Below are positions 1 to 48,714 of a stretch of 48,714 nucleotides of DNA, one piece after another. Source of the DNA: Oscillospiraceae bacterium (GTDB lineage Bacteria > Bacillota > Clostridia > Oscillospirales > Ruminococcaceae); assembly GCA_021201135.1 (NCBI GenBank), contig JAJQGT010000009.1:1-48714 (forward strand), written 5' to 3'. Below the pieces are notes generated by a model, which was not told the origin of the DNA, made no database searches, and saw nothing but the letters and a program-made list of their open reading frames with translations. The position numbers and the translations under genes were made by a program. Numbering within the stretch: the first letter of the stretch is position 1; each line of letters begins with the position of its first letter.

Positions 1-29
1 CCCCTTTCAGGGGAGGCTATTTGTGCTTC

Positions 30-1217
30 TTATTCAGCAGGTGTAAATTCTTCAAAGTCCTCTTCGTCGGGTTCTACTATTACCGACGGGTTGGGCTTGG
101 GAGCGGAAGGTTCGGGCGATTGTGCGGTGTCTGCCGCTTCACGAAGAGCCGCTTCCTTCTTGTTCTTGCCGGAAAGCATCGAGACCTTCGAGCGCTCTGC
201 CTTGATTTTGTCCTCGACTTCCTGCATCACATCGGGATTCGCAAGGAGATATTCCTTGGTCTTTTCCCTGCCCTGCGCAATCTTCTCGCCGTTATAGCTG
301 AACCATGCGCCGGCTTTGTGAATAATATCGAGCTCGACTGCAACGTCGACGACCTCGCCGATTCGGGAAATGCCCTTGCCGAAAATCATGTCAAACTCGG
401 CTTCCTTGAACGGAGGCGCGACTTTATTCTTGACGACCTTGCATCTTGTTCTGTTTCCTATTACCTCAGAGCCGTTCTTGATGGCTTCGCCCTTGCGGAC
501 ATCGATTCTGACGGAAGCGTAGAACTTGAGGGCACGACCGCCTGGAGTAGTCTCGGGGTTGCCGTATATAACGCCGATCTTTTCACGAATCTGGTTGATG
601 AATATCGCAACGCAGTTGGATTTCGAGATGACGGACGTGAGCTTTCTCATTGCCTGAGACATAAGGCGGGCTAACTGTCCGACGTGGGTGTCGCCCATTT
701 CGCCGTCGATTTCGGCTTTGGTGACCATAGCCGCTACCGAGTCGAGGACGATTACGTCGATTGCTCCCGAACGGACGAGAGCCTCGGCAATTTCAAGAGC
801 CTGCTCGCCAGAATCCGGCTGGGACACGAGCATCGAGTCGATGTCGACGCCCAATGCCGCCGCATAGGTCGGGTCGAGTGCGTGCTCAACATCTATGAAT
901 GCAACCTCGCCGCCAAGCTTCTGAGCCTCTGCGATAATCGAGAGCGCAACGGTCGTCTTGCCGGAGCTTTCCGGACCGAAAATCTCGACGATTCTTCCTC
1001 TCGGGACGCCGCCGATTCCAAGAGCCAAGTCGAGGGTCATTGAACCTGTCGGTATAGCCTCGACGTTGAGAGTGGAGTTCTGCCCAAGGCGCATTACTGC
1101 ACCAGCACCGTAGGTTTTCTCAATCTGCGCTATCGCAGTTTCAAGAGCCTTCTTTTTCTCCTCCTGATTCTGCGGATCTGCGACGGTCTTCTTCTCAGCA
1201 GTCTTCTTCATTGCCAT
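30..1217 (-). CDS. recA: Recombinase RecA
   Basis: RecA is the strand-exchange ATPase of homologous recombination and the SOS co-protease. The 395-aa protein has the Walker A motif GPESSGKT at about residues 81-88, a Walker B-like VIVLDSVAA near 155, the L2-region [20 protein letters not shown], and an acidic C-terminal tail ([10 protein letters not shown]), all typical of full-length RecA. The ATG at 1217 is preceded by GAGG; a second ATG at 1211 is possible. A good promoter lies upstream at 1293-1321. No LexA/Cheo-box palindrome was seen, so SOS control is not shown. It is transcribed away from prmC. The family assignment is essentially certain. Confidence 0.98.
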
Positions 1218-1292
1218 ATCGTTTTCCTCGTTTCTAATTTATATTTTGAATTTGGCACGCAGTGCCATTGGCACTTTTGTGCCGTTTTCTAT

Positions 1293-1321
1293 ATTATACA
1301 CTATCGAAGTCGTTTTGTAAA
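1293..1321 (-). promoter_or_regulatory. Sigma-A promoter of recA
   Basis: On the minus strand TTTACA (1316-1321) and TATAAT (1293-1298) are separated by 17 nt. The predicted leader to the recA ATG contains a small GGCAC/GTGCC inverted repeat near 1264-1284. The spacing and -10 are consensus; start-site use is inferred. Confidence 0.7.
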
Positions 1322-1339
1322 GCTTTATTAGTCCGTAAA

Positions 1340-2191
1340 TCAGGACTTCAAAAGTTTTTTTGCAACAGCTACCCTGTCTTTTCCACAAAAATCTTTGATG
1401 ACTCTCGCGTCAGCATACCCCGATGTCTCTAAAATCGCTTTCACCGCCTCGCCCTGGGTTGCGCCGATTTCGAAGGCAATATAGCCGCCTTCTCTGAGTG
1501 ATTTCTTCCAAAGCGTTGGGATTGCTCTATAGAAATCAAGACCGTCAGCGCCGCCGAAAAGGGCGGTTTCGGGCTCGTGCTTCACTTCTTCTTGAAGCTC
1601 AAGCATATCTTCGCCTGTCAGGTAAGGCGGGTTGCAGGTTATCAGGTCGAGATTCTGGAAAAGCTCAGCTGATTCTTCGCTCAAGGCGTCGAGCTTATGC
1701 GGGATTACCGGGCTATGATGCTCGGCTATGTTCTTTTCGAGATATGAATAAGCATCATCATAGAGCTCGACAGCGTGGACTTCGGCTTTTGGCAATAATT
1801 CGCTCAGAGTTATCGCTATACAGCCCGTTCCCGAGCATAAATCAAGTATCTTCGGGGCTTTGATGTCTTTGACGAGCTTAAATGCCGTCTCGACAAGGGT
1901 TTCCGTGTCCTGCCGGGGGATAAGCACTCCCTCGCCGACGGAGAATTCTCCACGATAGAAATCCCATCTGCCGACTATATACTGGAGCGGTTCTCCTGAA
2001 AGACGCCTACGGAGCATTTCATTGAGCTTTTCGGCTTCGGTTTCCGTTCTTTCGAGCTGTCCCGTCATGAGCTTTAGCTTAAAATCTCTGCCAAAGACTT
2101 CTTCAAACATTACATCTGCTTCGAAAGTAGCGTCTTCTATGCCGCCGGATTCGAGGGCGGATAAAATCTCGTTATAAAGCGAGCTTACCAT
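1340..2191 (-). CDS. prmC: Peptide chain release factor N5-glutamine methyltransferase
   Basis: PrmC methylates the GGQ glutamine of release factors using SAM. The 283-aa protein has an N-terminal helical domain, the SAM-binding DLCSGTGC (about 117-124) and the catalytic NPPY at 187-190. Length fits the family. The ATG at 2191 overlaps the stop of the upstream DUF1385 gene by 7 nt, so the two are translationally coupled. The DUF1385-prmC pairing is common in Clostridia, where prfA often follows; here recA follows instead. Confidence 0.96.
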   Translation of the reverse strand: MVSSLYNEILSALESGGIEDATFEADVMFEEVFGRDFKLKLMTGQLERTETEAEKLNEMLRRRLSGEPLQYIVGRWDFYRGEFSVGEGVLIPRQDTETLVETAFKLVKDIKAPKILDLCSGTGCIAITLSELLPKAEVHAVELYDDAYSYLEKNIAEHHSPVIPHKLDALSEESAELFQNLDLITCNPPYLTGEDMLELQEEVKHEPETALFGGADGLDFYRAIPTLWKKSLREGGYIAFEIGATQGEAVKAILETSGYADARVIKDFCGKDRVAVAKKLLKS

Positions 2192-3150
2192 CTGTCGCGT
2201 TCTCTGTCCTCGGGAATGCAGGGCTTGAACGCCGCGATTGCGACTTCAATCTGGGAATCGTCCGGTTCCTTCGTGGTGAGTCTCTGGATCCAGAGACCGG
2301 GTGCGGAGATAATCTTAGTGAAGATATTGTCATACTTTCCGGCGAGCTTTATAAGCTCATAGGCGATTGCCACTATTATCGGAAGAAGGATGATGTGAGC
2401 ACCGACTCTCAAGAGAAGCGAATCCCACGGAACCTGGAATATCGAGAATACGAATATCGAAATGAAAAGCACCAAAAACGTGAACGAAGTGCCGCATCTC
2501 GGGTGGAAGCGCTTCTGCTTTCTGACGTTTTCGACAGTCAAATCGAGCCCGTGCTCATAGCAGAAGATGGTCTTGTGCTCGGCACCGTGATACTGATAGG
2601 TGCGCTTCATGTCCGAAAGAAGGCTTGTTGCCCAGAGATAGACGACGAAGATGCCGATTTTTATGATGCCTTCGATGAGGTTCTTTACAAAGCTCATTTC
2701 AGCAAGTGCAGGGATAAGATATGAAACTCCCTTTGTGGCGAGTGCCGGGAGATACATGAAGAGCAAGAGTGCCAAGAGTACTCCCAGAACAGTCGCAACG
2801 ACCATTATGCCGTTCATAAGCTTGTCGCCGAACTTGTCGGTGAGCCACTTTTCGAACTTCGATGGCTCTTCCTCCTCGATTCCCTCCATCGACTTGTCGG
2901 CGGACTTCGAGAGGCATTTATAACCGTCGACAAAGCTTACAACCATGTTGACACATCCACGGATGAACGGGACCTTGCGGTACCACTTTGCGGGCTTAAG
3001 CTCCCACGTTTCAACCTCGATTTCACCGTTCGGGAGTCGGACTGCCATGGCTTCGGTGTCGACGCCCTTCATCATGATTCCCTCTATGAGTGCCTGACCG
3101 CCGATTTTCGACTTGAATGCCGGCTCATTGTTTGTTTCTTTTTTACTCAT
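2185..3150 (-). CDS. DUF1385 family membrane protein
   Basis: An uncharacterised conserved membrane protein of the DUF1385/YqhQ type. The N-terminus contains the family signature GGQALIEGIMMKG, followed by several hydrophobic segments (about 115-150, 160-190, 230-275) and the conserved YHGAEHKTIFCYE motif. The ATG at 3150 is chosen because AGGAGG lies 5 nt upstream; the frame stays open 9 codons further but without a better ribosome site. It is translationally coupled to prmC. Biochemical function is unknown. Confidence 0.92.
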   Translation of the reverse strand: MSKKETNNEPAFKSKIGGQALIEGIMMKGVDTEAMAVRLPNGEIEVETWELKPAKWYRKVPFIRGCVNMVVSFVDGYKCLSKSADKSMEGIEEEEPSKFEKWLTDKFGDKLMNGIMVVATVLGVLLALLLFMYLPALATKGVSYLIPALAEMSFVKNLIEGIIKIGIFVVYLWATSLLSDMKRTYQYHGAEHKTIFCYEHGLDLTVENVRKQKRFHPRCGTSFTFLVLFISIFVFSIFQVPWDSLLLRVGAHIILLPIIVAIAYELIKLAGKYDNIFTKIISAPGLWIQRLTTKEPDDSQIEVAIAAFKPCIPEDRERDRW

Positions 3151-3227
3151 TAGAACCTCCTGTTCGATAATTTGCACAACCTGTGTGCCATTTTATGCGG
3201 GCGGATGATATCCGCCCCTACAGTTTC

Positions 3228-4640
3228 CTAAAATTGCTCGGTAATAGGTAAGGTAATACGAACCGTCGTTCCTTTTCCGAGTTCGCTGTTGATGGTTAAG
3301 CTTCCGCCGTGCATCTCGACTATTTCGTTGGCGACTGCCAGACCGATGCCCGAGCCGCGGCGTGTGTGATTAGCTTTATAGAATTTCGTCTTTACCTTCG
3401 GCAGGTCCTGTGGGGAGATGCCCACGCCGGTGTCCGAAATCAGGACTACTATTTCTTTATTTTTTTCAAACGCCTCAACTGAGACGGTTCCGCCCTGATT
3501 GGTGTACTTCACGGCATTGTCGATTATGTTTATGAAAACCTGCCTGAGCCGCGCCCGGTCGCCATAGACGAACGGAAGCATTTCCGGCTCGTAATATTCA
3601 AGCTTGATTCCGAGCGACTTTGCCCGCTCGCCGTAGATGAGAACCGCTTCGCCGAGTTCCGCCAAGATATCGCAGGTCTCACGGTTGAGGGTGAATCTGC
3701 CGTCCTCGATTCTTGAGAAGTCGAGGAGCTCCTCGACCATGTCGGAAAGGCGTTCCGTCTCGCCGGTGATTACCTTCATCGCCTTTTGAATCGTTTCCGG
3801 GTCGTCGGACATTTCAAGAGCCGTTTCGCTCCAGCCCTTGATAGCCGTAAGTGGTGTTCTCAGCTCATGAGAAACCGAAGATATAAATTCGTTCTTGACT
3901 TTGTCGGAGTTTTCGAGCTCGGTCGCCATGTAGTTGATGGACTCGGCAAGCTCGCCAATCTCGTCGGAGGTCTTCGGCTCGATTCTTTCACGGAAGTCGC
4001 CCTCGGCGTATTTTTTCGAAATATCGCACATCTGCCGGACGGGGACGACTATCGACCGCACAAAAGACAGTCCCGCAAACAGCATAAGAAGTATTATTGC
4101 AAGTATTGATATCGTCAGCACAACGCCGATTTTGAAAATCTGGCTGTCGATGAGGTCTATTGATGTCATTAGCATCAATGCGCCGTATTCGCACGGGAGA
4201 GACGACAGGATTATTGTGTAGCACATAACCTTTTCGCCACTCGAGAGGGTCAGCGTTTCGCAATACTCCCCTTCGTCGGATTCGAGAGCTTTTTCGTAAC
4301 CGCTTAAATCAAGCCACTCTGACGGCTCAAAGCCGGAGCTCGTCAGGAGAACCTCGCCCGAGGTGCTTAGCGCCACGAGCTCATACTTTTCCTTCTCGTC
4401 GAATTCCTGAACGGAGGATTCAATCTCGCTCTCGAGACCCAAAACGGTCTGGTATCTCGACAGCGGAGATATAACCGATTCTAACTTTGCGGTCAGGCTC
4501 TGCTCGGCGGCATTGGAGTAGTAGTTACTGAAAATGACAAGCGCAAGCACGTCAACCACGAGGAGCACCAGAAGAACGATGCCCATCGAGTTCACAAGCC
4601 ACCTGCCGGTTATGCTACCATGTATCCTTTTTTTCAGCAT
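3228..4640 (-). CDS. Two-component sensor histidine kinase
   Basis: A membrane sensor kinase, probable partner of the response regulator encoded 13 nt upstream. It has one membrane segment near residues 18-40, an extracellular sensor region of about 120 aa, a second membrane segment at about 170-195, HAMP (195-245), and HisKA with the phospho-acceptor His at about 258 in SSVSHELRTP. A HATPase_c domain follows with DTGVG and GSGIGLAVANEIVEMHGG. Length and order match PhoR/WalK-type kinases. The start is the ATG at 4640; a TTG one codon earlier is possible. The signal sensed is not evident. Confidence 0.94.
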   Translation of the reverse strand: MLKKRIHGSITGRWLVNSMGIVLLVLLVVDVLALVIFSNYYSNAAEQSLTAKLESVISPLSRYQTVLGLESEIESSVQEFDEKEKYELVALSTSGEVLLTSSGFEPSEWLDLSGYEKALESDEGEYCETLTLSSGEKVMCYTIILSSLPCEYGALMLMTSIDLIDSQIFKIGVVLTISILAIILLMLFAGLSFVRSIVVPVRQMCDISKKYAEGDFRERIEPKTSDEIGELAESINYMATELENSDKVKNEFISSVSHELRTPLTAIKGWSETALEMSDDPETIQKAMKVITGETERLSDMVEELLDFSRIEDGRFTLNRETCDILAELGEAVLIYGERAKSLGIKLEYYEPEMLPFVYGDRARLRQVFINIIDNAVKYTNQGGTVSVEAFEKNKEIVVLISDTGVGISPQDLPKVKTKFYKANHTRRGSGIGLAVANEIVEMHGGSLTINSELGKGTTVRITLPITEQF

Positions 4641-4653
4641 CAACGCTCAACTC

Positions 4654-5376
4654 TCATTCGCCGGAGCTCCATTTGTAGCCGTAACCCCAAATCGTGATTA
4701 TGTATTTGGGATTAGAGGGCTCGTCCTCTATCTTCATTCTGATTCTGCGTATATTTACGTCGACTATCTTTTCCTCGCCGTAGTAGTTCTCGCCCCAAAT
4801 CTGCTTTAAGATGGTCATCCTGTCAAGGGCGGTGTTCTGGTTCTTCAGGAAGAACTCCATTATCTGATACTCGACCTGCGTTAAGTCGACCGGCTTGCCA
4901 TTCTTTAAGAGAACGCGGCTCTTGAGATTAATTACAAACGGTCCCGAGGTTATCTCGTCGCCCTTATCGGTCTTTGATGAGTCCATAAGGCTGACCCTGC
5001 GGCAGATTGCGTCAACACGAGCTACAAGCTCGGAAATCGAAAACGGCTTAGTCATGTAGTCATCAGCTCCCATCATGAGTGATGAGACCTTGTCCATCTC
5101 CTGAGACTTGGCGGAGAGCATGATGATTCCGATTTTAGCGCTTCTTTCGCGGAGGCTCTTGCAAACGGCAAAGCCGTCCATCCCGGGCATCATGATATCG
5201 AGCAAAGCCACATCGAAATCGCCGCCCGCAACGCCGCTAGCGGCATCGAAGGCTTTCACGGCATCCTCGCCGCAATTAACGTCGACGACGTCATAGCCGC
5301 TTCTTTTGAGATTGAGAACGACGAATTCTCTTATCGAATCCTCGTCTTCGCAGACCAAAACACGCTTCATGCACAT
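4654..5376 (-). CDS. OmpR/PhoB-family response regulator
   Basis: A two-domain transcription factor of about 240 aa. The receiver domain has the acidic pocket CEDED near residue 10, the phospho-acceptor Asp60 in ALLDIMMPG, and the conserved TKPF Lys near 115. The C-terminal winged helix ends in the typical VDVNIRRIRMKIE..PKYIITIWGYGYKW. ATGs at 5376 and 5370 share one GAGGAG site; the second has the better spacing. It forms an operon with the kinase 13 nt downstream. Confidence 0.95.
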   Translation of the reverse strand: MCMKRVLVCEDEDSIREFVVLNLKRSGYDVVDVNCGEDAVKAFDAASGVAGGDFDVALLDIMMPGMDGFAVCKSLRERSAKIGIIMLSAKSQEMDKVSSLMMGADDYMTKPFSISELVARVDAICRRVSLMDSSKTDKGDEITSGPFVINLKSRVLLKNGKPVDLTQVEYQIMEFFLKNQNTALDRMTILKQIWGENYYGEEKIVDVNIRRIRMKIEDEPSNPKYIITIWGYGYKWSSGE

Positions 5377-5404
5377 TTTCTCCTCACAATTTATTGTTCA
5401 CAAT

Positions 5405-6718
5405 TTATTGTGTTGTTATATACAAATTATCCGAGATTTCATCGGGTGTTAAAAGCAACGGCTCATCATCCGAAGCAAGCCCCTTGTAGAGGTACACCGT
5501 GCTGTCGGATTCGGTAATCAGAGTGTAGCCGTCATCAAGATAGGTCTGGGCGTTACGCGAGCTCACAGAAATTATGCTCAGAAGCTTCTTCATATCCGCA
5601 AGGCTGTCGGCGGTTCTGTCATACTCAACGAATGTAATCTCGCCGGTGTCGCCGTCGCGGATGACCGAGATGAAGTTTGTCCATCTTGACGGGAGCTTGA
5701 AAATATAGCTGTCCGAAAGGTTGTAATAGGCGCTCGCCTCGATGACGAATTCAAGCTCTTCCTCGCTGTAGCTGAGCCAGTTTACCATATATTCGGCACT
5801 GCTTCCCGCACTGTAGCCGGAGAAGAGCCCGATTGTCGGAATCTCGATGATTCCGTCGTTATCATAATCCATGGAGAGATAGCCGCTCGTCCGCTCGGTC
5901 ATCCAAAGGAGCTCCGAGTCCATTGCTGACAGGCAGGTCAGAGTGTCACCGACAAGATAGACAACCTCCGTCAGGAGATAGCCGTCCTCGTCGGTTACGT
6001 CTATAAACAGTGCGCCCGTCTCGCCGTAGAGAATTCCGCAGACATAGTTCGAGATTGCGGAAACGCTCGAGGTGAGCATTCGCTCGGCTGTGACGTAGCT
6101 TAAGCCGTCGCTCGACTTGATGACTCCGACCGAGACCGCCGTTCCCGACTTTTTGAAGAGAACTATTTCGTCGGTGCCGCAGAGGTCGATATCTGCGCTT
6201 ATCATTTCGGTGTACCAACCGTCATAGGTGGAACGGAGCACGCCGTTTTCGTATCTGTAGATGCTGACCGCCGACTCGTCGTGGACGGATGTCCCATAGC
6301 CGATTACTATATCGGTAACGTCGCCGTAGTCGGTGACTATTACATTGTCGACCGAGGAGCCGCCGCCTGCGACTTCATACATCGCGTGCCAGTCGCCGCC
6401 CGAATCCTTGTCAAAGACCGCCACACGGACATTCTCGCCGGTGCCGGAAGCGGTTGCACTCGAAGCCGTATAGAATACGAGTGCTTCGTCGTTTTCGTCG
6501 CCGTCAAGGTCGGCAATCACGAATGCCGAGCGATAGTCCCCCGACTGGGGATATGCCAGGGTCACGGTGTGACCGACGTTGTCATAAAGAGCCTGCTTGA
6601 GCGCCTCCTGGTCGTCCGAAATGCTCGGAGCCACAAGAAGCTCGTCCACCGAGAAGGTGAACGCTTCACAGCCCGTAAGAAGAAGGCAGCTTAGAATAAC
6701 CGCAAGTATTCTTTTCAT
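5405..6718 (-). CDS. Large secreted lipoprotein, function unknown
   Basis: The N-terminus is a lipoprotein signal peptide ending in the lipobox LTGC (Cys at about 17), so the mature protein should be anchored on the outer face of the membrane. The remaining 420 aa are rich in Asp/Thr/Ser. They contain repeated short strands such as VIADLDGDENDE and SMDYDNDGIIEIPTIG that look like FG-GAP/VCBS beta-propeller blades. GAGGAGG precedes the ATG by 8 nt. It lies just upstream of the two-component pair in the same direction, and co-regulation is plausible. Function is not recognised. Confidence 0.8.
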   Translation of the reverse strand: MKRILAVILSCLLLTGCEAFTFSVDELLVAPSISDDQEALKQALYDNVGHTVTLAYPQSGDYRSAFVIADLDGDENDEALVFYTASSATASGTGENVRVAVFDKDSGGDWHAMYEVAGGGSSVDNVIVTDYGDVTDIVIGYGTSVHDESAVSIYRYENGVLRSTYDGWYTEMISADIDLCGTDEIVLFKKSGTAVSVGVIKSSDGLSYVTAERMLTSSVSAISNYVCGILYGETGALFIDVTDEDGYLLTEVVYLVGDTLTCLSAMDSELLWMTERTSGYLSMDYDNDGIIEIPTIGLFSGYSAGSSAEYMVNWLSYSEEELEFVIEASAYYNLSDSYIFKLPSRWTNFISVIRDGDTGEITFVEYDRTADSLADMKKLLSIISVSSRNAQTYLDDGYTLITESDSTVYLYKGLASDDEPLLLTPDEISDNLYITTQ

Positions 6719-6893
6719 TGCGTCCGCCTCCTCCTCGCCAAACAGTGCACAAAATCAGCCACAGTTTATTATACTCCAAATAAATGCGGGTTGCAAGTGG
6801 TTTGAGCGTAACTAAGAGTAAAAATTGTGAGATTGCGGAGCGGGAAATCAAAAAGAGCGGCTTTTTGGGTCGCTCTTGGATGCTATAAATATT

Positions 6894-7751
6894 TTACATG
6901 TGCGAAACAGCGGTATATGAAGTAACGCCGAGAAAGGTCTCGCCGTCGACCTGCAAAGCGGTCGGACGGTCAAATTCAACCTTGATTTCGTGCCCCGTAA
7001 GAATATCAACCGCTTCTGTGTGACCGACATGCTCGCCCTTGAAGATAGACGGGAAAATCATGAGCGTTCTGAGCTTGCCGGTGTCGTGGAAGACCATGAC
7101 AGAAAGCTTATGCTCGCTGTTCCGGCGGTTCTGATCGGGCGTCGGCATCATCCCTCCGCCGTAGTATCTGCCGTTCATCGTCGGCGCAAGCCAGACCTTT
7201 TTGTAGGCGTGCACCTCTCCGTCAACCGTGACTGTAGCCTTGGTCGGCTTATAGTGGAACAGAAGACCCTTTATGGCAATAGTGGTGTAATTGACCTCCT
7301 TGTCGGACTCCTCTTTGAGCTTGTCCCCGACTTCACAGCAATAGCCGTCGATTCCGTAGCCGATGCCGTTGAGGAAGCGATACTTGTTGCCCTGAATCAC
7401 TGCATATGGCAGAGACTTAATATACTCGGTAATCGAAAACGGAGTGCATCCCTTAGGCTTTCCGAAATCAGTGGCAAAGTCGTTGCCCGTGCCGATTGGA
7501 TAATACAGGACGTCGCAGGTGTAGGCGATATTCTCTGTGCCGTTGATGAAGCGGTTCAGGATGCCATCCCCGCCGCAGAGAATTATGTAATCGTCCGCAT
7601 CAAGGCTCAGAAGAAACGACTCATAGCTTTTGATGCTCTCGATGTCGACATATTTCAGTGGGACATTCATCAATGAATCAAGGGCTTTTATGTCGTCGAC
7701 AGTAGTTTCGTGCCCTGCTTTGAGATTATAAATGACGTATCCGGTGTTCAT
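6894..7751 (-). CDS. Diacylglycerol-kinase-family lipid kinase
   Basis: A 285-aa protein of the YegS/BmrU/DgkB-like lipid kinase family. The catalytic GGDG loop is at residues 60-63 and the nucleotide-binding PIGTGNDFA motif at about 95. The C-terminal beta-sandwich contains MMPTPDQNRRN and VDGE. AAGGAA lies 7 nt before the ATG. The gene stands alone; a possible -10 (TATAAT, 7823-7828 minus) lies upstream. The exact lipid substrate cannot be told from sequence. Confidence 0.9.
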   Translation of the reverse strand: MNTGYVIYNLKAGHETTVDDIKALDSLMNVPLKYVDIESIKSYESFLLSLDADDYIILCGGDGILNRFINGTENIAYTCDVLYYPIGTGNDFATDFGKPKGCTPFSITEYIKSLPYAVIQGNKYRFLNGIGYGIDGYCCEVGDKLKEESDKEVNYTTIAIKGLLFHYKPTKATVTVDGEVHAYKKVWLAPTMNGRYYGGGMMPTPDQNRRNSEHKLSVMVFHDTGKLRTLMIFPSIFKGEHVGHTEAVDILTGHEIKVEFDRPTALQVDGETFLGVTSYTAVSHM

Positions 7752-7923
7752 ACTTAAGTTCCTTCCGTGATACTGACCGTGTTTTGCATAACAGGTAACA
7801 TATTTCTGACCTGATCATTTTTATTATACTTATCATACCACTTAACCGATTCAAGTACAACACCAGCTATTTGCACAACTGTCGATTTAAAATGCGACAA
7901 TTCCGTCAAATTGGGGAATGCGC

Positions 7924-8361
7924 TTATACGCACTTAGTGCCGCGCAAGACGCGTCTGACCTTAAAGCAGAGCTTCCTGATTGGATATATCAGATTCCAGA
8001 GGCGGACATAGAGCTTGTATGAGCGGCTGTCGACGGAAATCTCACGGGAGCTCTCGCTGTTGCCTCTCCAGAAGGACTTCGCGACGCCCTTTATGTCCGA
8101 AGCCGGAACTCTTTCCAAAAAATAAGTGTTGTCGCCTCTTATCAGGGCAACATCACCGTCGAAAGAAATTATTCTGTGGAGAACCAGTGCACCGTCGGCT
8201 CGGGTGTAAAGAACGACATCGCCCGGCTTAGGGCTTTCCGAAAGCTTTTCTATCATCACCTGCGAGGTGTAGCTTCTTAGAAGAGGACGCATGCTCGTGC
8301 CCTTAATCGTCGTAAGGATGAAGCCGGAGCGCTCGAGCTCAGCAAGACTCGTCGTAATCAT
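7924..8361 (-). CDS. S24/S26-family peptidase-like protein (SipW-type pattern)
   Basis: The 145-aa protein shows the S26 signal-peptidase pattern: GTSMRP with the nucleophile-type Ser at residue 23, then GDVVLY, VLHRI (His62) and IRGDN. A His rather than a Lys in the second motif resembles the SipW/ER-type Ser-His dyad. No clear N-terminal membrane helix is seen. It overlaps the PqqD-like gene by 4 nt (ATGA), so the two are coupled. PqqD-like and S26-like pairs occur in peptide-maturation and polysaccharide loci. The substrate is unknown. Confidence 0.82.
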   Translation of the reverse strand: MITTSLAELERSGFILTTIKGTSMRPLLRSYTSQVMIEKLSESPKPGDVVLYTRADGALVLHRIISFDGDVALIRGDNTYFLERVPASDIKGVAKSFWRGNSESSREISVDSRSYKLYVRLWNLIYPIRKLCFKVRRVLRGTKCV

Positions 8362-8642
8362 GACTCAGATATTAAAAAGCCCGCCTCGGCCATCTCGTCT
8401 ATCATCGACTGAACGTCGTCCGAGATGACCTTGCGGTCTTCATCCGTCTTTGCACCGTTGAGCAGAGCCAGCTCTTCGGTGATTTCGCTTTGATTTTTGC
8501 CTTCCGATATTCCCTGCCAGGTGCACCTTCCGGTTTCGTTGAGCTTAATCATTCCGTGAAAGCTCCGGCTCGCCTCGCCCGTCGCAACGACGACATACTT
8601 GCCGGCAACCTTCCTCATGACAAAGCCGTCCTTGATTCTCAT
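8358..8642 (-). CDS. PqqD-family peptide chaperone-like protein
   Basis: A 94-aa protein with the PqqD fold pattern: a basic beta-strand start (GFVMRKVAGKYVVVATG), the LNETGRCTWQGISEG core and a C-terminal helix (VQSMIDEMAEAGFLI). PqqD proteins bind precursor peptides and hand them to radical-SAM or similar enzymes. No radical-SAM gene or obvious precursor is in the window, so its partner is elsewhere or lost. AGGAGGG lies 7 nt before the ATG. It is the first gene of the two-gene operon with the S26-like peptidase. Confidence 0.85.
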   Translation of the reverse strand: MRIKDGFVMRKVAGKYVVVATGEASRSFHGMIKLNETGRCTWQGISEGKNQSEITEELALLNGAKTDEDRKVISDDVQSMIDEMAEAGFLISES

Positions 8643-8755
8643 GGTGTAGCCCTCCTAAAAACTTTATTGAATTTATTGTAACATATTGGTTGCGGGGTGT
8701 CAAGGGGGTGAAGGGGATTTTTTTGAAAAAAGATAGCGCCTGATATTGCCAAAAG

Positions 8756-8917
8756 CTAATTTATACTCATATAATCCAAAAAACGCCAAATAAGTTCTCT
8801 CGCAGAATCTCCCATTTGAGCATATACCTCGCTTGAAAGGAACTCTCGCATTTCCTCGCTATCGTTACTAATCTTCACAAACTTCAACACTCCGCCTAAG
8901 TCTTCAGATAGCTTCAT
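8756..8917 (-). pseudogene. C-terminal fragment of an Rpn-like nuclease gene
   Basis: This stretch encodes 53 residues ending at a TAG. They match the C-terminus of the intact gene at 12956-13585 almost position for position: LSEDLGGVLKFVKISND and EFLSSEVYAQMGDSA versus LSEDLDGVLKFVKVSND and EFLSSEVYARMGSSA. Nothing upstream extends the similarity. It is a remnant of a paralogue, lying in the same orientation 4 kb away. Confidence 0.85.
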
Positions 8918-8970
8918 TCTCTGTTAGCAGCCCGTGTGCAACTTTATTGCGAATATTCCCCCCTGATTTT

Positions 8971-9060
8971 TTATTTAACAAGCGGTCTCGGTCCAATAAT
9001 AGACATTTCGCCCTTTACCACGTTAATTAATTGCGGGAGTTCTGTGGGACGGAACAAAAA
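8971..9060 (-). pseudogene. C-terminal remnant of an undecaprenyl-phosphate sugar transferase
   Basis: On the minus strand the frame reads [12 protein letters not shown] and then [13 protein letters not shown] followed by a TAA at 8971-8973. This is the highly conserved C-terminal block of WcaJ/PssY-type initiating glycosyl-1-phosphate transferases (bacterial sugar transferase family). The preceding codons no longer match the family (FYAYFLF). The rest of the gene is gone. Initiating sugar transferases belong to capsule/EPS loci, and such genes resume at 44.4 kb. Confidence 0.75.
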
Positions 9061-9208
9061 ATATGCGTAAAATAAGCGCGCCTTTTCGTGTTAGACTGAA
9101 AAAAGGGCATAAAAATAAGCCTTCCGTAGAGGGCTATATGCCTATTCATTAATTGCTTAAAGTGTTTTATGCTTCCGCAGAATATTTCTTACTGTCCTTC
9201 GCTGACTC

Positions 9209-9583
9209 CTATGGCTCTATGTCAGCCAACTGCACAGCCTCATTCAGATTAAACTCAACAATGCCATGCTCAGGATACAGAGCGCCATCCATATGGTATG
9301 TATAGCCTGAATCCCAACCGTATCGTTTCCAAAGCATTCCGAGTAGTCTGTCACTGTAAATGCGGAACTCCGTTTCTTTTGAATCAAATATGGGAACTCT
9401 GAAAGAATCCAGTATCTTCTTTTCGCACGCTTGGATTGCCAAGCATCCCTTTTCCATGTTTATGAGGAACTTGATGTACCTCGGTTCCGACAATGCCTGC
9501 ATTGTTGAACGGAAAACTACAATCTTCCCGTATTTCTTTGAAAGAGAGATTCCGGGGATGCACGTCTCATTGATCGACTGCAT
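9209..9583 (-). CDS. Stand-alone recombinase-associated accessory domain protein
   Basis: An unrecognised 124-aa protein. Its pattern (YIKFLINMEKGCLAIQACEK, then LWKRYGWDSGYTYHMDGALYPEHGIVEFNLNEA) parallels the C-terminal extension of the decayed recombinase upstream (YVELLLNTVEKCIAIRPCEK, then LYSLMGWNSDCGYRMRG). I read it as a free-standing copy of that domain. The ATG at 9583 has AGGAGGGG about 7 nt upstream. It overlaps the end of the preceding frame by 17 nt, as in a coupled operon. Role unknown; association with serine recombinases suggests an accessory recombination function. Confidence 0.65.
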   Translation of the reverse strand: MQSINETCIPGISLSKKYGKIVVFRSTMQALSEPRYIKFLINMEKGCLAIQACEKKILDSFRVPIFDSKETEFRIYSDRLLGMLWKRYGWDSGYTYHMDGALYPEHGIVEFNLNEAVQLADIEP

Positions 9584-10120
9584 TTGTACTCCCCTCCTCT
9601 GTCTTTTTATCTGGGAACATATCGTACTGAGCATAGCCTTCTCTTATGTCCACCTGTAACGCCGTCTTATGCTCGACGACCGGCAGTCCATACGAGTTCT
9701 CCCACTGTTCCGGCATATATCCCTTTCGAGCTCGCTTTCTTGTTTCGGAGGCAATCTTTTCAAGCTCTTCAGCCTGTTCATCAGACATAGGAATAACAGT
9801 ACCGTCCGTACCAACGGATGTACCTTCTTCTGTGCCGACAGGCTTTTTCTTTTTGCCCAAATCGAGAAAGATTTCGGTCTCCAAGAGAGCGAAGATATAA
9901 ATTGTTTCCTCTTCAAATGAAATCCTGTAGCCAAGTGTATCTTATACCTATAATCGGCATTCCAGTCCATATCCTTGTAGAGCTTTGCCGTGAAGACTTT
10001 TCCTGTAATCTTCCGACTTGTCCTTTTATCCGCTTTAGCTACACACCAACGGATTGCATCCTTATCATTCTCTTCGCGCTTTCTGATCAAGCAGGTCTTC
10101 CCTATCAAATGATAACTCAT
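9567..10120 (-). pseudogene. Second accessory-domain gene, frameshifted
   Basis: Two overlapping frames form one protein. The first (from the ATG at 10120) reads AIRWCVAKADKRTSRKITG ... DWNADYRYKIHL. The second continues GYRISFEEETIYIFALLETE and KKKKPVG ... MPEQWENSYGLP to the stop at 9567. The switch falls near 9930-9936 in CTTGGC, consistent with loss of one G from TTGGGC. The protein is the second of three tandem copies of the recombinase-associated domain, with an added C-terminal tail. It is either a mutation or a sequencing error in a short G run. Confidence 0.7.
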
Positions 10121-10123
10121 TCA

Positions 10124-11981
10124 TCATACAGCTTTCCTCATCCTATCTATTAATTCTCGTGCTTTATCTGTCAGAGCGTCAACTTTTTCTCTGGTGAAGT
10201 CTTGCACGTTTTCAACAGCTTTAGTCGGACGTAGAACGTCCCAATTACCCGAGTATTTTATTCGTTCCAACAGATGAATCTTGTCCGCTTCGTCACCGTA
10301 ACGGTCTGTCCAACTTAGGGGATAAAGAGTTATTATCTTCGCACGGCTTCTTTGAGATTTATCTTGAGTTTCTGTCTCAGAAACAACCTCGGCGACATTC
10401 TCTTCTTCTGATTCTTCACGCACAGTAATCTCAGGCTCGCTCAAGTCGAAAAGCATGAGCTTCTCGCCATCACGTTCCAGATACTGCCCGCGCATACGGT
10501 AACCACAATCAGAATTTCAGCCCATAAGACTATACAGTGGTTCAGCAAATCCTCTGCAACTCTTGGGCAGAACCGCCCAACGACCGTCTTCCCTCAAAGC
10601 TCCCCAACGGATAGCGTTAGGATTGTTCTTTTCGCAAGGACGAATGGCTATGCATTTCTCTACTGTGTTTAACAATAACTCCACATATTCCACATCCTCA
10701 AACTTTTTGAGGCAGGCTGTGTTGAATCGAATCTTGTCATCCGAAATAGTCATAAGCAGATTCTCGATTAGTCGAGAAGAACTGCGAACGAACTACCTCA
10801 TAACCACTCAAGTCAAAATGGGAGGTGCTTGGTAAGGTAGACTCTGCTCCACAGTCCTCATTGTAAACGCTCTTAGAGGCATTCGTATAATCTTCCTCAG
10901 AGAATCCTGTCCAAGAACGGTTGACAGGTACAAAGCCACGCAGAGCACCGGTATCCACCACTTCAAGTGTTGGCAATGGACAACCTCGTGCTCCGTATTT
11001 ATGAGCCTCAATCATCCTTTGGGCGGCGTTCCATTCTTCATGAGACACAATAGCCTCATGATGATCCACCTGTTTCTTTCTCGGACGTTTGCCACGGTTC
11101 TTTCGGGACTTATGCTCTAAATAATCATAGGTATAGGTTTTCCAACTGATTATATCGCCGCAATGACGTTCGTTTTGAAGTATACCAAGAATACTGGAAA
11201 CCGACCATACGGTATTTCCGAGTTTTGTTTCTCTTCCCAAATCGGTCAGAATCTCGGCTATATCTGCCGTTGAGAAACCACCAAGAAAGAGATAATAGAT
11301 AAGGCGAACTGTGTCTGCCTCGTCCTCATTGATAGCAAGATTCCCGTCCTCATCTTTGTCATAGCCAAGAAGTTCCGGAGTCAGGAAGATGCCTTTTTCA
11401 AATCTGTGTTTGAGTGAAGATACCATGATTTCACTCTTAACATGAGATTCTTCCTGTGCAGTCGCCGACAATACTGTCATGATAATGTCGTTGCCCGAAT
11501 CCATAGAATTTAGATTCTCGGTTTCGAAGTAGACGCCGACCGGCGGCTTCATGTTTGCAAGCTTACGTTGCATCATAAGACTATCTATAGTGTTTCTCGC
11601 AAAACGAGATATGCTCTTAGTGATGATTAAATCTATCTTTCCTGCTTCACAATCGGCGATAAGCTTATTGAACTGGACTCTATGCTGTAATGATGTGCCG
11701 GAGATACCTTCATCGGCATAAATGCCAACGAGTTCCCAACCTTCGTGTTCCTCAACCATATCCCTATATGAATTAATCTGAAGCTCGAAAGAAGAAGTCT
11801 GGTTTTCATCATCAGTTGAGACACGGACATAGATAGCAACACGAAGATTCTCACGCTTTATATTTGGAACCTCATCGACGTAGTTTTCATCAGGTGGGAG
11901 ACTTTCAAGCAGGTCAGGATCTACGCCTTTGTATCTCTCGCGGATTTTATTCTTTCGCTCTTCCTTGCTGAGTTGGCGCAT
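10124..11981 (-). pseudogene. Serine recombinase with C-terminal accessory domain, broken
   Basis: The N-terminal part is a resolvase/recombinase domain: VAIYVRVSTDDENQ with the catalytic Ser, ADEGISGTSLQHR and TKSISRFARNT. A recombinase domain follows (LLGYDKDEDGNLAINEDEADTVRLIYYLFLGG, NERHCGD). After GFVPVNRSWTGFSEEDY the frame shifts near 10740-10750, where FFSTNRESA continues as MTISDDKIRFNTA. An in-frame TGA at 10517-10519 then replaces the Trp expected in LMGWNSDCGYRMRG. Restored, the protein would end at 10124. The native start is probably the Met at 11981 (MRQLSKEERKNKIRERYKG); upstream residues belong to AbiEii. Two lesions make it a likely pseudogene. Confidence 0.8.
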
Positions 11982-11989
11982 ATCTTTCA

Positions 11990-12290
11990 AACTCACTTTC
12001 TCAATAGCTTTCAGCATGACATCTTTTATCCGCTTGCGACCACTCTCTGTGATGCTTGCACCGGCTTCAATTCCGAGATCAATGTCCTCAGAAAATCTCT
12101 TTATAAGGTGATAGCACTTTGATAGCGATGTGACGCCTTTGAAAACTATCTCCGGCATGAGTGAATATATCTCTTTCAGAAGCAGTGTCACATAGTAATC
12201 CTTTTCGACTATTTCTGGGCGGATATTCAGGCTTTCAGATGTTCTGAGAACAACCTGCGAGAACAGCTCTCTATCATCGTGCAACATCAT
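11990..12290 (-). pseudogene. AbiEii/AbiGii-type toxin, N-terminal fragment fused to recombinase
   Basis: The first 100 or so residues (HDDRELFSQVVLRTSES, VEKDYYVTLLLKEI, FKGVTSLSKCYHLIKRFSED followed by IDLGI) are the start of an AbiEii nucleotidyltransferase toxin. The G-S and D-x-D motif region is present. After LKAIEKV the frame runs straight into the recombinase, so the remaining two thirds of the toxin, including later catalytic motifs, are absent. ATG at 12290 or 12287; it overlaps the stop of the upstream antitoxin, as in abiE operons. The toxin should be inactive. Confidence 0.8.
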
Positions 12291-12894
12291 AAATAACACC
12301 GCTTTCTACAAGATTTCTTAAAGCTTTATCTGGGAAAATCCGAGCATACTGGGATATACTTTTGCCGGTTATATTCCTTTCTTTCATCCACTTGGACATA
12401 GTTTCCCGTTTGTCATCATCAAAGAACCCTGTTGGAGCTTGGTTCATGAGTTCAAGAAAGCTGAGAATATCCGCATTCTCGTTTGTTATCTCTGTTCGGG
12501 ACCGCCTGAGAATCACGTCGACATTTCCAACCTTGACATTTCTGAGCTTGGTCGTTTCGTTATTCGTGCAAATTTCGGTGACGTTTGGAACCTGAGTCGA
12601 TAGTCCAAAAAAATTCATTGCCGTAAGACCCGAATAGAAACCGAATCTCTCACCATTTTCGGAGATATATTTCCGCTCGATTACCTTTTGAGGGCTCAGT
12701 ATGCTTTTCCCCAACGGCGTTTCAGTAGGGACATAGTACACTCCCCTATCGAATCTTGCAAGCTGTCCCGATTCGCAGAGCTTTGCAAGCTCCTTTGCAA
12801 TCCACGGCTTTGAGTAGCTTTTGAACTGTATGTCTGAGATAAATATAGGCTCGTTTACACCGAAAGTTGATTTAAGATACTCGTAAAAATCCAT
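12274..12894 (-). CDS. AbiEi-like antitoxin (DUF6088-type)
   Basis: A 206-aa type IV antitoxin-like protein. It has an N-terminal winged-helix region (FISDIQFKSYSKPWIAKELAKLCESGQLARFDRGVYYVPTE, positions roughly 15-55), then the alpha/beta domain typical of AbiEi relatives (GFYSGLTAMNFFGLSTQVP). The start at 12894 is set by AGGAGG 7 nt upstream. It overlaps the AbiEii toxin fragment by 17 nt. The antitoxin frame is intact although its toxin is truncated, so it may survive only as an autorepressor or relic. Confidence 0.8.
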   Translation of the reverse strand: MDFYEYLKSTFGVNEPIFISDIQFKSYSKPWIAKELAKLCESGQLARFDRGVYYVPTETPLGKSILSPQKVIERKYISENGERFGFYSGLTAMNFFGLSTQVPNVTEICTNNETTKLRNVKVGNVDVILRRSRTEITNENADILSFLELMNQAPTGFFDDDKRETMSKWMKERNITGKSISQYARIFPDKALRNLVESGVIYDVAR

Positions 12895-12955
12895 GTCAAA
12901 TCCTCCTCTCAGTGATATTATAGCATTTTCTACCCTATAAGTCAAGAAAAATGTA

Positions 12956-13585
12956 TCACAAATTACTACTCAAGCACCGAATAAGTTCTTTCGCCGAACT
13001 CCCCATCCGAGCATATACTTCACTCGAAAGAAACTCCTGCCTCTTCATCGCATCATTACTAACCTTCACAAACTTCAACACTCCGTCCAAATCTTCAGAT
13101 AGCTCCGCTATCTTTTCATCAGAAATTTTTGCCGGCTCTATCATGTAAAAACAATAATCTGCAGGACACTCGCTCACTATTTCAGATAGATGGTATGGTT
13201 CCGAACTTAAGTACAACACAACAGTTATACACGGCAACAGTCCGCCATTATTCAGGCAATTCCACGCCTCTATCTGCGTGGCATACAATCCACTTTCAAA
13301 TAAGCACGCCTTTATAGGCAAAGTATTGCTCACCTCTGTCTCCACCAGGAGCGCACAATAGAACTTTTCTATCTCCATCAGAAATAGATTTCTATACTTG
13401 CTCTGTAATCCTTCCAACGTCAACTTACTGCCATATTCCATAAGTTTATTTAAGACAGGCATAATATCTACCGAGGAAAGTTCTGATGGATCCAAGTTCT
13501 CATTTAACACGAAACGATTGAAAAGTTCTGCAATCACTTCCTTCTGCCCAAAGTAGTCACTAATAGCATCGTCTAAACTGCTCAT
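12956..13585 (-). CDS. Rpn-like / PD-(D/E)XK transposase-family protein, divergent
   Basis: A 209-aa protein resembling the Rpn family of recombination-promoting nucleases. Recognisable blocks are KYRNLFLMEIEKFYCALLVE, TLPIKACLFESGLYATQIE, LLPCITVVLYLSSEP and a C-terminal EFLSSEVYARMG. In canonical members the first block has RD and the second an E-N-Q triad; here these are RN and E-T-E, so catalytic competence is doubtful. The ATG at 13585 has GGGGGA 8 nt upstream. A fragment of a close paralogue lies at 8756-8917. Family call is moderate, function unproven. Confidence 0.6.
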   Translation of the reverse strand: MSSLDDAISDYFGQKEVIAELFNRFVLNENLDPSELSSVDIMPVLNKLMEYGSKLTLEGLQSKYRNLFLMEIEKFYCALLVETEVSNTLPIKACLFESGLYATQIEAWNCLNNGGLLPCITVVLYLSSEPYHLSEIVSECPADYCFYMIEPAKISDEKIAELSEDLDGVLKFVKVSNDAMKRQEFLSSEVYARMGSSAKELIRCLSSNL

Positions 13586-13740
13586 CACATTAATCCCCCG
13601 TTTATCATAAGATAGCTCTTTATTCTACTATTCTGGCGGTGATTTGGCTGTGACATATACTTCACATAGACGAAAAAATATGAAGCAAGTTTCACAACAT
13701 ACTTGTGAACGACTCAGGTATCGACTTGGGTATTGACCTC

Positions 13741-13766
13741 ACAACGTAAAACTAAAATAACGTTGT
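13741..13766. promoter_or_regulatory. Inverted repeat, possible XRE operator
   Basis: Perfect 7-bp arms ACAACGT (13741-13747) and ACGTTGT (13760-13766) are separated by 12 nt in the divergent intergenic region between the Rpn-like gene and the XRE gene. Position and symmetry suit autoregulation by the adjacent XRE protein. A weak promoter (TTGCTA, 17 nt, TAATAA; 13798-13826) follows. Confidence 0.35.
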
Positions 13767-13866
13767 CTCTGATTGCAAGGCTTATGTTAAAATCCTCTTG
13801 CTATGTATGAAAATATGAGTTAATAATAGAAACACTTATGCAGAATACATACATCAGGAGGAAATT

Positions 13867-14208
13867 ATGATTAAAGACTACATAATACTTGGACAACGTA
13901 TCGGATATTTGCGGAGACAAAAGGGACTTTCGCAGGAGGAACTCGCAGAAAGAGCAGACCTCTCACGGGAGTTTATCAACATGATAGAAAATAACAAGAC
14001 AAAGCTCGGAGTTGATTCACTCGTAGATATTGCAAATTCACTTGGAGTTTCGGCTGATGATATTTTGGTAGATTCCTTGGAACATTCGGCATCTACGGCA
14101 AACAGCGAACTGCATCGGTTGCTTTTGGATTGCAATGAAACTGAGGAGTACATTCTCACTCAAATGGCAAAAGCGTTGAAGGCAATTCTCTCAGCGCAAG
14201 GAATCTAA
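13867..14208 (+). CDS. XRE-family helix-turn-helix regulator
   Basis: A 113-aa DNA-binding protein. The HTH_3 domain spans about residues 8-65: LGQRIGYLRRQKGLSQEELA, then LSREFINMIENNKTKLGVDSLVDIANSLGVSADDIL. A short C-terminal helix may dimerise. AGGAGG lies 5 nt before the ATG. It is divergent from the Rpn-like and abiE genes and convergent with the Abi_2 gene. Likely local regulator of the accessory region; targets unknown. Confidence 0.9.
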   Translation: MIKDYIILGQRIGYLRRQKGLSQEELAERADLSREFINMIENNKTKLGVDSLVDIANSLGVSADDILVDSLEHSASTANSELHRLLLDCNETEEYILTQMAKALKAILSAQGI

Positions 14209-14228
14209 TAGGAATATAAAACAAAAAA

Positions 14229-14289
14229 CTGCATAAGTCACGACTGCACTTAAGTATCAAATCTCAAGTGCAGTTTGTGGTTTATGCAG
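14229..14289. terminator. Nested inverted repeat between convergent genes
   Basis: The outer arms CTGCATAA/TTATGCAG (14229-14236 and 14282-14289) enclose the inner arms CTGCACTT (14244-14251) and AAGTGCAG (14266-14273). The element sits exactly between the stops of the XRE and Abi_2 genes, so a two-way terminator is the simplest reading. U-runs are weak. Confidence 0.45.
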
Positions 14290-14302
14290 AAGATTTCATA
14301 AT

Positions 14303-15157
14303 TCAGTTTTCAAGTAACTCTTCCCAATTCTCTGGGAAACCAATATGCCTCAACGAAATATCCTCTTTGTACTCTTCTATCAAGGCTTGGAGCTCATTTA
14401 ACGACTTGCTGCTCCACTTTTGCTTGTTCGGATAAAGAAATTTAACCATCATTATCTGTGAAAAAAGCCTGCGGTCTGAAACGAAAGAGCAATCTCTCGG
14501 CATTTTAGGAATCGCACTGAAAACCCATGCATACAAACGGGAATAGTGTGCACACTGGTTGCGAAGGTCAGTCAGACATCTCAGCCAGCTTTTTAAAAGA
14601 GCTGGATTTGCTGTATACAAGTCTTTTGCAAGAGCTTTTTGATCCTCTACCTTCATACCGGCATAGTAGTAAGACATCATACCTATTGAGAAAAATTCAA
14701 TAGCTACCCATATTGGAAATTGACCACCGTATTTTTCCTTATGATGCTTTACTACCATCGTTTTCTTATGGTCTTCAATAGAACTATCAATATGGCGGAA
14801 AAATGATTCTGCATCAAGCTTTGTTGAATAATTATTCACGTCCAAATAACCAAGCGTACCATACTTATGTGCACTATAGTAGGCAAATTGAGTGCGAAGA
14901 TATAATTCGATTTCTTCTATACTCTGGAACAGTATCGCCCGCAAGCGACCATCAAATTCATATATTCTTTTTATCCTATTAAAATCAATTCCTTTGACAT
15001 ATGTACCATCACGTTTTTTGAATGGCAAAAGGTATGCCATCAGCCTATAGTAATTTGCTTGATGGAGAAATTCTATACATTTATCATCATCTTCAACGCG
15101 AAAACCTTTTTTCTTAATAAGCTCTACTTGCTGTTCATATGTAGTCGGCTGTTTCAT
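14303..15157 (-). CDS. Abi_2 (AbiD/AbiF-like) abortive infection protein
   Basis: A member of the Abi_2 family of phage-exclusion proteins. The N-terminal TTYEQQVELIKKKGF is the standard family start; the central FDGRLRAILFQSIEEIELYLRTQFAYYSAHKYG is conserved. A HEPN-type R-x4-H element (RNQCAH) lies near residue 215, suggesting RNA cleavage as in other HEPN toxins. The chosen ATG (15157) gives the usual family N-terminus; the frame is open to 15343 and another ATG exists at 15193. A promoter with an extended -10 lies at 15435-15440. Confidence 0.85.
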   Translation of the reverse strand: MKQPTTYEQQVELIKKKGFRVEDDDKCIEFLHQANYYRLMAYLLPFKKRDGTYVKGIDFNRIKRIYEFDGRLRAILFQSIEEIELYLRTQFAYYSAHKYGTLGYLDVNNYSTKLDAESFFRHIDSSIEDHKKTMVVKHHKEKYGGQFPIWVAIEFFSIGMMSYYYAGMKVEDQKALAKDLYTANPALLKSWLRCLTDLRNQCAHYSRLYAWVFSAIPKMPRDCSFVSDRRLFSQIMMVKFLYPNKQKWSSKSLNELQALIEEYKEDISLRHIGFPENWEELLEN

Positions 15158-15434
15158 TTCAACAGTTCCACTAATTTGGTTATCCTGGCACATTTCTTTG
15201 TTTACCGTCCTTAAAAAAATGTCTCCCCTGGGACACTTCACTAAGTGAGAGGTGCGGGGAGTTCTATCACTATCTATTATATTCATTTTCACAAGAAAGT
15301 CAACTGAATCGAGAAGAAAGGTTTGTAAATTTTCTGTGAACAAACATTACTACATGACAAACAGTTTAGGCTCAAGAAATATCACCGTACTGATATATCT
15401 TATGTGAGATGTTCGTACAGTCTTATCACCTCGT

Positions 15435-15452
15435 ATTATACCACATCTGTCA
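15435..15452 (-). promoter_or_regulatory. Extended -10 promoter motif upstream of the Abi_2 gene
   Basis: On the minus strand TGACAGATGTGGTATAAT contains TGG-TATAAT, an extended -10. Nearly the same 18 bases (TGACAGATGCGGTATAAT) occur on the plus strand at 27518-27535, upstream of the inner element's integrase. Role as promoter is inferred. Confidence 0.5.
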
Positions 15453-15466
15453 AGACCACAACGTTC

Positions 15467-17110
15467 TTATCCCACCATTCTTTCTGCTACAACCGCACTC
15501 ATCACTTCTTCCGCTTCTGCCGCTTCACTCAAAGCCTTCTCAACCAAGTCCTCACACTTCCATTGTATTTCAATATACCATTTGTCATAGACAGTAACCT
15601 TCTCGATGAAAGTATCTGCCATTATGCAAGTGAGACGGTTCTCATTTTCAAATAACTTGACGTTTTCCATCAAGTCATCAAGCTCCGGCTTTCGGCGGTT
15701 TCTTGTCTTTCGGAGTTTGGCTTCCTTTTCATGGGCCTTGTTCAGCTCAGTTCGAATTGAATCAATCTCGGCTGTGAGCTTTTCTTTCTCTGAGGCAAAA
15801 TCTTCTTTACTTATCTGACCGTCACTGTAACACTCATACAGTTCAACCTTTTTAGATTGAATAGCTTTAAATTCAGCTTGGAGGGTGTCCGCTTCATCAT
15901 TGAGAAACCGCAAACCTTCCCATCGCTTCTGCTCGGCTTCGTCAACATTTCCGCAAGCTGTTTCTAAGAGCATCATCCAAGCTCTAAGCTGTGTGAAAAC
16001 TTTATTATTGAGAAGTTCTTCTGAGAATCTGTAGTTCGAACAGCCGACGTGGTTGCCGGTTTGCATTGAGTGATTGCAGAAGAAGTAACACTCATCATAA
16101 ACGTTATCTTTGTAAGCCATCGCATAACCGCAGTTACCACAGAATACTTTGGATTTCAACGGATAGCGTCTGCCTACAGCGTATTTGGACTGCCTGCTTC
16201 TAAAAATCTCCTGAGCTTTTTCGAAAGTCACTGTGTCTACGATTGCCAGATGATTGTCGGGAATTTTAACAGGGTCTTTAACCTCAACTGTTTTCTTCAT
16301 TCCTGCTATTACTTGCTTTCTTCTCTGACTTATATATGTCCCAGTGTAAAACTCATTAAGCAGGATATTTCTGACCTTTGTACCTGTCCATGCGGCATAT
16401 TCGCTTTTCTCTGGAGATTTCGTCTTTCCTCTTACCTCATGCGCCTTATTATATGCGGCTACAGTGGGAACATTCTCACTGTTCAAAACTCTTGCAATGG
16501 CATTTCCTGTTTTACCATCACAAGCAAGCGAGAAGATACGCCGTACAATCTTTGCGGCTTCTTCATCGACGAGTACTTTACCTTTGTGCTTCTCATCCTT
16601 AACATAACCAAAAGGCACATTGAAGAATACCTCTCCATGCTCTCGCTTCATATTAAATGTCGCAGTCACTTTCTGAGACAGGTCTTGTGAATAATAGGAG
16701 TTGACAATGTTCTTCATCGCAACTTCAATCTGCCGGTCTTCGTTTTGCCTTCCGCTGTCATAGTTGTCTGCAACAGAAATAAATCTGGTTCCTAAGAACG
16801 GAAATAGCTTTTCCAAGTAATCTGCACACTCAACATAGTTCCTGCCAAAACGAGAGAAGTCCTTAACTATCACAGTCGTGATGCCTCTCTTTTTAATGAG
16901 AGCAAGCATTCTTTGAAATGCGGGTCTTTGGAAGTTCGTCCCACTGTAGCCACCATCAATAAATTCATCAACATCTTCTGTTCTCAAGTCAGGAAATTCT
17001 TCGAGATATTCGTTCAGAAATCTTCTCTGATTCTCCACGCTGTTGCTCACATGCTTGTACTCATCCAAGTCATCGTCAAGACGTGAAAGTCTTATGTACA
17101 AACCGATCAT
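15467..17110 (-). CDS. Large serine recombinase, second of a tandem pair
   Basis: A 547-aa TnpX-type site-specific recombinase. It has the N-terminal catalytic domain with IGLYIRLSRLDDD (Ser nucleophile near residue 9), DGGYSGTNFQRPAF and VKDFSRFGRNY. The recombinase domain has VPFGYVKDE; the zinc ribbon has VFCGNCGYAM ... FFCNHSMQTGNHVGC. A coiled coil of about 60 aa (roughly 410-470) follows. The frame is intact. The ATG at 17110 has GGAG upstream and lies 2 nt past the stop of the preceding recombinase, so the pair was co-translated. That partner is split by the inner element. Confidence 0.93.
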   Translation of the reverse strand: MIGLYIRLSRLDDDLDEYKHVSNSVENQRRFLNEYLEEFPDLRTEDVDEFIDGGYSGTNFQRPAFQRMLALIKKRGITTVIVKDFSRFGRNYVECADYLEKLFPFLGTRFISVADNYDSGRQNEDRQIEVAMKNIVNSYYSQDLSQKVTATFNMKREHGEVFFNVPFGYVKDEKHKGKVLVDEEAAKIVRRIFSLACDGKTGNAIARVLNSENVPTVAAYNKAHEVRGKTKSPEKSEYAAWTGTKVRNILLNEFYTGTYISQRRKQVIAGMKKTVEVKDPVKIPDNHLAIVDTVTFEKAQEIFRSRQSKYAVGRRYPLKSKVFCGNCGYAMAYKDNVYDECYFFCNHSMQTGNHVGCSNYRFSEELLNNKVFTQLRAWMMLLETACGNVDEAEQKRWEGLRFLNDEADTLQAEFKAIQSKKVELYECYSDGQISKEDFASEKEKLTAEIDSIRTELNKAHEKEAKLRKTRNRRKPELDDLMENVKLFENENRLTCIMADTFIEKVTVYDKWYIEIQWKCEDLVEKALSEAAEAEEVMSAVVAERMVG

Positions 17111-17114
17111 CAAA

Positions 17115-18348
17115 TTACGCTCCTTTCATAGTCAATAACTTCTCAACATAATCTTCGCATTTGAACTTGATGGAAAAGCTACCGTCCACACTGTATTCAA
17201 GTCTTTCAACCATCGTCTCAACCAGTTCTCTTGTCAATCCTCTGCAAAGTAGTCTCTCCACAACGTCCGCCTCATCGTCAGCGATTATCTCTACACTTGA
17301 ATGCTCGCTGAGCTGTATTGTTCCGACACTCTCGCCGCCAAAGTCGTCGGTAAATAACTTTTTCTTTAGTTCTGCCCATGAATCTGTGCCACTATCCAGA
17401 TTCTTATCTGAGTTTAACTCTTCTTGAACTGCTTTCAGTTGCTCTGAGTACGTCTCTCGGATTTCTATGTACTCATCCTCGGTTATTATCTTATCTGCAT
17501 AATCTTCATAGAGCTTTCTGAGTTTCTGCTTAATTTCCGCTTCCCTCTTTGTAATAGTAGCTGTCTGTTTCTTTTTCTCTTTGGAGTCTTCTCTCATCAA
17601 CTGTTTAAGCTTTTCAAGCTCAAGTCCCGCCCTGAGTTGTGTCCTTATCTGGTCGAGAACGAACTTGTAGACAGTATGGTCAGATATGCTTTTGCGAGTT
17701 ACTCCACACGGCGGAGCACCTTCGTCACCTTTTCTGTATAAACTGTATCCACCACAGTGATACCTGTAATTTCTAATCACTGTCCCACATCTGACTTTAT
17801 CGTAAAACATTGCCCGTCCGCAATCTCCACAATAGAAAACTCCTTGCAAGACGTTACTACTTGACGTCTTTTTCTTCTTTCTCTCTCCCCGTTCTTCCAC
17901 GTCCAAGCTGATAGCTTCAAACGTTGCTTCATCTACCAACGCTTCATGTGTATTGGGGATGACTTTGTACTCGCCTTTACCGAAGGTATTATAAACTGTA
18001 GCTCCTGTGTACGTCCTGTTTTTCAGTAAAAAGCGAACATTTAAATAGTTCCACTTGTTGTTGCTCTCCAGATTCTTATACTTTCCCTGAGACTTTTTGT
18101 AACCACGAGGTGTAGGGGCACCAATCTCATTCAAACGGTCTGCAATAGCTACAAGTCCAATTCCCTCTGCTTTCATAGTGAAAATGAGGCGAACGTAATC
18201 GGCGACTTCGGGGTTTACTAAGAGGTGATAGTTACAATCCGGGTCAACCACATAACCGTATGGGACTGCCATGAAACCTCTTTCGCCTTTCTTCTCTTTT
18301 GCTCTGAATATCGCCATGGTTTTTCTTTGAACGTCCCTGGCATACATC
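17115..18348 (-). pseudogene. C-terminal half of a split large serine recombinase
   Basis: Encodes the recombinase domain (MYARDVQRKT, VPYGYVVDPDCN), zinc ribbon (GVFYCGDCGRAMFY ... CGVTRKSI) and a coiled coil, but lacks the catalytic Ser domain. That half lies at 29029-29474 on the same strand. Joining 29474-29029 to 18348-17115 gives 1680 bp, exactly 560 codons including the stop, and reads MKNLINEMYARDVQRKT across the join. The few codons upstream (LIVLYVRYS) come from the left end of the inserted element and are not part of the gene. Confidence 0.9.
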
Positions 18349-18377
18349 TCGTTAGAGTACCTTACATAAAGAACGAT
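18349..18377. other. Left attachment site (attL) of the inner element
   Basis: The core TCGTT (18349-18353) is the last host sequence. It is followed by AGAGT and the 19-bp arm ACCTTACATAAAGAACGAT (18359-18377). The same arm is present in inverse orientation at 29008-29026, followed by TG and a second TCGTT. This is the expected layout of a serine-integrase attachment site with inverted arms around a short core. Confidence 0.85.
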
Positions 18378-18462
18378 AAGAACAAACAGCAAATGACAGC
18401 AGATTTACCTCCGACACACAGCATACAGTTGGGTATAAATTAACTAATGCTGTGCAAAAAAC

Positions 18463-18507
18463 AAAAAAGAACCGATTGCTCTCAATTTGAAAGCAATCGG
18501 TTCTTTT
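18463..18507. terminator. Intrinsic terminator of the ABC transporter operon
   Basis: Perfect 12-bp arms GAACCGATTGCT (18469-18480) and AGCAATCGGTTC (18492-18503) flank an 11-nt loop. Flanking A and T runs allow termination in both directions. It follows the ATPase stop at 18519 on the minus strand. Confidence 0.85.
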
Positions 18508-18518
18508 ATGGAGGTAAA

Positions 18519-19187
18519 CTAATCAATTACCACGCCATCCTCAATTTTTATAACCACGTCCGCCTTCGCCGCAATCTCGGGGTCATGAGTTACCATAATC
18601 AGCGTTTGCCCGAATTGCTGGGCGCAATCTCTGAGAAGCTGAATCGTCGTCTCGCCGTTTTTCTTGTCGAGGTTTCCAGTCGGCTCGTCCGCAAAGATGA
18701 GCTGAGGCTTTGCGAGAACCGAGCGAGCTATAGCAACTCTCTGCTGTTCGCCGCCCGAAAGCTCTGTCGGGTATTTCTTGAGCTTGTCGGCGATTCCAAG
18801 AAGCTCCGTCACGTTTTTGAGAAACTCCGGATCGGGCTTCTTGTTGTCAAGCTTCATCGGCATGCAGATGTTCGTAAGCACCGTGTACTCGTCGAGGAGA
18901 TTGAACTGCTGGAACACGAATCCCATGTGCCTGCGCCTGAATTCCGCCATTTTCGCATCGGGATAGGAATATAAATCCTCGTCGCCCAAGTAGATATTGC
19001 CCGAAGTGGGTTCGTCGAGACCGCCCAGGATATGCAAAAGCGTCGACTTGCCCGAGCCGCTTCTTCCGATGATGGTGTAGAAAAGTCCCTCTTCGAACTC
19101 AGCACTCACGCCGTTCAGTGCGTGGGTTTCACCCGATTCCGCTTTGTAGGTTTTGTAAATGTCCTTTGCTCTTAATACTGTACTCAT
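18519..19187 (-). CDS. ABC transporter ATP-binding protein (MacB/LolD-like)
   Basis: A 222-aa ATPase partner of the FtsX-type permease encoded just upstream. It has Walker A GRSGSGKST, Q-loop (FQQFNLL), signature LSGGEQQR, Walker B LIFADEPTGNLD and H-loop THD. The ATG at 19187 is preceded by AGGAG at 8 nt; the frame is open 11 codons further. The permease stop is 35 nt upstream. MacB-type exporters often confer resistance to antimicrobial peptides or export peptides. Neighbouring secreted peptides fit either role. Confidence 0.95.
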   Translation of the reverse strand: MSTVLRAKDIYKTYKAESGETHALNGVSAEFEEGLFYTIIGRSGSGKSTLLHILGGLDEPTSGNIYLGDEDLYSYPDAKMAEFRRRHMGFVFQQFNLLDEYTVLTNICMPMKLDNKKPDPEFLKNVTELLGIADKLKKYPTELSGGEQQRVAIARSVLAKPQLIFADEPTGNLDKKNGETTIQLLRDCAQQFGQTLIMVTHDPEIAAKADVVIKIEDGVVID

Positions 19188-19222
19188 AATTTTTTCTCCT
19201 TTACCTGTCTTCTCGGCCATGC

Positions 19223-21655
19223 TTAGTCATTGCGTAGCATTTCCATTAATGTATATCTATTCAGCCACAGTTTAGGAATATAGCAAACGAGGAACACCGT
19301 TATAAACAGGATTAAGCTGATAGTGCATAGTACCTGTGGCGTCAGCCCGAATGTTGAAAGCGAGTCGAAATGAGATTTCAATAATGAAAATACCGAGCTT
19401 CCCTCTTTTATCAAGTCTATCAAGTCGGCTTTTCCGGCTAAGTAGTAGACTATGTAGCAAAGCCACGAAACAGCGAGTGCGGCAATGGCTCTCAGGAGAG
19501 AATTTGTTATAAGCCGGACATTTCTCTTTCGCTTGGACATGCCGAGAGCTTGAAGGATCCCATATTTGTGCTGTTCTCTGTCAGTCTCAAGGCTCAACAG
19601 GCTCACAATGATAAATGCTGAAATAAGGGCTATGCATCCGCTGGTGACAAACAGGAGTATCAGTGATTGCAGATAAGTCTGAGCTTGAGTGGAGTATGTT
19701 TCCCTTTCATTTATCATGGCAAGGTCATTGTTATTAACAATTTCAGAAACCACAGAATCTGTCAGCAGATACTCAGCATTTGAATCGGCAAAGGCAAACG
19801 CTCTCAAGAATTCCGCAGTGTCGCCATGCTCATAGTATAGTGCACCTGTTCCAAGAGTCTTTCCCTCCGGTATTACATCTATCATCTTTTGAAGAAACGC
19901 CCTTGAGCATACAACGCTGTAAGAAGCATCGAATATGTCGAAGCCATAATTGACTCCAAGATAGCTTGTTGCACGATATATACTGATACCGCCGACGACA
20001 GTTTCAATGTCTTCGCCAAACAGTGTGACGGTCAACGACTCATCCTTGTCCGGAATGACAGAGTCTTCGTCGGTGGACGGAAATGACAGAACGACGCAGT
20101 CGCCATTCTCGAAAGCTTCAAGATCAACCTTTGACAGGTCGAATAAATCTATATCTGCTGATGAATCTATGACGTACACCGATACCCTTACATCGTCAAC
20201 CTCTTCTGTTGACAGGGTGATATTTGCGTCGGATGAGCTGAACCATGTGAAGCCCCAGACATTGGAAACTCCTATGGTGTCTGCAATGCTGTCAATCACA
20301 TCATCGGTTACAAAAGTCCTCTCCGAGCTGAATTGTACAGTACTTCCATGAATCCAATATGAGGGATAGGTTGAATACAGTCTGTAACGGTATACAGAAT
20401 TCATTGATGTTGCCAAGGAGTAAATTACAGTGTAGCACAAGACAATTGGCATGATGACAATCAGGATTTTCTGCATCCTTGTGGAGCGGCGTCTCGATTT
20501 TGCCGTCATTCCCATTCTGCCGGTTAGAGGAGTTACGAGCGCGGATATAATCGTTATCATCCTGATAACAAGTGTTCCTAAAATCCACAAGAGAACGGCT
20601 ACTATAATGGCATTCCACGGAATGCTTACTACGACAGTAGCCGAGCCGGAAAAGAGGCTTATTGTCAGAAGAAGCCATGTTCCAAGTGCGCCAAAAACTG
20701 TTCCCAGAATCATCGATGGAATACACAGAAGAAGCGTCTCCAACGTAACAAGCAGTATAAGCTGTCCTTTTGTTCCCCCAAGGCTTCTCATACGCACAAT
20801 ACGCCTGACGTCCGACTGGATCTGAAGAATATAGACGATGATCACTGCAAAAATTGCTACTGCGAAAACGAGAGTCATATAGAACGAGTTGGACTCAGCC
20901 TCGGATTCTCCGATGGTAACAGCACGGTTTACGTTTATCACTTGAACAGAGGTGCCGGTGTGATTTGCTCGAAGGTAGCTGTTGACCTCGTCCTTTACAA
21001 CGCTTTCGTAACCGGATTTTACGGAGAAGAAATAGGAGGTCTGCGGTTCGAAGCTACTGCCAACAGAATTCAGTATTTCATCCGCATCATCCTGACATAT
21101 TATAGCACCATTAAGCGTGCCAGAGGTAGTGTTCCAGACATTTGAATACTCCTTGATAACGCCACAAAGGGTAAACGTTTTGGTGACATAAGCTGAATCG
21201 TCGCCTGAGCCGCAGGAAATAGTTAAGGTAATCTCCTGCCCTACTATGTAATCATATCCAAGCTCGCTAAGCAAATCAGCCTCCATAGCTATTTCGCCGG
21301 AGGCTTTCGGTAGGTGACCCTGATTCAGAGAGACACCGAACCCAACAAAATTGTCGTCAACAACTCCGATGCTTGTGCTTCCGACCGTTCCATATGAGAC
21401 TGTTATCCCTGTGCTGTCAATTCCCTCTATACTGTTAAGAAAATCCTCATCCCCATCTTCTCCATATATGATACCGGCATACCATGAGCCATATTCAGAA
21501 ATACGATAGTTCGAATTTGTAGCTGTAATACTGTCTGCATAGCTCAAAGACATAACAGCAAACGCAAACGAAATCGTCAAAACAGTAATTATCATTACTG
21601 ACTGGCGCTTTCTTCGTTTGATGCCCTGAAATGCCAATGAAAATATATACTTCAT
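19223..21655 (-). CDS. FtsX-family ABC transporter permease
   Basis: An 810-aa permease with an N-terminal membrane segment (residues about 17-42), a long extracellular region, and a first FtsX block (about 260-385: MTLVFAVAIFAVIIVYILQIQSD, IVRMRSLGGTKGQL). A second extracellular region and a second FtsX block (about 680-800: ALGMSKRKRNVRLITNSLLRA) follow. GGAGG lies 6 nt before the ATG at 21655. Co-transcribed with the ATPase downstream and probably with the secreted Cys-rich protein upstream. Likely a mechanotransmission-type exporter or peptide-resistance pump. Confidence 0.92.
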   Translation of the reverse strand: MKYIFSLAFQGIKRRKRQSVMIITVLTISFAFAVMSLSYADSITATNSNYRISEYGSWYAGIIYGEDGDEDFLNSIEGIDSTGITVSYGTVGSTSIGVVDDNFVGFGVSLNQGHLPKASGEIAMEADLLSELGYDYIVGQEITLTISCGSGDDSAYVTKTFTLCGVIKEYSNVWNTTSGTLNGAIICQDDADEILNSVGSSFEPQTSYFFSVKSGYESVVKDEVNSYLRANHTGTSVQVINVNRAVTIGESEAESNSFYMTLVFAVAIFAVIIVYILQIQSDVRRIVRMRSLGGTKGQLILLVTLETLLLCIPSMILGTVFGALGTWLLLTISLFSGSATVVVSIPWNAIIVAVLLWILGTLVIRMITIISALVTPLTGRMGMTAKSRRRSTRMQKILIVIMPIVLCYTVIYSLATSMNSVYRYRLYSTYPSYWIHGSTVQFSSERTFVTDDVIDSIADTIGVSNVWGFTWFSSSDANITLSTEEVDDVRVSVYVIDSSADIDLFDLSKVDLEAFENGDCVVLSFPSTDEDSVIPDKDESLTVTLFGEDIETVVGGISIYRATSYLGVNYGFDIFDASYSVVCSRAFLQKMIDVIPEGKTLGTGALYYEHGDTAEFLRAFAFADSNAEYLLTDSVVSEIVNNNDLAMINERETYSTQAQTYLQSLILLFVTSGCIALISAFIIVSLLSLETDREQHKYGILQALGMSKRKRNVRLITNSLLRAIAALAVSWLCYIVYYLAGKADLIDLIKEGSSVFSLLKSHFDSLSTFGLTPQVLCTISLILFITVFLVCYIPKLWLNRYTLMEMLRND

Positions 21656-21717
21656 ATTTTTCCTCCTCCAAACTTGTCTCTGAGTCAACAGACAGTATCA
21701 TCAGCAAGCCTTAATTA

Positions 21718-22071
21718 TCAATCCCATCCTTCGCACGAAGTAAAAACATCCTCGTATTGCTGAGGATAGAAATGTACGGTGAAAGTTTTTCCACAATCGT
21801 TGCATGTGCAGTTAGTTACGTATTCGTATCGTATATAAGTATCTGTACCGTAAGTGTAATGCGAACAAGAGGTATGATATGTATATACATATGAGCGAAC
21901 TGTTACTCCTGTTGCGTTGTATGATTCACAATAGGGGCATGCAATAATTAACGCTCTTGTTGAGTTTGCAGAATTAGTCTCTTCTGATGTTGCTTCCGCC
22001 GCGAACGAGAACGAACACATAACAGTCAAAACGAGTACCATTGCTAATAAGATTGATAATACTTTTTTCAT
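21718..22071 (-). CDS. Small secreted Cys-rich protein
   Basis: A 117-aa protein with a clear signal peptide (MKKVLSILLAMVLVLTVMCS, then FSFAA at about 24). The mature part is rich in Tyr and Thr and has paired cysteines (CPYC, CNDC) resembling a zinc-ribbon or disulfide scaffold, plus CEGWD at the C-terminus. GGAGG lies 7 nt before the ATG. It heads the operon with the FtsX-type transporter. It could be the exported substrate, an effector or an accessory sensor. No family recognised. Confidence 0.75.
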   Translation of the reverse strand: MKKVLSILLAMVLVLTVMCSFSFAAEATSEETNSANSTRALIIACPYCESYNATGVTVRSYVYTYHTSCSHYTYGTDTYIRYEYVTNCTCNDCGKTFTVHFYPQQYEDVFTSCEGWD

Positions 22072-22167
22072 AAGGATTCCTCCAAAAATATTTTATTCAG
22101 ACGTTCCGACCCTTTCCGCCTACTCGCGCGCTGAAAGCAAAAAGTCTCGAAAGTAGTCTGTAAAAAT

Positions 22168-22196
22168 AGGGTAGCAAAATTTTTTCAAATTGTCAA
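22168..22196 (-). promoter_or_regulatory. Promoter of the secreted protein/ABC operon
   Basis: On the minus strand a perfect TTGACA (22191-22196) is followed after 17 nt by TACCCT (22168-22173). The poor -10 suggests dependence on an activator. The palindrome at 22204-22222 lies 7 nt upstream of the -35. Confidence 0.55.
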
Positions 22197-22203
22197 CCGA
22201 AGG

Positions 22204-22222
22204 CGTTGCGTGGGACGCAACG
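22204..22222. promoter_or_regulatory. Palindromic operator between divergent promoters
   Basis: CGTTGCGTGGGACGCAACG has perfect 8-bp arms around GGG. It sits midway between two divergent -35 hexamers (22191-22196 minus, 22232-22237 plus). The position fits a dimeric regulator, probably the XRE-TPR protein encoded at 22520-23428. Confidence 0.6.
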
Positions 22223-22231
22223 GTTGGAAGG

Positions 22232-22260
22232 TGGACAAAAATTATTAAGTATGATATAGT
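22232..22260 (+). promoter_or_regulatory. Promoter of the small secreted peptide gene
   Basis: TGGACA (22232-22237) and TATAGT (22255-22260) are separated by 17 nt; each differs from consensus at one base. The 5' leader includes a hairpin (TCGTGC/GCACGA, about 22269-22289) before the ATG at 22317. Confidence 0.65.
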
Positions 22261-22316
22261 AAAGATAATCGTGCATTTTAGAGGCACGAAATACTATATC
22301 AAAAGAGGTTATACTC

Positions 22317-22523
22317 ATGAAAAGAACATTAAACAGTATTTTAGCAGTTATATTGGCACTCGTTATGACAGCATCAGTAGTTGCAAGTGAAATCACCGTC
22401 ACTACGGAATTGCCACCGGAAAACGACACGAAAATTACTATTAACAAAGATGAAGAGAAAAAACCGAATTGTTCTCCACATTATGATGAATCATGGTTAG
22501 ATGTAGAAAGAAATGACTATTAG
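22317..22523 (+). CDS. Small secreted peptide, possible signalling pro-peptide
   Basis: A 68-aa peptide with a signal sequence (MKRTLNSILAVILALVMTAS, cleavage near VVAS at 24). The remaining 44 residues are acidic and end in ESWLDVERNDY. It has its own good promoter, and GAGG lies 8 nt before the ATG. Its stop overlaps tail-to-tail by 4 nt with the XRE-TPR regulator. In RRNPP systems a short secreted pro-peptide is encoded next to a TPR regulator, so a pheromone role is a reasonable hypothesis. A bacteriocin-like or immunity peptide is the alternative. Confidence 0.7.
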   Translation: MKRTLNSILAVILALVMTASVVASEITVTTELPPENDTKITINKDEEKKPNCSPHYDESWLDVERNDY

Positions 22524-23428
22524 TCTTCTATTTCTGCTTTAAGTGTTTTAAGAAGAGTCAATAATTCGGTAATATTCCAAGTCCTAGGTGTACAAAGGAC
22601 CAGTGCTTCATTCACAAGTTCTTTGGCTTTTTCTTTATCTCCCGGTTTATTACGGCTCACTAAAGCCTTAGCATTGTTATAAATACAACTGGGAAGCATG
22701 CTAAGATTATCAACATACTCACAATATCTTACGCTTTCTTTCGCAACAGCTATACTCTCATCGTATCTCCCTAAGAGCCCGAGACTTTTTGACAGGTTGT
22801 AGCATATACTTACCAACTTTCCTGCTGAAGTTACTTTGTCTGTATCATTTTCAAGATAACGCTTTAAGTGTGAATAAAGCGTTATCGCCTTTTCATAGTC
22901 TTCCATCATGCCGTAAGTTGTCGCCATGTACTTGAGTATCTGCGCTTCCATATCGGTCATGACGAGCGGCAGATTATCGAGGCTGTACTTCGGTTGTGTC
23001 AGTCTCATTGATTTTTCGAGATTGCAAAGTCTGGTTTCGGCGGTTATCCTCCCGTCTTCATAAAGCAACATAGTATTTATAACATCATATCTCTGTTTGT
23101 TTTGCAATGAAAAGCTGTCGTAATCAGAAGCGATTGTGCTAAGAAGCCTGAGTGCTTCCTGACGGTCGCCGGTTACGTCGGCTTGATTTGCATTTCTTAT
23201 TATTTGTCTGACAAGAATATCATCAAAATTGCTTGCTTCATCAAAATCGAGATGTATGCCGAGCCTTTCAAGAAGGCGTGACAGAATATCCGTATTGACG
23301 TTCAACTCTCCTGACTCTATTCTCATAAGAGTAGATTTATTGCAGATTCCGTTGCACAACTCGCTCAGTGACAGCCCACACTTTTTGCGCTGTTCACTTA
23401 TAATTCTTCCTACTGTCGTTTTATCCAT
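22520..23428 (-). CDS. XRE-TPR regulator (RRNPP/Rgg-like)
   Basis: A 302-aa protein with an N-terminal HTH (VGRIISEQRKKCGLSLSELCNGICNKSTLMRIESGE, residues about 5-45). It is followed by a helical repeat region of TPR character (for example EKAITLYSHLKRYLENDTDK, YDESIAVAKESVRYCEYVDN, KEKAKELVNEALVLC). This layout is shared by PlcR/Rgg/PrgX peptide-responsive regulators. GAGGA precedes the ATG, and a promoter (TTGACA, 17 nt, TAAGCT; 23482-23510) lies upstream. Probable regulator of the divergent peptide and ABC promoters. Confidence 0.82.
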   Translation of the reverse strand: MDKTTVGRIISEQRKKCGLSLSELCNGICNKSTLMRIESGELNVNTDILSRLLERLGIHLDFDEASNFDDILVRQIIRNANQADVTGDRQEALRLLSTIASDYDSFSLQNKQRYDVINTMLLYEDGRITAETRLCNLEKSMRLTQPKYSLDNLPLVMTDMEAQILKYMATTYGMMEDYEKAITLYSHLKRYLENDTDKVTSAGKLVSICYNLSKSLGLLGRYDESIAVAKESVRYCEYVDNLSMLPSCIYNNAKALVSRNKPGDKEKAKELVNEALVLCTPRTWNITELLTLLKTLKAEIED

Positions 23429-23569
23429 ACCAATCCTCCTCGCCAGCTCGTTCCTTTTCCAATCGATTAAAGCTCAATAATAGCTTATCACATTTCACAC
23501 ATTTTGTCAAGTTTTGAACTTTCCGATTGTGCAAGTCTAAAACTGTCGTTCGTCCGTCTCCGGGTCAAT

Positions 23570-23618
23570 CCAAAAGGGCTACCCCCTTTTGGCACACGAC
23601 TTTCCAAGACGGAAAGTC
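23570..23618. other. Two consecutive perfect hairpins, function unknown
   Basis: Arms CCAAAAGGG (23570-23578) and CCCTTTTGG (23584-23592) form one hairpin. GACTTTCC (23598-23605) and GGAAAGTC (23611-23618) form the next, 5 nt later. The stretch 23429-23732 has no convincing gene. Candidates are an element-specific RNA or a transfer/replication origin component. Confidence 0.4.
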
Positions 23619-23675
23619 TAGTGTGTTATACCTTTGCAAAATAGACGTCGGACGAAAACTCAATATGTGTTACAA

Positions 23676-23700
23676 AAGGGAGCTGAAATTCGGCTCCCTT
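23676..23700. terminator. Terminator after the hypothetical gene
   Basis: Arms AAGGGAGC (23676-23683) and GCTCCCTT (23693-23700) flank a 9-nt loop; on the minus strand a short T run follows. It lies 33 nt past the stop at 23733. Confidence 0.6.
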
Positions 23701-23732
23701 GTTGTTTTATTCGGCTGTTTTGGAAAGGTATA

Positions 23733-24089
23733 TCAGTCTTCCGCCTGTCGCTTCTTCCCGAATCTCCTAAATATGAACAGGACAAAATTCCTAAGATAGG
23801 AACTGGTTTTATCGTCAAGATTTGCAGTTGCCTTAGCGTAGTTTGTAATCGCATCAGTTATATCTTCCTCAGTGTATTCGCTCATCGGCTTGTCTGGCAA
23901 TTCACTCACGATTCCCTGAATAGCCTTAGCAGTTGCAACTTCACTGTCTCTTGTTCGGGAACTCTTTCTCGACATATACCCGCCTGTCATTTCACCTTCA
24001 AAATAGTTGCGTATCTGAGTGCAAAAATGCGGGAACCTCTCATGCTCAAGGAGCCGGTTCAGGATGTCAACGTCAATCTTGTGTGTCAT
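23733..24089 (-). CDS. Hypothetical protein of the inner element
   Basis: Unrecognised. The 118 residues from the ATG at 24089 (MTHKIDVDILNRLLEHERFPHF ...) include an EEDITDAITNYAKATANLDDK helix pair and a basic hydrophobic end (NFVLFIFRRFGKKRQAED). The frame is open to 24428, but that part overlaps the start of the primase gene. Residues immediately upstream (QGIGLTPIESQKSYDISRLGLSTESVKRL) look protein-like, so a non-ATG start near 24190 is possible. It is divergent from the replication genes. Confidence 0.5.
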   Translation of the reverse strand: MTHKIDVDILNRLLEHERFPHFCTQIRNYFEGEMTGGYMSRKSSRTRDSEVATAKAIQGIVSELPDKPMSEYTEEDITDAITNYAKATANLDDKTSSYLRNFVLFIFRRFGKKRQAED

Positions 24090-24311
24090 AAGCCTTTTAA
24101 CGGATTCCGTCGATAGCCCAAGCCTCGAAATATCGTAGCTTTTCTGCGATTCAATCGGTGTAAGTCCGATACCTTGCCCTGTGCAAATTTGCAATAACAA
24201 GGAACAAATTTGTCGCTGTTTACGTTTTTCGCTCGAAAACTGACGGCGGCATTTTTTTGCCGTAGAATAGACATACGATCGATCGGAACTAAAAATCAAG
24301 GAGATTACAAA

Positions 24312-24854
24312 ATGAATATTTTTGAAGAAGTCAAAGCGACAGTTTCCCTGAAACAAGCTGCCGAACAATACGGTCTTGAACCCGACCACAACGGCATGGT
24401 CAGATGCCCATTTCACGAAGACAGGCATCCAAGCATGAAGCTGAATGAGGATTACTTCTACTGTTTCGGATGTGGAGCTACGGGAGATGTAATTGAACTG
24501 ACAGGAAGGCTTTTCAGCCTGACACCCTACGAAGCCGCAAGGAAGCTAATGGAGGATTTCGGAATCAAGCCAAGCGACAAGCCAATAGTCTATCACAAAA
24601 GCACTTGGGAGCAGGACATGGACATACTGTTCCGGCATCTACGGATATTGAAACGTTGGAAAGAACGGTATGCTCCGAAGTCACCGGAAGATATTCCGGA
24701 CAGACGCTTTATTGAAGCCTGCCAGAATCTTGAGTATGTAACTTATCTTGTAGATAAGCTCACTTTCTCGGATAAGGACGAACGAACGGCACTAATGGAC
24801 GAACTTCACGAAAGCGGATATATTGAGAGGCTCCGAAAAGAGGTGTTAGTGTGA
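24312..24854 (+). CDS. CHC2-type zinc-finger primase protein
   Basis: A 180-aa protein with the DnaG-type zinc-binding domain: Cys32-Pro-Phe-His35 and Cys51-Phe-Gly-Cys54, followed by the GDVIELTGRLFSLTPYEAARKLMEDFGI helix typical of CHC2 fingers. It lacks a Toprim domain, so it may serve as the priming or DNA-recognition subunit with the helicase encoded directly downstream. The ATG at 24312 has AGGAG 8 nt upstream. Its stop overlaps the next start (GTGA), so the two proteins are coupled. Confidence 0.88.
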   Translation: MNIFEEVKATVSLKQAAEQYGLEPDHNGMVRCPFHEDRHPSMKLNEDYFYCFGCGATGDVIELTGRLFSLTPYEAARKLMEDFGIKPSDKPIVYHKSTWEQDMDILFRHLRILKRWKERYAPKSPEDIPDRRFIEACQNLEYVTYLVDKLTFSDKDERTALMDELHESGYIERLRKEVLV

Positions 24855-26191
24855 ACGATACACCGGTCTGGTTCGACGGCAAGAACATAAACGAAGCCTT
24901 GTTTTGCAGTGAGTTTCTTAGGAACCGCAAGATAATCTTTGCGAACAATGCTTTCTTCACACCCGACGGCAGAGTTACAGACGACTTGCCACTTCGAGGA
25001 GAAATCTATGAGGAGCTTCGAGATTGTGCCGTAAACAATATCCCCGGAAAGATAAATAACATCATAGAAGTCATGAAGTTAGCCGCACAGGTTGAGGATT
25101 TCACGCCGGAGGAAGATAAAATACATCTTTCAAACGGAACGCTTTACCTTGATGGGAGTTTTATTGAGGGTAAACCTGATGTTGTAAGAAGCCGATTGCC
25201 GGTTTCCTATCGTCCGGATGCACCGGAACCGACAGTGTGGTTATCTTTCCTGAGCGAGCTATTACACAAAGAAGATATTCCCACACTTCAGGAATTCATC
25301 GGTTACTGCTTAATCCCAAGCAACAAAGGTCAGCGCATGATGATCATCAAAGGCAACGGCGGCGAGGGTAAGTCTCAAATAGGTGTTGTTCTCTCCTCGC
25401 TGTTCGGAAGCAACATGAAGGATGGAAGCATCGGAAAGGTATCTGAAAACCGCTTTGCAAGAGCAGACCTTGAACATATCCTTTTATGTGTAGATGACGA
25501 TATGCGTATAGAAGCACTCAGGCAGACTAACTATGTAAAATCTATTGTTACTGCTCAAGGCAAAATGGACTTGGAACGAAAAGGCAAGCAAAGCTACCAA
25601 GGATATATGTTTGCTCGTCTTTTAGCTTTCAGCAACGGAGACTTGCAAGCCTTGTATGACCGTAGCGACGGCTTCTACAGAAGACAATTAGTACTTACTA
25701 CAAAGGAACGTCCCGCAGATAGGATTGACGACCCGGACATCTCGAAGAAGATGAGAAGCGAGGTAGAAGGTATCTTCCTCTGGGCGTTCAGAGGGCTTCA
25801 ACGTCTTGTAGGAAACAACTTCAAGTTTACAGAGAGCCAACGAACAAAGAATAACAGAGAATCTGTTAAAAGAGATAACAACAATATCTTTGACTTCCTT
25901 GAATCCGAGGGATATATCCGGCTCAGTGACGGTGCTTCTGCAAGCTCAAAAGACCTGTATGAGGTTTACAGAATGTGGTGCGAGGAGAACTCCCTTATCC
26001 CGCTCAAATCCCGAAGCTTCAGCGATTGCATGGTAGCGAATGCAGACAAGTACCATTTGGAGCATTGCAACAACATCACAAACTCAGCAGGGCGCAGAGT
26101 CTGGGGATTCACCGGAATAGAAACAGTTGCACAAGCAGAGAACACCGCCAAATCGCAACGTACATACATACCGGTCGAATGGGTGGAGTGA
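24851..26191 (+). CDS. P4/D5-type phage-plasmid primase-helicase
   Basis: A 446-aa superfamily 3 helicase-like replication protein. A D5_N-like region (about 90-150) precedes the Walker A GNGGEGKS near 170, a Walker B LLCVDDDM, and a sensor-like LLAFSNGD. The C-terminus holds a winged-helix DNA-binding segment (FLESEGYIRLSDGASASSKDLYEVYRMWCEEN). It starts at a GTG overlapping the CHC2 gene stop. It probably replicates the excised circular element. Confidence 0.9.
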   Translation: MNDTPVWFDGKNINEALFCSEFLRNRKIIFANNAFFTPDGRVTDDLPLRGEIYEELRDCAVNNIPGKINNIIEVMKLAAQVEDFTPEEDKIHLSNGTLYLDGSFIEGKPDVVRSRLPVSYRPDAPEPTVWLSFLSELLHKEDIPTLQEFIGYCLIPSNKGQRMMIIKGNGGEGKSQIGVVLSSLFGSNMKDGSIGKVSENRFARADLEHILLCVDDDMRIEALRQTNYVKSIVTAQGKMDLERKGKQSYQGYMFARLLAFSNGDLQALYDRSDGFYRRQLVLTTKERPADRIDDPDISKKMRSEVEGIFLWAFRGLQRLVGNNFKFTESQRTKNNRESVKRDNNNIFDFLESEGYIRLSDGASASSKDLYEVYRMWCEENSLIPLKSRSFSDCMVANADKYHLEHCNNITNSAGRRVWGFTGIETVAQAENTAKSQRTYIPVEWVE

Positions 26192-26212
26192 TACCAATGT
26201 ATGTGTGTACAA

Positions 26213-26230
26213 CATGTACGTACGTACATG
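26213..26230. other. 18-bp perfect palindrome upstream of mobV
   Basis: CATGTACGTACGTACATG is a perfect palindrome in a short TACGTA-rich stretch (26156-26230) between the helicase and the relaxase genes. A relaxase-gene-proximal palindrome is a candidate oriT or operator. Confidence 0.45.
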
Positions 26231-26267
26231 GCAAAAGCCCAAAAACACAGCTATATAGGAGGTAAAA

Positions 26268-27251
26268 ATGCCAAAAGCACAATACGCAATTCTCCGATTT
26301 GCAAAGTACAAAGGACCGGAGATTTCAAACATAGAGGCTCACAATGAGCGTACGAAAGAAAAATACGCCAGTAATCCTGATGTGGACACAAGCAAGAGTC
26401 ACCTGAACTTTCATCTTGTTGAACCGCAAGGAAAGTATCGGACAGTTGCCGAACAGCAGATAAAAGAAGCCGGTTGCAGGACAAGGACGGACAGTGTTCG
26501 GCTTGTTGAGGCTCTTGTGACAGCAACGCCTGAGTTCTTCAAGGGCAAGAAGAAAGACGAAATTAAGGCATATTTTCAGGAAGCCCTTGACTTCATTAAG
26601 CAGAACCAAAGACCGGAAACAATAATATCCGCAACAGTACATATGGATGAGAAAACACCGCATATGCACCTATGCTTTGTGCCGTTGACGGAGGATAGCC
26701 GCTTGAGTGCCAAAGAAATTGTCGGGAACAAGAAGAAGCTCACCGAGTGGCAGGACAAGTTCTGGGGGCATATGGTCAGAAAGTACCCGGATTTGGAACG
26801 TGGAGAAAGTGCATCCCTTACAGGCAGAGACCACATCCCGCCGAGGGTATTCAAGCAGATGACTCAGCTCACTGCTCAGAAAGAAAAGTTGGAGGAACTA
26901 ATTTCAAGTGCAAACCTATTCAACGCCAAGGGCAGGATTGACGAGATAAAGAAACTCTTGGACAAGTACATCCCCGCTGTTGAGCAGATGCACACTACGC
27001 TTAAGAAGTACAATGTTGCCTTCACGACAACAACGTCCGAAAACAAGAAGCTGAAAAAGAAAAACGAACAGCTCACGCAGTCGCTTGAGAAATCTTCGAA
27101 AGAGAGTGTGCTTAAGAAGCTTGAGAATGAACGGTTGAGGCACCAGTGTCTTGATGCAGTGGAAATTCTGGAGAGGATTCCGCCGGAGGTTGTGAGGGCT
27201 TATACTCGCAAACCAAGCATACAACATAGAAAAACTGGATTGGAAAGATAA
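26268..27251 (+). CDS. MobV (Pre/Mob) family relaxase
   Basis: A 327-aa plasmid-type mobilization relaxase. The N-terminal NIEAHNERTKEKYASNPDVDTSKS segment and the HMDEKTPHMHLCFVP motif (H-x-D-E-x-x-P-H-x-H, near 129) are diagnostic of MobV. A long coiled-coil C-terminus (about 200-300) follows. AGGAGG lies 5 nt before the ATG. It would nick the element's oriT for mobilization by a helper conjugation system. Confidence 0.93.
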   Translation: MPKAQYAILRFAKYKGPEISNIEAHNERTKEKYASNPDVDTSKSHLNFHLVEPQGKYRTVAEQQIKEAGCRTRTDSVRLVEALVTATPEFFKGKKKDEIKAYFQEALDFIKQNQRPETIISATVHMDEKTPHMHLCFVPLTEDSRLSAKEIVGNKKKLTEWQDKFWGHMVRKYPDLERGESASLTGRDHIPPRVFKQMTQLTAQKEKLEELISSANLFNAKGRIDEIKKLLDKYIPAVEQMHTTLKKYNVAFTTTTSENKKLKKKNEQLTQSLEKSSKESVLKKLENERLRHQCLDAVEILERIPPEVVRAYTRKPSIQHRKTGLER

Positions 27252-27275
27252 ATTGAAATGAAAGGAAATTAGCCT

Positions 27276-27491
27276 ATGGCAGAAAACACAAAAGTAGAAT
27301 GGCTCGAAAGCGAACAGGTTCCACGTTTCCGGTGTGGTGGGCAGGAATATATCATGCTCAATGACAGCATTGAAGTTGTGATTGACGGGGTGCTTTACAG
27401 GGTAAAGAGCATCTACATAAACAACCTCACCTTTATGGGAGACGTTCTGGATGCCCTGACAATGGAAAAGATTAACCGGACAGCGGCATAA
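27276..27491 (+). CDS. Small conserved-looking element protein
   Basis: A 71-aa protein (VEWLESEQVPRFRCGGQEYI ... YRVKSIYINNLTFMGDVLDALTMEKI) with beta-rich character, placed between the relaxase and the integrase. GAAAGGAAA precedes the ATG. Many Clostridia elements carry short ORFs just before the serine recombinase. No function is recognised; an excisionase-like or transposon-accessory role is a guess. Confidence 0.6.
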   Translation: MAENTKVEWLESEQVPRFRCGGQEYIMLNDSIEVVIDGVLYRVKSIYINNLTFMGDVLDALTMEKINRTAA

Positions 27492-27517
27492 TTTTTCGTT
27501 TAGCTATAGAAATCTGA

Positions 27518-27535
27518 TGACAGATGCGGTATAAT
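27518..27535 (+). promoter_or_regulatory. Extended -10 promoter motif upstream of the integrase
   Basis: TGACAGATGCGGTATAAT carries TATAAT (27530-27535). It is almost identical to the motif at 15435-15452 (minus), suggesting a promoter family shared by the two elements. Confidence 0.5.
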
Positions 27536-27593
27536 GGTAGCAGGTAAAATCTGTTGTCATTATGCTGCATTCTAAGGAGGTTAAAATACAGAG

Positions 27594-28976
27594 ATGCAGG
27601 ATAATGCAATTTATAACGTAGGGATTTACGCCAGACTCAGTCGGGATGACGAAAGAACCGGCGAGTCGGTATCTATTGAGAACCAGAAGGAACTGCTTAA
27701 TAGATATGTCCGTGAACAGGGTTGGAATCTGATTGATTACTATATTGATGACGGAGTGTCAGGCACCACGTTCGACCGTCCTGGACTGAATCGACTTATT
27801 GGAGATGTCACCGCCGGAAAAGTCAATCTGGTGCTGTGCAAAGACCTTAGCCGTTGGGGACGGGATTATTAGGACAAGCACGTCCTGATTCCCGACCCAG
27901 TAACAGCTCCTGTTGTGAAGCGTATTTTTGACTTGCGTTGTCAAGGATATAGCTACCGGAAGATTGCCACTATACTCAACGAAGATGGTGTGCCTACGCC
28001 TCGTGATTACTATTACATGGCTTTGAGCAAGCAGAATCCACGAAGCGATGGAGGTTACTGGCAGGGGCAGACGGTCAAATCAATTCTTCAGAATCAGGTT
28101 TATCTGGGTCATACAGTGCAGAACAAGACGGGCAATGTGTCATATAAGGTTCACAAACTGGTTTCAAAGCCTACCGACGAGTGGATTAAAGTGGAGAATA
28201 CGCATGAGCCGCTTATCTCTCCGGAGGTCTGGGAGCAAGTGCGTCGGATGGATGAGCAGAATATGCGCAACCGCACAAAAAAGGACGGAACCACTGCTCT
28301 CTTTGCCGGACTTCTCTATTGTCTAGACTGTGGCAGTCCCATGAAGCATTGTCACGAATCCCGCAAGCACAAGGACGGCTCTGAGTCACCGTATCACAGC
28401 TATATCTGCAACCGATATGGTTTTGGAGGAAAAACGGCGTGTTCGGCTCATGTTCTCAATCAAAGGGTCATTACCAATATTGTTCTTCTTGACATCCGTT
28501 TGAAAGCAATGTGGGCGCAGAACAATCCTGAAGACCTGAAAGAGAAGATTCGCCGGCAGAAGCACTCTGCCGAAGCAGAACAGCTCCGTTCCCTGCAAGG
28601 GACACTGGTAGCCACGGAAAAGCGATTGTCCGAGTTGGAGCGGTTGGTTATGAGTGCCTATGAAGACAAAGTGAAAGGGGAAATCCCCGAAGCCCTCTGT
28701 GTGCAACTTCTGCATCGGTACGAGGACGAACGTCTGGAAAAATTAGAGCAGAAGGCAGAACTCACCGCCAGAATAGAGGCGATGGAACAGGTCGAGAGCG
28801 AAACTGACGAGTGGATTGACATGATTCAGGATTACTCCCATCTGGAAGAACTTGACCGTCCCACGCTACTGCGTCTCATCAATCGGATTGAGGTCGGCGA
28901 GCGCAAGATGGTGAACGGTCAGGACGAACGTGAAATCAAAATTTATTACAACTTTGTCGGGTTTGTAGAAGTGTAA
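27594..28976 (+). pseudogene. Serine integrase of the inner element, internally deleted
   Basis: The N-terminal 92 residues are a normal resolvase start (VGIYARLSRDDERTGES, DGVSGTTFDRPGL, CKDLSRWGRDY). A TAG (27870-27872) directly follows GRDY, and the same frame resumes as DKHVLIPDPVTAPVVKRIFDL and runs to 28976. Full-length relatives have about 90-100 residues between these blocks, including the catalytic helix and the N-x-x-N-E-x-Y-A-R-D motif. The gap is therefore an internal deletion with a stop at the junction. The remaining recombinase domain, zinc ribbon (LLYCLDCGSPMKH) and coiled coil are intact. AGGAGG lies upstream of the ATG. Confidence 0.85.
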
Positions 28977-29007
28977 GAAAACTTTAATGGCAATCATACA
29001 GGAGAAC

Positions 29008-29033
29008 ATCGTTCTTTATGTAAGGTTGTCGTT
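29008..29033. other. Right attachment site (attR) of the inner element
   Basis: The arm ATCGTTCTTTATGTAAGGT (29008-29026), then TG, then the core TCGTT (29029-29033), after which the recombinase gene resumes. It is the inverted counterpart of the arm at 18359-18377. Confidence 0.85.
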
Positions 29034-29474
29034 GATGAGATTCTTCATCGGAACGGTAAGAGCATCACCGTTCCGCCACTCGTTAAGAGTATCGAAGTTG
29101 TCATTGATGGCGACGAGTCTGACTCCAAGAACTGGGAAAATCATCTGAAGGTATCTTCCAACTTCGATGTAGTTTCTACCGAAACGGGACAAATCTTTTA
29201 CGACGATACAGTTGACCGCTCCACACTCTAAGTCTTCATAAAGTTGTTTCCATGCAGGTCTTTCAAAATTAGAGCCGGAGTAACCGTCATCGGCATACTC
29301 ATCCACCAAGCAAAACTCAGGTTTGCTCTCTATGTAATCAGTTATGAGTTTTCTCTGATTCGAGATAGAGTCGCTTTCGTACTTGTCGCCGTCATCACGG
29401 GAAAGGCGCAGATAGATGGCGGTTCTGTATATCGTCTGATTTGTTTTTCTTCTTGGGCTATACTCTGTAGTCAT
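29029..29474 (-). pseudogene. N-terminal catalytic half of the split serine recombinase
   Basis: Encodes about 149 residues of the resolvase catalytic domain: TAIYLRLSRDDGDKYESDS with the Ser nucleophile at 25, DDGYSGSNFERPAW, VKDLSRFGRNYIEVG, and VPMKNLIND. It then runs into the inner element and stops at 29016. The rest of the gene is at 17115-18348. GGAG precedes the ATG by 11 nt. The gene follows a DUF6870 gene and would be followed by the second recombinase (15467-17110). Confidence 0.9.
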
Positions 29475-29513
29475 CTTCTGCCTATCTCCTTTCTCTGAAT
29501 TTCTATAACCGCA

Positions 29514-29828
29514 TCAACCACAGATGGTGCGAATGTAATGACGGAGTGATTCCTCCATGGATTTCTTTCCGGCAAAGCTTATCTTAATAACCATGCCGTG
29601 GTCGAGATAGCAATACGGGTTCTTGATTTGCCGGATGTAATCTACGATTCGTTCCACCGGAGGAAGCGAAGTATCAATCTCGACTGTGTTGATGTCAACG
29701 AGCGTTGACTTGTCCACAGTTCGCACATCGACGTTCTTCATTTCTTCAAGCTGTTTTAATAACTCCCTCGCTTCTTCCCTCGTGACCGGCGTGTACTCCT
29801 TTTTCTGTTCTGTTTTCTTTTTTGTCAT
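29514..29828 (-). CDS. DUF6870 family protein
   Basis: A 104-aa protein with the family pattern VDVRTVDKSTLVDINTVEID, ERIVDYIRQIKNPYCYL and VIKISFAGKKSMEE. Such proteins are common next to serine recombinases on Firmicutes conjugative and mobilizable elements; their function is unknown. The ATG at 29828 is chosen because AGGAGG lies 10 nt upstream. It precedes the split recombinase and was probably co-transcribed with it. Confidence 0.8.
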   Translation of the reverse strand: MTKKKTEQKKEYTPVTREEARELLKQLEEMKNVDVRTVDKSTLVDINTVEIDTSLPPVERIVDYIRQIKNPYCYLDHGMVIKISFAGKKSMEESLRHYIRTICG

Positions 29829-29943
29829 TACTCTTGTACCTCCTGAAGTATAACACATTTTGCTTTGTAAGTCAATGCTTTAAAGCGATAAAAAGCTATT
29901 CCTTGCAAAATATTTTTTTGGAGAAGGAAACCTTAACGGTTTT

Positions 29944-30117
29944 TTATCCCCTTCACTAACACAGACAGCACAGACTTCCTGACAAGCTTTTTTGAAAATT
30001 TCGAATTTTCTTTTCAAGTAGCTTTTCAAAAGTGGTCTGAAATCTGTGTTAATGAGGGGATAAAGTAGCAAGAGCAAGATACGCCCTGTCGAACATTTAC
30101 TCAAAAATGAGTAAATG
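29944..30117. other. Candidate oriT region of the outer element
   Basis: An imperfect long inverted repeat has arms TTTATCCCC...TAACACAG (29944-29965) and CTGTGTTA...GGGGATAAA (30044-30064). It is followed by a perfect hairpin with 10-bp arms CATTTACTCA / TGAGTAAATG (30094-30117). The stretch 29829-30293 is otherwise gene-free and lies directly upstream of mobC and the relaxase, the usual place for oriT. Confidence 0.55.
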
Positions 30118-30293
30118 CCGACGGACTCTCTTGATGGGAATTTCGATTTCCCATACCCTCGATTAACGCAAAACTGAAAAGTTTTGCAATTTGTTTCCCA
30201 TTAAAAATGGTCACAGCGGATATGTCGGAGACATCCCGGTCACGGTTTCCGTGTGTTCCGCCTGTGGCAAAAATTAAGAAAAGAGGTTTTACT

Positions 30294-30698
30294 ATGGCAC
30301 AGCCAAAAAAAGACACTGACTTAGTACGTCAGCATCGAGTTGCATTCCGTTTATCTGATGTGGAGTATGAGATAGTTAAAAAGCGATCAGAAAGTGCAGG
30401 AGTAAGTATGTCCGAGTATATGCGAAAAGCCTTGCTCGGTGGAAAACTCACTGTCACTCACGAGATAGTTGCGGAGTTTCCAGACATTCGAGAAGAAATG
30501 AAAAAAATCAGCTTTCTCTTGAACAACATTGCGAATAACATCAATCAGATTGCGAAGTATTTTAATACGGGTGGTCTGCGCTCTCAGGCAGTTACCGCTG
30601 AGTTGGAGCAAGCTCTTAACGCTGTTTTAAAAATGCACTTTGACGTTGCAAGGATGGTGGATGAAGTACATGGCAATCTTAAAGCACGGTACAAGTAA
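30294..30698 (+). CDS. MobC-like mobilization accessory protein
   Basis: A 134-aa relaxosome protein. The N-terminus is a ribbon-helix-helix DNA-binding region (HRVAFRLSDVEYEIVKKRSESAGVSMSEYMRKALLGG). It is followed by the family helix LLNNIANNINQIAKYFNTGG, typical of MobC. AGAGG lies 8 nt before the ATG at 30294. Its end overlaps the relaxase start by 29 nt. It should bind the oriT just upstream and help the relaxase nick. Confidence 0.9.
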   Translation: MAQPKKDTDLVRQHRVAFRLSDVEYEIVKKRSESAGVSMSEYMRKALLGGKLTVTHEIVAEFPDIREEMKKISFLLNNIANNINQIAKYFNTGGLRSQAVTAELEQALNAVLKMHFDVARMVDEVHGNLKARYK

Positions 30699-32355
30699 AA
30701 ATTCCAATTACAATGACGTTTTTTCTTATCTCCTATATGAGCATGACGAGTATACAATGAAGCCTGTCCTCGATGAGAACGGAAACCTGGTGCGGAGGCG
30801 GGACTACATCCTCGACGGCATCAACTGCGACCCGTTCACCTATGCCGAGGAGTGCCAAGAGCTCAACGGGCGGTTCCGCAAGAATCAGAAACCGGACGAA
30901 ATCAGGGCGCACCATTACATAATCAGTTTCGATCCTCTCGACCAGTCTGAGTGCGGGCTGACCGGTGAGAAAGCACAAGAACTGGGTATAGAATTTGCAA
31001 AAAAGAATTTCCCCGGACATCAGACTTTGGTATGCACCCATATGGACGGACACAACGGGAGTGGCAATATTCATGTTCATATTGTCTTTAACAGTTTGAG
31101 AAAATACGACATTGAACAGCCTGACTATTCGGAGCGTTCTTGTGACAGTCGTGCCGGATATAAGCATCATCCTACGTTAGAGTATTTGGACAGTATGCGA
31201 GCATCCCTTATGGAAATCTGCAACCGAGAAGGATTACATCAAGTTGAATTGCTTACCCCTTCGGAGAATAAGATTTCAGAACGAGAGTATTGGGCAAAGA
31301 AGCGGGGACAGTCTGAACTTGATAAGACAAACAAGGAAGTTATTGAATTTGGATTAACACCTGCGAAGACCGTCTTTCAAACACAGAAACAATTTCTCAG
31401 AGATGCGATTTCTGACGTTTCGAATTCAGCGACCTCTTTTGATGAATTTCAAAAAGTGCTTCTCGAAAAGTATTTGATTCAAGTCACGGATAAAAAATAC
31501 CGCTACACTTATCTCCATCCTGAGCGGAGTAAGAACATAACTGAACGTGCTTTGGGTACAAACTACGGTAAAGAGTACATGATGAAGTTGTTCGAAAAAA
31601 ACACTCTGAAAAATCAGGTTGCAGAGAGCCTTATTGAAGAAAATCCTCTTGATTCCTCTGAGGATGTCAACGACATTCAGGACATTCAGATAGATTACTC
31701 ATTTTCGCCGACTATCTTCGGAGATTCACCACCGGATTATGTCGAAGTCTTCTTCCTGAAATCCGATTTGAGATTGGTCGTGGACTTGCAGAACAACGTC
31801 AAGGCACAGCAAAGTCGGGCGTATATGCAGAAAGTCAAGCTCACGAACTTGAAGCAGATGGCGCAGACTATCGTCTATGTTCAGCAACATGGGTACGATA
31901 CGAGGGACGCACTTCAGAACTCTTACGACGAAATACTTGCAAAGAGAGTCGAAGCCCGAAAAGAGCTTCGAGAAATCGAGGACAAGCTGAAGGACATCAA
32001 CGAGGTTATCCGCTATATGGGACAGTATCTCTCCAACAAAAAAGTTTTCAGTGAAATGCTGAACGCAAAGAACAAGAAGAAGTTTCGTGAAGCGCACCCA
32101 TCGGAGATAGAGACTTACGAAGCGGCAGTTAGGTTTTTAAAAGGGCGATACACTGATGGCAAGATTCCTTCGATGAAGGCTCTGCAAGAGGAAAAGCAAA
32201 GTCTGACTATTCGCAGGGATGCTAAACAGAGCTCTTACAATTACCTGTACGATTACACACAGGAATTGAAAACGGTTTGCTCGAATATGGATGCGATTTT
32301 GAATCCGCCGCAGGAGAAAGAAACTAAGAAGACGAAACAGCAAGAGATTTCTTGA
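30670..32355 (+). CDS. Relaxase/mobilization nuclease
   Basis: A 561-aa relaxase of the relaxase/mobilization nuclease domain family. The N-terminal Tyr-rich segment (NSNYNDVFSYLLYEHDEY), AHHYIISFDPLD and the metal-binding HVHIVFNSL (H-x-H) are the three expected motifs. A long helical/coiled C-terminus (about 380-540) follows. The ATG at 30670 lies inside the end of mobC. Base composition changes inside the gene: roughly 30760-30960 is clearly GC-richer than the rest, suggesting a mosaic origin. Confidence 0.9.
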   Translation: MAILKHGTSKNSNYNDVFSYLLYEHDEYTMKPVLDENGNLVRRRDYILDGINCDPFTYAEECQELNGRFRKNQKPDEIRAHHYIISFDPLDQSECGLTGEKAQELGIEFAKKNFPGHQTLVCTHMDGHNGSGNIHVHIVFNSLRKYDIEQPDYSERSCDSRAGYKHHPTLEYLDSMRASLMEICNREGLHQVELLTPSENKISEREYWAKKRGQSELDKTNKEVIEFGLTPAKTVFQTQKQFLRDAISDVSNSATSFDEFQKVLLEKYLIQVTDKKYRYTYLHPERSKNITERALGTNYGKEYMMKLFEKNTLKNQVAESLIEENPLDSSEDVNDIQDIQIDYSFSPTIFGDSPPDYVEVFFLKSDLRLVVDLQNNVKAQQSRAYMQKVKLTNLKQMAQTIVYVQQHGYDTRDALQNSYDEILAKRVEARKELREIEDKLKDINEVIRYMGQYLSNKKVFSEMLNAKNKKKFREAHPSEIETYEAAVRFLKGRYTDGKIPSMKALQEEKQSLTIRRDAKQSSYNYLYDYTQELKTVCSNMDAILNPPQEKETKKTKQQEIS

Positions 32356-32365
32356 CATAAAAATA

Positions 32366-32423
32366 AGCCCGGACGGTTAGTATCACTGCTTTCGCAGTGA
32401 AATATAACCGTCTGGGCTTTTTC
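32366..32423. terminator. Bidirectional terminator between relaxase and PBECR4 genes
   Basis: Outer arms AGCCCGGACGGTTA and TAACCGTCTGGGCT flank an inner CACTGC/GCAGTG hairpin, and a T run follows on the plus strand. It separates two convergent genes. Confidence 0.8.
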
Positions 32424-32442
32424 ATTTATACCCTGCATGATG

Positions 32443-33081
32443 CTATCCTTTACATCTCAATAAACTATCGTCAAGCTTCTCCTGCACTCCGCTTGGCAAA
32501 TCCTCTATTTTCATTCTCTTGTCCATATACATAATCGTATCATACTTTCGGGTGTCATTACGCTTAGAGAAAATATACTGCACTTCAAATGCTCCGTCAG
32601 CTCGCTCGAAGCTGTCCTCAACTCTGAAACTGCGGGCAATGTAGTGATCACCGACGACGGTGCCGTTGCTATTGGTGTCTTCGCTCAGGCAAACAGTCAG
32701 TTGAAGGTCTGTCAAGCCAAACTTATATGTAAAAGTGTTGGTTTCCGTGTCTTCTAACATGAACAGTTCCGAATCAATGACCTTGCACAGATTCCCAAGC
32801 TGGGTCATTTTCTTCATGCACAAATCGTAAGGATGCCTTGAACTGAAGAAAATCTGCTTGGGCTTCAGCTTTTTGCGGATTGCGTCCTTATAAAACTGCT
32901 CGGCAGATGAATTTGTATCCACTCCAGTCAGGTGCATAAAGTCTTTCGTCCTATAGACAACTTCAATTGCACGTCCTTCAAAGACATACAGGAACGAGCG
33001 ACCGACCATTTTCGTCTTATACTCTTCGGCTACCCGCATGATGATTTCTGTTATTCTTGCTTTGTCCTATATCTTGCTCAT
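32443..33081 (-). pseudogene. PBECR4-domain protein with early stop codon
   Basis: The protein resembles the PBECR4 domain, a BECR-fold RNase-like domain of phages and mobile elements: SFLYVFEGRAIEVVYRTKDF, MHLTGVDTNSSAEQFYKDA and YKFGLTDLQLTVCL. The natural start appears to be the ATG at 33081 (AAGGA 6 nt upstream), giving MSKI, then TAG (33067-33069), then DKARITEIIMRVAEEYK in the same frame. A CAG to TAG change would explain it. Reinitiation at the ATG at 33039 could still give 198 aa, so function is uncertain rather than excluded. Confidence 0.7.
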
Positions 33082-33115
33082 GGTTCATCCTTCTTTGGTG
33101 GCTTTTGTGGTTATA

Positions 33116-33387
33116 GCAGAAAAATAGCGGACGATATAATACCGCCCGCCTTTTAATCGCTGTTGCGTGTTATAATGCTGGCTGTCAGCCCCAGTATCCT
33201 ACCGAATACCTGACAGACGCTTTCGCATCCATCTCCATGGGAAATTTAAGTCCCCCATGCGGACTACACCTGTATCCCAGATGCCGGGCCCAGCGTCCTA
33301 CCGAACGCCTATCCGCCGTGGGCTTTACCCTGCCCCACGCGCAGTACAGCTTTAACGTGCCGCCGCACGGAAGACGTCTCTGTCTTC
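33116..33387 (-). ncRNA. Candidate structured noncoding RNA, about 270 nt
   Basis: No gene fits here. A consensus promoter points into it, and the minus strand folds into many hairpins. These include GAAGAC/GTCTTC at the 5' end, CGTGC/GCACG, GTGGG/CCCAC, CATGGG/CCCATG, a GATGC-GAAA-GCGTC tetraloop, and a CTGTCAG/CTGACAG stem. Two hairpins share one loop: 33289-33309 and 33190-33210, both GGNNTTCGGTAGGANNC, with NN = CG/CG in one and TA/TA in the other. A terminator-like stem (GCGGGCG/CGTCCGC) then TATTTTT ends it near 33116. It is not a tRNA, tmRNA or RNase P RNA by its motifs; raiA-type or another large RNA class is possible. Confidence 0.7.
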
Positions 33388-33393
33388 ACTTAT

Positions 33394-33422
33394 ATTATAC
33401 TCAAAAAGGGGCATAATGTCAA
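33394..33422 (-). promoter_or_regulatory. Perfect consensus promoter of the ncRNA
   Basis: On the minus strand TTGACA (33417-33422), a 17-nt spacer and TATAAT (33394-33399) match the sigma-A consensus at all 12 positions. Predicted start about 33387, at the first hairpin of the structured RNA. Such a perfect promoter suggests an abundant transcript. Confidence 0.85.
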
Positions 33423-33574
33423 CTTAAATTTAATTTTTTTACTTGGGAATTTGAGAATTTACAATCTGTTCACAACTGCAAACACAGTAATCAAGCCAGA
33501 TTATGCTTATTGATTTGCTCACTCTTCCTACTTAAGTATAACTGCTTCGATACAAAAAATCAACTACTTTTTCT

Positions 33575-33612
33575 ATCAAAAAAGCCTCTGGCACCACATA
33601 TAAGTGCCAGAG
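33575..33612 (-). terminator. Intrinsic terminator of the YodL/TTRAP operon
   Basis: On the minus strand CTCTGGCAC pairs with GTGCCAGAG (33604-33612 and 33586-33594) and is followed by TTTTTT. It lies just past the YodL-protein stop at 33624. Confidence 0.85.
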
Positions 33613-33623
33613 ACTTCTCTTTC

Positions 33624-34460
33624 TTACTTCCGCTTTCTCTCTGCTTCCTGCTCCATCATCACCTCCGGTACCGCTTTTCCGTTTCTCCGCGCAATCTCTG
33701 CCTGCTTCTCATGAAGCTTCTTCAAGACAGATGGGCGTTTTTCGCTGTTCAGCTTTGATTGCTTTAGATTGTTTTTGTTCCCGTCCACAAACGAATAATT
33801 CTGCTCCTCTGAGCCTTCAACGTTTCGGACGTACTCGCCGTTTTCGTAATACCTTTGCCAGTTCTCCTTTGGTGGGTGTGTCTGTTGCGGTAATGTTGGA
33901 TGCAGAAACTCTCTGATCTTCTGTATTGCTGACTCGTCGAATTTTCCTGCCTCATGTACGACAACTTTACCAACATCGTTTACGATAACACAAACGGCAG
34001 AGTTTTTCATCTGTTCATTTTGCATCAGGAAGAATTGCTTACCGTCCACGATAGTACCATCACAAGCGAGCCAAGTTCCCGGCTTTCCATCAATTTTGAA
34101 TGCCGTGGTTTCCATAGATACAAGTGAGCTTGATGAGTTCAATCGCAGGAAACCTGCAATGGCTATGAGCTTGTCTCTGTCTACATAGTACGCAGATACT
34201 ACTCCTGCCTTATTCATTACAATCACATCGCTCACGCTGATGCTGTGACCCTTGAACGACTTTGGAATCTTTTCCTCAAGCCGTTTCCTTATCGTCTGCA
34301 CAGAATCATCCGGCGACATCTGAGACAAGTACACTTGCTCATAGTTACTTACGTCAACTCGCAGATTCTTCTCTTGTAGCTCAGAATAAGGACGGAAGCG
34401 CAGAGTCCGAAACTCTGCGCCCATCTTTACTTGGTAAACTGCAAACTGATTGATGTTCAT
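33624..34460 (-). CDS. YodL-domain protein
   Basis: A 278-aa cargo protein with the YodL domain of Firmicutes conjugative elements: VYQVKMGAEFRTLRFRPYSELQ, YEQVYLSQMSPDDSVQTI and KSFKGHSISVSDVIVMNKAGVVSAYYVD (residues about 8-100). The C-terminal part is basic and ends in a RPSVLKKLHEKQAEIARRNGKAV helix. It overlaps the TTRAP gene by 4 nt. The domain usually accompanies antirestriction and LPD domains; its own function is unknown. Confidence 0.8.
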   Translation of the reverse strand: MNINQFAVYQVKMGAEFRTLRFRPYSELQEKNLRVDVSNYEQVYLSQMSPDDSVQTIRKRLEEKIPKSFKGHSISVSDVIVMNKAGVVSAYYVDRDKLIAIAGFLRLNSSSSLVSMETTAFKIDGKPGTWLACDGTIVDGKQFFLMQNEQMKNSAVCVIVNDVGKVVVHEAGKFDESAIQKIREFLHPTLPQQTHPPKENWQRYYENGEYVRNVEGSEEQNYSFVDGNKNNLKQSKLNSEKRPSVLKKLHEKQAEIARRNGKAVPEVMMEQEAERKRK

Positions 34461-34687
34461 TTGTCCATCGGCTCCTGCTTGTATTCTCCAAGGTCAAGCT
34501 TGGAAAACTCGCCATCCGACATCATCTTCATCTTTTCAATCGTGCCTACTACAATGGCTTCAATCTCATCATCCTTTACAAACGGCAAGACATCCTCTAT
34601 CTCACTTATAGTACCCTGCCTGTCCTCTTTCTCGAACATTGAGATAATTGTAAGCTCATCTTCCTCAAATGTAATTTTTCTTATCAT
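34457..34687 (-). CDS. TTRAP-family (transposon-transfer assisting) protein
   Basis: A 76-aa protein matching the small TTRAP family of Tn1549/CTn-type elements: FEEDELTIISMFEKEDRQGTI, EIEDVLPFVKDDEIEAIVVG and KMKMMSDGEFSKLDL. It overlaps the YodL gene by 4 nt, and its ATG overlaps the stop of the upstream fragment (ATGA). It marks this stretch as derived from a conjugative element backbone. Confidence 0.8.
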   Translation of the reverse strand: MIRKITFEEDELTIISMFEKEDRQGTISEIEDVLPFVKDDEIEAIVVGTIEKMKMMSDGEFSKLDLGEYKQEPMDK

Positions 34688-34849
34688 AGCTCATGGTCTC
34701 CTTTCTTGCGGGTCTGTGCTTTCAGCTTCGCCTGACGGTCACGGAGGGCTTGTACGGCGGATTCTTTGCGCTTGTCAGACTTTTCTGGCTGGCTTTTCTG
34801 CTTGGCTTCGGAGCTAATGAATAAGGAAAATTCAGAATACAACTTCAAT
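34684..34849 (-). pseudogene. C-terminal fragment of a conjugative-element protein
   Basis: In frame with a stop at 34684-34686, the minus strand encodes a Lys/Gln-rich tail (EAKQKSQPEKSDKRKESAVQ, then ALRDRQAKLKAQTRKKGDHEL). A TAA lies upstream and no start is plausible. The stop overlaps the TTRAP start, showing that a coupled upstream gene once existed. Only its tail remains, and the left part has been replaced. Confidence 0.55.
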
Positions 34850-34963
34850 TTACCTTACGTTCCACGCAGAGATTTTCTTGGAACGATTGAAGATAATGCG
34901 GGAGAGTTATGACGACAGCTAACGTGTGAAAGCACATAATAAACTACTAAGGAGACAACCAAT

Positions 34964-35510
34964 ATGACTTACTACAAAGCATTCGATCCAAGTTTCTGCG
35001 ATGAAAATCATTTTCAGTTCGCAATCGGGAAGGAAACGGAAATAGAAAATTCTTATCAGCCGGACTCCATTCATGCTTGGGGAAGATGTGACACTAAGCT
35101 TGAAGCCTGTGTCAGAAACTCATATAGGCTTATCATATAGGCTTATGAGATACTTTAGCTTTGATGCCAAACCTCATATTTGTGAGGTTGAGCCAAATGG
35201 TGAGAGTGTTCAAAGGGATAAGTTCTATATGAAGAAACGGTTCCCTTACTACCTATCTAACAGAATCGCTGTTATTCGAGAACTGACAATGGACGAGGTT
35301 GTACAGCGACTTTGGGACGAAGGTGCAAACTTTAACATCTTTATATCTGCACATGCGCCTTTCGAAGAACTTGTAAAGCTGAAAGAGTATTTTAACAACC
35401 TTGACACGGTAGGACGGTTACTTCGTCTTTCTTATCTGACAACAGATCAGCTAAGAGAATTGCTTCCTCAAAAATACCACAAGTACATAGACGACTGGTA
35501 CTGGATTTAA
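34964..35510 (+). pseudogene. DUF7666-like protein gene frameshifted by a 13-bp duplication
   Basis: The frame starts at the ATG at 34964 (AGGAG upstream): YYKAFDPSFC ... FQFAIGKETEIENSYQPDSI ... ACVRNSYRLI, then a stop. The other frame continues RLMRYFSFDAKPHICEVEPN ... KYIDDWYWI to 35510. At the switch CATATAGGCTTAT is present twice in tandem (35121-35133, 35134-35146). Removing one copy gives 178 codons and a smooth reading NSYRLMRYFSFDA. The beginning resembles DUF7666-type proteins; function unknown. Confidence 0.8.
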
Positions 35511-35556
35511 GCTTAATATTTCACACGTCATCACCATATAAAGGAGTGACCACAGC

Positions 35557-35850
35557 ATGAACGCAACTGCAAGAGCATTGCATCCTAAAAAAGAAAAAGT
35601 TTATGTGTCGGTCACTTCGGAGATTGACACGACAGGGTTCATGCACCCGAAGGCGGTCGAGTGGACAAACGGGCGTATGTACAAAATCGATGAAGTTCGT
35701 GATTTTCGACCGGCTGACACAGTTGGATTCGGCTTCCCCGGCGACTGCTACACGGTGGTCATAAAGGGCGAGGAAAAGCGGTTATTCTTTGAACACGCAC
35801 CGTTTCCGCCACGGTTGGGGCGGTGGTTTGTGGAAGTTGCGGCGAGCTAA
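35557..35850 (+). CDS. Small protein preceding the Y-family polymerase
   Basis: A 97-aa basic/hydrophobic protein (YVSVTSEIDTTGFMHPKAVE, VRDFRPADTVGFGFPGDCYT, ending FEHAPFPPRLGRWFVEVAAS). AGGAG precedes the ATG. It sits 22 nt upstream of the polymerase gene, and similar small ORFs accompany polymerase genes on mobile elements. It probably belongs to the same operon; function not known. Confidence 0.75.
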   Translation: MNATARALHPKKEKVYVSVTSEIDTTGFMHPKAVEWTNGRMYKIDEVRDFRPADTVGFGFPGDCYTVVIKGEEKRLFFEHAPFPPRLGRWFVEVAAS

Positions 35851-35872
35851 AACACATGAAGAGAGAACAACG

Positions 35873-37318
35873 ATGGACAAGCAACGCACATATTTTGCTA
35901 TAGACCTGAAATCTTTTTATGCGAGCTGTGAGTGTGCGGACAGGCACCTTGACCCACTTACGACCAATCTCGTGGTTGCAGACCAAAGCCGTACAGAGAA
36001 AACCATCTGTCTCGCCGTCTCCCCTTCTCTGAAAGCTTACGGAATTCCGGGCAGGGCAAGGCTTTTTGAAGTCATACAGAAAGTGCAAGAAGTAAATGCT
36101 CAGCGACTTCGTAAAGCACCCGGACACAGGTTTACAACTGAATGTTTCGATTCAATCGGGCTATCCGAAGATCTGAATCTCAAACTCTCGTATATCGTTG
36201 CCCCACCTCGGATGGCAAGATACGTTGAGGTTTCGGCTCAAATTTACTCTATATATTTGAAGTACATCGCACCGGAAGACATTTTTGCTTACTCTATTGA
36301 TGAGGTTTTTATTGATGCCACCGACTATCTTCATGCTTACAACATGACGGCGCACGAGTTGTGCATGACTCTTATTCGTGAGGTTCTTTATGCAACAGGA
36401 ATCACTGCCACCAGCGGAATCGGAACGAATATGTACCTTGCGAAAATCGCGATGGACATAGCTGCCAAGCACGTTCCCGCTGACAAAGACGGCGTTAGGA
36501 TTGCTGAACTCGACGAGCATTCTTACAGAGAAAAGCTATGGAATCACACGCCACTCACCGACTTCTGGAGAATCGGTACGGGTACTGCGAGGAAGCTCGA
36601 AAAGCGTTATATCTTCACCATGGGTCAACTGGCATTTACATCAACTTATGACCAAGAGTGGTTCTACAGAGAGTTTGGCATTGATGCTGAGATACTTATC
36701 GACCACGCTTGGGGCGTCGAACCGACAACGATGGAGTTAGTGAAGTCCTACAAAGCAGATACCAACAGTCTCTCCGAGGGGCAGGTTCTCTCCGAACCAT
36801 ATCCCTATGATAAGGCAAGAATCATTGTGCAAGAGATGACCGACAGTCTGATGTTGCAGTTGACGACTAAGGGGCTGGTTTCCGACTCGTTCACACTTGA
36901 CATCGGCTACGATCGGGAGAACTGCGGCAAGGGCAATTATTTCGGCGGCACGAAGACCGACCACTATGGAAGAACAGTGCCGAAACCTGCTCATGGAAGC
37001 ACACGGCTTGATAGTCCGACGAATATAGGCAGTCAGCTCCAAAAAGCTATTGTGGGGCTGTTTGACAGGATTGTTGACAGAAATTTGACTGTGAGGGGAA
37101 TTACCGTCACTGCGAATAGAGTCGTGCAGGATGGAGGTGTCGCACAAATGAATATGTTCACCGACACCGAAAAGCTCGAAAAAGAAAAAAGTCTGCAAGA
37201 CGCCATTGTTGGCATCAAGCAGAAGTTTGGGAAGAATGCAGTTCTCAAGGGGACAAATTTCCTTGAGGGCGCAACTATGAGAGATCGAAACGGTCAGATT
37301 GGTGGGCATAAAGCCTGA
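35873..37318 (+). CDS. Y-family translesion DNA polymerase (UmuC/DinB-like)
   Basis: A 481-aa lesion-bypass polymerase. Motifs: FAIDLKSFYASCECADR (catalytic Asp near 10), VADQSRTEKTICLAVSPSLKAYG, and AYSIDEVFIDATDY with the second catalytic acidic pair near 140-147. The thumb (GIGTNMYLAKIAMDIAAKH, FWRIGTGTARKLEK) and little-finger domain (about 300-420) follow. The start at 35873 avoids overlap with the preceding gene. It belongs to the UvrX/UmuC-like group carried by plasmids and conjugative elements; it may aid survival of single-stranded transfer DNA. Confidence 0.93.
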   Translation: MDKQRTYFAIDLKSFYASCECADRHLDPLTTNLVVADQSRTEKTICLAVSPSLKAYGIPGRARLFEVIQKVQEVNAQRLRKAPGHRFTTECFDSIGLSEDLNLKLSYIVAPPRMARYVEVSAQIYSIYLKYIAPEDIFAYSIDEVFIDATDYLHAYNMTAHELCMTLIREVLYATGITATSGIGTNMYLAKIAMDIAAKHVPADKDGVRIAELDEHSYREKLWNHTPLTDFWRIGTGTARKLEKRYIFTMGQLAFTSTYDQEWFYREFGIDAEILIDHAWGVEPTTMELVKSYKADTNSLSEGQVLSEPYPYDKARIIVQEMTDSLMLQLTTKGLVSDSFTLDIGYDRENCGKGNYFGGTKTDHYGRTVPKPAHGSTRLDSPTNIGSQLQKAIVGLFDRIVDRNLTVRGITVTANRVVQDGGVAQMNMFTDTEKLEKEKSLQDAIVGIKQKFGKNAVLKGTNFLEGATMRDRNGQIGGHKA

Positions 37319-37370
37319 AATATAGAGGTGCAAGCGTGGACAGAAAAGATAACTTTGATGAGATTATAGT

Positions 37371-37832
37371 ATGGATAGACCTTGGACGGAAGAAACGCTT
37401 AAGAAGCATCCGAAGATGTCGCCGCAGGACAGGGCGAAGATTTTTGCGCCGCTTGCGGCTTTGAGAGGACATTCGGAGAGGCTTGGTGAGGAAGATGTCA
37501 AGCTTATGCGGAGTGAACGAGTGGAGCTGTCTGAAGACGAGGCACAAATGCTTTCGGATAAGCTATCGCAAATCAAGAAAGGCATGAATGTGACTGTGAC
37601 TTATTTTCAGGCGGATGAAGATAGTGGAGATGTTGGGTATTATTTGACGCTGACAGGTGTTGTTACGAGTGTGGATTTGGTTTATAGGGTGTTGAAGATT
37701 GATGTGGGCAATGTGAAGGATTTAGTGATTGGATTTGAAGATATTTTGGACGTGAGTAGAGATGTGCTTGTGGATATAGAATCCTGTTTTAGGTATGAAA
37801 AAATCTCTGAAAATTCAGATTACAATGATTAG
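37371..37832 (+). CDS. YolD-like protein
   Basis: A 153-aa protein with the YolD signature at the N-terminus (KMSPQDRAKIFAPLAALRGHSERLGE) and a C-terminal beta-barrel (VTYFQADEDSGDVGYYLTLTGVVTSVDLVYRVLKI). YolD proteins are encoded next to UvrX/UmuC-type polymerases and are viewed as a UmuD-like partner. It follows the polymerase by 52 nt in the same direction, the expected two-gene cassette. Confidence 0.85.
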   Translation: MDRPWTEETLKKHPKMSPQDRAKIFAPLAALRGHSERLGEEDVKLMRSERVELSEDEAQMLSDKLSQIKKGMNVTVTYFQADEDSGDVGYYLTLTGVVTSVDLVYRVLKIDVGNVKDLVIGFEDILDVSRDVLVDIESCFRYEKISENSDYND

Positions 37833-37966
37833 CTCCAAACCCCTAAATTCCTGCAGAAAAATATGTCTTCTTACCCTAACAGAAGCCTATAGAAATATCT
37901 AATGCGCTGTTTTATAAGTTAAAAGCTGCATTTAAAAAATGATAATGCAAAAAGATTTCATAGGCT

Positions 37967-39244
37967 TCATCTATCATTGCTACTTTGTAATTTCTTCATC
38001 GCCAAATCAATTTTCTTTTTCCTTTCTTTCCTCTGAATTATATCATCTAAGAACACTTCTATGATGCATCTCACATAAGGATACAATTCAAGACACTCTT
38101 CTTCAGAAGATTCATGAACGCCTTTACTTAGAACCCCGTATAGTTTCTCTCTAACTTGTTCAACCTCAGCCGGAATGATTACCTTATTATAAGTATTTTC
38201 AAGGTATGAAATCTTTTCATTGAAATGAAGACTCTGATATTTTGCTTCGTCAAAAGCCAGTTTTGTGTCAGAATTCCTCTTATTGCACTCTGCCACACAT
38301 TGCTGATGGACTTCTTCAACAATGTCTTCTAAAATCCGGCGAAGATAAACGAATGCCCCTATTCCCACACCTTCGCTATATAAAGAAATTGAAAGAGTAT
38401 AATACTTATAGTTCTCATTTAGGATGTTTCTGTACTTCTTCGTATCAAACAACTGCGTATCCCTTAGTGCGGGGTACTGTCCAACTTTAATAATCAATAA
38501 CGCTCTACAATATTTATTGTATAACTCCTCTGCCTCCATTTCGCCATTGCTCCGTTCAACATTTGCATTCGGCGCTTTATTCTTTTCTTCATTCAGCCTT
38601 TGCTCATATCTCTTTAGCTCCACAGGCTTAGTTGGTACTGCAGGAACAATAATGAAATCAGCAAACCCTTTATGTTCGCTATCGTATGTACACTCTATAT
38701 CCTTTCTGAATTCAGATATTTCTTTTAATATCCCAGACATGCATTGATTACCACATTCTTTGATGAACTCTCCCCAACCTATACCACCAACTTCTAAATA
38801 ATCAATATCTGCAAGATGATTTACTCCATAGCGATAACACGGATGATTTGAGCCGTTACCATTTCTTGTCATCTGATTATACTGTCTTGATATCGTAACT
38901 TTATTTGTTGACACCTGCTTTGATGACTTATTTCCATTCGTAATCCTATCAGAGGCATTTCTAGGATTCCATCCCGCCCTCGGATTAAAGGTACGATCAG
39001 CTTTACACTCATAGCACGGGATATTAATTGGCTTTGTACCCTGACAAAAATCATGCAGAAAGTTGACATCTTTACTAACACATATATGTAATAATTCTTC
39101 CTCAGCGGTAACTTCATCATATGTCACATCGCAAGTTGTAATAAGTACACGTTCATATAAAGGCAATTCTGCATATAACTCTTCTATCGTAAGAGAAGCG
39201 AGATGCGGCAACTCATCTATTCGTTTTAATTGATTTAAATCCAT
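37967..39244 (-). CDS. Large protein with C-terminal HEPN-like domain, Pycsar operon
   Basis: A 425-aa protein of an uncharacterised family. The N-terminal part has paired cysteines (PCYECKAD). The central block is CTYDSEHKGFADFIIVP, the hinge IKVGQYPALRD. The C-terminal helical region resembles HEPN/DUF4145-like domains (GIGAFVYLRRILEDIVEE ... KLYGVLSKGVHESSEEECLE). No classical R-x4-6-H was found, so nuclease activity is uncertain. The start at 39244 has AAGG upstream. It is the last gene of the cyclase operon, 88 nt after the membrane effector. It could be a second effector or a regulator. Confidence 0.7.
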   Translation of the reverse strand: MDLNQLKRIDELPHLASLTIEELYAELPLYERVLITTCDVTYDEVTAEEELLHICVSKDVNFLHDFCQGTKPINIPCYECKADRTFNPRAGWNPRNASDRITNGNKSSKQVSTNKVTISRQYNQMTRNGNGSNHPCYRYGVNHLADIDYLEVGGIGWGEFIKECGNQCMSGILKEISEFRKDIECTYDSEHKGFADFIIVPAVPTKPVELKRYEQRLNEEKNKAPNANVERSNGEMEAEELYNKYCRALLIIKVGQYPALRDTQLFDTKKYRNILNENYKYYTLSISLYSEGVGIGAFVYLRRILEDIVEEVHQQCVAECNKRNSDTKLAFDEAKYQSLHFNEKISYLENTYNKVIIPAEVEQVREKLYGVLSKGVHESSEEECLELYPYVRCIIEVFLDDIIQRKERKKKIDLAMKKLQSSNDR

Positions 39245-39332
39245 AAGGTTCTTACCTTTCTGAGCAGTAAGGCTCATTAGCAAATACGATTTGTAATGCA
39301 ACAGTACCATTTTTTATCACAGAAATCCTTCA

Positions 39333-39887
39333 TCACATAAAATAGCGTGCAACTATGCTCACCAACGATAACAAAATAGAACCAAAAGTAAACCACAGCC
39401 CAATTTTATACAATTTCATTTTTCGCTTGCAAATTCCGGCATTAATGTGTGCTTCATAAATTAACTCATCAAGAAACTTTTTTGAGGTCGATGAGTACAT
39501 TTTGCTTTTATAACACTCGAAACTTTCATTTGCAATATCACCAAAGTATAGCGGGTACTTGCTCTTGTGATTACCCTTACTTGAAGAGAATGACTTCAAC
39601 TTTGGCTTAAGGGCACTTACATAGAAGAAAACTGCAATAAACAACAGGATAAAACTTAATGCAAATGTAACCAAGTAGGTTCTCTCTAAGCATCTATTTA
39701 CTTTTTCCTTTAAGCCTATTTGCTCTGAAATGAAAGTAAATACGGCAAATATTCCGGCGTGTAACGCACAAGCAACACTAACCTTATTGTCAGCATTTTC
39801 TATCCACATATTCTCTAAATCAAGGCTATATTTCATACGTTCAATTTGCTCGGATAAAAATATATCTTCTTTCTGATTACTACTCAT
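39333..39887 (-). CDS. Pycsar effector, PycTM-type membrane protein
   Basis: A 184-aa protein with the PycTM layout: an N-terminal helix ending in LDLENMWIENADNKVSVACA, a first membrane segment (about 45-65), a second (about 78-102), a cytoplasmic helical segment, and a third hydrophobic stretch at 160-182. In Pycsar defence, cyclic pyrimidine nucleotides made after phage infection trigger such effectors to permeabilise the membrane. It lies 18 nt after the E2-like gene. Family call is good; the third membrane segment is less usual. Confidence 0.82.
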   Translation of the reverse strand: MSSNQKEDIFLSEQIERMKYSLDLENMWIENADNKVSVACALHAGIFAVFTFISEQIGLKEKVNRCLERTYLVTFALSFILLFIAVFFYVSALKPKLKSFSSSKGNHKSKYPLYFGDIANESFECYKSKMYSSTSKKFLDELIYEAHINAGICKRKMKLYKIGLWFTFGSILLSLVSIVARYFM

Positions 39888-39905
39888 ATCATTCTTCCTT
39901 TAGTA

Positions 39906-40460
39906 CTACCTTTTCTTGACGTAATTGCCGGCTCTGAACGTATTGTTAAACTGCTCTCTCCCAGCATCTCCATGTGCATATGCAATCAAATTAAGCGACT
40001 TGTCTATACCACGCATAACCTTCTCATATGCAACTAACATAGCATCTGCTGTTCGAATACTCTCCAAAATAACATTTTCCATCCTCGAAAAGGATTCTGG
40101 AACACCAATACACATTTGATATCCGTCTTTGGTCTTATCAAGACTGTGAAAATGGATATCTTTTTTTGGAAGCCTTCCTACATCAACCCACCCTGCACCA
40201 TACACAATACAACCTTTAACTTTGTACCATAATGGAACCTCAATGATAATCTTCTTCGAAAAATCACCGGTAAAATCTTCTTCTTTAGCGAAAGTAGCAT
40301 TAATGATTTCTTTATCAACGGCAATGACTGAAATTCTAACCAGGCAAGGTTCCATTGTTGGCGGCTTTTTTATTTCCATATAAGGATAATATTGCTTTGC
40401 CTCATCGTAATTAGCCTTTACATCACTATAGTATCTATCCCATTTCGTAATTTCAATCAT
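39906..40460 (-). CDS. Predicted E2-like ubiquitin-conjugating-fold protein
   Basis: A 184-aa protein not recognised by direct family memory, but its order of motifs is that of bacterial E2-like proteins. A strand-rich core (IIIEVPLWYKVKGCIVYGAG) is followed by a His pair (HFH, 103-105), DG-x3-Cys117 (DGYQMCIGVPESF), and a helix with ADAMLVAYEKVMRG (compare the YE-x-W helix of CBASS-associated E2 proteins). Cys117 would be the catalytic cysteine. The gene lies 3 nt after the cyclase stop, so it is tightly coupled to it. No E1 or JAB gene is present. Alternative: an unrelated cyclase-associated fold. Confidence 0.5.
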   Translation of the reverse strand: MIEITKWDRYYSDVKANYDEAKQYYPYMEIKKPPTMEPCLVRISVIAVDKEIINATFAKEEDFTGDFSKKIIIEVPLWYKVKGCIVYGAGWVDVGRLPKKDIHFHSLDKTKDGYQMCIGVPESFSRMENVILESIRTADAMLVAYEKVMRGIDKSLNLIAYAHGDAGREQFNNTFRAGNYVKKR

Positions 40461-40463
40461 GCC

Positions 40464-41834
40464 TTACTCAAGCACTCCCCATGCGCCATTATAATTTCTT
40501 TGTTCTGTATTAGTAGAATGACGGTTAAAGCGTAAGGTGTCTTGATACTTTGCAAATCCCACTGTCGACACATATACGTCTTCATCAATATGAGAAAATT
40601 GCTTTGCAAGATTTGAGTCTTCATTCTTAAGTCCCCTATAAACATCACCAGTAATTGCTATCTGATCCTCATCAGCATGCACATCCTCCATACAATCGGC
40701 AGTTATAACGGTTTTCCCAATAAGAATGTTGTCCTTTTCTCCTCTTGCTCCAATTTTTGTTGCATAAAGCCTTCCAAAATCTCCACCAACACCAATGTGA
40801 ACACTAAATGGCTTTACAGCATCAACTAAACGCATTGCTGATAAAACTGCTCTCTTAAAACATCCTGTGCTATTTTTGCCAGACTCTTCTGTAGTATTTT
40901 GATAAACTGACAATTCTCTATCACCTTGAAATTGAACATGAACTCCCTGATTGCCCAATGTTGTATTATACATTGACAGTAAAATTTTACGAGTTTTCTC
41001 CGCCATCTCGTCAAGATTGGTATCATTCGAGTCAAACATTGATGTAAACCCTCTAATATCAGCAAATAACGGGATTCCCTCTAACCTCTTACAATTTGAT
41101 TTGCTGAGACTAGAGAAATTTAATGTCTGACGTGCCCCTGAATATTCTATCTCGTTCAAATTTACTTTATTAGCATAAATCTTTGCTTCCTCCAAATCAC
41201 TATCTTTAATTTCAGTTATTGGAGTCACATTGGATAAATTTGAAGTATAAAAATGACTCTGACCATACTTTTTAATGGAAACAGAATAAACTTTCTCAAA
41301 CTTTTCTCTGTCTTCTTTATCTAATTCCCTATAGATATCTTCAAAAATACTCAGCTTACCACTTCCTGTTAATGCCTGAAGTTTTGCGGCAAAATTTGCC
41401 GCAAAACCTATTGTGGTTGTTTCCGAAAAATTATCTGTCTCAAACTCAAAATCATAGAAGTGACCATATGCACAGCCAATCTGTATAGTAAAATCTTTTA
41501 GCGTCTTGTACTTTGGAATGTCTTTGTTAATATATTGAGCTAGTTTAAAGGCATACACCGAAACTGTTCTTGCTGCTGAATATGCCATGGTGATAGTGTC
41601 AACTATATACAGGTGCAAACGTGAGCCTGTAATCTTTTCTACAGTGAGGATATCTCCATACAGGCTCTTTCCATATCCCTCAACTGAAGAAAAGAAGGTG
41701 TCTAGAGCATGGATAGAATGAGTTACCGTTCCTGTTCTATCTTCCTCATCTGCGACAATTTGATCGAAATTCTCAATATTTATGTACAAGTGGATTCCTT
41801 CAAGTCGTCTCATAAAAATATCTATCTCCTTCAT
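40464..41834 (-). CDS. Pycsar-type class III nucleotide cyclase with two cyclase modules
   Basis: A 456-aa protein with tandem cyclase-homology modules. The C-terminal one (about 250-430) keeps catalytic features: RLEGIPLFADIRGFTSMFD with metal Asp259, QFQGDRELSVY with Asp305, HIGVGGDFGRLYATKIG, and KDNILIGKTVITAD. The N-terminal one starts with RRLEGIHLYINIENF, a parallel of that block, but has lost the metal aspartates, so it looks like a regulatory pseudo-cyclase. ATG at 41834; an alternative ATG lies at codon 8. Co-operonic with a PycTM effector, so cCMP or cUMP is the expected product, though the base cannot be told here. Confidence 0.82.
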   Translation of the reverse strand: MKEIDIFMRRLEGIHLYINIENFDQIVADEEDRTGTVTHSIHALDTFFSSVEGYGKSLYGDILTVEKITGSRLHLYIVDTITMAYSAARTVSVYAFKLAQYINKDIPKYKTLKDFTIQIGCAYGHFYDFEFETDNFSETTTIGFAANFAAKLQALTGSGKLSIFEDIYRELDKEDREKFEKVYSVSIKKYGQSHFYTSNLSNVTPITEIKDSDLEEAKIYANKVNLNEIEYSGARQTLNFSSLSKSNCKRLEGIPLFADIRGFTSMFDSNDTNLDEMAEKTRKILLSMYNTTLGNQGVHVQFQGDRELSVYQNTTEESGKNSTGCFKRAVLSAMRLVDAVKPFSVHIGVGGDFGRLYATKIGARGEKDNILIGKTVITADCMEDVHADEDQIAITGDVYRGLKNEDSNLAKQFSHIDEDVYVSTVGFAKYQDTLRFNRHSTNTEQRNYNGAWGVLE

Positions 41835-42190
41835 CTATATTCTTCTCTTACAATGCCATACTCATCGTCTTTCTCACGAAAAGATAGCACTGAATTTAAA
41901 TATATTATAGCACAGATTTACAGCATTTGCAATATACAATTAACGTCCTTTATCATTATTACAGCATAACGGAAGATTTCGTGATGAGAAATCCTTGGCA
42001 TAATATAATTTCCCGAAAGAGACTATATTCTCTTTTGGGGAATTATTGTCCAGAATATCAAATAGATTATCTTTGCCCAATACAGACTTAACAAGCTTTC
42101 GAAGTAGAATACATACCAATCAGTTATATGTGCTTAAAGCTCATTATAACTAGCTACTACCCTTATCGAACGCTGATAATCCCTCTCCAT
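41835..42190. other. Intergenic stretch with long inverted repeat
   Basis: No gene is seen. An inverted repeat at 42007-42044 (arms AATTTCCCGAAAGAGA / TCTCTTTTGGGGAATT, with two G-U positions) probably forms a hairpin after the Sel1-repeat gene. The remainder, next to the cyclase start, is AT-rich and likely holds its promoter. Confidence 0.5.
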
Positions 42191-43423
42191 TCAAAGACAC
42201 TTCGAAATACTTTCTTTCAACTCATCATAAACCAATCCATATTTATATCCAAGACGAGATTTATCAATCTTTTCAAATTGATCATAAGCTCGCATCAAAC
42301 ATTCAATAGCCAAATCCTCAAATTTCGGATTTTTTAGTGCATCCGTGACCTTTGAATCCTTTGTAAGATCTGCCGCATCATCACCAAGACTGCGAGAGAA
42401 AGTTATTAATTTTCCAAATTGATAATACGCAGATGCGCTGTACATATTGTTGACCTTTGAGAAAGCCTGGATATAACTATATGCCGCATCTCTTATGTAA
42501 TCCGACTTATTGGTTTCCATTTTAGCTCTAATCGAATATACCTGCCCAAGTTGATAATACGCTTCATTGTTATCATATTCAGAAGCAACCTTAAATGATT
42601 CCTCTGCACTGGTAAGAAGTCTTATGTCTAATATTTTAGCACCTTCATATTGCTGTAATGAAAGATGACCGTAATTCACAAATGCGTACACATCACCGTA
42701 ATCACAAGCTTTCATATAATTCTTTTCAGCTTCCATCAAATTCTCTTTAACACCACCTAGACCCTTTCTATAATAGATGGCGAGGCTATTGTTAGCTTTG
42801 CCAAAGCCTTTCTTATCCGATTCATTGTAGTACTTAACAGCTTTTTTATACCTTGCGTTATTATCGGTAAGCCGTCGAGCTGCTTTAATAAGGTCATTTT
42901 CATAATAGTATCCCATTTGCCAATTTGCAACCCCATGGTTATCTAAACCTTTTTTTATCATATATAAATAAATATCTGCGGCTTGTTCACGATTTTGCTC
43001 AAGGGCTATTTTCTTATCCTTTTCAATTCCACTACTATATAAATTTGCGAGGATAAGACTAGCAAGCTCACTCCCTTCTTCCTTTGCTTTCTCAAGATAC
43101 TTAATCTTCAGAGGTTCGTTCAAATTCTGAGTCAAAGACATCAGCAAATAAGCATCTCCCTTACCTACGCCAAACTCTGAAGACACTTTATTCGATTCAT
43201 GTAAACTATTATTTACGTCTTTTAATTCCTTATTCAAATAGTATAGCTTAACACAAATAGCACAGCACAACAAAGCAAGTACATCTATGACTACTGTATA
43301 TACTATTCTGCTTGCATCTTCCTGAAGAAAATTAATTGCATTACCAATAATGGTTGAAATTATAGTTGTAGCAATGAGGGAGGCAGCGATTTTAATACCT
43401 TTATAAATTTTATCCTTGTCCAT
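42191..43423 (-). CDS. Membrane-anchored Sel1-repeat protein
   Basis: A 410-aa protein with two hydrophobic segments near the N-terminus (about 9-30 and 38-58) and a cytoplasmic helical-repeat domain of Sel1/TPR type. Examples are ASLILANLYSSGIEKDKK, AVKYYNESDKKGFGKANNSL, AEKNYMKACDYGDVYAFVNY and NNEAYYQLGQVYSIRAK. The ATG at 43423 has AGGAAAG upstream. It lies 356 nt before the cyclase gene in the same direction and may be separately transcribed. It could act as a sensor or scaffold of the defence locus, or be unrelated cargo. Confidence 0.75.
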   Translation of the reverse strand: MDKDKIYKGIKIAASLIATTIISTIIGNAINFLQEDASRIVYTVVIDVLALLCCAICVKLYYLNKELKDVNNSLHESNKVSSEFGVGKGDAYLLMSLTQNLNEPLKIKYLEKAKEEGSELASLILANLYSSGIEKDKKIALEQNREQAADIYLYMIKKGLDNHGVANWQMGYYYENDLIKAARRLTDNNARYKKAVKYYNESDKKGFGKANNSLAIYYRKGLGGVKENLMEAEKNYMKACDYGDVYAFVNYGHLSLQQYEGAKILDIRLLTSAEESFKVASEYDNNEAYYQLGQVYSIRAKMETNKSDYIRDAAYSYIQAFSKVNNMYSASAYYQFGKLITFSRSLGDDAADLTKDSKVTDALKNPKFEDLAIECLMRAYDQFEKIDKSRLGYKYGLVYDELKESISKCL

Positions 43424-44442
43424 TATAATCTTTCTTTCCTTTATCACTTTATTTTTCGCACCAAGTCGAGCAAATGTATTCCCGTTGTAAATAATGCGAC
43501 CTCTGTTAGGTTTAAGACGCACTTATAAGCAATACACCAACTTCATCTGATCCGTATAACTTTATTTTATCATAAAGCGATAAAAAGTCAACAGAATTTC
43601 GACAATTTTCTACTTGTTTTTTGTTTATAGACGGTTGTGTAAACTTGTATCCTGTCAAAATCGATCGCTACAGCTGTTTTCAGTTGTCAAAGCAGTTGAT
43701 AATCTTTATTTTATAATTCAGTAATATTTTTCTTTATCAAAAAATGGCGGTCGATTTTAATGGTCTATCTCTCATTTCATAGTTGAGTATAATAAGCTTC
43801 ATGTTTTGCTATTTCTCTTTATCTTTAGTTGGCTGTGGCTTTTTATCGCTTTTATCAATCGGTGGCATTATCGGGGTAGAACTATAAGAAATTTAAAAGC
43901 TGTACACATAATTAAATATAGGAATGAGAAAATTAAGCCTCTGAAAGAGACAATCAAGTCTCTTTCAAAGGCTTAATTAGAAACGTCTTTACTATAAATT
44001 TACTGCACGCTTCTCACTGTTATTTCCTAATGAATTCTTTATAAGCCCTTGCAAACATTCTGCAGTCCGAAACTCATCTATATTTTCTCTTTAAGAACAT
44101 TAGAAATATTCTCTTTCAATTTCTCGTACATATTTTTACACTCTAAGCATCATGCCTTTTTGAACCTTCGTTATGTATTCTTCCTTTCAGTTTAAGTCCA
44201 CCAACCACTTCGGCATGGATAGACTATCATGTAAATATACTTTCCTTCGTCTCACAAACGCCTCATTGCAATTTGAAGGATAATATCGCCAGATACAATA
44301 GCTTTGTCAACAATCAAGGAGACTTTACAATACGCTTCAACATACTTTCTCATTTTAACGTATACTATGAAATTTGAATTTAAGTTGCATAACAATATTT
44401 GCCGCCGCTAATTTTAATGATGACATATTTTTCTGAATTAAG
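43424..44442. other. 1-kb AT-rich stretch without a convincing gene
   Basis: No ORF of useful length or with a ribosome site was found. Short decayed coding-like pieces occur on the minus strand (for example a 33-codon frame beginning MRKYVEAYCKVSLIVDKAIV near 44265-44365). A very strong inverted repeat is at 43931-43978 (arms AATTAAGCCT-TGAAAGAGAC). The stretch separates the defence locus from the polysaccharide cluster and is probably an old junction. Confidence 0.5.
43931..43978. repeat. Long inverted repeat / hairpin
   Basis: Arms AATTAAGCCT and AGGCTTAATT plus TGAAAGAGAC and GTCTCTTTCA, with one mismatched pair and a 6-nt loop. It could be a terminator or a miniature mobile repeat. Its GAAAGAGAC core is shared with the hairpin at 42007-42044. 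Confidence 0.6.
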
Positions 44443-45429
44443 TCAATTCGAACGAAAATGACGTGATATACCAGCAATAAAGCCTAAACATTTTTCGACA
44501 AAGGCATACAATATATGACATTTCCGCCGTAAAAAATTCACGCATGAAAACGTTCTGGACTCCAATAACTCTGCAGTCACTGGATCAGCAATAACATACC
44601 TAGCACATCGGAATGCCGCCTTAGGATTATCTAAAATACCTTGAAGATTTGCAGGATACTCATCATCCAAGGCGTGTCTCAACAAGTCTACGTCAGAAAG
44701 ATCATAAGGAACCTCTCCCGCCTTGTTGCTTGCAAAGTAGTGAATGACAATCGCCCGATTAACAAACTGTAATCCCGTACCATACCGCCTGATTTGACAG
44801 TTAAATATTCCGTCCAATTCATGGATGACTCCACCCATTCTGAAATTTACTTCATTGAGTGAAGTCTGATCAAACGTTTTGCCATAAGCCAACGTTTCCT
44901 TCCAAAGCGCATGCCACTGCTCGAAAAACTCCTTTGATTTTTCGGACTTCCTGACATACATAAATCCACTGTTAAAGTGTTTATCATCATAGGCAACATG
45001 AAATCCACATTTTTTTGCTCGTCTTAACATCCCCGCTGACGGAGGATATTCACTCAGTTGCTTATGTAGATCGAGAACAGCCGCTACATCGTAGTCTCCT
45101 TTAGCCTGCTCAACATCGCCACATACAATAGTATCCCCATCAATAAAAACAAAATCGTTATCGACATATTGGTACATAGACGTTTTCAGAAATCTAGAAC
45201 GATTTCGGTTATCCAACTCATCAGGAACATCAACCTTAATAATTTTATCAGCAACTCTGCATATCCTTGCCCGTCGTCCTGTCAGGGTATCCATCGTTGA
45301 CTGATCAACAAGAACTATTACCCCCCCCACACCAGATGAAGCTTTTTTCAACGATTCAATAGATAAAATAGTCTGTTCCAGATAAGTATCTTTCTCATCA
45401 CTTACCAGGACATACAGTGCATTCAACAA
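44443..45429 (-). CDS. Glycosyltransferase of the surface-polysaccharide cluster
   Basis: A 328-aa GT-A-type nucleotide-sugar transferase. It has a VLVSDEKDTYLEQTILSIES start, the metal-binding DGD in VFIDGDTIVCGD near residue 97, and acceptor-side motifs KHFNSGFMYVRKS and FDQTSLN resembling GT8-like enzymes. A basic hydrophobic C-terminus may contact the membrane. The start is a TTG (45429), supported by GGAGG 8 nt upstream and the lack of an in-frame ATG. A run of 8 G (8 C on plus, 45321-45328) lies near codon 36 and could mediate slippage. Confidence 0.82.
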   Translation of the reverse strand: MLNALYVLVSDEKDTYLEQTILSIESLKKASSGVGGVIVLVDQSTMDTLTGRRARICRVADKIIKVDVPDELDNRNRSRFLKTSMYQYVDNDFVFIDGDTIVCGDVEQAKGDYDVAAVLDLHKQLSEYPPSAGMLRRAKKCGFHVAYDDKHFNSGFMYVRKSEKSKEFFEQWHALWKETLAYGKTFDQTSLNEVNFRMGGVIHELDGIFNCQIRRYGTGLQFVNRAIVIHYFASNKAGEVPYDLSDVDLLRHALDDEYPANLQGILDNPKAAFRCARYVIADPVTAELLESRTFSCVNFLRRKCHILYAFVEKCLGFIAGISRHFRSN

Positions 45430-45619
45430 TTAATTTTCCTCCAAATCTGCTGTCAGAAGGCTGTAATCATGCATAGTTGATTTAGCTTATTAGCCATTCC
45501 AACGTTTATTTTGTCTTTATTTTTTGAACACATGCCAGTGATATGTGGAAAGGAAACGGCAAAATACAAAGGCGAAACTTTGAAATCATAGTATCTCTTT
45601 TGTCTGATATAATCCTAAA

Positions 45620-47200
45620 TCACTCAATCACAACAAACCGTGGTGTCGTAACATACTCAATTTCAATTTCTTCTTTATACTTTTTAAGGACTTCTGTCAT
45701 ACCTTCATTCATAGCTTCAAACACAGCTTTTTTAGTATAAAAAGTCATCTTTTCATCAGCGAAGTTCTGATTTGGGTCTGTAGAATATCCATCAATTCCG
45801 GCAATATAAACTTTTCTCGCTCCAAGTTGCATCAGAAACTTCACAAGCATCATCCCTGCATTATCTCTTACAGCATTATTATCATTCAAGAGAGTCTTGT
45901 AATTTGTCTGAAGGTAAACGTCTACCGCAGGAATATTCGAAGTGACAATGCACTTATCACGCTTAGAAGTATCTAACTCTCGGAAACGCCGCAAATTACT
46001 AAGGAATATGTAGTCTGTATCAAGTTCTGCATAATCGAAATTAATGCTTATAGATACGTCTGCGTCATACCTTGCGCACTGCACAATTTTTTCTTTTTCT
46101 TCTACTATGCTCCTACCGGGAGCAATGATAAGGACCGATTTCCCATATACCATTTCTTTCAAATCAGTCAAATGAGTTTCATTCACCTTGCCAGTAGCCA
46201 TATATTTTATATATAAATCTTCAATATAATCTTTGTCATAACTTACACGCTTGTCATCATCCATCAAAGAAAAGATTTCATCCATACTCTGTGCTGTGAG
46301 GGTTTTCTTCGAATCAAGGTAACCGGCATAATTCGGATGAACATTATGCTTCGCCGATAAGTAGTTGGGCAGAGAATATCCCCACGGATTTCTCTGGTAA
46401 AATCCGCTTAGGATTTCATCTATTATTGTAAGAAGCGGCTTAAGCTCATACTTCCCGTCAGCGTTCTCGTTAAGATATTCCAAAAACAGCTCTGTGTTCA
46501 GATTGCCTGCTCCACGACCCATTCCATAAACGGAGGAGTCAATAATCAAATCTCTGTCAGTATTGATATGCACAAGTGCCTGTGCGTTTGAGTATGCAAG
46601 CTGCATGTTGTTGTGTGAATGGAAACCGATTTTTATGGTGTCCTTAAGATTATGCTCGACCATATAGAAGAGCCTGGTCAAATCCTTCTTCTTCATCATT
46701 CCGAAGCTGTCAACTATATAGAATGCATATGGCTCTACTTCGTTTACACAGCGGATCAGTTCAAGGAATTCCTCATCTGTATAACTGACAGAAACCATCG
46801 CCTGCACGAATACCTTATAGCCCTTTTCTTTTACAATACGGCAATCTTCCAAACCGCCAAGCATGTCCTTCTTATGAAAAGCAACGCGAAGACCATCAAT
46901 CGAACTTCCGTCGTACACCGGCAAGTCTTCCGGCACAAACTTCCCATGATCGGCAAGCATGACAAAAATCTTGCCATCTCTCTTTTCAGGAATAATCTTT
47001 GCAACCTGGTCAAGAGACGTAAACCTTGTATGGTCTTTGTCATATGTAACTGTATTCATAAAGAAGCCACACTCGATGATGTCGATGTTGGCCTCCATCA
47101 GACCGGCGACTATTTTCTTTTCATTTTCGAATCCGAAGTGGCAGTCGTTACAGTAGCCACCATCCCGGAGGGTACAGTCCAATGCCTGTATGTGTTTCAT
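45620..47200 (-). CDS. Aldolase-domain protein with C-terminal extension
   Basis: A 526-aa protein. The N-terminal DRE-TIM aldolase domain (about 1-280) has LDCTLRDGGYCND, GFHSHNNMQLAYSNA with metal His residues, and YGMGRGAGNLNTELF, as in HMG-CoA lyase and 4-hydroxy-2-oxovalerate aldolase. The C-terminal part (about 360-526) has KSVLIIAPGRSIVEE and QLGARKVYIAGIDGYSTD, resembling DUF115-like folds found in glycan loci. The gene sits 15 nt after the cytidylyltransferase stop. It may make or modify an unusual keto-acid sugar; the substrate is unknown. Confidence 0.8.
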   Translation of the reverse strand: MKHIQALDCTLRDGGYCNDCHFGFENEKKIVAGLMEANIDIIECGFFMNTVTYDKDHTRFTSLDQVAKIIPEKRDGKIFVMLADHGKFVPEDLPVYDGSSIDGLRVAFHKKDMLGGLEDCRIVKEKGYKVFVQAMVSVSYTDEEFLELIRCVNEVEPYAFYIVDSFGMMKKKDLTRLFYMVEHNLKDTIKIGFHSHNNMQLAYSNAQALVHINTDRDLIIDSSVYGMGRGAGNLNTELFLEYLNENADGKYELKPLLTIIDEILSGFYQRNPWGYSLPNYLSAKHNVHPNYAGYLDSKKTLTAQSMDEIFSLMDDDKRVSYDKDYIEDLYIKYMATGKVNETHLTDLKEMVYGKSVLIIAPGRSIVEEKEKIVQCARYDADVSISINFDYAELDTDYIFLSNLRRFRELDTSKRDKCIVTSNIPAVDVYLQTNYKTLLNDNNAVRDNAGMMLVKFLMQLGARKVYIAGIDGYSTDPNQNFADEKMTFYTKKAVFEAMNEGMTEVLKKYKEEIEIEYVTTPRFVVIE

Positions 47201-47215
47201 GCTGATTGGTCCTCT

Positions 47216-47980
47216 CTACCGATTGCTTATTTCCCCTGCTTCAATTTTGGAAGCAACAATAGCCCTTACTTTTTCAAGATCATTAGGAGTATCAACTGCT
47301 ACCGTTTCAGAATCTACTTCAATATACTGGACTTTGTAACCGTTTTCAATAAACCTCAAAATCTCTATATCTTCAACAGCTTCAACCTTAGCTTTGCCAT
47401 ATTTCATTCCGTAATCACAGTAAAACTGTAACGCTTCCGGCTTAAATCCGTAAACACATACCTGCTTGTAATAAGCATAGTCAAGACTCCCCTTCGGATA
47501 AGGTGCAGTTGCTCTGGTGAGGTATACTCCTATACCATCCTTGTTTGTAATAACCTTCGGTACTGTAAAATTCACTACGTCAATCGGATCTTTAATTTTT
47601 GTCATCAGATTGGAAATCTGCAAATCAGGATTTGTATAAAACGGAGTGATTGCCGCCTTAATTGTAGACGGTTCCAGCAAAGGCTCATCGCCTTGAATGT
47701 TCACAATCAAATCTGATGGGATTTTGCGAGCAACTTCGCCAATGCGGTCGGTACCCGTCTTGTGAGAATCAGAAGTCATAACAACTTCAACTCCAAGCGA
47801 TTGGCAGGTCTCAAAAATCTTGTCGTCATCCGTTGCTACATAAACAGCATCAAAATCTTCCACCTTTTTGCACTGCTGATATACCCACCAAATCATCGGC
47901 TTGCCACAGATATCCGCTAAAGGCTTTCCCGGAAAACGGGATGACTTGTAGCGTGCGGGAATTACTCCTATAATTTTCAT
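47216..47980 (-). CDS. kdsB: 3-deoxy-manno-octulosonate cytidylyltransferase-like enzyme
   Basis: A 254-aa CMP-sugar synthetase. Motifs: IGVIPARYKSSRFPGKPLAD, DRIGEVA and NIQGDEPLLEP, all standard for KdsB/KpsU. It activates Kdo or a related keto-sugar with CTP for transfer into a glycan. The ATG at 47980 is chosen for AAGGAG about 10 nt upstream; the open frame reaches 48061. In a Gram-positive context it serves capsule/EPS rather than lipid A. It is co-directional with the aldolase-domain protein. Confidence 0.9.
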   Translation of the reverse strand: MKIIGVIPARYKSSRFPGKPLADICGKPMIWWVYQQCKKVEDFDAVYVATDDDKIFETCQSLGVEVVMTSDSHKTGTDRIGEVARKIPSDLIVNIQGDEPLLEPSTIKAAITPFYTNPDLQISNLMTKIKDPIDVVNFTVPKVITNKDGIGVYLTRATAPYPKGSLDYAYYKQVCVYGFKPEALQFYCDYGMKYGKAKVEAVEDIEILRFIENGYKVQYIEVDSETVAVDTPNDLEKVRAIVASKIEAGEISNR

Positions 47981-48165
47981 AATACTATCTCTCCTTAATA
48001 TGTTACTTTTATTCTTTTTGCTAAAGAACTGTAAAAAGAACTGTAATATGAGGATCATCATTTTCTTCTGCTATCAATCTTTGAATAATTCTGAAGCCAT
48101 GGTTTCCTCCCCAAAAACCATGTCTTTTCTGAAGACCAAATTGGTTGCATCGATATAAATGTTCA

Positions 48166-48714
48166 CTACTTACCCACCTCATTATTTGTTGAATCTGAAT
48201 CTACATAATTTTTAAAAAAGTTCATGTACTGCTCTTTTATGTCAGTTGTATCTGAAGGACCAACAATGTAATCCATCATTTCTTGAGATATTTCTAAATT
48301 CTCATCTATCTTTGTTTTCAACTCATCCGCATCGGAAAATGATATCATCCGCAGTATTTCAAATTTATCCAACACGTCATCGCTATGCAAGTGGAAAGTC
48401 GGATGATTCATGTATATCAACTCAATGAACATACTGGATTGTCCAACTATAGTGAAATCAACCATTTGCGAGTACTCTTCTAATTTAATTCCTTTATCAA
48501 CAATTCCTGCACACAAATTTTTATCAACTATAGAGTCGTAGTGGGATGTCGGAACCACAGGGTGATATTTCAAATAAAACTTATATCCATAATTTTTTGC
48601 AAATTCAGTTGCAACTCGAATGAGATTTTGATTATCAATATCAAATGCTAAATTTCCCAGAATAACCCCAAAGGTTTTATTTCTATCTCTAGTTATCTTA
48701 GAATGGGATGTATT
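48166..48714 (-). CDS. Polysaccharide glycosyltransferase-like protein, partial
   Basis: The frame is open to the window edge, so the N-terminus is missing; 182 residues are visible. FGVILGNLAFDIDNQNLIRV, KFYLKYHP and MVDFTIVGQSSMFIELIYMN followed by HPTFHL look like the C-terminal Rossmann half of a GT-B enzyme of the capsule/polysialyl or CDP-glycerol transferase type (KYHP and E-x4-N-H-P patterns). It belongs to the same minus-strand polysaccharide cluster. The exact family is unresolved. Confidence 0.6.
   Translation of the reverse strand, partial: NTSHSKITRDRNKTFGVILGNLAFDIDNQNLIRVATEFAKNYGYKFYLKYHPVVPTSHYDSIVDKNLCAGIVDKGIKLEEYSQMVDFTIVGQSSMFIELIYMNHPTFHLHSDDVLDKFEILRMISFSDADELKTKIDENLEISQEMMDYIVGPSDTTDIKEQYMNFFKNYVDSDSTNNEVGK

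Follow-up and report, generated by a model that had tools for sequence, protein, structure and literature searches.

A probably defective mobilizable element between halves of two neighbouring large serine recombinase genes, and the codon shared by many insertions of its relatives

Results

Element and junctions

The window, a stretch of 48,714 nucleotides from a gut bacterium of the Oscillospiraceae, contained an insert between two recombinase halves lying on the same strand (Table 1). The preliminary description of the locus had reported an insert of 10.68 kb bounded on each side by TCGTT, and its coordinates and repeats were confirmed. The 5-bp repeat was weak evidence by itself; stronger evidence came from the 19-bp inverted arms immediately inside the core and from a boundary model built from 43 non-redundant recombinases, each divided at the conserved Asn. 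At the right junction the N-part model ran to its final position (139), and at the left junction the C-part model matched from position 1 onwards, both breakpoints being within about one codon of the crossover. The 2-bp crossover was probably the last TT of TCGTT (AA of the Asn codon), AA being the bases common to attP and target in L104.

Table 1. Coordinates of the insert, its junctions and genes, and the flanking host genes in the window.
Feature	Position	Strand	Remarks
Host gene c, third recombinase of the operon	15467..17113	-	Homology to c genes
Host recombinase gene b, C-terminal (DNA-binding) half	17115..18348	-	PF07508, PF13408 (zinc ribbon)
Left core copy TCGTT	18349..18353		Junction sequence
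Inserted mobilizable element	18354..29033		10,680 bp including one core copy
Left 19-bp element-end arm	18359..18377		Perfect inverted match to right arm
ABC ATPase (18519-19220) and FtsX-type permease (19223-21688)	18519..21688	-	PF00005, PF02687
RNPP-type helix-turn-helix/TPR regulator	22520..23428	-	PF01381, PF18768
CHC2 zinc-finger primase part	24210..24854	+	PF01807
P4-type primase C-terminal/helicase	24851..26191	+	TIGR01613 above cut-off
MobV relaxase	26268..27251	+	PF01076; NF041497 159.3 bits (cut-off 100)
Own DUF4368 large serine recombinase, broken	27594..28976	+	Pieces 27594-27869 and 27873-28976
Right 19-bp element-end arm	29008..29026		Perfect inverted match to left arm
Right core copy TCGTT	29029..29033		Junction sequence
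Host recombinase gene a, N-terminal (catalytic) half	29034..29474	-	PF00239
DUF6870 gene preceding gene a	29514..29858	-	PF21757

The insert had features of an integrative and mobilizable element (IME): a relaxase gene (MobV), a recombinase gene at its right end, and ends defined by core and arms. A Pfam scan of 10 proteins of the insert revealed no conjugation apparatus belonging to the element. From their domains, the ABC ATPase and the FtsX-type permease are the probable cargo, as a peptide or lipid exporter. The two pieces of the insert's own recombinase were separated by a stop at 27870-27872. Compared with its G758 homologue, whose reading frame was uninterrupted, the gene had 3 bp in place of 243 bp, with 81 codons lost and a stop gained, and it lacked model positions 97-139 (N part) and 1-39 (C part). 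Judged from the C piece, the domain make-up was that of the DUF4368 multi-targeting recombinases; the G758 homologue, L073 and L104 had the complete set (Resolvase, Recombinase, zinc ribbon and DUF4368). With its recombinase broken, the window copy has no enzyme of its own left for excision or integration and was therefore classed as a defective IME.

Origin of the flanking halves

The catalytic stretch (29029-29474; 446 bp, 147 codons) and the C-terminal stretch (17115-18348; 1234 bp, 410 codons) were both free of stops on the minus strand. They summed to 1680 bp, in frame as judged by codon phase with the halves themselves kept apart, and the uninterrupted frame reported earlier was thus corroborated. 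The claim that the halves formed one recombinase was not. Three intact operons were found (L062, L209 and L210; own genome C9, G271 and G605), and in 3/3 of them the halves corresponded to two neighbouring genes, a and b, with the N-half nearest to gene a (68-69%) and the C-half nearest to gene b (41-59%). Against L062, the N-half had 68.0% identity to gene a vs. 50.0% to gene b, and the C-half 58.7% to gene b vs. 33.5% to gene a. Relatives with the halves in different intact genes were what the preliminary description had named as evidence against its own reading.

Gene c had 66.6% identity to c of L062 and 67.2% to c of L209, and the DUF6870 gene held the same position before a in L210 and G758. 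Compared with L062, the window lacked the C-part of a, a 157-aa gene and the N-part of b (about 2.1 kb). Removal of the insert would consequently leave an a/b hybrid and not restore the original gene exactly, as had been claimed. Genes a and b were both disabled, and c looked intact. The in-frame fit of the halves followed from the position of the break, which in either gene was at the same conserved Asn codon. The earlier view of one mobile element in the recombinase of another was retained in that the insert lay among recombinase genes at a conserved motif, but it involved two genes rather than one. Scans of viral contigs gave no close relative of either the C-half or gene a.

Sister genome

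G758, a sister genome, had a closely related element beside each of the two parts of gene a, which lay on separate contigs. The right end of this element adjoined the N-half of a, and its left end adjoined the C-part of a, followed by the 157-aa gene, b and c. The genome had one left and one right end of the element, which suggests a single insertion in a, with the a and left-end junctions on two contigs. The C-part of a had a frame break, and gene b was damaged.

Identity between the window and G758 elements was 88.0% in the left part and 95.3-95.9% in the right part; lower identity on the left is expected if two copies recombined. Along the host operon, identity was 94.6% for the N-half of a, 75.8% for c and about 59-69% for b, and this very uneven agreement points to a mosaic history.

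Insertion sites of relatives

Readable right ends of group A relatives were at the conserved codon of recombinase genes in 13/13 cases, with recombinase genes as their only targets. Right ends of group B relatives were at this codon in 13/30 cases and elsewhere in 17/30, the targets comprising recombinase and other genes. Together, 26 of the 43 ends were at one codon, and these 26 rows, clustered without the window and L219, formed 16 target clusters at 80% identity. All 43 ends came from one MAG series, from 47 loci of which L143, L151, L155 and L156 were left out for having no recognised right end; target classes were judged without clustering by the target rule of PMC10083194. The genome of the window had only 20 PF07508 matches in 2.33 Mb.

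Three of the four window-type insertions, with ends as paired here, were at the recombinase codon, and one was in another gene. A strictly recombinase-specific family was rejected because of this insertion and the 17/30 group B ends elsewhere. A distant tandem-recombinase group had the same codon in 9/21 elements. These were 21 of 42 loci, each with a complete second recombinase and at least 150 bp behind it; L164 (an array), L178, L180, L182, L186, L188, L189, L191 and L193 (cut or too short) and L194-L205 (not of the tandem type) were left out. None of L194-L205 had an inverted N-half ending at the Asn codon, a weak control with several incomplete loci. The recombinase end of the element adjoined the N-half in both the window type and the tandem type. 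In L175, another element interrupted an N-half that resembled the L073 recombinase at about 77%.

Discussion

The insert is probably a defective IME whose a and b flanks in the window arose from insertions at a conserved codon and loss of the DNA between them. This history builds on direct observation of the a and b identity of the halves, of both breakpoints near the crossover, of the related element beside the two parts of a in G758, of the broken insert recombinase and of relatives at the same codon elsewhere. Relatives often integrate in the DNA for the conserved Asn-[Glu/Asp]-x-[Tyr/Phe]-Ala of large serine recombinase genes, a stretch where the catalytic domain meets the DNA-binding part. 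Crossover would occur at a 2-bp AA (TT) core, bases 1-2 of the Asn codon, and would thereby split the target gene into catalytic and DNA-binding halves. Genes a and b, which may have belonged to two related host elements, may each once have carried a copy in the same orientation; the two copies would then have recombined, deleting the intervening DNA and leaving one copy. No genome with one copy in a and another in b was found. The insertion had been described as recent, and this is uncertain. A young age would fit the undamaged halves, but 81 codons are missing from the insert recombinase, which has also acquired a stop, and the loss from a to b must have taken place as well. A regulated excision switch was rejected for the window copy, its flanks being different genes and its recombinase broken.

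One insertion in a, followed by an aberrant recombinase reaction of the left end with the b motif that deleted the DNA between without any second copy, is an unlikely alternative. It agrees with a left junction exactly at the b motif and with the a-only insertion in G758, but serine integrases are not known to act well on an attL/attR-type end paired with attB, and the lower agreement of the left end with G758 suggests a second copy. Improbable, too, is the splitting of a single recombinase gene that excision would restore. The halves are in frame and without stops and their joined motif matches the family, but this explanation requires an a/b hybrid older than the arrival of the element. The halves are a and b in all three intact operons, the close relative in G758 sits in an a whose own C-part is present, and the switch from a to b falls at the crossover codon, a match which an older hybrid would not need; moreover, any two genes broken at one shared codon would join in frame automatically. 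An assembly artefact joining two recombinase loci across a repeated element is very improbable. In relatives, contig ends are frequent within or next to such elements, and the b junction has no independent copy, but the window lies within a 260-kb contig, the a junction is independently present in G758, and the order of the b half and c matches that of the intact operons. The absence of any preference for recombinase genes, with such targets due to coincidence or descent, is hardly credible: the non-recombinase sites of group B and of one window-type insertion, the known multi-targeting of DUF4368 recombinases (PMC10083194) and possible shared descent within one MAG series would favour it, but 16 target clusters at one codon against so few PF07508 matches, and its repetition in the distant tandem group, argue against it.

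The following comparisons draw on excerpts of the papers cited. Elements invading genes of other elements are already known, such as the streptococcal serine-integrase IMEs inside the ICE genes traG, maff2 and snf2 (PMC5357655, PMC7168690). Like the window element, these are small and mobilizable, have a serine integrase and disrupt conserved genes of larger mobile elements; they target transfer, membrane and helicase genes, whereas the window relatives target a motif codon in several unrelated recombinases. In one S. suis case, a 1.7-kb erm(B) element lies in the serine integrase gene of an IME (PMC7168690), a nested set like the window in that a serine integrase gene is broken by a smaller element, but the excerpts of that paper mention no recurrent target codon. 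Tn4451/TnpX-type mobilizable transposons (PMC3158075, PMC5704250) share a large serine recombinase, a 2-bp target and a mobilization gene with the window element by description, and a recombinase-gene target is not mentioned in the excerpts of these papers.

The insert and its relatives resemble the multi-targeting large serine recombinases of PMC10083194 in their DUF4368 domain, their TT (AA) dinucleotide core and their several target genes. Unlike those recombinases, group A was in recombinase genes in every case. The target-gene enrichment in PMC10083194, as excerpted, used only recombinases outside the multi-targeting clade, and a recombinase-gene target would therefore be invisible there. 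In the literature searched, represented by such excerpts, no mention of recombinase genes or their motif codon as a recurrent target was found, which is not proof of its absence in print.

It is conceivable, though doubtful, that some mobilizable elements form a guild whose members seek out the one stretch of DNA scarcely open to change in large serine recombinases. Since this stretch joins the catalytic to the DNA-binding part and the frame is kept, two insertions, recombination between them and excision would swap DNA-binding halves, and the window would be such a swap half way. Such a guild would always find landing sites among rival elements and disarm them. The recurrence of the codon points to a target common to otherwise unrelated mobile elements, namely the motif codons in the genes for their integration enzymes. 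Any element landing there would always have hosts among its competitors, would block their excision and may shuffle recombinase domains. The locus offers a testable case for site choice by DUF4368 recombinases. For annotation, an in-frame join across an insert is no proof of one original gene.

The elements may avoid their own recombinase gene, whose motif is N-D-L.

Results

Insert Boundaries and Flanking Genes

The insert is flanked on both sides by TCGTT and carries perfect inverted 19-bp arms just within its ends (see table). Arms plus core form a 50-bp attP centred on the TT of TCGTT, which reads AA on the host-gene coding strand. Both flanking genes run on the minus strand: the right junction marks where a large serine recombinase (LSR) catalytic half ends, and the left junction where a C-terminal half starts. 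An LSR model built from 43 non-redundant LSRs was cut at the motif Asn, which occupied the motif column in 42 of the 43. Its last position before the cut fell exactly at the right junction, and its first position after it exactly at the left, so the observation of an insert stands. The preliminary description, in which a 10.68-kb element splits one recombinase gene and its removal restores that gene exactly, was partly supported: the insert is real and sits at a real motif, but the flanks are halves of two genes.

Main features of the window
Feature	Position (strand)	Remark
Third recombinase	10737-12299 (-)	One open frame with first ~124 residues of AbiEii-type toxin gene
AbiEi	12274-12945	
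AbiD/Abi_2 gene	14303-15343 (-)	Adjoins recombinase row
Next gene	15467-17113	Matches c of L062 (66.6%)
LSR C-half	17115-18348 (-)	DNA-binding part
Insert	18354-29033	10,680 bp
Inverted arms	18359-18377; 29008-29026	
CHC2 primase part, P4-type helicase, MobV relaxase	Within insert	
ABC ATPase, FtsX-type permease	Within insert	
Small protein	Within insert	Weak Phr-like start (below cut-off)
RNPP-type regulator	Within insert	
Insert's own LSR	Right end of insert	DUF4368 domain
LSR N-half	29034-29474 (-)	Catalytic part
Pycsar-like pair	39333-41834 (-)	Cyclase 40464-41834; PycTM-like membrane protein 39333-39887

A search of 197 family and 394 order genomes (match at E 1e-45 or better in 3 of the 394, the window's own counted) recovered three intact operons. 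At a second locus of the window's own genome (C9/L062), three intact LSR genes, a, b and c, stand in a row, a and b being separated by a 157-aa gene; the same a-b-c row occurs in G271 and G605. Compared with L062, the window N-half shared 68.0% identity with a and 50.0% with b, and the C-half 58.7% with b and 33.5% with a. In all three operons the N-half was nearest a (68.7% in both G271 and G605) and the C-half nearest b (57.8% in G271, 41.3% in G605), so that the two halves do not belong to one gene. Likeness to a runs up to the crossover codon and likeness to b starts there, and about 2.1 kb is missing from the window relative to L062. The in-frame fit is no evidence of one gene, because the cuts in a and b fall at one and the same codon.

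Sister Insertion in G758

In G758, of the same genus, a close relative of the insert has its sole right end next to an a N-half, which shares 94.6% identity with that of the window and is preceded by a DUF6870 gene. The sole left end, on another contig and oriented as in the window, adjoins a C-part of a whose frame is broken close to the end; beyond it stand the 157-aa gene, b (damaged) and c. The two ends are taken as those of a single insertion in a, an inference because the G758 contigs end inside the element. This element is without most of the primase-helicase-MobV stretch. Identity between window and G758 was lower at the left of the element (88.0%, 18323-19214) than at the right (95.3-95.9%, 27255-29033), and in the host genes was 94.6% for the a N-half, 75.8% for c and about 59-69% for b. 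These uneven identities fit, but do not prove, an origin of the window by recombination between a copy in a and a copy in b, maybe of two related host elements.

Insert Gene Content

The insert's LSR is broken. Its G758 homologue, 98% identical over the C part, has an open frame of 543 codons; where that gene has a stretch of 243 bp, the insert has 3 bp forming a stop, with 81 codons lost, the motif among them. The ABC ATPase had no match at cut-off among the NCBIfam matches listed (25 of 191), and the single NCBIfam match of the FtsX-type permease was below cut-off; therefore no resistance function is named. The window's genome also holds a sister element (C26/L061), which was 93% identical in the helicase, 91% in MobV and 84% in the primase part. 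This near-identical set (L061, 1997-6283) is accompanied, by eye, by a tyrosine integrase where the insert has its LSR, and thus the integration module seems exchangeable.

Recurrent Target Codon

A contig scan of genomes gave 47 loci with relatives of the insert, 43 of them with a readable right end; contigs often break inside the elements. All group A right ends (13 of 13) run straight into an LSR C-half, in frame from the Asn codon, as do 13 of 30 in group B, the other 17 lying elsewhere. The 26 LSR targets formed 16 clusters at 80% identity and 10 at 60% (L221, WIN and L219 left out). All 43 ends came from one MAG series (titles 'Lapin', suggesting rabbit gut), and the target counts may therefore be raised by descent and by sampling. 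At L135 (same contig as L104), L136 and L128, an N-half lies on one side of an element and a C-half on the other; the two may be parts of one gene at each locus. The window's genome has only 20 PF07508 matches in 2.33 Mb, and random landing therefore does not explain repeated hits on one codon. Judging from the junctions and from the general behaviour of serine integrases, the recombinases would act as proposed.

Group B recombinases starting only at about residue 102, with other DNA in front, were seen at L131 (1776-3098) and L133 (3702-5024), the latter directly preceded by a complete recombinase.

Window-type elements lay in LSR genes in the window, in G758 and at one G764 site (ends L221 and L222), that is, in 3 of 4 insertions given the pairing of G764 ends adopted here; right end L241 is without flank. 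The gene at the second G764 site (ends L220 and L242) is presumably feoB. In the more distant tandem group (two LSR genes in a row, viral contigs), the model placed an inverted LSR N-half cut at the Asn codon at the end of 9 of the 21 readable cases; L181 was a tenth by eye, and at L185 the inverted N-half lay 494 bp from the second LSR. Two of the remaining cases, L171 and L179, also on viral contigs, end behind the second LSR, by eye, in an ATP-binding stretch resembling an IstB/DnaC-type gene, possibly a second conserved target. On viral contig L170 (4725-10441), three recombinases in a row precede a recombinase N-half that a tandem-recombinase element interrupts.

Comparison with Known Systems

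Elements inside genes of other elements are already known: the available text of PMC5357655 and PMC7168690 places IMEs that carry serine integrases within traG, maff2 and snf2 of ICEs. The available text of PMC10083194 likewise describes DUF4368 LSRs that have a TT core and hit many targets; its target-gene enrichment was restricted to LSRs lying outside the multi-targeting clade. No recurrent targeting of the LSR motif codon was found in the available text of the literature searched.

Other Genes in the Window

The third recombinase and the toxin gene are fused as would result from insertion of a recombinase element into an abiE pair. The AbiD/Abi_2 gene and the Pycsar-like pair lie elsewhere in the window.
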